A stretch of 64,000 nucleotides of DNA, taken from assembly GCF_035083965.1 (NCBI RefSeq), contig NC_089735.1, forward strand, positions 10,876,001 to 10,940,000. The letters are read 5' to 3'. The position numbers were made by a program, and so were the translations under genes. Positions 1 to 64,000 of the stretch are shown here, in pieces. This DNA comes from Branchiostoma lanceolatum (lineage: Eukaryota; Chordata; Leptocardii; Amphioxiformes; Branchiostomatidae). Positions within the stretch are counted from its first letter, which is position 1. Each line of letters begins with the position of its first letter. Below the pieces are notes generated by a model. The model was given only the letters and a program-made list of their open reading frames with translations. It ran no database searches and was not told the DNA's origin.

Positions 1-464
1 TAACTCAGTCATCATGTTGTATGTTACATAGCCATAGTTAGCTGTAGTGGGCTATATACTCGTACAGAGTAGTGAGAACATCTCGTACTTTAATACGTGG
101 GGTGGGTGCCTTTCTTGGAACCTGTGGCGAATTCTGTTCTCTAGATAGTAACTGGGGAAAAAGAAACCCCTGTGTCTTCTTGTGTCAGTGGGGCGTGTGG
201 ATTTGATACCACTTAGATTATACCCTAATGAGACTTATAGCCGTAGCTGTTTTCTGCTATTTTAGGGGTGTTTACACACTTCTTTGTAGCCCGCAAGCGT
301 TTATATCAGTCTTATGGTTTCTTAAGGTGCCTTCCATCCCAGGGTGGCCTTTAATTTGATCTCTCTACCACACAACGTCGTTAACAGTGAATATGTACGG
401 TATACGCAGTCAGCTTCTGTGTCCTCATTTTAGTATCTGCCCTTTCTTTGTCGAACATACCTAC
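1..464. other. Left edge, no gene assigned
   Basis: No coding exon can be supported between the window edge and the weak candidate exon that starts at 465. If that candidate is real, this stretch is the beginning of its first intron. No repeat with readable termini was seen. Confidence 0.4.
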
Positions 465-584
465 CAAACTGGGGTGACCCATTAGATATTCCTGAACACG
501 AGTGTCTCCTGATTTAGGGTTTCCACGAAACGTTACACTATCCATATTTCGAAGCGATGAATTTCTGGTGTCGAGGTTTTTCAA
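465..584 (-). CDS. Candidate first coding exon of an unidentified divergent gene
   Basis: On the minus strand an ATG at 584 opens a 40-codon frame that stays open up to a good splice donor (GTAGGTATG read downward from 464) exactly on a codon boundary. The encoded stretch begins MKNLDTRNSSLRNMDSVTF and contains PKSGDTRVQEYLMGHPSL. I do not recognise it. Without the splice the frame runs 27 codons further to a stop near 381. It faces the cupin gene across a spacer containing a CCAAT box and a CRE, as would suit a bidirectional promoter. No second exon lies inside the window, so this is only a candidate; it may be a chance frame. Confidence 0.25.
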
Positions 585-1053
585 GATAATGACAAAATTA
601 TGGAGTAAAGATTCGGCTACGTTGTGACGCCAACCCGGAAGTAGTCGTTATACATGGAAGACTGTCACAGAGGAGGTCAAGGACATCGGCCAATGACGTC
701 ACTTGTAACGTAATCCCAGAATTCCTTGCAAAGAGCAACCAACATGATGGCATCGATGGCATCTTTTTGGTTTGCCTTTCTAGTCACTTAGTGACTCGTA
801 GTTGTGTGCGCATAGTATGTAGAGTAGTAGTACTAGTAGAGTAGAAACCTTTTCCTTGGATGGCCCGGTCGGCCTGTACAAATATATACATGGCCGTTCT
901 TCCCAGAGGTCCAAGTGGAGGGGGGCCGGGGGTCACGGGAAATCATTTAGATAAATAAGATACCTAACAAATTACAACAAAATAAATAATTAGTAAATAC
1001 AATTTTCAATATGATGTGCTCAATTTGCTCATCCTTTAAAAATTTTCTTGCAG
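585..1053. promoter_or_regulatory. Putative promoter region of the cupin gene, with CCAAT box and CRE
   Basis: A palindromic cAMP-response element TGACGTCA lies at 694-701 and overlaps the end of a CCAAT box at 690-694. The region sits upstream of the splice acceptor (ending 1053) that precedes the cupin start codon, so at least one non-coding exon probably lies here. If the minus-strand candidate exon is real, the promoter is bidirectional. A transcription start cannot be placed from sequence alone. Confidence 0.35.
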
Positions 1054-1074
1054 CGACAGGACTAGACATCAAGG

Positions 1075-3708
1075 ATGGCCCAGGAAATAGCGGACGGACA
1101 AAAACAAAGGTACGATTTGTTAGAAATTTGCTATCTTCTTTTCACAGCAGAGGGAAGTAGTGTTTCCTGATAACTATTGTTGTTGAGAACTTCTTACAAA
1201 CCCTCACTTTGTTTGTTTTCCTTAATTAAGGCTTATTCAATAGACTTATAAAACCCATTTGTCCACCTGTTCTAGTGAGGTTGAGCGACTTGTAGAGCTG
1301 TATGATCTGCAACCGCATCCAGAGGGAGGCTGGTTCAAAGAAACCTTCAGGTCGACGGCTCATTGTCAGGTAAAGGTGTGAGAGTGAGTGAGTGAGTGAG
1401 TGAGTGAGTGAGTGAGTGAGTGAGTGAGTGACTTACCGACTGACTGACTGACTGACTGACTGACTGACTGACTGACTGACTGACTGACTGACTGACTGAC
1501 TGACTGACTGACTGACTGACTGACTGACTGAGCGAGTGGACAGCATTATGACTGGAGCAGTCGGAAATATATCTCCATGATACTGGATATGTGCTGTGTG
1601 TAGTACAATACCCAGTGTACTTTGTGCTAACTGTTTTTTTGCCAACAGAATGAACACCTTCACGGAAACAAAGACTCCAGGGTTGCCACAGTTTGCTACT
1701 ACCTCCTACCGAAGAATGGTATGTCCCACTGGCACCGGCTAGCGTCAGACGAGATCTGGCTGTACCACGATGGCGGATGTCTCAAGGTGTCTTTTGATCT
1801 TCTTCTTGGTGTTGCTTCAGCAAAGTCTTAAATCCTAAGTACTACCCGGGTAGACCTGAATGTGACGTCGTGTTGGTGTAACGGTCAGGGTGTTTGGCCC
1901 AGAACCCTGAGGTCCTGGGGTCGAATCCTCTGGCATGCCACCGATGTTGTGGTCTTGCACGACTTTCCTCACTCCAACCAGGTGTGACAATGGGTACCTG
2001 ACTTAGGGTTTGGAGGTAAGGGCTTCGCCCTCCAAACACACTACAAGGCAACACTTGCCCTTACGGACCCTTACGGCCTCAAAAAGGCTATAGGACTACC
2101 TTTACCTGTGCCTTTACCTTTTAAACCTGAATGATCCCTGTATCAAAATCAACATACATCTATGCCGTCCTTTCTGTATCATGAATTCCAATAAACGAAC
2201 ATAAACATAGTTTTAAAAAAGTACTTCTCTAACGGTTTGCGGGCACGCGACAGATTTATTTTGTACCATAAACTTGTCATACCTAACCTCAACTAATTAA
2301 TATTGACAAGGAATTTAAGTGCAGAATCCTTATAGAACCACGTTACTTGTTACAACTGCTGTTGCTGAATCGAGAAAGCCACACACAAGGCGAAACTAGT
2401 CTGGGTGTAAGCTTGAATAAGGTTCTAAACGGGAACTATGTGGCTACAGCGTCTTTTCTGATGTGGCGTTTGTGTGTACGGTTGACTTGAGGTTGTCCAC
2501 TACTATTTGCCAACTGTTGTTCCTGTTGTTACAGATTCATATGATTGACGAAAAAGGTGTCTACTCCTCAGCTGTTCTCGGGAGCAGTCTAGAACATCCC
2601 GAGGCCAGGTACGGGGTCTCCGTGCCCGCGGAGGTCTGGCTTGCTGCGGAACCGACAAACGGGGGAAACTTTTCTCTCATCAGCTGTATGGTTGCACCAG
2701 GTAATGAATGAATGAAATACCTTTATTGTGCATTCATGCCCCGAGGGGCTAGGTACAGGTCGTCTAACTTAACACATGGAACATACAATGACATAAATAC
2801 AACAATACAAGCTGTAACATAAAGAGTGGACAAACTAAGCTAGTCCAGTAGTGTCGACTTCTTCTCGCTTCTTTGTACATGTGTAAATGTATGAACAGAC
2901 AATATTTCTTATACAAGGATTATCCAGGCGTAATAAAAATATGAATTTGTCTGTTGCATTAAGATGTTCGAAATATGGGAATTTTATATGCTACGGTCCT
3001 ATTTTCAAAGCGGGGCTTGGCAGGGCTGTTTGCGAAAACGAAAAATAAATAGTGCATTTTTTTTACGTTTTGTGTCTTTTGTTGTCTGATATGATATTTT
3101 TCGTTCCCACACGTTGCCCGGCCGGGTCCCGCTTTGGTCAAACTATTGTTGTTATGTTACTATATGCAGATTTCGCTTTGTTATCGTGTACATCTTAAGG
3201 CCCCGTCACAAATTCAAAGGTCCTTTCCACGACTTTACTCCGGACCACAACCCGACCAAGGTTGGCGGTGCATTGGTAGCAATCGGCCCAGGTTCCGACC
3301 AAGTCTATCTGTCGTGGCGACCATGTCACAACCATTTCACAACCAGTACAGAACCAGCATATAGTGAACTCACGATCTACTCACAACCGAGCCCCCGAAT
3401 GCCTTTTAACCTTCGCTCAACCACGCCGACTTTTAGCCTAAGACTGTCGACTACTTCCTGAATGATCATGATTCCGAACCGTTTGCAAACATGAACTCTC
3501 AAGCAAACGGTTTGGAGGCCACGGTCAGCTATGGTCGGCTGTGTGTGACAGGAGCTTAGCCTGAATAATTTACGTGTCGTTACTGAACTTAAAATCTCGT
3601 TGTTTCATAGGTTTTGAATGGAAGGGGTTTGAGATGGGCAGGGAAGAGGACCTGGTGACGTCATTTCCACATCTGGTTGACATCATCAAACCGTACTGCC
3701 AGCCGTAG
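1075..3708 (+). CDS. Cupin-fold protein, DUF985 / Cupin_5 family
   Basis: Five coding exons join in frame: 1075-1109, 1276-1369, 1649-1786, 2535-2700 and 3611-3708, giving 176 residues; all introns are GT-AG. The start is the first ATG after an acceptor ending at 1053. Residues 25-38 (PHPEGGWFKETFRS) are the family's N-terminal signature. The cupin metal-binding pattern is visible as H70-W-H72 with E78 in SHWHRLASDEIW, followed by a conserved Gly-Gly. The C-terminal exon ends in KPYCQP and stop. DUF985 proteins are single-domain beta-barrels known from bacteria, fungi, plants and invertebrates; their enzymatic role is not settled, so no substrate is assigned. An AATAAA lies at 3846-3851. Intron 2 holds GAGT/GACT microsatellites, intron 3 a SINE-like repeat. 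The last exon was copied downstream with TANGO2 (see 7403-7500). Confidence 0.88.
1381..1530. repeat. Adjacent (GAGT)n and (TGAC)n microsatellites
   Basis: A run of GAGT units up to about 1430 is followed directly by TGAC units (about 1438-1530). Both lie in cupin intron 2, the first only some ten bases after the splice donor at 1370. The Ser-Val-Gln repeat frame on the opposite strand is a product of this tract. Confidence 0.97.
1869..2110 (+). mobile_element. tRNA-derived SINE-like repeat in cupin intron 3
   Basis: A tRNA-like head carries an A-box-like segment (TTGGTGTAACGG near 1873) and a B-box-like segment (GGGTCGAATCC at 1918-1928), followed by a non-tRNA body. This is the layout of a tRNA-derived SINE with internal RNA polymerase III promoter. 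The head is degenerate and no cloverleaf closes cleanly, so it is not called as a tRNA gene. The 3' boundary is approximate. Confidence 0.5.
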
Positions 3709-4698
3709 AGAATAATCATATGATACAACTTGGACGTGAACAGAGACTATACGATGACCATCTACACTTCTTAAGATATTGAGTAATAGAAAAAAATTAT
3801 ATCTAAACAGAAAAAAGGGCAGGAATCATCCATTTTTTTCTTCGAAATAAAAGGATGCAGAGTTGACGGATCAATGAGGAATATTGAAATTGAAAATACT
3901 ATTGCCACCATATGTTTTATTATGGTGAGATCATTAGGAACTAGATGTCGGGTAAAATATGATGATAACTTATGGAAAAATTGTGACACGTTTACCCCAT
4001 ACCAGGGCTTTGATAACCTTATACACGTTCAGCTCAACATCTTGGATTATTTCGTTAATTTCTTGTACAAGCGTATTTGATAGGGTCTTTCAATTTGCAT
4101 TGTGCATGATCTTAATAAAGGTAATATATTGTAAGGTATGTTTTATCAGAGTAACTATCTATCTTTTCTATTAATGATATATACATATATATATATATAT
4201 ATTTCTTCCGGCAAACATTTGCAATAAACTTATTGTTACTATGTGATGGGGATGGTATATTGTTTAGTTAAAGTAGATTGTTATGCATTTGGTTATTTTT
4301 TTAGTTATTCAAGGTACGTATACATTGTAAGTTATGTTATGTACGTTCGACTCCAGGAAGAGTAGTGATGACTAGTGAATGAAACCACTTCTTCTAGTTC
4401 CGACTCGTTTTGAAGTTGACATAAGGGACAACTGGAAATTCAGAACAGGGTGAGAAATCTGCTACGTTATACAGACTTGGTCCTCCTGGAGGCCGAACTT
4501 GGTACTGCAGCTGAATTGTCGTTATTTATATCTTTGGTCCTGGAAATGCTGTACGGTCTTGATTTCTCAGTGGAATGTAAATTTTGATGTAAGGAAGAAG
4601 TGGTGTGGGTTTGCGCCCCCTGGCATGTCGGTCTGGAACTGCATGGGCGTTTGTGTAGAAATTTTCCAAGTGTCAAGTGTAGGTACATGTAATACTAT

Positions 4699-4929
4699 AG
4701 CCCCCCTCTCACTGGACCCGCGGCACGTTGGCGGCGTCGCTGCGTCTTAAACTGGATTTGTGTTATCCTTGACTTTATAATGGGAATATCATTCAAAACA
4801 AGTATGACCAAAAAAAGACAACAAAACACACGATTCGTATTTTGTCTATGAAATTCGTTGAGTGCTTTGACAATTCGATCGGCCGCAGCGACGCCGAAGG
4901 GTGCCGCGGGTCCAGTGAGAGGGAGGCTT
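4699..4929 (+). mobile_element. MITE with long TIRs, family 1, copy 1
   Basis: The left arm contains CTCACTGGACCCGCGGCAC and GGCGTCGCTGCG; the right arm carries the same motifs in inverted orientation, ending near 4929. Arms are about 45-50 bp with an AT-rich non-palindromic core of about 140 bp. Related copies lie at 8466-8706 and, reversed, at 46770-47000. There is no coding capacity. The flanks suggest a short TA-rich target duplication, but it is not certain. The superfamily is not assigned. Confidence 0.75.
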
Positions 4930-5310
4930 AATAAGGCAGTGTTTTTGCGGTACGGTGAGCGAGCGGATATAGAAGCATCCCACCCTGGTTTGCCACTTTG
5001 TGTCACAAGTGATGCGTCATGCATGATGACACCCGGGGCATGTTGATGACAGAGACTAGGGTCAAAGAACGGTTAGCGTCTCTACCTATTGTACTTGTGG
5101 GGGCATGTCACTGACAATGCAGGAGCGGGTTTGGCCCGTTTTTTTGGAAAATACCCGGTAGCGCATGCGTAACATCTCACCTCACGTCCGTCACGTAGCG
5201 ATAGGTTGAACGACCGGTGAACGGATATATACAAACCACCCATGTTTAAGTCAGCAGAATAATACAGCGTCACATTTGAAGCGATATCGAAGCAACAAAC
5301 TCTAGAAGAG

Positions 5311-7043
5311 ATGTGTATCGTTTTCCTGAAGTTTGATCCACACCGGAAAAGTGGTGGGTACAAAATCGTCATGGCTGCCAACAGAGATGAGTTCTTCAAC
5401 CGGCCCTCCAAGTCAGCGCATTTCTGGGGAGAAAACCCAAGGGTTCTCAGCGGCGTAGATATGAAACCAGGTAGGGATCTTTTTTTGAAAAACATGTACA
5501 TGTAACTGGTGACGTTTCTCGGTGTACACAAGGAGTGATCGAAAGGTTGCATTTAAAATTCATTTGGTAGAATGGCGGGTTGCATATTAGATGTGTCAGT
5601 CCACATAGTTAGGTACTGGTTGCGCCTCAGACAAGTCAACCCTTTGACACACCCTTTACAAGTAGATGCTCTATTGTATCAACAATCTTTCCAAGTGAAT
5701 AGCAACAAGAAAAACTGGTTACAACATGTGAAAGATGTATTTGACAATAGCGGATACTCTTTTATCTAGAACGCCAACAATCTCGATCTAGACATACAGC
5801 ATATATGTACATTGTTAAGAAAAAGGCTGACTGACATATACATTCAAAGTTTTCAAAGTGGAGTAAAATGATAAAATTATTAGCAGATCTATTTTGATGA
5901 CATTTAATGTATACATGTATCGCTGGGACTTGGTGGGGAGATAAGGTAGCCTGGAGTCCAGCCTTCTTAGCTTTAGTCCGCTACCCAAGCTCCGCTCCCC
6001 GCCTTGACTCCAGGCTAGAGATAATGTTAGTTCCATTTCATTTGTCAGGATAAATGAAGGTTGATATCACGACCTAACCACGTGTGTGACCCGAATTAGA
6101 TGAATAGGGTCTTTCCACTTCATGGGGACCGGCGAGCGACTTGTATGACCTACGACTTAACAAGTGGGATTTGAGATGTAAGGTATGATTTGAAAGACAA
6201 CAGAACATACACAACTTGTAAATACACTTCTTTTTCAATCAATTTCGTTTGAGATGCAATGAGATTTCTGTACGGTCAACGGTCGCTTAAATGGAAAGGG
6301 GATATAACTTTTTTATGCTTAATCAGTCGTTATATGTGCACTGTTTATTTGTTACAGGGAAAGAAGGCGGTACTTGGGTGGGTATGGCAGAGAATGGTCG
6401 CCTGTCAGCGATCACCAACATCCTTCAGTCCTCACCAGTCCCCCATGCAAAAGGGAGAGGCTATCTCATCACTGACTTCTTAAGGGGGAACCAAACACCG
6501 CTGGCGTATCTGGAAAACCTCCCTGAAGAAGGGCATGGGTTCAATGCTTTCAACCTATTGACCATGGATCTTTCTGAGTCTGCAAGTTTGGCGTACTACA
6601 GTAATGTTTCTCACGACACTCCAGAAATCTTACCGCCTGGCCAGTACGTCGTCAGTAACTCCTTACTACAAACGCCACTTCAGAAGACGATCCACGGAGA
6701 GAAGATATTCCAAGAACTCTTACAGGACAAGGAAGAGGGTGACGAAGATTCTTTCATCAGAGGTCTTTTGAAACTCCTGGATAATAGTGTGCAGTTCCCT
6801 GACGACCCGCTAGTGGCGTTGCAGGGAACCCCACTTCCAGAGATGGTTCGCGATGGTTTTTCTGCCATTTGTGTCCGGACACCGAAAGAAGCGAACTATG
6901 GAACAAGAACAAATACAGTTGTTCTCGTCGACGGGGACAATCACGTGACATTTGTGGAGAAGACGTTGAAAGTGCCTGTCGATGTTAAGAAATTTGAATG
7001 GGAGGTGAACAAATTTGAATTCAACGTCCGCCAGTCCCAATAG
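5311..7043 (+). CDS. TANGO2: TANGO2 homologue (NRDE domain), tandem copy A
   Basis: Two coding exons, 5311-5470 and 6358-7043, join in phase 1 to encode 281 residues, close to the human length as I recall it. The protein starts [12 protein letters not shown], with the conserved Cys2 and the NRDE motif at residues 24-27. It continues with RPSK, FWG and SG-DM-PGKEGGTW, and later YGTRTNT and [13 protein letters not shown], all hallmarks of the TANGO2/NRDE family. TANGO2 is linked to Golgi/ER organisation and to lipid, acyl-CoA and haem handling around mitochondria; its molecular activity is debated. The single intron lies where I recall an intron in human TANGO2, but the remaining introns are absent. 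Copies A and B differ at few residues (for example Ile/Val, Pro/Arg, Asp/Asn, Lys/Glu). The last two codons (Ser-Gln) and the stop lie beyond the homology with copy B, in junction sequence. Confidence 0.93.
5572..5852 (+). mobile_element. Truncated LINE ORF2 C-terminal remnant in TANGO2-A intron
   Basis: The translated segment [20 protein letters not shown] and what follows resembles the region after the reverse-transcriptase domain in invertebrate non-LTR retrotransposons. A stop (TAG) at 5767-5769 replaces the Trp codon seen in the unit 2 copy. The homology then ends abruptly near 5852, where the rest of the element has been lost by deletion. Confidence 0.65.
5947..6017. repeat. Short palindromic MITE (TAGCCTGGAGTC type)
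   Basis: A 71-bp element begins TAGCCTGGAGTC and ends GACTCCAGGCTA, so its termini are inverted repeats. The matching copy in unit 2 is 11144-11214, so it predates the duplication. Confidence 0.7.
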
Positions 7044-7402
7044 TAGCCGACTTTTAGCCGACTTCTTTCTGACTGATTCCCAACCGTTTGCCGACTTGGA
7101 CTCTTTGGCAAATGGTTCAGACTCGAGGCCACGATCTGCTAGTCTCTACCAGACTAACTACGCGAGCTATAGGGAGAATATTTACCAGTGTTTCATTTTC
7201 TGGCTACGCGGGCAAATGTGATCTTCACCGTGGACTGTCTCTACTGGCTAATTATTCCTTTTTCTGACGAATTCTACGACCCATACGCTCGTAGGATGGC
7301 CTGGTGTAAACTGACGATCAGCTATGGTCGGCTGTGCGTGACAGAAGCTTAGCCAGAATAATTTACGTGTCGTTACTGAACTTAGAATCTTGTTGTTTCA
7401 CA

Positions 7403-7500
7403 GGTTTTGAATGGAAGGGGTTTGAAATGGGCAGAGAAGAGGACCTGGTGACGTCATTTCCACATCTGGCTGATATTATCAAACCATACTGCCAGCCATA
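7403..7500 (+). pseudogene. Orphan copy of the last cupin (DUF985) exon
   Basis: This 98-bp block aligns base for base with the terminal cupin exon at 3611-3708, including the acceptor (TTTCACAG) and the stop TAG. It encodes GFEWKGFEMGREEDLVTSF and onward, with only conservative change (Val to Ala before DIIKPYCQP). No upstream cupin exons accompany it, because the duplication breakpoint lies in the preceding intron, so it cannot encode the fold. It could still serve as an alternative terminal exon for transcripts reading through from the intact gene, but TANGO2-A lies between. Confidence 0.85.
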
Positions 7501-8465
7501 GAGAATAATCAGATGATATAACTTCATCAACGTGAACAGAGACTTTGCCATGACCATCTACACTTCTTATGATATTGAATAGTAATAGCAAAAAATGATA
7601 TCAAAAGACAAATAAACCAGGTATGGTCAGGAATCATCGATCTTTCCTCGAAATAAAAGGATGCAGAGTTGACGGATCAAATGTGAAAGACTATTGAAAA
7701 TAGGAAGATTTGGTAGATCGTTCAACGTGCCTTTCACCATGCAACATTTGAATGCAATTGTCTGCCCTTGTCCTATATCTAGGTTAAATGATTAGGAACT
7801 AGGTCACAAGTAAAATGTGATGATATCTTATGGAAATATTGTGAGAATATGGGCCACGTTTACTCCATACCTGGGCTTTGATAACCTTATACACGCTTAT
7901 TGTTTCGTTGATTTCTTGTACAAGCGTATTCAATATGGTTGCGCACTTTGCATGAAAGATATATTTCATCAGAGTGACTACTTGTCATTGTTTTCCATTA
8001 ATTGAGTATATGTACAAATCTTCGAGAAAAAAATGCAATTAAAGTTATTGTTATTATGTGTTGTGGATGGTATATTGTTTAGTTAAAGTAGAGTGTTGTG
8101 CGTTTGGTGTAAGTTAAGTACTGTAAGTTCGACTCCAGGAAGAGTAGACTAATGAAATCTCTTCTTCTACTTCCAACTCGTTTTGAAGCTGACATAAGGG
8201 ACATCTAGAAATTCAAAACAGGGGACAAATCTGCTACGTTATACAGACTTGGTCCTCCTGGTGGCCGAACTTGGTACTGCAGCTGAATTGTCGTTATGTG
8301 TATCTTTGGTCCTGGACATGCTGTACGGTTTTGATTTCTCAGTGGAATGTAAATTTTGATGTAAGGAAGAAGTGATGTTGGTTTGCGCCCCCTGGCATGT
8401 CGGTCTGGAACTGCATGGGCGTTTGTGTAGAAATTTTCAAAGTGACAAGTGTAGGTAATACTATA

Positions 8466-8706
8466 GCCCCCATCTCACTGGACCCGCGGCACGCTGGCGG
8501 CGTCGCTGCGTCCTAAACTGGATTTGTGTTATCCTTGACTTTATAATGTGAATATCTTTCAAAACAAGTATGACAAAAAAAGACAACAAAACAAACAAAG
8601 CTTAAAAAGATTCGTATTTTGTCTATGAAATTCGTTGAGTGCTTTGACAATTCGATCGGCCGCAGCGACGCCGTAGGGTGCCGCGGGTCCAGTGAGAGGG
8701 GGGCTT
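8466..8706 (+). mobile_element. MITE with long TIRs, family 1, copy 2
   Basis: This is the duplicated counterpart of 4699-4929 in unit 2, with the same left end (CATCTCACTGGACCCGCGG) and inverted right end (CCGCGGGTCCAGTGAGAGG). Its flanks also match those of copy 1, so it arose by the segmental duplication, not by a separate insertion. Confidence 0.75.
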
Positions 8707-9065
8707 AATAAGGCAGTGTTTTTGCGGCACGTAGACATACGGTGAGCAAGCGGATGTAGAAGCATCCCAACCTGGTTTGCCACTTTGTGTCGCAAGTGAT
8801 GCGCCATGCATGATGACACCCATGTTGATGAAAGAGACGTGGGGTCAATGAACGGTTAGCGTTTCTACCTATTGTACTTGTGGGGGCAACAACCTCCGTG
8901 TCACTGGCCGGAGAGTGTTGGATTCAAATGATAAGATCAGTTCAATATCTTTCTTCTTTCACGAAACCGCCGATTTGTCTAAAGATTTGTCTTCATAAAG
9001 ATCCATATATCTTACATGAAACGGCGTTTCGGTAAGTATGTGATTATGTCCGGGATTGCATTCGA

Positions 9066-9343
9066 AACATCTCACCTGACGTCCGTCACGTAGCGATAGG
9101 TTGAACGACCGGCGGACGAACCATGGCATGCTTTGAGGACTATTCCGTCCCTATAACTAATATCAAGGACGGACTCAAGAGAAAATCCAAATCTTACATT
9201 TACTGACATCACAAGGCCATAGATACAATGCAGGAGTGGGTTTGACCCGTTTTTTTTAAAAAAAACACCCGGTAGCGCATGCGTAACTTCTCACCTCACG
9301 TCCGTCACGTAGCGATAGGTTGAACGACAGGTGAACGGATGTA
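9066..9343 (+). promoter_or_regulatory. Doubled promoter-proximal motif upstream of TANGO2-B
   Basis: A block of about 55 bp containing CGTCCGTCACGTAGCGATAG occurs twice here, near 9066-9120 and 9288-9342. The corresponding stretch of unit 1 has it once, near 5172-5226. It lies 80-360 bp upstream of the TANGO2 start codon, so it may be promoter sequence. The first unit 2 block also contains TGACGTC, a partial CRE. Confidence 0.4.
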
Positions 9344-9424
9344 TACAAACCGCCCAGGTTTAAGTCAGCAGAATAATACTGCGTCACATGTGAAGCGACA
9401 TCGAAGCAACAAACTCTAGAAGAG

Positions 9425-12238
9425 ATGTGTATCGTTTTCCTGAAGTTTGATCCACACCGGAAAAGTGGTGGGTACAAAATCGTCATGGCTGCCAACAGAG
9501 ATGAGTTCTTCAACCGGCCCTCCAAGTCAGCGCATTTCTGGGGAGAAAACCCAAGGGTTCTCAGCGGCGTAGATATGAAACCAGGTAGGGATCTTTTTTT
9601 GAAAAACATGTACATGTAACTGGTGACGTTTCTCGGTGTACACAAGGAGTGATCGAAAGGTTGCATTTAAAATTCATTTGGTAGAATGGCGGGTTGCATA
9701 TTAGATGTGTCAGTCCACATAGTTAGGTACTGGTTGCGCCTCAGACAAGTCAATCCTTTGACACACCCTTTACAAGTAGATTCTCTATTGTATCAACAAT
9801 CTTTCCAAGTGGATAGCAACAAGAAAAACTGGTTACAACATGTGAAAGATGTATTTGACAATAGCGGATACTCTTTTATCTGGAACGCCAACAATCTCGA
9901 TCTAGACATACAGCATATATGTACATTGTTAAGAAAAAGGCTGACCGACATATACATTCAAAGTTTTCTTTATAAATTATCTATCGATGACAGTAAGTCA
10001 AGATTTTATAGGAATGTCAAAACAGAATACTCAATGGAAAATATCTTTCCAACAAAGATTTTGACCAACGGTAAGCTGTGTGTAAGATACGAATTAGGGC
10101 ACATCCACTAGAAATAGAAAAGGGTATACGTAGATATAAAAAGCTGCCTGCTCACGAGAGAATGTGTAAGTTTTGTACAATGAACGCAGTGGAAAATGAA
10201 ATACATTTTATTTGTCAATGTCCTCTATATGACGCCGAAAGAAACGAATTATATAAAACAGCCTCCGTTAATTCCCCTAGCTTTCACCGTTTGAGTAACT
10301 TACAAAAATCAATCTTACTACTAAAATCAACCAACCCACTTACGATACAAAACGTGGGTCTCTTCATTTTCCACTGCCTTCAAAAAAGAAGTCAAACCCA
10401 ACCATAGTCAACCTTAGCTAACATAGAACTTTCACAGTAGACTAGAAAACTATGTCGATTCCTATGTATATCCATGTACTTGTTTGCCTGCAATTAGCCT
10501 TCGGGCATGAACTTGCAATAAAGTTATTATGAAAACCGTATCTGTATTACCGCGTAACGCACCAGCTTCACAGGCACGCAGCGCGGCAGAAGCTACATAA
10601 GCCGATTTAACATATAACTTAATGCGATGGCTTTGTTGATATATAATTTTATCCCAGTTGGACTTTGATGCGTGATATCTAATTCTTTTGGCACAACATG
10701 ATTCTATTAGAAGGTGAAGTTTGCTGTCACTATGTATAATTTTCATAGTGACATAGACAACTAAGCAGCGAAACACTGACAACTTACAATATGGTATCAA
10801 AACACACATGATGCCACAAGATATGGCGACGATTCGTGAAATAGAATAATGTACTTTAAAAAGAATGTCCTTTCCAACCTCTATGGCTACATACAACATT
10901 TTTTCCATGATTGGAATAACTAAACCATTTCAAAACTTGATTAGCCAACTTTAGGGCACTCAGTAGGGAAGTCATTTTGTTTAGATCAAACAGTGACAAC
11001 CAAAGTTGTCAATGGGGTTCTTTTTTTCGATATATTTGTTGGTCTTTATAAGTGGAGTAAAATGATAAAGTTATCAGCAGATCTATTTTGATGACATTTA
11101 ATGTATATTACATGTATCGCTGGGACTTGGTGGGGAGAGAATGTAGCCTGGAGTCCAGCCTTCTTAGCTTTAGTCCGCTACCCAAGCTCCGCTCCCCGCC
11201 TTGACTCCAGGCTAGAGAGAATGTTAGTTCCATTTCATTTGTCAGGATAAATGAAGGTTGATTTCACGACCTAACCACGTGTGTAACTCGAATAAGATGA
11301 ATAGGGTCTTTCCACTTCATGGAGACAGGCGAGCGACCTTATATGACCTATGACTTAACATGTGGGATTTGAGATGTAAGATATGATTTGAAAGACAACA
11401 GAACATACACAACTTGTAAATACAGTTCTTTTTCAATCAATTTCGTTTGAAATGCAATGAGATTTCTGTACGGTCAACGGTCGCTTAAATGGAAAGGGGA
11501 TATAACTCGTTTAATGCTTAATCAGTCGTTATAAATGCACTGTTTGTTGCAGGGAAAGAAGGCGGTACTTGGGTGGGTATGGCAGAGAATGGTCGCCTGT
11601 CAGCGGTCACCAACATCCTTCAGTCCTCTCCAGTCCGCCATGCAAAAGGGAGGGGCTATCTCATCACTGACTTCTTAAGGGGGAACCAAACACCGCTGGC
11701 GTATCTGGAAAACCTACCTGAAGAAGGACATGGGTTCAATGCTTTCAACCTATTGACCATGGATCTTTCTGAGTCTGCAAGTTTGGCGTACTACAGTAAT
11801 GTTTCTCACAACACTCCAGAAATCTTACCGCCTGGCCAGTACGTCGTTAGTAACTCCTTACTACAAACGCCACTTCAGAAGACGATCCACGGAGAGAAGA
11901 TATTCCAAGAACTCTTACAGGACAAGGAAGAGGGTGACGAAGATTCTTTCTTCAGAGGCCTTTTGAAACTCCTGGATAACAGTGTGCAGTTCCCTGACGA
12001 CCCGCTAGTGGCGTTACAGGGAACCCCACTTCCAGAGATGGTTCGCGATGGGTTTTCTGCCATTTGTGTGCGGACACCGAAAGAAGCGAACTATGGAACA
12101 AGGACAAATACAGTTGTTCTCGTCGACGGGGACAATCATGTGACATTTGTGGAGAAGACATTGAAAGTGCCTGTCGATGTTGAGAAGTTTGAATGGGAGG
12201 TGAACAAATTTGAGTTCAACGTCCGTCAGTTCTATTAA
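9425..12238 (+). CDS. TANGO2: TANGO2 homologue (NRDE domain), tandem copy B
   Basis: Two exons, 9425-9584 and 11553-12238, join in phase 1 to encode 281 residues. Exon 1 is identical to copy A at the nucleotide level. Exon 2 keeps every family motif ([29 protein letters not shown]) and ends VRQFY and stop, probably the ancestral terminus, since copy A's end lies at the duplication junction. The Ntn-type Cys2 and NRDE motif (24-27) are intact. The intron, about 2.0 kb, still contains the 3' part of a LINE. Both copies look functional with no frame damage. Which one is expressed, and where, cannot be told from sequence. Confidence 0.93.
9686..10530 (+). mobile_element. Non-LTR retrotransposon (LINE) 3' fragment in TANGO2-B intron
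   Basis: A frame from 9686 to about 10080 encodes the region downstream of a LINE reverse transcriptase. It shifts frame near 10080-10110 and continues to 10407. The second part contains C-x2-C followed by H-x4-C ([20 protein letters not shown]), a zinc-knuckle-like motif common at the C-terminus of invertebrate LINE ORF2. An untranslated tail ends with AATAAAGTTATT near 10525. The element is 5'-truncated and inactive; the clade was not determined. Confidence 0.72.
11144..11214. repeat. Short palindromic MITE, unit 2 copy
   Basis: This is the same 71-bp inverted-repeat element as at 5947-6017, carried by the segmental duplication. Confidence 0.7.
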
Positions 12239-14454
12239 ATAGTAAACTACTTCACTTGTACTATTAGTAAGGCCATGTTGATTTGATTATATGGATGGCA
12301 TCCTCTGGGAACCCCAAAACTGATGAGAGCGTGCAAATAAAGTCAATGCAATCTATATCATATATATTTTCCCATTTTGCAGCTGGTTTGTATGATTTAC
12401 AGTGAGGCCAAAAACATTTTTTGCGGAAACGGACGAAAATTGATGCGCGCGCGGATGTCATCTATATAATCAAATTTACATGGTTTAACACACATGATAA
12501 CATGCAAGAAACTTTCTGTCTGTGATATCTACTTAGAAACGAAGAAAGCATTTTAGCAGTATAAAAAGACAATTTCTTTTTTATGGATTCTGTTTATTTA
12601 TTTCTGTTTTCTTTATACAGGGTAGACGCGCTCAGTGCTTAACACACTGCTTAACAGGCATGCCCTGTACTATTGTAATTGGCTACCTTTAAAATAAAAT
12701 AATCAAAATAAGGAAAAGTTTACTACCGAATAGAAGTAAAGTTTGACGATGTGTATATATTGTACATTGTATGTATTGTTACAAAAATAACACAGGTACT
12801 AAGAAAAATAGGAATGACAATTTTCTATAAGTGTTTTATTTGCAAGTTCTTGCCCGAGGGCTAATTGCAACATGAAACAATGCATATACTGTACAGATAG
12901 TGCGAGTTAACAATGTTGACAAGTGGAACAAATGGCTATTCTAAGAACTACTACGGAATACAATCTACGCTTTTTGGGTTTGACTTCTTTTTTCGGAAGC
13001 AGTAGTTACAAAATCTTTCCCCCACGGGTAACTTTTTGTACCGAACTTTCTCAATTTCAAGAGGGTGGGCGCTAATTCTAATTTTATTAATTATAAGAAC
13101 ATAGTGGCCTCAATTGGTTACCGCTTCACATTTAGCAACCAACTTTAAAAGTGTCGCCCAGTCGCCATGGTAGAGGAAGAAACACGATTGCAAAGTTCCA
13201 TGTGCCCTCTACTGATTACTTATGGAACTGCACGACATATACTACTAGACATATACAGTAAAACCAATTTCAGAGTGAAACCGCTTTAATACAGGAACGA
13301 TTTCAAGTTCATCTGATAATATGGACGAAAATACGTCACAAAACACCGAAATAAACTTTATACTCATTCCCAATATGGACTTCTCAAAATACTTTTGCAA
13401 ATTATAGAAACCATCCGATGATTCGCACATATAAACCGAAAAGTGTATTTCTAAGTTTCTAACCCAAAACGTTTTTCCATATAGAAAACATATATGCCAG
13501 TATCCAGTTGTACATGTATATATTGCTGTGAGTTTCGTCATGAAAAGTTACAAGGATATACATGTTATACCATTCGAGACATGCCTTAGTCACGTGCCTT
13601 AGTTCAAGGGACAAAGTTTTCAAACAAACCGGAAGTCAATTGTTCTCGCAGACGGAAGTTCTTTGAACACGCCCAAGGACAAGCTGACGTGGTTATTCGG
13701 AAAGAAAGAGAGTTGACGTTTAAGAGGAAATGAAGTTAGTCATATGACTGTACATTCCCTTTCCAAGTATGCGAAGTTACGCCGACATGTACAATGTAAC
13801 GTATTATGCACAAGATACGTTTGTGCGTTTATCCACATCAGTAGTCGTAGAAGACCTTGCGAACGTTCCTGTACTTTTTTCGTGTCAATTAGATACTTCA
13901 TAAAGAATCACAAAGCAAGAATCGCAAATATTCATACAGATAAGTTGTATGTAGTTTCAAGCCGGAATCCGGTACTAAGTACTTTGTGTAAAATATTTAG
14001 CGTGTCGATTATGTTTATTGGCTACCATGCAAAGCAAATATTTCCTTGTTCTTCAAACCAGGGCAATGGGCATGGTTCTAGTAAAGAACAAAATTTCGGA
14101 AATCGGTAGGAGTTACCTTTTTAAATTGTGAGTTTTAACAGGAATTCGAGACGTCGTAGGGCTGTAGAGTGGGCTGACGCTATATCACTATTCTCCTATT
14201 GTTACATACGTTTGTTCAATACAAAGGTCAAAGGTGACGATAGAAAAGCGATGTGTAATCTTGCACAGTCATTGTATTATGACGACTAGAAATCGTGAAG
14301 TGTGCCAGTCTTCTCTCAATATTTGGCGGCGTATTTTTTGTGCCAGGCGGTTGAAACGCGTGAGATTAGCGAAACGCGTCTCGCTTGGTTCAGGTCCAAC
14401 GCTGCTGTATTGACAGTCAACACCGACAGGTGCTAAAAACACGTTTACTCCAAG
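12239..14454. other. Spacer between TANGO2-B and the TRIM gene
   Basis: This stretch is AT-rich with no supported coding exon. At about 12835-13015 it carries, in reverse orientation, the same LINE 3' tail seen at 10370-10520, shown by CAAGTTCTTGCCCGAGGGC and the reversed Lys/Arg-rich end of ORF2. The final 200 bp should hold the TRIM promoter or 5' UTR. I see no clear TATA box. Confidence 0.6.
12835..13015 (-). mobile_element. Inverted LINE 3'-end fragment
   Basis: The reverse complement matches the 3' end of the LINE in the TANGO2-B intron: the codons before the stop (around 12985-13015), then the tail with GCAATTAGCCCTCGGGC. It is a separate, heavily 5'-truncated insertion of the same family. 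Confidence 0.6.
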
Positions 14455-16428
14455 ATGGCGACCGACGGAGGCGACACGAAAACCGAGTCGGACATTTGGA
14501 CTTGTGGTGTCTGTCTGGAGGAGTTGTGGCGTCCCAGGTTGCTTCCGTGTGGACATGAGTGCTGTATGAAGTGTTTGGAATACTGGGAGGAGGGCGGGAG
14601 GAGTCCTCTACTTTGCCCCACCTGTCGTAAGGTTGTGTACCTACCCCCCGAGGGGATCGCCGGTCTCATGAAACCCCTCTGGGTCGGAAACTGCCGCTTG
14701 ATGTCACGTACTACAAATGATAAGAACGCTTCCGGGCCTAGGAAGGTGACCACTTGCTACAAACACCAAACCTGTGGTCTGACGTGGTTCTGCGACACCT
14801 GCGACAGAACAATCTGTCGAGAGTGCGTGACGACGGAACACGGGAGACATCCAGTCAGCCACATAACCAAGCTGGTCGAGAAGAAGAAGCAAGAGGCGCT
14901 TGGCCTCGTCGAAAGGGGGAGCGAAAAGGCCGCAGCTCTGCAAGCCCGGCTCCGCTACTTGGCGGCCTGCCGATACGAACTTGAACGACAACAGGCGGAA
15001 GCCGAGGCGGCGATAGAGGCGGCCGCTCAGACGTTACGTGAGGAGATAGAGAGGCAAAAACACTCGTCCTTACATTGGCTGAATTCCTTGTGCGGGCAGG
15101 AATTTGAGAAGCTGGCAGGTGCTCAGACACGAACCGAACAGGACTTTGCTCAACTCACGAGCGCGTTACATCTCGTCATCAGCTTTGGCAAGACCGTTAA
15201 GAACTCGAGCCAAAATCCCATTTCATTGTTGTCAGCCGTGAAGGCGCTTTCACAAGCCGTGCAAGGCGTGGATGTCAAACTTTCCCACACGATAATCAGG
15301 GTGAAATTCGTTCCCTCCAAGACGGGCGTTAACATTGGGAACGTGGCTTTTACCACGGGGGAGAGATTCCGACCGAAACAACATCACAACAACTTCTTAT
15401 CAGACTCTCCTGTTGATAACAACAATGCAGTTATTTCTTTAGAATCTACGGGATCACAATCTTTGGAAAGTCCTATGCTTATTGACCCGGTCTATGACAC
15501 CCCAACGACGCCCAACTCGCCCCTTGTACCGCCCACACCTCCAGCACATCGGAAAGTTCAAGTTGGCGGCGGTTATGGGAGCGAGACTGGGCAGTTCAAA
15601 AACCCATTTGCCCTGGCAGTTTCTAGTCACTATCTCTACGTTGCAGACAGAGCTAACGGCGGAAGGGTTCAAATATTTGATTTCTGTGGAAACCTGGTGC
15701 GTTCTTTTCTGCTCATGTTGGGGAAGGGCTTGGAGGCTTTAACTGGCGGGATTGTCTTGATGCCGAATGGCACGATAAAATATCTCGGTGGCGGACACGA
15801 GACCATGATATGTGACCGTGCCGGACGGGCTGTTGGGCGGGCTTGCTACCCAGTCATGACCGCTTACAACCCTAACGGCAAGTGCATCAGTCGAACAAAA
15901 CTCCAGATACGGCAAGGACACCTTGTGGATGCGGTCGCACTTCCTAACGGAAATATCGCAGTTGTGGTTATCACGGGTTTGTGGGAGCGGGCAGACTGTA
16001 TTCTACTCTCTGAAAGGGGACAGAAACTCTGTGAAGTCCACAGTAGTCAGACGACAGTGGGAGACTGCGTCTCTTTATCCGTGAACCCAAACTCGGGTGA
16101 CATTCTCCTCTGTGAGCCAAAACAAGAGGACCGAGATCGAGTGACACTCTTCAATTCACAAGGCCGACCAAAGTCAACAACGCTGCAGCTGGGCCATATA
16201 GCTACAACAACAACAGCCAACGACATATCCGTTGACAGCTATGGGAACATTATTTCATCGACGAAAAATGCGAGATTGCAACTCTATGACAAGAAGGGTG
16301 CGTTCTTAAAGGACGTGGCGTCGGGCAAAGATGGTCTGAAACGGCCGTCCAAAGTTGCCCTTACTAGAGACAGAAGAGTAGCCGTCATAGACGAGGGAGC
16401 CGTTTGTGTATTTATGTTTAGCTACTAG
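14455..16428 (+). CDS. TRIM-NHL-like RING E3 ubiquitin ligase, intronless
   Basis: A single uninterrupted frame of 657 residues starts at ATG 14455 (CAAGATGGCG context). The RING finger uses C17, C20, C32, H34, C37, C40, C54 and C57. A B-box type 2 has C101, H104, C113, C116, C121 and C124 with histidines at 129 and 132. A Gln/Glu/Ala-rich coiled coil follows at about 140-230. A Ser/Pro/Thr-rich linker (TPTTPNSPLVPPTPP) leads into a C-terminal region (about 367-657) with NHL-type repeats beginning GGGYGSETGQFKNPFALAVS. This order matches TRIM2/3/56/71-type proteins, which ubiquitinate targets chosen by the propeller, in neurons, RNA regulation or antiviral signalling. The NHL repeats are degenerate, so the fold assignment is less sure than the tripartite motif. 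No vertebrate orthologue is claimed. A polyadenylation signal lies at 16852-16857. Confidence 0.93.
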   Translation: MATDGGDTKTESDIWTCGVCLEELWRPRLLPCGHECCMKCLEYWEEGGRSPLLCPTCRKVVYLPPEGIAGLMKPLWVGNCRLMSRTTNDKNASGPRKVTTCYKHQTCGLTWFCDTCDRTICRECVTTEHGRHPVSHITKLVEKKKQEALGLVERGSEKAAALQARLRYLAACRYELERQQAEAEAAIEAAAQTLREEIERQKHSSLHWLNSLCGQEFEKLAGAQTRTEQDFAQLTSALHLVISFGKTVKNSSQNPISLLSAVKALSQAVQGVDVKLSHTIIRVKFVPSKTGVNIGNVAFTTGERFRPKQHHNNFLSDSPVDNNNAVISLESTGSQSLESPMLIDPVYDTPTTPNSPLVPPTPPAHRKVQVGGGYGSETGQFKNPFALAVSSHYLYVADRANGGRVQIFDFCGNLVRSFLLMLGKGLEALTGGIVLMPNGTIKYLGGGHETMICDRAGRAVGRACYPVMTAYNPNGKCISRTKLQIRQGHLVDAVALPNGNIAVVVITGLWERADCILLSERGQKLCEVHSSQTTVGDCVSLSVNPNSGDILLCEPKQEDRDRVTLFNSQGRPKSTTLQLGHIATTTTANDISVDSYGNIISSTKNARLQLYDKKGAFLKDVASGKDGLKRPSKVALTRDRRVAVIDEGAVCVFMFSY

Positions 16429-17050
16429 GTTATTTTGGGATAAACAATCTTGAAGTAGCTGTTCATCCCGTTGCGTTACAGTTTCTATATTTCTACTTCA
16501 AGACACGATATTTAGCTACGCTGCGCTGTTTCAGAAATTTCTCCCTATATCGCGCATATCGGTTCTTGTATCAAACATGTATACAACATCGAGTTTTGCG
16601 TTCAGAAAGAACGTCATAGACTGTGCAATACTGGCTTATTCTAAACACGATACGCAAGCTCTTACTTGTATTTATCTTTAATGCCAATACGGCATTCATT
16701 TGTATGGCTACCGATATATAAAGATATTCCAATGCAACTATCTAAAAGTCCGTTAATTTGAAACATTAACATGTGTTCGCACTTTACTTGCCATTTGTGG
16801 GTGAAATATGAGAGTAAAGGTGCCACCTGTCGGGTGACCTTATAGGCGGACAATAAAAACCTATTGTTGTGCTAATGTAGAACAAACATGTCGTAAATCT
16901 TCCATAGAAACTGATATGATTTTGGCGTGCTATTCTCGATATGATATGAGACAATAGTTTCACCCATATGAAATGTAATGGGTTTTAGAATAGCTAACAT
17001 AGGGGCACAGACGTGACCCATTTTTTTTTGTCCCAAAGCTCCACTGTTAC

Positions 17051-17203
17051 TGGGTCCGGCTGGTTTGTGACGTTTTTTAGGCGTTTTTGTCGGGATTTCT
17101 TTTTTCTCCCGTTTTCTTTGGGGGTTTGGCGACATATGGAAAACGGGACAGAATAGAAAGCCCGACAAAACGCCTAAAACACGTCAAAAACCAGCCGGAC
17201 CCA
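17051..17203. repeat. Hairpin-forming inverted repeat
   Basis: Two arms of about 47 bp, starting GGGTCCGGCTGG on the left and ending CCAGCCGGACCC on the right, are inverted copies with a few mismatches. They are separated by a loop of about 60 bp. This is probably a small MITE. No target duplication was resolved. Confidence 0.65.
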
Positions 17204-17539
17204 CTCTTCTGGTTGGAGAGTACACTGTTATATGTTTAAGGGGAACACACAATATGTCGGCATGATTTGTTTGCCGATACACACCAGCTGCCTAGCGTTG
17301 GACACGCTTGGATGTCACAGGTACGACCTGAGGCACACTTTATCTCGACTCTTAAGTACAACAGTATTGTGTGTACAGCGTTTTGTTATATTTGGTTCCG
17401 GAATTTTATTACATTGATTTTCCGTTAATCATAATGCGAGTAAACGTGACATATATGCTTCTGAAAATTTGTTATAGATAAAATTTCCTTTTTGGTTGTT
17501 TCAATTGATCCCAAACTGCTTTAATGATATATTTTGAAG

Positions 17540-17720
17540 GCACAATTAGTATAAGGTGTACAGCAATGTCTCCAATCAGTCAAAACATAAACAGTTCGCA
17601 TCCGGGGAAGGGCATCCTGGGTGGAGCTGTATTCGTCTTTCGGGAGGGACGTAAAATGGGAGTCCCGTGATCGAGTAGGTGCCTCGAGCACATTAAAAGG
17701 CACTACAGCCTCATTACTCA
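17540..17720 (+). mobile_element. SINE-like repeat, family 2
   Basis: The stretch GGGGAAGGGCATCCTGG through GGGACGTAAAATGGGAGTC closely matches 36336-36400 and, in reverse, 60899-60972. In the 36.3 kb copy this body follows a clear tRNA-like A box and B box, so the family is probably tRNA-derived. Confidence 0.55.
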
Positions 17721-19753
17721 AATGGGTACCTACTGGCTGTACTTCAGGTGAATAATAATGACTTGTTATGTATTTCTAAATTTCCATACAAGCTACGTGA
17801 TTAAGTGGATATGAAAGGAAATACACAGAGAATATGAAATCATTTAAGAAACTTGGTGTTTGTCACAATATTAATTTTGCTTGTTACTCTTGAATCAACA
17901 CCACATGGTAGACATGGCGTTACCGTGATGCTGTAGTTACCTGGGGTCTGGTTACGCGCGCCACCTATCGGAATGTAATCCAGGTGCAACCTACAGGTCT
18001 GTAAACAGGCACTTCAAATCTTCTGCTAAGTATGCCTGTGTGCACGAAATTGGAAGTGGCTACTTTTAGGTATGAATATACTACGGGATCCGTCCTGATA
18101 CGAATTCAATCACATGTTTACCAGCTTATTGGTCAATCTCTTTCTAAAATTTAAAAAAAAAGTGACCCAACCTCCATCTAATTATTGCACCATTATAATA
18201 TACAGTATATGTAGACACCAAGTTTAATATATAGTTTTGCAAGAAAAGAACAAAGGGACCTCGACCTTGAACCCTTAGTAAAAAAAACAAGTAATAAAAT
18301 TGCGGACACAAAACACAGTACTAGTATAATTGAAAACAACAAAATAGGCCACCATTTTGCAGTTGCTGTTTTTACTTTATTCCTCCAGCTCCATAAATAC
18401 ATCTGGTTATGTCTTTGTGATTTAAACATATACTATTGCACACATAACTCCTTTTGTCTATTGTCCTTTGTACCAAGGGCATTAACTATAATATCCTTCT
18501 CCATACATACTAACCAGAAAAATCTGTGAAACACTCAACCAGGACAGGGGTTCTCCCATCCTGTATGAAATATTGAAAGAGTTGGTTATACATCCATGAT
18601 CCTTTACCATGCATTATCCTGAAGCAACCCAACCTCACTATCCTTTAATTCTGTATCATAACCTTTTTCCGTACACCTATGTCTGGATAAAACCCATTAA
18701 AACATTTATTCTCCATAAAATACCTTTGTTGCTTTCCATAAATTACCTCATGCAAAGCATAGTTCTGCAAACTACCCCATTGACCAGCTATATATGGAAT
18801 AGTTTAGGTCTTAATCGATTTTGAATGTCAGGCTTTTCCATGAAGGATAAGAAATACTTTTGTGTGTTTTCAGTGGATGTGTTTTCAGTGCATACTCAAA
18901 GAAATGCCGTAAGCAAGTTTTGAGAGACTTCAGATACAGTGAAATATTGTCGACACTTCTCAAAACTGCTTATTGGGCATTTAAAAGAATACATTTTTGT
19001 ATAAGGCATGTCACAAAGACAGTGTGAACTACAGCATGTATGGTCTGTAGATGGTAACACTTCTATCAGTATCACTGAAGAAACACTGTCACAAAACCAC
19101 ACAGTTACAAAAATACTTCACATTTACCACGAAGGAAGGCTGAAATCCTGAGTATTATATCCATATTTAGTGTTTGTTTACTTTGTCCATTGCACGACGG
19201 TTGCCAAGTGGGTTAGAAACTTGGGACTTTGCAGCATCTTACACAGTACACCAAGAACAGTAAAGACAAGATCAGTAAAGACCATAAGGGAAAGTGAAAA
19301 TGTTGGTGAGTTTTCCACTCCACTCCTTTCCCAAGACTCAAAATACCCAACTGCAACCTACAATTTGCAAAAAATTTCTTCTGAATGCAGGAAAAAACAT
19401 ACACAACTTTCCAAACGACACCTTATGATCCAGCAAAACCCTTTTCTGATTTGCCCATATTTAGATGGGAAAGAGAAAATTTCAAGTTTTTCCTTTACTG
19501 CTTTCATAATTTCAATAACAACATAATCATTTTCCTGTAGACTACTGTAATATAATCACAATCTTAAAATCAATCCATGAGTCAGAACATGGATGTCTCA
19601 TAGTGGCACATACTGCACTTCTGCTTGAAGATGTCACAACACGAAAAAAATCAAATATTAAAAGGATTCATTCAGAAATTTCATTAGTTCTTCCTTCAGT
19701 CTAAACCTTACCTTAACAAAAGACAACTAAAAATCCCTTCAGAAAGGTCAAGT

Positions 19754-20205
19754 TACTGTAAATGCATTTAAGTTCACATGGTCTTTATGCGACAGGGAGA
19801 AAATGGAGTGTTCGCGGTGGTTTTAACCCTTAAGCTGCCAGGTTTTTTAGCCAAGTAAAAATCAAAAATGTTTGACCCCTGACCTCCCTCACGAAACCCG
19901 CGAAACACCCGGCGGCGCTAACTCCCCTAACTTCCCGGCTTCGCGCGCTACACGCACGCAAAGCTGTTTTGTTCTGGGGAATACCCTATCCCGGTTATAA
20001 CCGGGTCCAGCACACAAGGCATATTTCTGTATCCCTAATTAAGTCGGGACTGGCAGCTTAAGGGTTAAGTTTGCGTTTGAAACAATAGTAGGGCTACAGT
20101 CATAGGTGGGCAAAAAGTTTCCCGGTGGTTTTAAGTTCGAGCTGAAGAGTTCACTGCGAAAACCACAAATATAAAACCACAGCAAACATTTCTGCATTTA
20201 CAGTA
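19754..20205 (+). mobile_element. MITE family 2 copy, interrupted by a nested element
   Basis: The termini are TACTGTAAATGCA and TGCATTTACAGTA, an inverted pair. The body (AACAATAGTAGGGCTACAGT and the GGTTTTAAGTTC motif) recurs at 25650-25862, 28294-28999 and, more diverged and reversed, 45812-46008. The element is split by the insertion at 19827-20064. Confidence 0.75.
19827..20064. mobile_element. 238-bp element nested in MITE, TTAA target duplication
   Basis: The termini are CCCTTAAGCTGCCAG and its inverse CTGGCAGCTTAAGGG. TTAA flanks it on both sides (19823-19826 and 20065-20068). Removing the element and one TTAA restores the continuous MITE seen in other copies (GGTTTTAAGTTTGCG). A TTAA duplication with a CCC terminus fits a non-autonomous piggyBac-type element. 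Confidence 0.8.
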
Positions 20206-20908
20206 TTCTGGTCACAAATCAACCAGCACAGTTTGGAGAAAACACAGCCACCATGGTGGTGGAAGATGAAAAATAGGTGGCTGATTTGTGACAGCATTGA
20301 GGAATATTTCACATCAATTCACAGTTTTAAGGGCTATCTGATTCTCTTCTTTTTGTATTGTACTCTGTAAATAACAACTATTTGTACCAGTGTTAGGTAT
20401 AGCCAGTTCAGTCATGAATCTTGAAGTACGTGTGATGTAGTTAAGTGTCAAATGATTGTTGGTAAGATGTTGTTTACCAAGGCCAATTGAAAAATCTCAC
20501 TTGAAATCTCTTTACGGTAAAACTGCGGTAAGGGTCTATCATAAATAGGGGATTGTCATCAAAATGACTGGACGTATTGAAAACTCAATTTTGGTTAAAA
20601 AAATAATAAATGTTTGGAGAGTGGTAAATTTGTAAACGTGGACAAGTTAAATTTTTAAAAATGTGGTGGAGTGGTCAAGGTTTGCTTTGATATTTGATGT
20701 AAACCAAAAATAAGAAAATCAACTTTCTTTCAAATCTTGTTATAAAATGTCTGTGGAAATATAATGGAAATTTTGATTCTGATAAAATGATTGAATGTGG
20801 TTGTGAGTGATTAAAGAGCGATTAACGAGTGATGAAAGAAGAATGTATTGGTCCAAAAGTGGTCAAAGTTTGGCTTGATGCTTGATGCTAACCTACACCA
20901 AGCATAGC

Positions 20909-32348
<11,440 letters not shown>

Positions 32349-32530
32349 TTTTGCCACACTGGTTTGTCTAGAAACTAAATCTGGAGAGATTCTGAGGAAA
32401 ATGTGCGTAATTCTGAGGGAAACGGGGGAACTACTGGATGGTTGGCCGTCCGCCTCTGCACCAAACCTCTCGACTAAAAATCCAAGATGGCGGAAGTGAG
32501 AAGAAGGCTAATTTGCATTGACGTCACGAC
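32349..32530 (-). promoter_or_regulatory. CPE promoter-proximal region with CRE and YY1-like site
   Basis: Upstream of the CPE start codon lies a consensus CRE (TGACGTCA, 32519-32526). A CCAAGATGGCGG motif near 32483 resembles the YY1 site found in many TATA-less promoters. CREB control would suit a neuroendocrine processing enzyme, but this is inference. A short plus-strand frame starting at that ATGGCG stops after 26 codons and is not called as a gene. Confidence 0.4.
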
Positions 32531-34415
32531 TGGCCTATTGAAGGGCAATATAAGATACCACTTCTAGGTATTTCCTGTAAAAAATGCCCGCCTACGCATG
32601 GAAATTTGGATTTTTCTTTCTCATTTTTTCTTTATACGTGAATATACGTCACTATGTAGAATTTGCACAAGATACATCGACACACATCTATTTGAAAATA
32701 TGAAATTGACACACAGCTAATTGAGCTATTTGAAAATATGAAATTGACACACACCTAACGTTAACTTATTTGAAGATACAAAATTACTTAATAAGAGACA
32801 CTAGTTTACAAAATGTTTTTCTTATTTTGGGGGCCACTGTTATTGGTAGATATCTGAGTTGGAAAATATAGCAACGTTAAGATCATAAAATATCGATGGA
32901 GAGATTTCATCATCTCAGCTCTCGCTATTAACGTTAATTGCAGGACTAGGATCAGTTTTGAGGAGGTAACAGAATATAATGTCCACCAGTGCATGATAAA
33001 GTTGGTTTTTCATCCATCGTGCGAGGACTTATCGTTAACAATAATAACTGTAAACACTTCTGTTCAGTGCATTTTTTTCTCAGTATTCTGTGGCCAGAAA
33101 CACTCACTGCTCCAAGACCTGCGCCCTTACAACTACCGTCCGGGGATCAAACGGCATGGCAACAAGCCGAGATCATACGTTACGTCCGCGTTTGACGTCA
33201 GACGCCGGACAAAACACTTACCGCTTTAACGTTATATATAACACTCGTGCCCGGATACTGAAATGCAAAATGGGTTATGACATTAAGAGCGTGGGCGAAC
33301 CCGTCACTCTGGGACAATTTAGGATAGACCAAGTCGGCTTACGGGGAGGAATGAATTATTGATCTTTATTTTTCATCTTATTATAGATCAACTCTTCGGG
33401 GCTTCCTTGTTGCTCCATTTTTTGTGCATTATTGCTATGTGTCAATCTTTATTGAAATATTTTTCCGAAGTAGCCAAGGAATGCATGGTTTTCCCCTGCC
33501 GCACCCACCAGCGGATGCATCGATGGCTTCTACGTCCACGTATCATGACGTTATTTCCATATAACGTCAACGTCAATACTATGCATTTTGGTAGATCGGA
33601 AATCGACAGCAGGTATTTGGTTTGACAATTTAAAAAAATGTTCTGTTGAAATCAAACAAGGACGTTATATGTATATTGTCCTTCTTGGTCACCGAAATAA
33701 TTTTTGATGATGCCTTCATTGGAAATCTTATCATAATCGTAGCGTTGCTGGGGTGATGAAATAAATGGAAATAAAATGATATTGACTGACACTGGGTCGC
33801 ATCAGAGTCTACAAAATGTACACAAATAGGACAACACACTATTGATATGGTTATTTGAACTTCATCATTCATGTCATTTAATCAATTTCATTGTAACCCT
33901 TTTTGTATTCGATCCGAGACAGACCGTGGAGGATGATATTTTCCCTCACATGAAGTCCTAAAATTGGCAAGCTTACTGAGGATACCTGAAATATCCAGTC
34001 ATGGTGAGGTATTAATATTGGCTCATACAACCTAAAACTTGTATTTGATATGCAGGTTGCTTTCACATATTGTGTGCGAGTTCTGATAACCTTTGCTACT
34101 AAGGAGAAAAGTGTATGCTGGAACTGGCGATATATAACAAGGAGTCAGTTTTTGTAAACCGTTTTAATTTGTAAACATTTTTTTACTTCTCCACAAATTT
34201 CAGGGCGCTTGAACTTCAACATATGTTTGCAGTTTGAAAAAAACATTGCTTTTCTTCTATATTTTATGTATGACATTTCTCAGTCAAACAACCGATTTGG
34301 CGACAACAAATATAACCGGTCTGTAACAAACGTCGAACTTTACAGTAGATATCAGATAACATAAAAACATGTAAAACAGTGTATTTTGCTCGAATCTCTG
34401 ATGATAATTAGAAAT
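32531..34415. other. Spacer between CPE and the TFAM side
   Basis: There is no supported coding exon. The stretch is AT-rich with a short tandem duplication near 32690-32760 (TTTGAAAATATGAAATTGAC repeated). Several frames of 60-90 codons on both strands lack recognisable content or splice context. Confidence 0.55.
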
Positions 34416-34565
34416 TTAGAACCCCGCCACACTTGATCGTCTTTCGTCTGAAGCCTGGTACGTCTCTGGTGGTTCATCCAGATCGGGCACCTCAAACTCC
34501 GGACTGATGGTCAGCCTGGACCTCCGGGCCTTTAGCACGTCCTCAGCCATCTTCTCCTGCACCAT
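34416..34565 (-). CDS. Unassigned 49-codon frame, possible small protein or terminal exon
   Basis: From ATG 34565 (or an internal ATG at 34550 with good context) the minus strand encodes 49 residues ending at TAA 34416. The sequence starts MVQEKMAEDVLKARRSRLTI, with a Pro/Glu-rich middle (EVPDLDEPPETYQ) and a Ser/Arg tail ending VAGF. Codons favour G/C third positions against AT-rich flanks, as in the real exons here. A possible acceptor (GGTGCAG) ends just before 34556, so it could be a last exon. I do not recognise the protein. It is divergent from TFAM, with about 340 bp between the starts. Confidence 0.4.
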   Translation of the reverse strand: MVQEKMAEDVLKARRSRLTISPEFEVPDLDEPPETYQASDERRSSVAGF

Positions 34566-34902
34566 AATGAAGTGCAACAAAGTCAAGAATTACCCGAAAG
34601 TTCATCTTAGCTTGTTCTGTCACTGTTCAAAATCTTTTAGGAATAAGAGTTACAACCCACAGAGTCAGACGACATCGTTTTGCCTTCTTTTGATCCCAGT
34701 TACGATACAATGCAGAATTCTAAATGCAACAGTAACGAGTGCACGTCAACGTCTGGCGCTTCTACGTAGAGAGGCGTCTCTTTTGGATAGGTAACGTTAA
34801 CAGTCTGCGTTTCACGTTGCGAAGTGTCGACGACAACTCGAGTATGCAAGGTATATATGAACCGTTAGGTGGCGCTGTTACACGGCCTAGATCATTTGAA
34901 CA

Positions 34903-39650
<4,748 letters not shown>

Positions 39651-41960
39651 TGGCCGTAGTGCCAATGTATAGGTTATGAAGTAAGATTTGTATAACTCAT
39701 AGCTCCTTGCTCATAGTACATGGACTAAAAAGGCTTTCAGGAAGGGGGAGGGGGGCATGGAACTATTTTCTACTTGTATGAAACATGGGGCCAAATCATT
39801 ATACCTAAACATTTTTTCTTAGTGCTAACTTTAGGTAGTGTTCAACATTGAATAGTGAATATAACATGATTTATCCTGAGCTTTGTACATGTGCATGCAT
39901 AACTAAGTATAATTATTCATAGTAGACTTGCTTATTTGTAACTGAAAGGAAGAGTTGACCTATAGTACATGTGCCTCTTCGAGAGAATTTGCTGGTAGTA
40001 TAAATGTTACATTTGTACTGGTGTCAGTGTACATGTACAGGTATAGATCAGTGCACCATTATCAGTGACCTTAGTCAAAGTGTTGTTTGAATAAATGAAT
40101 AACAGTAATCAATAATTATCATATATAAGCAGAACCATACAACTTTTATACTCGAAATCAAAAGTTATGTCCAGTGGAAAACTGTTTGTGATATTGACAA
40201 TGACATTACTTAATTGATTAGATGCTCATGTGTAAGATTTTGATGTTTCTTTGAAAAAAAGAGGACAGGAAACTGGTTATGATAAGATGAAGCAGTGGAC
40301 AGTTTGAAACACAATGGCTTCCAATACTTCCTTCTCATAGATATGTTGACACCGCTACCAAAAACTAAAAGCTTTGAGAATCATGAATTGTAGACTGAAA
40401 CATCACTTACATACATAACATCAATGTTCACAGTTTGTGTGAATCAGATTATAGTTTTGGGTATGGAATTACATGTAAGAACTTAAGATAAAGTGTATGA
40501 AGCCTTTTTTTCAAAATGAAGCAAAAAGGCATTTCTTGTAGATGCTTCTTGTCAGCATATACATGTGTGAAGCTTTGCTTCTAGATGTGCAATTTTGTAG
40601 CCTGTAACCCAATTAAGTAGACCTTGAGCAAAGTTTTCGGAGACTAACAGTTATAGCTTAAAAGTCTGGACTTTTTTTTCTTCCATTGCTCAGGCATTTG
40701 TGCAGCTTTGTCGACTTAATTGATCTAAATTGTAGGTCTCATATGTTTTGTCCTTTGCTGTTTTCTACAATTGTTAAGCTTTAAAGCAGATGCAGTAAAA
40801 CCCTCTAATAAAAGGATATTTGTTTTGATATGTTTTATCATCATTTGAAAATATCATTCTTTTGTGCTGGAGCAGTGATTTTTAATTTTCTGAAAGGTAC
40901 AACTCCTGTTTACTTAGTAAAGATGTACGTGTGTGTACTGAACTTAAATGCAACTCTTATAATACCCCCCCCTCCTTCTATGGTCAAAGGTACGACCTCA
41001 CTAGTTCATACATAACAAGGTGTCATGAACGTAGTCCCTACCAGGCACCACAGGTCGGTAGGAAAATTGTAGAAATTGGTTTCTACTATTTTTCTAGCGA
41101 CCTGTGGAGCCTGGTAGAGTTAAAGTAAAAATATTCCTTTCGGTATAATGGTTTCGTCCAAGTTAGTCATATGACCTCTCGAAACCAGCCAGTTCGTATT
41201 AAAGACACTTCCGTCAGGGGCAAACAACAACATTACAGCAAGAGTACCTCCACCTCATCAAGGTAGGTATGTTACTACTCAAGTTTATGGTGTAGATCCA
41301 GCCGTAAAGTCAGTGTAATTGCACTGGGTTGCGCGGTAAGCTCACCACTTGTTCGTCGAAACCACAAACAACGCAGGTGACATTTGATACCACTAGGCGG
41401 GTATGTACTATGACCCTTTCATTGCACTACCGGGTGTTCTAATTACAACAGTTACTACGACAATGGCAAAATCCTGTCTTAGAGCTACCCCTGATTCTGA
41501 ATTCATACCATTTAAAACCCTACTGTGTCATTGTTGAGATTGTAACATAGGGAAAATGCCACGTCGACATAGCGTGACAAGGGCAAGTTGTCGTGTGTGT
41601 GGACGTTACGTCTCACGCAACAAAGGAGTTATGGACCAACGTTACAAAGTTTCAATAGAGGAACTTTCATTTACACATTCTTGTGTACCTGCAATGTACA
41701 TTTCTCGATATACATTGTAAAAGCCTTTACATTGATTTAAAGGGAACTTCCTTGGTTTACTACCTGGTATCTTAAAATTGGCATGGTTTTGCCCAATGAC
41801 ATTTGCCTAAACCATGTACAGGTACACTTAATGCTCATCATTCAACCAACGAGCTGAAGCCTCCATGGTAACAAAATTTACGCTATGTTGAAATTTGATA
41901 CAGTAGCCATGATACTAGATATTGATGACTGAAAAATATGGTCTATCCTTTTATACAGCA
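39651..41960. other. Spacer between TFAM and the TPR-TIR gene
   Basis: This stretch holds the TFAM 3' UTR and, near 41263, a plausible splice donor (TCAAG|GTAGGT) of a non-coding first exon of the next gene. Its partner acceptor (TTTTATACAG) ends at 41958. I see no other coding exon. Confidence 0.55.
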
Positions 41961-44693
41961 ATGGCAATCACTGCAGGTGCAATGGGGGAAGGCCTCCTTG
42001 GACAAGAAGACGCCCTCTGGCGAAAGCTGAAGGACCTGCCGACTCTGTTTCAGCTTGACATACCGCGAATGTTAGAGACGAACTATAGCAAGGTCATCAC
42101 AAGACTACGGACGGAGAAACGCCAGGTTCCCGAGGAGTTTGACGAAGATGTGAGGTCAGAAAACCTGCTAGCATTCCTGCTGTTGTACATTGACAAGATT
42201 GAGGAAGCTAAACCACACATAGATTCCGTTCTCAGGAAAACTGAAGACGATCCTAATCTGGTCTCTCTCGGAAACATCTGCGCTTACTACCTCAAACAGT
42301 ATAATGTCTCAGAATCCAAGAAGTACTTGCAGAGAATCGACATGGTTGTGAAGGAGAACGATAAAGTGGCTGAAGACAAAACGACGATAGCAATAGGAGA
42401 ACAAGGGTATTGCCTGTCCAGACTTGGGCCTAAGTGTCACCTCATGGCTGTGGATAAATTTCGCGAAGCTCTCGGTCGTGGACCTCCGGACTACCAGCTA
42501 AAAGTCAAGTGGAACTATGGGTTAGCCCTGTGTCTCGATCGCTACCTTGATCGGGACAATTTTACGGAAGACCCATGGTTTAAACCAACCGAGGTTTATG
42601 AAGAAGCACAACGATGTTTGGCGCTCGTAACTGGAAGTGACATACAAGCTTTCCGTGGAAAAGGATGGGTGGCATTAGGTGAGGTCCACAGCAAGTATAA
42701 AAAGATACACCGCAAGTACTTTGAAGGCAACAGAAAGGGAAAAGGTCTCGGCCCCCAGCAGATCGACGAGTGCTTTGAAGCCGGTTTATCCGTAGCTAAG
42801 AATGATCATTTCGTACTAGAGAGGGTGGGCCGTCACCACAGACACAGGAAACGCATCAATAAGGCAATAGAATGCCTGGAGAAAGCGAACGAAGTCCGCC
42901 CTTCTGCATTTTCCTGGCACCATCTCGGACTGGCTTACAGATCAAAGGCGCCGCGTGGAGGACGTCACGGATCCCCTGGATGGAGAGGAAGACGTGGTCA
43001 TGGCAGACCTATGGGTAGTCGATATGATGGAGCTTCACCTGAGTCAGACAGAGCACGGTACCAAAGTTGTACACCGTTTGGCCGGGGAGGAAGAGGGGGT
43101 CGTGGGCGTTCGGGTGGACATTACCGCGGTAGAGGCAATTTCAACCATAACAACAGACATACCAGTTACCATGTTAGTCAGGCAGTTGAACATGGTCGCC
43201 CTTGGTCTTCACACGGCCAGTGGTATCCAGACGGGAGAGATCAGAGAAGAGGACAAAGACAAGGTTATACGAACCAGCCGCATGTTGCTAGTTCACCATT
43301 ACAAGGGTACGACTACGGAACGGACGTACCGTGGGGATATCCAAACCCTACAAGAGGAGGTAGAAACGTACGAGCTGGACCGAGAAGCAGAGGGCGTTGC
43401 AGACAAGGGCGTTTCCAAAGACGCTACAACAACACCGACGACGGTGCTAGGAGTCCAGAGTTGGGAGATCAAAGTGTGGAAAGTGAACCCTGCTCAGATC
43501 ATGATGTTGACCAAGTGCAAAGCGATCTTGGTCGAATGACCTTAGATCGTCGCAACCAATCCGAGGCAAATGCCGGAGCCCAAACAGATTTTCTTGATCC
43601 ATTCTTAGAGAAGGCAAAGGAATGCCTTGAAAAGGCTTATGAATTATCTGAAGGTACGGGTGTTGCCATCCCTGTAGGCCTAGCTGAGATCCTCATGCAG
43701 ATGGAGAAACATGAAGAAGCTTTGCAGTATCTTCGAAAAGCCATCAACCAAGACACGGCGTCTAGGCCTCTAGAGGCCGCCGGTTGCTACCAGAAATTGG
43801 GGCAATGTTTCCTTCAAATGGGACAAGAAGAGAACGGGAAAAACATGCTCCGAAAAGCTGTGGAAAGCGCCGCTAAAGTCGACGTAGAGAAGAAGGGAGC
43901 TTTCGCCACATTAGTGACACTCATGCAGAAGGACTTCCGAAAAGAAGACATGCAAGCTGATCATGTCAATGAACTTGCTCGGCTGTACGAATTGGTGAGT
44001 CGTAACAGGGAGGCGCTGGACTTTAGAAAAACCGCCCTCAAACTGAAAGCCAACGATCCAACAACCCTCCGTGGTTTGGTGGACAATCTTCGAGCACAGG
44101 GAGACTACACCCAAGCTAAGATGTACCTGTCAATGCTACGCGGTCTCACAGACGTGGAGGTCCCAACGGAGGTAGTCATTGAGGTCAACCTTGGAGCTGC
44201 CGAACTCCAGACCCAACAAGACCCTCACATCGCTAGCGATATCTTCCTAGAAACGTTTGACTTCGTATTCCCAGCCGAACCTCACCCAGACATCATGTAC
44301 AACGTGTTTGTTTACAGCGATGAAGAGGACAGGGAAAGTGCAGAAAGGTTGACGATTCTGTGCGAAGAGCAGTACGACTTGACTTGCCGTTGTGTCCATC
44401 GTGACATCCCCTGTACGGCATCTGTAGTCGAGATGGTTGCAGATTTTATCAACAAAAGCACTTGTGTCATCTTTGTTATCTCGAAGGCAAGTTTGCAAAT
44501 GGATATGACGAAACACATGATAGGAATCACGGTGCGACGAAACTTTGGAAACCTAGTGACCGTGAACGTCGAAGATTGTGATCTTCCAACAATCGTCTCT
44601 GTGTACCCAAGTATCAAAATGCAAGACTGTTTCACTCAGCTCGGAGGCGTAAATACTAGCCTGTTCAGGAAGATCATCTCAAGAAAAACGTGA
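41961..44693 (+). CDS. IFIT-like TPR protein with RGG-rich insertion and TIR-like C-terminus
   Basis: A single coding exon of 910 residues. I start at ATG 41961 because an acceptor (TTTTATACAG) ends two bases earlier; an upstream in-frame ATG at 41922 would then be intronic. Residues 1-328 form TPR helices with IFIT-like spacing, including AIECLEKANEVRPSAFSWHHLGLAYR. Residues about 329-543 are Arg/Gly-rich (PFGRGGRGGRGRSGG; TRGGRNVRAGPRSRGR), then acidic and polar. TPRs resume (AKECLEKAYELSE; HEEALQYLRKAI) to about 770. Residues 780-905 resemble a TIR domain: YNVFVYSDEEDR, a BB-loop-like HRDIPC (813-818), and CVIFVISKASL. The WCxxE-type catalytic glutamate region is not conserved. IFITs bind foreign RNA and TIRs signal; the combination suggests an innate immune sensor or adaptor. 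TPR is certain, TIR likely, function inferred. Confidence 0.85.
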   Translation: MAITAGAMGEGLLGQEDALWRKLKDLPTLFQLDIPRMLETNYSKVITRLRTEKRQVPEEFDEDVRSENLLAFLLLYIDKIEEAKPHIDSVLRKTEDDPNLVSLGNICAYYLKQYNVSESKKYLQRIDMVVKENDKVAEDKTTIAIGEQGYCLSRLGPKCHLMAVDKFREALGRGPPDYQLKVKWNYGLALCLDRYLDRDNFTEDPWFKPTEVYEEAQRCLALVTGSDIQAFRGKGWVALGEVHSKYKKIHRKYFEGNRKGKGLGPQQIDECFEAGLSVAKNDHFVLERVGRHHRHRKRINKAIECLEKANEVRPSAFSWHHLGLAYRSKAPRGGRHGSPGWRGRRGHGRPMGSRYDGASPESDRARYQSCTPFGRGGRGGRGRSGGHYRGRGNFNHNNRHTSYHVSQAVEHGRPWSSHGQWYPDGRDQRRGQRQGYTNQPHVASSPLQGYDYGTDVPWGYPNPTRGGRNVRAGPRSRGRCRQGRFQRRYNNTDDGARSPELGDQSVESEPCSDHDVDQVQSDLGRMTLDRRNQSEANAGAQTDFLDPFLEKAKECLEKAYELSEGTGVAIPVGLAEILMQMEKHEEALQYLRKAINQDTASRPLEAAGCYQKLGQCFLQMGQEENGKNMLRKAVESAAKVDVEKKGAFATLVTLMQKDFRKEDMQADHVNELARLYELVSRNREALDFRKTALKLKANDPTTLRGLVDNLRAQGDYTQAKMYLSMLRGLTDVEVPTEVVIEVNLGAAELQTQQDPHIASDIFLETFDFVFPAEPHPDIMYNVFVYSDEEDRESAERLTILCEEQYDLTCRCVHRDIPCTASVVEMVADFINKSTCVIFVISKASLQMDMTKHMIGITVRRNFGNLVTVNVEDCDLPTIVSVYPSIKMQDCFTQLGGVNTSLFRKIISRKT

Positions 44694-46192
44694 TTGCACT
44701 AGCTTTTCAATCTTTCCAAATAGCCCAAATTACTCTCGACCAAATGTAGGACACACAGACACTTAAAAAGCCATCAACTTCAGTGTTTACCAAAAATCTG
44801 TATAGTACTTTATGCATGCTTTACTCCCAGGTTTAAACATGAAAGAATATCTGCATATTCATAATATGTGTCAAACTCTACTTGGCTTTCTTGATCAACA
44901 TAGCATAGCTACTAGTATTCTGTCAATGTTCAACCATCCATAACATGCAATTGTTAGATAATAAGCATTGTATATCTATTTCTTTTTTATTCAAACATAA
45001 ACACATGATTAAACTGTTAGCATAACAGAATACCACACTAATGGAACAGAGGATTAGTTTCATTTAAACTAAACTAAACTAAACCTAAACTAAACTGTTA
45101 ACGGACTTTACGGGATCATAGGGGCATTGTTCCCAAGAATAGAAGAAATTCAAAATTTTTTATATTCGACTTGAACTTAACTGAATAAGCCCTTAAAAAT
45201 ACCCAAACAATTTGAACAGCCAATCAAAGGATTGCACCAAAGTCATAGAACAATCGCCTTTTATCCTTGAAGTATAGTTAAACAATAGTGTTAAGAAAAA
45301 TAAAGTAGAAAAAGAAGTGCTATTTCAATAAACAAACATCATGCAACTGGTATGAAGTGACTACACTACAAATTATCATATAACTTCTGGTTATGCTAAT
45401 CTACAATAACAATAGAAATATAAATGTCAGTCAATAATACAACCATGTTGAAATGGTCACATGTTTGCATATACACTGTACAATGTAGGTTGTTGTTCAG
45501 CAGTTCATTGCTTTGAGCACCCCATATTCAAACAGTCCATGGCAGATAGCACTTGGAAGTCAATTTTCAACACATCCAGTAAATACAAACAGGACCCATA
45601 TTATGAATCCTACCTGTAGTCAACTTGTTGTAGCTGCACAATTTTTTTGCAATAGCATGCAAAAGTATCACAGTTGAAAAGCATATGCAAGCTTACTCCT
45701 GTCATTTTTACATTGCTTTTTAAATGATTATGATTATCTTCATGATAACATTATGTAGGATAGCTGTACAACCTCCATTATCATTTATCCACCAGGTCAC
45801 TGTTAATCCTGAAATACCGGAATTTGCGGTGGTTTCATTTTCATGGTTTTTGCAGTGCCTGTCCACCGTAAAATAATAACACCACAAATAAATGTGTTTT
45901 GGGGCTACTGTATTGTTTAAAACGAGAACATCAAACACCACAAAAACTTCCTTTCCATTCCTTCTGCAAAATTAAAACCCCGCCAAAAATAAATGAATTT
46001 ACAGTGCATAAATTGGTCACTTTGAAAAGTGTGTGAGAGATCTCTAGTGCAGTATCCCCAGGTATGCATAGTTTAGATATACAGGAGTGCATTATACTAA
46101 TGCTGCATTGGAGATCTCTTCAAATTTTAGGGTAGCGGACATGTGACCTGGCGGATAATTATCAACTGAGGTTAGATTGTTTGTTGTCTTCC
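44694..46192. other. Spacer between the convergent TPR-TIR and NUDCD3 genes
   Basis: This is 3' flanking sequence of both genes. It contains a diverged, reversed MITE family 2 copy (45812-46008) and a dispersed repeat at about 46015-46150 that resembles 30945-31085 (shared GTATGCA-AGTTTAGATATAC and GGAGTGCAT-ATAC). No coding exon is supported. Confidence 0.6.
45812..46008 (-). mobile_element. MITE family 2 copy, diverged
   Basis: Read on the minus strand it begins ACTGTAAATTCATTTATTTT and ends CCACCGCAAATTCCGGTA, with the family's GGTTTTAATTTTG body. It is more diverged than the other three copies. Confidence 0.5.
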
Positions 46193-49100
46193 TCACATCT
46201 GGACACCACCAGGGGATATGTTAAACTTGGTGGGATCAAACTCCTGTCCTGCAAACGGAGACCCTGGGGCATCCCAGCCTTTCTTCAACATGTCATGTAC
46301 TTTCTGTAGAGAAAGGAAAAAGCCAGGTCAAGAATTTGTAATAAAAGAAGCATCTAACATAGTAACGAACCAAAGAAATGTAAGTCAGACTAGTAATACA
46401 TTCATAATCATATATTTAGAAAAATTAAACGTTACAATGCTACAATAGCTTGTGATGTGTCACTCATTTTGGCAATGACAAAAGGATAAAATAAAAATGG
46501 TCTTTTACTGTGTAAAACCCAAACTTCTCATCCTAGTCATACTCATATTTCTTTTTTCTTTCCAACATAACAACTTGGATCTGTTTGTTGAATAAATACA
46601 CCTACATGAACAAGACCAAAACTGACATCAGCAGCATGTTCTTGCCATATTCATCATTTCAACCTCATGAAAAACAATTCTGTGGCTTTAGGAACATTTC
46701 TTTTACAAAACATACCGACGCAGCAATTGACTTGTGACAAATCATTCAAAGTAGGCCTTTACAGTAAAGCCACGATCTCACCGGACCCGCAACACGCTGG
46801 AGACCTCGCTGCGACCGAGTGATTTGACAGCACGCTAAATGAATTTTATTGATAGAAAAAAAAACTTTTTCTGCTTAGTGTGTTTTGTTGTCCTTTTAGT
46901 TCTGCTTGATGTTCTCATCATAAAGTCAAGGGTAAAACAAATTCAACTTAGGACGCAACGAAGCCGTCAACGTGCCGCGGGTCCAGTGACATAGGGGCTT
47001 AACCTTGTCCTGCTGGATTTCCAGAGAAAAAAAAACACTGCTGAATTTAAGTGCCCAGACACCTTTGAAACAAAGGGTACTAGTTTGTAAATGCTCATTT
47101 TTAGTCACTTCGCTTTACAACCACCCCGTGGGTGCAACGTACGCATTCTAGAAATACCCTCAACCCCGACAATTGCCATGGCTAGCATACAGAACATGCA
47201 TGTGCAAACCGACAATTGTCGGACTCAGCAGGACTAGGGTTAAGCTAAGTGAACTGACCATCTCATGACTCTGTGGTTTCCCCATCATCTTCTGCTGCTG
47301 GTCGAACATCATCCTCTGGACCCCCGACTGCTCCTCATCGTCCATGTCGTGCATGTGTTTGATGGGTTCTATCTTCTGGATGTCGATCTCAGGCTCCCCG
47401 ACCAGGACAGCCTTCCACCAGTACTCCTTCTCCTTCTCAAGATTCACCTGGAGAGAACAGGTAAGAGTAGGGGTTACACATATCTAGTCTCCAAGCAGAT
47501 GTAAGGATTTGACTCATCCTTAGTATTTTACGCCTAAGTTTGCAACATTGGTACACTTTTCTCATATTACACATTTTAAAGAGGCGAACTGCTAAAAGAA
47601 GTACATTGATAGGAAAGTGTAACAATTTTGTAAAATCAGGTGTAAAACAGAGAATGGGCCAGATCCTTACATCTGCTTGGAGATTATCAAACATCACCAA
47701 ATATATCATGGACTGATATGTTTGATCTACTCACAAAAGGGCATACCCCCAGTCTGAACAACAAGCGTGGTGGGTTCTTTAACATGATACAGGTGACTGT
47801 GTGGTTCTCTTTCAATACAGGACAGAAGGCTTGACATCCAAAAGGACTGCAATCCTTTCCAGTAGCATACAAGTTGGGTAAGCGTCAACAACCAGAATTT
47901 TTTCTAGGTCAAGGACCCAAGGTTGACAAAAGGAAGTCTTTTTAACAGATACAATTCTCATTGCCATTTCAATAAAGACAGTCAAAAACTTTTCCCTATG
48001 AACCTACCTGCACACACTTTCCTGGCTCCAGACTCCACATACTCTCCTCACAGATGATCTTATTGGTCAGCTTCCCTTCCATCAGGACCTTCACCTGACC
48101 TCCATCTTTAATAGCGACCTATAAGAAGGTAAGAATTGTAGCAGCCTGTGTACATTATGAAAATGCAAGCCTGTAGCCACACAACATGATAGAGTTTTAA
48201 AACATAGGGTTCTAGTCAGCTTTATTTTATTTATTTCTGTTAACTCAATTTTGGTGCTCTGGAGTAATTTAAGCATCTAATTCTAAAATGATGGAGAAGT
48301 CAAAGTATGTCTGTGGTAGGCAGCAGAATTTTCGTCAATGAAGGATGCTGGCTAGAACATGCATAAAAGCTGACAGAAGAATGAACGTGCGTGCATTGAA
48401 GTGAAATATAGAAAGTGAAACTGAAAGTTATCTGGATCCTCCACTGGTTGTAACAGAGAAGATAGATACTATATATTCATTGCACTAGCTCTTTCTCACA
48501 ACCAAAAGGAAGAGTGGACCACAGCTTAACATCCCATCCTGAGAACTTTCCAGGAGTGTGCAAGTCGGGAGAGTGACAACAGCCAGAATTCGAACTGCCG
48601 AACTCTATAACCAGAGGCAGGGTCACTAACCACTTGAGTACAAATGCTACACTGTCGTACTATCTAATCTAGATTTTCCATGCCTTTCTAACATTGTATC
48701 ACTGCTGCTATAATGAGAAATCATTAAATTCTGTATCAATCTCACCTTTAAGAAGTTGTTCTTGATGTCTACCACACATTCCTTGGCTTTCTTGATGTTC
48801 TGAGGAACATGTACTCTAATTTCCACCTCATGTATGTGCTGAGCCCACTTGTAGTTCTCTCTAACGGCTCCATTCCAGCTCTCTGCATCCTGCTGAAACT
48901 CCTCTTGGCTGGACAAAAACATTTTAAAAAATCATCTGAATCAAAGTCAACAGCTATTTCTAACATGTACAAATCAATATTACATGTATATAATAATTAT
49001 AGCTGTCTGACAGCAAAAACGTTGCTTCAAGATGGTCAGAAATCATAGTAAAGGAATAACTTTGCAAGGACTATAATGTCATGTATTTGTCAGAATTTCC

Positions 49101-50968
49101 GTAACTGGTTAACCCCTTGGAACAATCTTAAAAAAAGATGCAAGTCTGAAAATATGTTTTTATCAACTTTCATGCATGCATAAAAAATGGCCTAAGCAAA
49201 AATGTACATATTGCATTGCTAAAAAAACTCTTGGAAGATTTAAGCCGCTTTTGTAGAATATTCATTACGCATGCAACTTACCTGACTGGTTTTGCTGCTG
49301 CCCCATCCTTTGCCTCTTTTTCCATCACTGCCTTCTCATCTGCCTTACTGGCATCCTTTGGTACTTCTTTATTATCTACCGTTTCTCCTCCAGTCCTTTC
49401 TTTCTTTTCTTCATCTTTCTGTCCATCACTCTTTCCCTGATCACTTGTAGGAGCAATATCTACATTACCGGTTGCATCTGTTTTAGGTTTCTTCGTTTCT
49501 GACGTGGAAGACGTGTCCGTTTTGTTTTCCTTGTTTTCAGGTTCTTCCGTTGTTTCCACCTCTACTTCTTCCACGACTGCTGATGCTGAATTGCACAGAA
49601 AAAAAAAACAGTAATTGGAATGAGCTTACTTGAAGGTTTCTAGATTATATTTAATGACTGTTTGTTATTTGTAGTTTATGTGCTGTGAGTTGTTTTGTGT
49701 GTGGGCCACGACACCAGCAACAGCTGCCTGGGGCCCACGTGTATTGTACTGTTTGCAATTTCAATAAATCTAATCAATAGACCATTTAACTTATCTCCAA
49801 GCAGATGTTTGAAGGTAAAATTGTAACATTACAGCGTGCACATCGAATGACTTCTAAATTCCCAAGCTCTCCATTTCTAAATCCAAATGTTGTATACAAA
49901 CATTATACAGATAATTGTCTATAGATAATCTGATAATGTATATCTGATAATGTTAGACCAGTTTAACAGGTCAGACTATACCCCTGGCAAGAATACACCC
50001 AGGTACATTTTGGCAAGGGGTATGTTTTTGCCTGCTTCACCCGTCGCCTGCGTGCCGATTTGAGTTTATCATGAATAAACAAACACCTTTACCTGCAGCA
50101 GCAGCCTGACGTTCCTTTTCCGCCTTCTCCTGTAGTTTCTTCATCATCCTCTCCTCGTCCTGGGTGGCGTAGTGCTGCCACTTTTTGAAGATCTGACAAA
50201 CAAAACAATGGGCACTATTAGTCAGTTCACGTTTCAACTGCGCATGCAGTGTGATGCACTCTGGGTAATATGTCAAAGTAGATGGCCCCTGAGACAGAAA
50301 CAAAACATGTGATCTCGTCACGATTCCAAGTACGCATGTGCAAGGTCAAACACCCTGACCTGTACACAGTTCTCGTCTCAACCATAATCTTCTTTTTTTT
50401 TTCAATTTGCACAATGTTTAGACATGTTTTGTTTATGACTGCTTTGACATATCACTGTGCATGCATACTCGGAATCGTGAACAAACTTATGCCATGGGAA
50501 TGATAACTTGATTACCTCCATCAAGGTTATGTAAACCAGCATCGCTTCATTCAAAGACATTATACATTGTCCTTGGTTTGTTGGTATATATTTGTTTGTA
50601 AACATCCAGGAAAAGCAATAAGATTCAGGAAATGGATCTTCCTTTTTTTTGGTATAGCTTGTCCTTTGGGAGAGGCAGTTATATACCTTTTTCACACCCC
50701 TAGCAGCTTTCGTTCGAACTACATATCTACAATTTTTTCAGCAGCCCAAGAGGTCTGGGGTAGAGACTATATTAACACATACCGAATACAGCATCTTCTC
50801 CTGCACCCCTGGCGGGAAACCCATTCTGTCCTCCTTGGACCGCATCGTCCGGAAAAAGTCCGTTCTGCGATACAGAAAGCCGAACATCACGTCCAAGAAG
50901 TTCTCTATCTTTCCCTGATGTTGTAGAATGCCCAGAAGAGGGGTGTCGTACATCTCAGGCGACGCCAT
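46193..50968 (-). CDS. NUDCD3: NudC domain-containing protein 3
   Basis: Seven exons read leftward: 50783-50968, 50093-50192, 49282-49585, 48746-48908, 48008-48118, 47259-47447 and 46193-46303. They close in frame to 387 residues (human 361). The N-terminus (TPLLGILQHQGKIENFLDVM, then FGFLYRRTDFF and DRMGFPPG) is the NudC N-terminal module. A charged coiled coil and a Lys/Glu/Thr-rich low-complexity linker follow. The CS (p23-like) domain runs from about 215 (ENYKWAQHIHEVEIRVHVP) to about 300 (SLEPGKCVQVNLEKEKEYWW). The C-terminus (HDMLKKGWDAPGSPF, FNISPGGVQM) is typical of the family. NUDCD3 is an HSP90 co-chaperone supporting dynein intermediate chain and kelch-protein stability. The linker is longer than in vertebrates. 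It starts 406 bp from NOLC1, head-to-head. Confidence 0.95.
46770..47000 (-). mobile_element. MITE with long TIRs, family 1, copy 3
   Basis: The left end (GATCTCACCGGACCCGC) and right end (GCCGCGGGTCCAGTGAC) match the TIRs of the copies at 4.7 and 8.5 kb. The asymmetric core (TTGACTTTAT-type segment) is reversed relative to them, so the copy is on the opposite strand. It lies in the last NUDCD3 intron and is an independent insertion, more diverged from the other two. Confidence 0.72.
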
Positions 50969-51374
50969 TCCCTCGTTTTTCCTAAGAAAGTCTTCACGAG
51001 TGTGAGCCAACGTCGAATGTTGGAGAAAAACGATGACCTGTCTATTTTCAAGTCTCAGAAATAACAAGCTTCACATTCAGCAGCTCCGATACTTCATATG
51101 CAAATATAGCTTTGTTTAGCTAAAAATGGCTAGAATTTAAAATTTGTACCAAAATACAAAGAATATTTGTGAATAGATTAAATGTTTTGTTTTGAAAATT
51201 ATATTTTGGCATCTTGTGAGGATTATTAGCTCTAAGTTAGACTGCTAGAATTTGGCACGGAATCAGGATTTAGGTTTACGCTGTTTCTGAGTTTAGGTCA
51301 GGTCACCACGCATGTGCTCTCTCCCCGCGGTACAGCACGTTGTCTCGCCGGCGTCAGGACTTTAAATCTCCACC
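50969..51374. promoter_or_regulatory. Putative bidirectional promoter, NUDCD3 and NOLC1
   Basis: Only 406 bp separate the two divergent start codons. The sequence is AT-rich in the middle and GC-rich near the NOLC1 start (CCCCGCGGTACAGCACG). Both genes are housekeeping, for which shared promoters are common. No TATA box is evident. Confidence 0.5.
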
Positions 51375-54300
51375 ATGTCTTCTAACGCCGTCCCCAGCGT
51401 GATTTACCCCTTCATCTACGGCTTCCTCAAGGACCACAAGTTCGACAAGGCGGCACAATGGTTCCAGAAGCAGACAGGAGTGGTAAGAAGATGCTTGGGG
51501 AGGGGGGTTTACACTTGCGGCCTGCGTGCGAACTTGTGCAAGACAAGATGGCGTCTTTCCATGCGTCTTTGCAAAACTATGTAGCGTTACATGGTGCGAT
51601 CGCTTATGGTAAAAAACAAAAAAAAACATCCTATTTCAAATGGTCTTGTGAAGTCACTCGTCCATTTGAAAACTGTCACTTGTGCAAAGGAATGCGAAGT
51701 ATCGTAGACTAGTGGTACATGTGTAGACGTGTGCGCACGTGCACGGTGTTTCAACAGGTGAAAGCGTCTATTACAGTGTTCTCGCCAGCCTGAAATGTTT
51801 ACCCGTCATTTAAATTTTGTTTCGGGGAAGAACATATCGAGCGCCGAAGGCGCGAGGCGTCGCGCCGGAGGCGTGACCATTCTAGGGGGGTCCGGGGGTA
51901 TTCTCCCCCGGAAAATTTTGAGATCTAGACCCTCTGAAACGCTATTTCCTGCATTTTGAGGGCAAATTTCCTGGTAGAATAAGCTTAGTTTAATGACATC
52001 TCTTTCGGTGAAAAATTACACAAGGGTTTCAGGCTTAATTTTTTGGGGAGGCGTGCCGTCATCGCGGAAATATCGAATGTTCACAACTTCACACACAAGC
52101 TACACTTGTATACAATCGGCAAAGAAAAGAAAATTTAGCGCAACAAACCTTTATTACGTATCAGCTACGTCCTACAAAAAATGCACACAGAATAAGTCGG
52201 CAAAAAGCCTACTTTGAGAAAGAACGCAGTAAAGACGTCCAATTTTTTGTCCCATGTTTTCCGCGGTTAATTTCTCCGGTAACTGCACTGAATGTGTTCA
52301 AAAGTTGTCGATTCAAGCCTTCCAACAGCCGCTTTGTCGTGCGATCCTTGCGATTCCCGCCATTCCCCTAACATCTCGCAAATTCACGCTCAGCTGAAAT
52401 CTCGCGAGTAGCAAGACTCGCATGTCATTGGTCGTTTTTTCTTGACGCGACGGAGACGTGCGCTGTGATTGGTGGATTACAATATCTGACGCCTGTTTAC
52501 CATTTCTTGCGGGAAGAACTCAGCCGCCGCGGCTTAAAACTTTAATACTGTACATAGATTACAGAAAGTCTGATAGCTATAGACGTATTTCTGAATTTGA
52601 AGGCTTCTTTGATGACAACAACTGACGGTGAACCGAGAGGGACAAAACAGAAATAAACGTCAGCCTGATGCGACCGGCCAAAACTGTAGTGGGGAGGGCG
52701 GCGCATGACGCCGAGTTTTCAGCGGCCAACAAATATTACTAGCAACCACCACGCCGCTCTCTGTGTGTTGCTGGGGTTGTCGCCAGCCGGGGCATTAGAA
52801 ATGATCTAGATTGCCCTCGTCACGAACTTCCGCTGATCCTCTGGAGTTTTTGAAAATTCTAAGCTCTGTCTAAATATCTTTACACACTGATTTTGTCCAT
52901 TAAAAATGACGGGTTGGGCAAAAATTTTGTCCGTCATGAGCGACAAAAACCCGTCAAATGACGGGAGGACGGGCGCTGGCGAGAACACTGGTCTATTAAC
53001 CTACTTAAATGATCAGAGCTTCAATTTCACAATCATTAGTATTGAAGAAACGAAAGTTCTGTTGAATCCATGCCCCCCCCCCCCCCAATTTTTTTTCTAT
53101 TTGGAAAAAGATATATTATAATCTCATCTATACTAGTTCATTGAAATATTATTAGTTAATTCTTTTTCGCAAGGAAGTTAATGACAAATCCTTTCATAAG
53201 ATTTTTAAGTTTACTGTCTAAACAGAGACCTTCTCACTGCGAACTCATCTCCTGACAAATTTTTGTTCCACCCCACACCCTCCTTCCTTACTATGCTAGA
53301 TAACAGACCATTTATTCTTTCCAGAGTGAAATAAAAAAATCTGTTCAATAAGCATACAGTTCGTGCAGTCATTACATGTATTGTTTTACTTCTTACTAAG
53401 AACAGTTAATACAAAGTATGCTTAGTTTTGCCAAGATGATGTCAGTCCAAACAAGGTCCAAGTAGATTAGTTTTAGTTTACTAGCTAGCCTAGGTACCAT
53501 CCTCTGTTGTTGCCATTGGCTCGTTCTCGTCGTGAGCAAGTGAAAAGAAAGATCCGTTGGTAACAACTTTGGATGGCACCCAGTAACCCAGGCTAAGTTA
53601 AACACAGACAGTGATGGAATTGTTACACAGACACTGTACAGCCAAAATTGAATGGGCTACCCAGCCATCTGAAAATTCAATAAATAAATACTGTACCATA
53701 TCTGAAATCTAGAATATGGACAAGATAGAAAGTGGCCGATCATCTAGAAACATAGGTCATTGTTGGTTGATGTTATGTTAAACAGTTAAAGACATACATG
53801 TACATGGATGTAAAACCTTTGTCTTTTTTGTCCCACAGAAACTCCAGGCCCCAGATGAAGAGCAGCCCACAGTTGAAGACTGGTTTGAAATGTGGCAGAA
53901 GTAAGTATAAGTACCCAGCAGACTCTTCGCCCCTTTAGATTTGAATTTTCAAAAATAAGCATCCTTAAGTTTTGTACTCTACCGATCCATTTTTATAGTA
54001 TTCCATAGCTGCTATGTGAAGCTGCATCTCTCATTTTAGTATTCCAACTTTAACTTTAATTAGAGCTAATACATGTACCTTTTTACTCCTGTCCCATCAA
54101 AAGTGAATCTGCATTTAGATACTTTAAATACTAAAGAGATGTGAGAAGCTTTCCTTAACACCTGCCCTTTCCCCTTGCACAGGTCACCTGACAGTGCCAA
54201 GAAGAGAAAAAGAACAGGCACAGCCCAGACCAAACCAGCCGTCAAGCGACAGAAAAAGGACTCCTCTTCTAGTAGTAGTAGTTCAGACGACGACGATAAA

Positions 54301-57300
54301 CCAGCCCCGTCCAAAACACCGACCCCTGCGGGGAAAACCCCCGTAAAGAAACCACAGAGCAGTTCAGGGTCTGAATCTGATGACGAAAGTTCAGACAGCG
54401 AAGCAGAATCCAAGAAAGCTACTCCTGCACAAAAGAAAACAACACCCGCCAAGAAAAAGGCTACCCCAAAACAGAAGAAGACCACTCCTGCTAAAGCAAC
54501 ACCAGCGAAGAAAAAAGCTACTCCAGCAAAGAAGCAGGTGGCAAAGAAAGAAAGCTCTTCTGAATCTGACAGCAGCTCAGACGAAGAGGAAAAACCACCA
54601 GCCAAGGCAACCCCTACTCCAAAGAAGGAGACGGGAGTCAAGAGAAAAAAGGAGAGCTCTTCAGAAAGTAGTTCTTCATCAGAAAGCGAGGAAGAGCCTG
54701 CAAAGCCTGCTCAGTCTAAACCAAGCCCCAAACCACCAGCCAAGAAACAAGCTACAAAAGAAAGTAGCTCTGACAGCTCTGACTCAAGTTCGGAGGAGGA
54801 AACTGCAAAGAAGCCTGTGCCAGCTACAAAAGCCGCTGTCAAAAGACCAGCACCCAAGGAAGAGAGTTCTTCTGAAGAATCTGACTCATCATCCGAAGAA
54901 GAAGAAACCTCCAAGACAACAAAACCACCTCCTGCTAAGAAAGTTGCAACACAAAAGAAGGATAGTTCCTCTAGTGACTCAAGCTCAGAAAGTGAAGACG
55001 AAAAAACATCTGGAAAGGTTGCACAGAAGGCAGCGGCACCTAAAAAGAAAGTGGAGTCAAGCTCTGAGGAAAGTAGCTCAGAAAGCGAAAGTGAAGAAGA
55101 GTCCAAAGTTAAGGCAGTGCCAGCCAAGGCAGGTGTAGCAAAAACTGTTCCAAAGAAAAAAGAAGATAGCTCAAGCTCCTCTGAGCCAGAATCAGAGAGT
55201 GAAGAAGAAAAGGCACCAGCAAAAGCACCAGTAAAAGCACAGGAGAAGGAAAACAAGAAGGAATCTAGCTCAGAAGAATCCAGCTCAGAGGAATCTAGCT
55301 CAGAGTCAGAAGATGAGTCCGCCAAAAAGACGGCAAAATCAGCAGTCACAACACCTGCCGCAAAGAAAACAGCAGTAAAGAAAGACGACTCCAGTTCGTC
55401 TGAGGAGAGTTCTGAAGAAGAAGAAACAAAGACCACTCCTCAAGTTCAAAAGTCTCCTGCAACAAAAGCACCCACCAAGAAGGAAGAGTCCAGTTCCTCG
55501 GAAGAGAGTTCTGACGACAGTAGTTCAGATGAAGAGGAAGAAACCAAAACTGCTCCAACTAAAACGTCAGCTACAAAAACACCAACAAAATCGAATGTCA
55601 ATAAAACGCCTAAATCTGACAAAAAGGCTGTGTCAACACCAGCAAAGCCTAAAACACCTGTAAAAAAAGATGAATCAAGTTCGGAGGAGTCAAGTGACTC
55701 AGAAGAAGAGGAAAAGCCTCCAGCAAAAACACCACCAAAGGTAGCATGACCATGAACAATGTTTTGTAAGAGTCATACTCAATGCCACAATATCTCAAAC
55801 TTTCAAAGTCTGCTCAGAAAAGAGTTGGTGATAGCCAAGGCCACTTACTTTATCATGTGTTATTTTGTGTCTAGTGCTGAACAAACTTTTAGATATCGGC
55901 AACTGCAAGTTCCACATTTTAGCCATAAAACTGATGTAAAAAATAGATTTACTGAGAATTTTCAGTTGCAGTTAAAAGGTGTTGCTTACTGGTGTCACAT
56001 TCACAAATTGTATCTAAGACAGTTTGTATATGCTTTGTTGTCACAGGTGAACGGAGTCTCAAAGAAAGCTAAAGCAGACAGTTCTTCAGACTCAGACAGC
56101 TCTGACAGCTCAGAGGAAGAAGAGGAGGCTCCCAAACCCAAGACACCTGTGGAGAAAAAGCCAACAGGTGAGCTACTGTTAAGTCAGTTGTTTCATGGAG
56201 ATTTAATTTTGCTGTAGGCGGCAAAGGAGATCCAGATTGAGGGTTATGTTGAGGATGCTTGACCATTGCTGTTTCAAAAAAAATAAAATTCCTCTTTCAG
56301 CTTCATTTGAAGCTGCAGATGTGAGTCTATTGGAAGAAATTGGTAATCTTGTGTTCATTTATGCAATAGTTCATTTATGCAATAGTGAAGGTTCTTTGTA
56401 GTCATCCTACCCTACCTTTGAGTAACAAAATGTGGCCGGTTTGAGTGTAATAGATAAAATTTTTCTGTCTTCTATCACAGCCAATGGCAATGGTAAGAAA
56501 GCTGAGAGCAGTTCAGAAGACAGCAGTAGTTCAGAGGAAGAAAAGGAGAAGACTCCAGCCAAGAAGTCCCAGCCCAATACTCCCACGACTACTCCTTCCA
56601 ACCAACAGGCTGAGAAGAAGACCCCAAACACAGTACCCAAGACAAAGAAACAACAAGAAAAGGTACATATATGAAGCTTTAGCATTTCTTTTTTTCTTCA
56701 ACCAATGTTAGCCAAGATTGGAAGAATTGTTGATGCAGTCGAATGACAAAACATGGTAAATAGAATTGGTCTGGTAATAAGGGTTTCATTTTGCATCTTG
56801 TACTGAAATGTACTTCCAAACATACTTTTTAGGATGTATAATCTGTTCTTTAAAGTACATGAAAGCATGATACTTTTTAAAGGATTGGAAGTAATTTATT
56901 GACACATATAACTTTTTGTTTCTGTGAACAGAAGAACACGCCCTTCCGGAGAGTACGTGAAGAAGATGTTGTAATTGATCCACGTCTACAGAACAACGCC
57001 TTCGAGTCAAAGGTCAGTTAGCTTCTCCTGCAAAATTCCGTCCTAGAACTTCATTTGATTTGTTGGTTTTCAGATATGGTATTAAGAGGTAATGCTGAAA
57101 TGAAATCACATGAAAGTGCAGTCTGAGGGGAAAGTCTGTACCTTGGTACTCAGTTTCAGGTAGTGAATGTACTCAGATTTAACTTTTCCTGACAGCCCTC
57201 AGTTGACCTTTTCCTTAATTCTTCCTTTATGATGTCCAAGAGGGAAGGAAAATTGTTATGGTCTGAACAAAACACATTTGAATATTGATAAATACAGTAA

Positions 57301-58017
57301 GTGCCACTGGCTAGCTACCCCAACCATTGTATTTGCTACTAGTAATGTATCAGCGAACGAAAGGGTATGTCATCCTGCAGGGCCCGAAATACTGGGTGCA
57401 TGTGCACCTGTGTGCACCCAAAATTGGAGCTGTGCACCCAATTTCTAACTGTGGGTGCACCAGTGCATCAAGATTTTTCTTAAGGCTATATGAATAAGGT
57501 ACTATTGTACACTAGCATACAGGATATTCTTGAAATCTGAGTATCAGAAAAAGCATTACAACCTTTGTTGTACTTATTTCATGTATGACATGTTAAACAT
57601 TTTGAAGTTAGCCATAGAATTACAGATGGAAGTAGTGTTAAACTATGTAATTACGTTTTGCTGACACTCTACTTTATTTCAAGTTGTGCACCCAAAATTA
57701 TTTCTGTGCACCTAAATTTTTAGGTTGGTTGTACCAGTGCACCTATTCCCAAAAATGAATTTCGAGCCCTGTCCTGTAAGTGGCAGTATAACCCAGATGG
57801 CACGTAAGCACGTGGACTGATGATGATATCACAAATGAGGTATTGAATTTTTTGCTCTCTTCAGGGAGGTGATGCATGGGGTTTCAAGGCCAACAAGGAC
57901 CTGATGTTCACCAAAGGAAAATCCTTCAGGCACGAGAAGACAAAGAAGAAGCGAGGCTCGTACCGTGGCGGCCCTATAGACATGGGCGTGAACTCTATCA
58001 AGTTTGACTCTGAGTAG
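51375..58017 (+). CDS. NOLC1: Nucleolar and coiled-body phosphoprotein 1 (Nopp140)
   Basis: Seven exons, 51375-51482, 53839-53900, 54183-55740, 56047-56167, 56481-56662, 56932-57012 and 57865-58017, close to 754 residues. The N-terminus carries a LisH motif ([19 protein letters not shown]). A long disordered centre alternates acidic serine clusters (typical CK2 sites such as SSSSDDDD) with Lys/Ala/Pro-rich basic stretches, the hallmark of Nopp140. The C-terminal SRP40 domain is highly conserved ([46 protein letters not shown]). Nopp140 chaperones box C/D and H/ACA snoRNPs between nucleolus and Cajal bodies and links to RNA polymerase I. Most of the repeat region is one 1.56-kb exon. Large frames on the opposite strand there are artefacts of its purine bias. 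Confidence 0.96.
51774..52990. mobile_element. Non-autonomous hAT element, 1.2 kb, perfect 8-bp target duplication
   Basis: The left end, CAGTGTTCTCGCCAGC, and the right end, GCTGGCGAGAACACTG, are perfect inverted repeats. Both flanks are GTCTATTA (51766-51773 and 52991-52998), an exact 8-bp target duplication diagnostic of the hAT superfamily. Subterminal CCCGTCATTT motifs occur inverted at both ends. The interior has a GC-rich palindromic patch (GCGCCGAAGGCGCG) near 51840 and no transposase frame. It lies in NOLC1 intron 1. Confidence 0.9.
53486..53595. repeat. Short hairpin MITE (TAGCCTGGGT-CCATCC type)
   Basis: The left end (TAGCCTAGGTACCATCC) and right end (GGATGGCACCCAG-AACCCAGGCTA) are inverted copies. 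A related element is at 62513-62655. It lies in NOLC1 intron 1. Confidence 0.6.
57378..57771. mobile_element. 394-bp element with CAGGGCCCGAAAT ends, 5-bp target duplication
   Basis: The left end CAGGGCCCGAAAT and the inverted right end ATTTCGAGCCCTG match except for one base. TCCTG flanks both sides (57373-57377 and 57772-57776). The interior is rich in GTGCACC motifs. A truncated copy is at about 25410-25600. The CAGGG start and 5-bp duplication are shared with the element at 28496-28988. It lies in NOLC1 intron 6. Confidence 0.75.
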
Positions 58018-59976
58018 ATGCGATGAATGGTACCTCTGTCAAAAATGTACAAGAAGTTATGTTGATGTTCTTTTCACCCAATTATTTTACTGTGAAAATG
58101 AATTAGAGTATGTTCTGTAGAAAGTTATCCTTTTGTTTGTTAATGTATCTTTTAATGGTAGACTGGTTAAAGTAGTATGTGTTGTTGAACTATCTAGTGA
58201 TTTACTAGTGACATCTAGTAACCTTGTAAAAGGGATTTGTATGGAACAAGCTGTTACTTATTTCAACACCAATGTGATCTAGGTAATAGTAAGTGTATTA
58301 ACAATGACAGCATTTGGTAGAAATTGGACATAACATGATGATTCTCACTTGGATTAGGCAACAGACAAGATGGTTTGATATTTGAATTTTTCTGAATGAG
58401 TAGAAAGGTACAAGATTGTAGGATTTGGTAAAACCTGTATCAGTGCCAACTTAAAAGGGCCAGAAGTTTTGACCTCATGAAACTGATAAGAAACTGTAAA
58501 GAAAATTGGTCTATTTTATTCTTGTTTGTATTGTAGCAAAAGAAAAAACAACTTGAAAAGGTTTTTTTTAGTTATTTCTTCAAACCATTCATCAAGCCCT
58601 TTCTATTGTGCTCAAACTAGGCTCTTGAATTGTGGCAACTAGTTTCAAGCATTGTTATATCATTCCTATTACTGTAAAGAGTTAGGAGAGGGGGCATGTA
58701 ATGTTTGCATGCATCAATTCAGAAAATCATGTCTGTGTGATATGCTATAATGGCACTAAGAAACCCTTGTATAAAACATTGAATCATGCCTTACATGTGT
58801 TCTTGCTTCACCTCTGATCTGTCTCGTTGCTATTTGATACAAGACATGCATCCACAAACACTAAGTATACAAAACAACAAATCGCAAGGAGTTCATAGTT
58901 ATCAATACGTAAACCAAAGGTACATTTATCTCCAGTGAAGGTGACCTGTGCTGATTTGAATTTAGCCCCAGCACCCCCTGCAACTATCAGAATTTGAATC
59001 TAAGTCAGAAAGGAAAAGAATTTTGGGTTCAGATTTTGAGATTGAAATGTTTTTAGCCGCTCTCCTCAAAAGATCTTAAGAGAATACAAATGATTGAATC
59101 GGTGCTGTAAGTAACGTTACTCTCCAAGCAGAGGTTGAAGGAGGGGATTATATACTTATAAACCATGTGTAATATGAATTGTTGTATTTTCTTCCTCATG
59201 ACAAGTTTATGACACTTCAAAAACAATCTCTCAGTTGATGAAAATTATGATACTCCAACAAAATTGTCAAGGTCGAATTATGACTGGACAGGACCGATTG
59301 CAAGGACTTGCTGCTTTAATACCTGTTACTAAAATGGCTGTAAAAGTTTTTGTTATACCAAGGATATCCTTGATAGCACTTTTTAAAAATTGTTCTACTG
59401 TAGAAAAAACAGATATTGTACAAGCATCATGCACCCATAGCATGAAAGTCAACTAGTTTGTCATAGTCTATCTGATTTGTAGCTGACTATTATAGCATGT
59501 AATAATGATGTATATAAAGCCATGTGCCTTTTCAAATTGCATTTCTGAGTGGTGGAATAGAGGAAGTTGCTACATTTGTACAGGCTTTCTCCTTTGTGTA
59601 TCCGTTTATTCGACATTTGTCAGGTCTGTTTTGGTACAAAAAGTGGGATGTCAACTCCAGCAAATTTATACATGTATTCAGAAGATTGAAACCAGGATTT
59701 CACCCCCTGTCCCAATGGGTCAGTCCAGCCAATAAGAACGCATTTAGGGGTCACAGGTTAAAACATGCCAAAGGTCACAAATTTTGGTCATTTTTTTGTC
59801 CTCCCTTGCCTAAAACTGGACCTTTCTGGCCAAAATTTGCCTAGGAAAAATTCTTTTAACATATAAGCCGAGAATTGAATCGATGCACAGTGCGCTCTAG
59901 CTTCTGCAGGCATGCCCACCTAGGCCTAAATTTGATTTAGATTTATCATAATTTTTCCGTTTTTGGTCGCCACAGT
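58018..59976. other. Spacer between NOLC1 and FAM241B
   Basis: This stretch holds the NOLC1 3' UTR and the FAM241B upstream region. A 73-codon frame at 59235-59456 and overlapping frames at 59505-59844 have no recognisable domain or coding-like codon use. No repeat with clear termini was identified. Confidence 0.55.
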
Positions 59977-61248
59977 ATGGTCAGAATTTTAGCTAACGGT
60001 GAAATCGTGCAGGACGACGATCCGAGAGTACGGAGACCTAACCAACAACGCCAGCAGGGGGCCAGGAGACAGGTGAGAAGCGAACAAAAATTATTGAGTA
60101 GCGAAAAAAAGAACTTGTTTACGGGCGTCGACGTGTCCGCTGCGATGTAAACATTTCCATCTCTAACGCTGATGCTTAGAAAATTATACTCGATCTATAA
60201 TTTGTATCCTTCATCCCAGGTTAACAATTTTAACCACAACCAGGAGCTATGTAAAGGAATAGGAAAAGGACAGCGCCATAAGATTGATTACGTTTGATGT
60301 GGAAAACTAAATTGTTTACAGATTTAGACAACGCCCCCCTCCCCACCCTGTTCCATTTGCTGTCGCTGACTCGCCACTGTGCCCTACCTCATTTTCTAAA
60401 AGACCATTATCAATGTTTACCGTATGTTTTCTACTTTAACTATTAATATACAAAACCGCTCGGAGTGATTTTACGTGTACCTGACCCTTGTGAAGGAGTA
60501 AATAAGCTAGTTCGGAGTTGCTACTACGCATGTGCAGTGTCAAAGGTGAAGGCCCCCGCGACGAAAACATGACCCGTCTGGGCGTTGTTATGCAAATCGA
60601 GACATTGTGGAGGCGAGCACTGTTTCCGTCGCGGGGGCCTTCACCTTTGACACTGCACATGCGTAGTAGCAACTCCGAACTAGCTTATATGCTGTCCCTT
60701 GGGGGCACTAGTCTTGGCCTGTTAGCTGTGCCACCTACTGAGATTTGCTTGTACTGCATATTAGTTACATATTCATTCAGTAATAAAGTTCATTCATTCA
60801 TTCATTTATTCATTCATGTATCTGAAGTACAGCCAGTAGGTATCCATTTGAGTGATGAGGCTGTTGTCGTGTCTTTTAACATGCGCAAAGCACCTCCTTG
60901 ATCACGGGAATCCCATCTTACGTCCCTTCCAAAAGACGAATGCAGCTCCAACCAGGATGCCCTTCATGATGAAAGCTTTCTTTTCCTTACCAACTCCAGG
61001 GTTACATCCAGCACGAGGAACAGCCGAATGTTGGTCCAGGAGGACAGCATGTACAGCAGGTGTCCATGTTCGACGCTATAAACCAGAAACTCTTGGCGCT
61101 GGGAATCCCTCGTTTTCAACTCGCGGGCACAACCGTGGAACCCATCGCAACTGTCGGAGTGGCTGTCGTGTTCCTGTTGATGGGTGTGAGGGGACTGCTG
61201 TTCATTGGGCTGCTGTTCGGAGTGTCGTATCTTAGCCGGCAACAGTGA
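59977..61248 (+). CDS. FAM241B: FAM241B-like small membrane protein
   Basis: Two exons, 59977-60072 and 61000-61248, join in phase 0 to 114 residues (human about 121). The first 19 residues (MVRILANGEIVQDDDPRVR) appear identical to the vertebrate protein as I recall it. A Gln/Arg/Gly-rich linker follows, then FDAINQKLLALGIPRFQL. The C-terminus is hydrophobic (VEPIATVGVAVVFLLMGVRG and LLFIGLLFGVSYLS), consistent with one or two membrane segments. The vertebrate protein (formerly C10orf35) has been linked to lysosome homeostasis, and its biochemical role is not established. Intron 1 contains a perfect 62-bp-arm hairpin (60502-60688) and a reversed SINE fragment just before exon 2. Confidence 0.93.
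60502..60688. mobile_element. Perfect 62-bp-arm hairpin element in FAM241B intron 1
   Basis: Bases 60502-60563 and 60627-60688 are exact inverted copies (starting ATAAGCTAGTTCGGAG) around a 63-bp loop. Arms without a mismatch imply recent insertion or ongoing arm correction. The arms contain GTCAAAGGTGAAGG, and the same peptide-like frame appears on both strands as a consequence of the palindrome. Confidence 0.9.
60899..60972 (-). mobile_element. SINE family 2 fragment, reversed
   Basis: Read on the minus strand, GAAGGGCATCCTGGTTGGAG through TGGGATTCCCGTGATCA matches the SINE-like body at 17606-17670. It ends about 30 bp before FAM241B exon 2. Confidence 0.65.
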
Positions 61249-61521
61249 GGGCTCACCATTAAAAACACTGCAGAAATCAACATTGTCTCTCGTACTAACC
61301 TCCCCTATCTCATGGTCACCTCAGCTGACAACATTGTGAACTGTGCAGGTTGAAAAGAAGGTTGTCAGATTTTTTGGTTCAATCTTCACAAGAAGTACTA
61401 ATGAAAATTGTGGAGGTTGTTTTCTAAGGCGGGGTAGTAGAATTACTAATTCCACAGTTACTGGGACTGTAAGGTTAAGAAGGCTTGTGATAATCAGACC
61501 GCGAGCAGACACGGTGTGAAC
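61249..61521. other. FAM241B 3' UTR or spacer
   Basis: A short stretch between the FAM241B stop codon and the 68-codon frame, with no feature seen. Confidence 0.5.
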
Positions 61522-61728
61522 ATGATTGTGTTTGACCGTACGCTGCACCCTGTAGTGCTGGCTGTTCTTCTGCTGGTGTACGTGCTGGGCGGGGTTCTGT
61601 GGTTGTTCCCCGTAGGGATGGTCATGTGGTTCGTGTACTTGTGGAGGACGCCGGAAGCTCCACGGCCACCGGTCAGCGATAACGGGCCGCCGAACACGTG
61701 TTGTTACCAACCCACGCGATACAAATGA
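61522..61728 (+). CDS. Unassigned 68-residue hydrophobic small protein frame
   Basis: ATG 61522 (A at -3) opens a 68-codon frame ending at TGA 61726-61728. Residues about 9-40 are strongly hydrophobic (HPVVLAVLLLVYVLGGVLWL and then FPVGMVMWFVYLW), enough for one long or two short membrane segments. A Pro-rich hydrophilic tail has a Cys pair (NTCCYQPTRYK). Codons are G/C-ending and the base composition stands out from AT-rich flanks, as for real exons here. I do not recognise it. It could be an independent small gene, a second cistron in the FAM241B transcript, or a terminal exon. Confidence 0.45.
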   Translation: MIVFDRTLHPVVLAVLLLVYVLGGVLWLFPVGMVMWFVYLWRTPEAPRPPVSDNGPPNTCCYQPTRYK

Positions 61729-62512
61729 TCTCACAGCAATCTTTGCTCATAGAGCGGTGTTCAAAAATGAAGGTTGTCCAGCTCGCCTTGTTCTTAAAGT
61801 CTAGTTTGACTTCTGAATAGTCTATGTAGAGGTTTAGATTGATGTCTGCCTATTAGGGTTTTCAATACTAGTAGCTTTGTAACCGTCTGTCCAATGCACA
61901 CAGTACAAAATGATCCTGCAGGCTTCCTTGTCTCAATTGTAGAGCATACTCGCTCACATTATCATAAGCTGTAACATTTTCATGTCAATCAATTGAGAGT
62001 ATCCCTAGTAATTTGAGCAAGTATGTTGTCATTGATATGTCTGCTGCCTTACTTGTTCATGATGTGTTACCCAATTGCAGATGACCCGTGGCTAACAAAG
62101 AATTTCCGCATCTGCAGGGTATCAAGTTACAGTGTTAGGACATTAACCAATAATGATATTAGCTGGTAATGTTACAGTAATGCCAGTCACTGTTCTGTGA
62201 TTGTACATATTGTAAAGGCTGGGTGATATGCCATGGCTTAAGTGCATTTGATAAGATGCGCATGCTATGACTTCAGTGCTACATTAGACAGGGTTGTGGA
62301 CAAGAATTGCACAGTAAAATCATCAACAGGGTTAGATACAATTTACGTAAGAGCCGGTGAGTCAAAGAGTAATTATATTGGATATCACAGGATATAATGA
62401 AGTTATGGAACTGATGTTATAATGTGTTACTAAGCCATGTACGGACAGAAAAAGTTCTCTGAGTTTTCATTTAGATGCTTATAAATGAATGAGATACAGA
62501 GATGTGACTAAG

Positions 62513-62655
62513 TAGCCTGGGTGCCATCCTAGTTGGTTGTTACAAGTTTATTTTCGCTTCCATACAAGTGCACAATCCCAGACTAGTCTGTTAGCAGCGC
62601 ACTACTACTTTGAAAGTGATTGAAAAATAACTACTAGTAGGATGGTACCCAGGAT
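62513..62655. repeat. Short hairpin MITE (TAGCCTGGGTGCCATCC type)
   Basis: The left end TAGCCTGGGTGCCATCCTA and the inverted right end TAGGATGGTACCCAGG pair. It is related to the element at 53486-53595. Confidence 0.6.
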
Positions 62656-63339
62656 AATGACTTTATGCTGGAATGCACAATAAAACAGGAAAATAGATAT
62701 TCTTGTTCTGATCTGAACGACATGGATGACACGACTGTATTACATGGATGAGTCTCTTGTGTTGTAAAATACATGTAGTTCAAATTTTCCATGATGTTAG
62801 TATTACAATTTTACCAATACAGGGTTTTAATGCTATTTCATAGAATGTTGAAAAATTAATGATACTGTTTGGACCGGGCGAATTGTACAGGTATTTGGAA
62901 AGGGGTCTATTGTACAGGGCATAATGATTCAGAAAAAGGAGAAAAAGATCAGACTGTAATGTTAGACTTGATGCTGCAGATGTGTATTATCACAGATTAG
63001 TCAGGCTTGAATTACAGCTTGTAAATGTAATACTGTTCTGGTCTCCCTTAACTGAAGAATTTTATTGGATTCACAAGAACATATCGTGCCTTCTATGTAT
63101 AATGCAATGTTTTTGGGCTGTGGTAAATTGGATTAAAATCATGAAACCTTGGCTTTTTGTGTAAAAATTATAATTTGAAATTAAGATTTTTTTACTATAG
63201 ATTTCCATGTATTTGTATCTAAATCCAATGTGACCCATATCCCAACATTTTGGACGTCCCAACTCAACCCTTCTACTGTCAGTCTACCTATTAGGAAGTG
63301 GTCTCAGCTGCCATGAAATTTACACTTAAAGAATACTTT

Positions 63340-63469
63340 GATATTGCCTGTTCAAATTCCTCTTAATCCAGTGTGGCCCATTTTAGGTGTCCAATTCCTT
63401 GTTTGATATTGCCTGTTCAAATTCTTCTTAATCCAGTGTAGCCCATTTTAGGTGTCCAATTCCTTGTTC
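63340..63469 (+). repeat. 65-bp tandem duplication
   Basis: GATATTGCCTGTTCAAATTC begins at 63340 and again at 63405. The two units differ at about two bases. Confidence 0.95.
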
Positions 63470-64000
63470 TACCATCGTTGTTGTCTCCGGTGTGTTAATC
63501 TACCACTATCTCCATGAAGCGTTATTTTTTTTACATGAACATTTTTTTTTCAGATTTATAATTCAGTTTTTCAATGTGACCCAAGTTAAAACATTGCGGT
63601 CGTCCTCATTTGGTCAATCTGGTCCCAGCTGTTAGCCGATCCTCTCCATCTAATAAGTCATTTTCCTTTGAACCAATTTCCGTGATCGACGAGCTTTCCA
63701 CCACCTCCTGATCAACTGCAATTGCCCCACTTCCCCCCGTGTACTTAATGATCTTTAATTTGGAAGCCTCCGGTGGAAATCAATCAGAAGGTGTTTGATT
63801 TAGTGAAACTGCCCCGAGTGACGTATGTGGTGGAGAAAGGGCACTGACCGAAAGTAAATCATGGCTTGAATATATTATCCATGTATAACCTGCTTCATGT
63901 CATACCTGGGCCGGGATAACGTTCGATACGGGTGTTTCGGACTGGTCTATGTTTTACCGTACTGCCAGGGCTTCCATCGAATAATTCGAACGCGCTTCAA

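Follow-up and report, generated by a model that had tools for sequence, protein, structure and literature searches.

The IFIT proteins are, in the sections of PMC3688568 consulted, reported from jawed vertebrates only and linked to interferon; the lancelet and acorn-worm TPR proteins selected in the same paper were grouped by phylogeny with FKBP4, not with IFIT. In the corresponding part of PMC5787515, IFIT is named once, in a fish table. A TIR-TPR class has been named for oyster and Aplysia (figure legend of PMC4346834 and abbreviation list of PMC9334734), and the presence of TPRs and a TIR domain in one protein is, as a class, already known and not new. The combination of IFIT-like TPRs, an RG block and a TIR domain was not found in our literature search: the excerpts of PMC6321704 concern placozoan NLRs with TPRs, not this combination, and the main text of PMC4284660 contains no word starting with TIR, TPR or IFIT. 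Pattern searches of two collections not meant for animal genomes gave 0 matches among viral contigs and 15 among genome contigs, with 0 relatives by tblastn among the latter.

Here we describe a gene, probably from an animal, which unites these elements. It is situated on the + strand of a 64-kb window, i.e. the whole stretch of 64,000 nucleotides that was analysed.

Results

Reading frame and domain anatomy

The gene and its principal parts are as follows:

41961..44693, + strand: complete CDS, 910 codons plus stop from the first in-exon ATG, no internal intron
41961..42944, + strand: N-terminal TPR half, IFIT-like (residues 1-328; IFIT5 colinear with residues 80-199 and 276-329)
42945..43589, + strand: disordered-type block that separates helix A from helix B within one TPR (residues 329-543; composition, shuffles, alignment)
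43590..44270, + strand: helix B of the split TPR, followed by generic TPRs (residues 544-770; Pfam, PDB sequence matches)
44295..44621, + strand: TIR domain (residues 779-887; PF13676 on residues 784-886, alignments to 6wt6 and TLR2)

The order of TPRs, RG block, further TPRs and TIR domain in a single uninterrupted frame, as proposed in the preliminary description, was borne out by the frame itself, by Pfam and by shuffling, and is near certain. The frame is already open from position 41919, upstream of the ATG at 41961, and, since it is intact, a pseudogene was rejected. By codon usage, this frame scored above both others in all 150-nt windows wholly outside the RG block, and also across the TPR-TIR junction, in a comparison that is partly circular, as codon usage was trained on the same flanks of the RG block. 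There are no tandem repeats within the gene (41961-44693). A tblastn search of the 64-kb window for paralogues returned only the gene itself at E<0.4, and no Rfam family reached its gathering score anywhere in the window.

IFIT likeness of the TPR halves

Pfam recognised TPR_8 (47 bits, cut-off 25.7) and TPR_12 (45.6 bits, cut-off 30.1). When residues 1-331 were compared with the PDB, IFIT5 was the best of 14 matches (E=9.1e-8), with a designed TPR as runner-up (E=6e-4); four IFIT1 sequences (E about 0.001) and IFIT2 (E=0.06) were also found. The IFIT5 match is made of two colinear stretches (i-E 0.0018 and 0.93), and 53 of the 170 residues in the alignment are identical. Residues 60-270 alone matched IFIT5 at E=0.24, equalled by an unrelated protein (0.25), and after deletion of the RG block three engineered TPRs ranked above IFIT5. 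The C-terminal TPRs (residues 532-772) matched designed, FKBP-type and other TPRs, and no IFIT appeared among their PDB matches at E<=0.1. The term "IFIT-like", applied earlier to the scaffold, can be retained for residues 1-331, for which IFIT5 is the best PDB match, and has to be dropped for the C-terminal TPRs, which show no IFIT preference. Membership of the IFIT family is not established by these similarities. Two single-sequence AlphaFold2 models (mean pLDDT 38 in both) were of low confidence, with helices over residues 16-312 and 520-729.

The RNA-site residues of IFIT5 were taken from the relevant part of PMC9677429. Five of the seven aligned basic positions (150, 186, 257, 260 and 294) stay basic here, compared with 8 among the 16 remaining aligned Lys/Arg positions (P=0.31); with Arg261 dropped from the site, the figures are 5/6 and 8/17 (P=0.14). 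Lys48 of IFIT5 lies outside the alignment. Arg253, described in that source as the second strongest contact of IFIT5, corresponds to Glu287 in this protein, in which Tyr156, Tyr250, Tyr254 and Gln288 are also altered. Judging from the alignment, the RNA-site residues do not appear to be kept better than background. We infer that the protein may bind or sense RNA.

The RG block within the TPR array

The inserted block is 215 residues long, RG-rich to about residue 493 and acidic from there to residue 543. It consists of 16% Arg and 17% Gly, and the share of I+L+V+M+F is 8%, versus 29% in the rest of the protein. Its 25 RG/GR (11 RG, including those at 375, 378, 381, 389 and 391, and 14 GR) compare with a mean of 5.9 and a maximum of 12 in 2000 whole-protein shuffles, and 4 RGG occur, at 332, 375, 378 and 465. 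Two smaller features belong to this region:

42903..42950, + strand: helix A of the split TPR (SAFSWHHLGLAYRSKA; residues 315-330), which aligns with IFIT5 up to residue 297
43083..43109, + strand: densest RG cluster, RGGRGGRGR (residues 375-383), followed by further RG at 389 and 391

The block lies on the disordered side of the charge-hydropathy line, and appears by composition to be a disordered-type segment with clustered RG/RGG repeats, as in RG/RGG-motif proteins. RG blocks commonly bind RNA. This one splits a TPR between its two helices; with the block deleted, the alignment to engineered TPRs runs straight through the junction. The alignment of helix A covers IFIT5 residues 287, 288 and 291, labelled as pivot in Table 5 of PMC9677429, which would place the RG block next to the IFIT pivot.

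An open +1 frame in the RG region

A second frame is open over the same region:

42871..43539, + strand: +1-frame ORF of 222 codons, codon-like, which probably results for the most part from the RG codons

According to the codon usage of the flanks, this frame outscores the RG frame in eight windows (starting at residues 301-476). An alternative is that the RG block is an artefact: no RG domain would exist, and 42945-43536 would in truth be translated in the +1 frame, entered and left by two frameshifts. It speaks for such an artefact that few permutations of the synonymous codons of the RG frame kept the +1 frame open (2.4%) or as high-scoring (0.5%), the values being 16% and 0.17% when the RG-frame codons were drawn anew, and that synonymous-codon preference (0.008 vs -0.005) does not separate the two frames. 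However, if the +1 protein is taken as real, the RG frame should on average contain 7-10 stops and some 11-14 RG/GR; in neither mode was any of the 3000 resamplings stop-free in the RG frame, and none reached 25 RG/GR. Moreover, the RG frame joins both TPR halves without any frameshift, and Pfam recognises nothing in the +1 product at E values up to 1. Because of the resampling, the RG frame is favoured over the +1 frame, and the artefact, which we regard as extremely improbable, was rejected. The +1 ORF has probably arisen for the most part as a side effect of the RG codons, and its codon-likeness is partly unexplained.

The TIR domain

The C-terminal part contains TIR box 1 (YNVFVYS, at residue 780) and a BB-loop-like RDIPCT (814-819). 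PF13676 was matched by residues 768-910 alone with E=5.3e-7 (30.6 bits, cut-off 28) and in the whole protein with E=1.4e-5 (26.0 bits, slightly below the cut-off); PF01582, at 12.4 bits, did not reach its cut-off. The TIR assignment, which would have been abandoned had residues 775-910 matched no TIR family, thus stands with PF13676 above the cut-off on residues 768-910. In phmmer searches with the TIR part, the oyster TIR-STING 6wt6 was found at E=0.0012 and three TLR2 sequences at E=0.12-0.17. Against NCBIfam, the protein and its TIR part gave 17 listed matches, all of them below the cut-off, and no death domain (cf. MyD88-type adaptors) was seen among the best 25 of 28 Pfam families. One codon deserves separate mention:

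44517..44519, + strand: codon of Met853, which aligns with Glu104 in 6wt6 and with the Glu in the WCKYEL motif of TLR2

The catalytic glutamate of NAD-cleaving TIR enzymes is situated in helix alpha-C, at what we take to be the position of Met853. This position is occupied by Met853 in both alignments inspected (6wt6 and TLR2), and Met849 stands opposite Trp100 of 6wt6 and the Trp of TLR2. NAD consumption is therefore unlikely, and an adaptor role of the TIR domain more likely. NAD cleavage, one of the two outputs considered in the preliminary description, gained no support and was rejected on account of Met853.

Flanking elements

Candidate elements on both sides of the gene were located by consensus scores or pattern matching:

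41263..41958, + strand: candidate 5' UTR intron (donor AAG/GTAGGT, 9.9 bits; acceptor TTTTATACAG/CA), from consensus scores alone
45299..45332, + strand: two AATAAA hexamers (at 45299 and 45327) as candidate poly(A) signals, by pattern match only, with 50 such matches on the + strand of the 64-kb window

The best-scoring upstream donor is at 41262, and behind the candidate acceptor two exon bases precede the ATG at 41961. A weaker donor (40989) would allow translation to begin at an in-frame ATG (40980) in a short first exon. Most mammalian IFITs have two exons, the first of which comprises the ATG and two bases of codon 2, according to the passages of PMC3688568 on gene structure, where the ISRE is also described as missing from some vertebrate IFITs. 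In the region 39650-41990, the ISRE consensus GAAANNGAAA is absent on both strands, and the NF-kB consensus is absent as well. The palindromic GAS-like TTCNNNGAA occurs twice in this region and 24 times in the whole window.

Discussion

Based on these sequence comparisons, we tentatively favour, at somewhat less than even chances, a TPR scaffold that binds RNA or RNPs and carries a non-enzymatic TIR adaptor. In its favour are the single 910-codon frame, the Pfam matches to TPR and TIR families, the IFIT5 match of residues 1-331, the excess of RG/GR, the position of the insert between two TPR helices, and Met853. Against it are the altered IFIT5 residues (Arg253 among them), the assembly of the IFIT5 match from two stretches, the poor match of residues 60-270, and the want of IFIT preference in the C-terminal TPRs and in the array after deletion of the insert. 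Such a cytosolic scaffold would work like IFIT with the adaptor end built in. Its basic TPR groove and RG loop would hold RNA or RNA-protein complexes, and the RG loop might raise the local concentration on RNA. The resulting clustering would gather TIR domains, which could recruit MyD88- or TLR-like TIR proteins by TIR-TIR contact, so that the output would be achieved by contact and not by NAD cutting. It is unlikely that the protein is an IFIT-type RNA sensor with its own signalling end, in which RNA in the TPR groove and an RG loop at the pivot would lead to clustering and to a non-enzymatic TIR relay to the Toll/MyD88 pathway (independently of interferon, if the genome is that of an invertebrate). 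If the RNA-sensor reading were true, IFIT-like RNA recognition would be coupled directly to this pathway. In an invertebrate genome, an IFIT5-matched first half joined to a TIR end would suggest that IFIT-type recognition predates interferon and at one time fed directly into TIR signalling.

A reading that we consider quite possible, if less probable than the RNA- or RNP-binding scaffold, is a mollusc-type TPR-TIR adaptor, whose TPRs would have receptors, NLR partners or chaperones as their protein ligands. The RG block would then be a disordered linker or a segment for arginine methylation or protein docking, and the IFIT likeness a general TPR similarity, with no RNA end sensed. This is in agreement with the TIR-TPR class named for oyster and Aplysia (PMC4346834 and PMC9334734, as cited above), with the grouping of the selected lancelet and acorn-worm proteins with FKBP4 (PMC3688568, phylogeny section), with the designed and FKBP-type TPRs matched by the C-terminal half, and with the apparently background-level conservation of the RNA-site residues. 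It is harder to reconcile with the first place of IFIT5 among the 14 PDB matches of residues 1-331, colinear over two stretches, and with the additional matches to IFIT1 and IFIT2. Furthermore, RNA binding is a common property of RG blocks.

The remaining alternatives concern the TIR end. An RNA- or virus-triggered effector, whose clustered TIR would cleave NAD like SARM1 or bacterial TIR effectors, might be expected from a repeat scaffold that ends in a TIR domain and from the oyster TIR-STING fusion being the best solved relative of this domain, but Met853 and Met849 occupy the positions of Glu104 and Trp100 of 6wt6 (Glu and Trp in TLR2), and we consider it very unlikely. Many predicted lancelet domain combinations have been ascribed to gene-prediction errors (PMC4967905, in the portion consulted), which raises the question of whether separate genes are involved, or a fusion was created by mis-assembly, with the TIR segment derived from another transcript. 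However, TPRs and TIR share one intronless open frame with coding signal across the junction, which would leave little room for an error of splice prediction, and this explanation seems to us as improbable as the frameshift artefact.

Comparison with known systems

The TIR part resembles those of TLR/MyD88 adaptors in box 1 and in the BB-loop Arg-Asp, which align, and TLR2 aligns overall (E=0.12-0.17); in contrast to TLR2 and 6wt6, Pro817 here lies one position ahead of their BB-loop proline, the loop being ungapped. Oyster TIR-STING (6wt6), the best solved relative of this part, is likewise a sensor fused to TIR, but it contains another sensor domain and has Glu/Trp where Met853/Met849 are found here. 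With the mollusc TIR-TPR class, compared by class name alone in the parts of the papers cited, the protein shares the presence of TPRs and TIR in one polypeptide.

With the IFIT family it shares a TPR array, colinear with IFIT5 over residues 1-331, and a CDS in one exon, possibly after a short 5' exon. Among the differences, there is no ISRE match upstream of the gene (39650-41990), and the intron that in IFIT follows codon 1 plus two bases is represented here by a candidate intron preceding the ATG. The protein is also longer (910 aa versus 482 aa in IFIT5), and differs from IFIT in its 215-residue RG block within one TPR and in its C-terminal TIR domain.

Gene structure and genomic setting

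The gene consists of a single open frame of 910 codons, running from the ATG at 41961 to the stop at 44693 (+). Codon usage, judged against a reference trained on the same flanks that it scores, prefers this frame in all 150-nt windows wholly outside the Arg/Gly-rich insert (RG block, residues 329-543), and the preference continues across the TPR-TIR boundary. The gene has an intact frame. The protein has TPR families above their Pfam cut-offs (TPR_8, 47 bits; TPR_12, 45.6 bits), and an NCBIfam scan gave no match above any cut-off. The order of parts is TPR, RG block, TPR and TIR, an anatomy that the preliminary description had described well.

The following signals were found upstream of the frame:

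41262 (+): candidate donor, 9.9 bits, the best in 39650-41950
Donor 41262 to acceptor before 41959 (+): candidate 5' UTR intron of 696 bases, by consensus scores
40989 (+): weaker donor, with which the gene would gain a short first exon that is coding

The 5' UTR intron would place the entire CDS in the second exon; it is considered only a candidate because donors of at least 9 bits occur 34 times on the + strand of the window. No ISRE or NF-kB consensus was found within 39650-41990.

Elsewhere in the window, open frames matched TANGO2 (two), RING/B-box and M14 carboxypeptidase, a set that points to an animal genome. These and other features are:

6291-7043 and 11522-12238 (+): TANGO2 frames (E about 4e-48 each) inside a tandem duplication; repeat families D4, D7 and D9, over or beside them, are 95-97% alike
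14437-16428 (+): 663-codon TRIM-like frame with RING and B-box and a weak NHL match under the cut-off
22327-23061 and 24652-25386: inverted repeat, perhaps a mobile element, with 735-nt arms, 98% complementary and 1590 nt apart; each arm carries a near-identical 125-codon open frame, and the copy scanned had no Pfam match
27915-28277 (-): M14 zinc carboxypeptidase exon (E=1.1e-22)
54145-55749 (+): 534-codon frame with Ser/Asp/Glu runs alternating with Lys/Pro/Ala, resembling a nucleolar phosphoprotein by eye and without a Pfam match

The RG block and its insertion site

The RG block contains 16% Arg, 17% Gly and 8% I/L/V/M/F, with four RGG and 25 RG/GR motifs, against a maximum of 12 per 215-residue window in 2000 whole-protein shuffles. 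Its first 165 residues are basic (32 K/R vs 9 D/E) and its final 50 acidic (4 K/R vs 12 D/E). On the charge-hydropathy plot it falls on the disordered side of the line, and the other three parts of the protein on the ordered side.

The block interrupts the TPR array. When residues 331-543 were removed, the engineered TPR 9qhb reached E=7.5e-20, a value that is largely a sum over overlapping repeats (best single stretch i-E 0.0019); with the C-terminal part alone it gave 2.9e-6, and it is absent among the matches of the N-terminal part up to E=10. The best stretch and the other stretches printed in full cross the join with a four-residue gap, helix A lying upstream and helix B downstream. Pfam was less informative on the insertion site than this alignment: the joined 155-residue piece scored 61.7 bits for TPR_8, not above its two sides summed (21.4 + 47.3), and in a 45-residue join piece the best TPR_8 stretch covered profile positions 17-32 only, to the right of the join. 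A match starting at position 17 indicates that the sequence after the insert begins mid-repeat, at helix B. With helix A before the insert and helix B after it, the RG block is, as judged from these alignments, an extension of the A-B turn within one TPR. The helix preceding it aligns with IFIT5 up to residue 297, including 287, 288 and 291, to which Table 5 of PMC9677429 gives the label 'pivot'.

The coding frame over the RG block

The +1 frame is open for 222 codons (42871-43539, +) and, by flank codon usage, beats the RG frame, that of the 910-codon protein, in eight windows starting at residues 301-476. To weigh the two models against each other, the first 198 codons of the RG block were resampled, with codons either redrawn or permuted. 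If the RG protein is assumed to be real, the +1 frame stays open in 16% of resamplings (2.4% under permutation) and attains its observed score in 0.17% (0.5%). Under the opposite assumption, of a real +1 protein, 0/3000 resamplings in either mode leave the RG frame open, and 0/3000 match the observed RG/GR count. The +1 frame was thus rejected as the true product here, and the RG frame is taken as coding. Synonymous preference by itself fails to separate the frames, and a Pfam scan of the +1 product, taken up to E=1, gave no match. The +1 codon signal somewhat exceeds the expectation from RG codons, an excess that resampling does not explain, and overlapping coding in this frame is possible.

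Likeness to IFIT5

The preliminary description saw an IFIT-like scaffold. Residues 1-331 gave 14 matches up to E=10 among all PDB sequences, headed by IFIT5 (E=9.1e-8) and followed by a designed TPR (6e-4) and four IFIT1 sequences (about 0.001), with IFIT2 at 0.06. IFIT5 74-191 aligns with residues 80-199 (i-E 0.93) and IFIT5 242-296 with residues 276-329 (i-E 0.0018), both colinear, with identity at 53/170 aligned residues. IFIT5 also ranked first for residues 60-270 alone, yet its E=0.24 is level with that of a DPY30-domain protein (0.25), which counts against a strong IFIT claim. According to PMC3688568, IFIT was found in jawed vertebrates but not in lancelet; the lancelet TPR matches selected there group with FKBP4, and zebrafish IFIT5A is extended at its C-terminus by a long stretch that is not conserved.

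Seven of the basic IFIT5 residues that the available part of PMC9677429 names as contacting RNA or mutated at the RNA site fall inside the alignment. Lys/Arg is kept at five (IFIT5 150, 186, 257, 260 and 294; here 154, 194, 291, 294 and 327) and lost at two (Arg261 to His295, Arg253 to Glu287). Other aligned Lys/Arg are still basic in 8/16 cases (Fisher P=0.31). As that text mentions Arg261 only as adjoining Tyr185, we recounted it as non-site (5/6 vs 8/17, P=0.14). His287 and Leu291 are retained (His320, Leu324); Tyr156, Tyr250, Tyr254 and Gln288 are replaced by His160, Phe284, Arg288 and His321. These counts and replacements do not show that the RNA site is conserved.

Possible function and comparison with known systems

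A role as RNA sensor is plausible: the TPR groove and RG loop would bind RNA or RNP, the protein would then cluster, and the TIR domain would recruit partners through TIR-TIR contact. The nearest competing explanation is that the protein is an ordinary TPR-TIR adaptor that binds proteins, in which the RG block would be a disordered loop. TIR-TPR proteins are already named in PMC4346834 and PMC9334734, and many domain combinations are reported for lancelets in PMC4284660, many of them attributed to prediction errors in PMC4967905. The IFIT-like/RG/TIR combination was not found in the titles and abstract openings listed for a subset of the matching papers, from literature outside subscription papers and preprints.

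The TIR domain (residues 784-886) scored 26.0 bits for PF13676 in the whole protein, just under the cut-off of 28; a scan of residues 768-910 alone raised this to 30.6 bits (E=5.3e-7). The PF01582 cut-off was not reached. Helix C of NAD-cleaving TIRs carries a catalytic glutamate. For this end of the protein, oyster TIR-STING (6wt6) gave a match at E=0.0012 and TLR2 at E=0.12-0.17. Box 1 (YNVFVYS) aligns with both, as do the Arg and Asp in the BB loop (RDIPCT); the loop is ungapped, and Pro817 lies one position ahead of their BB-loop proline. In both alignments Met849 faces a tryptophan and Met853 the helix-C glutamate, which has thus been lost. The NAD consumption allowed for in the preliminary description is accordingly unlikely, and the comparison with 6wt6 and TLR2 favours a non-enzymatic, adaptor-type TIR.
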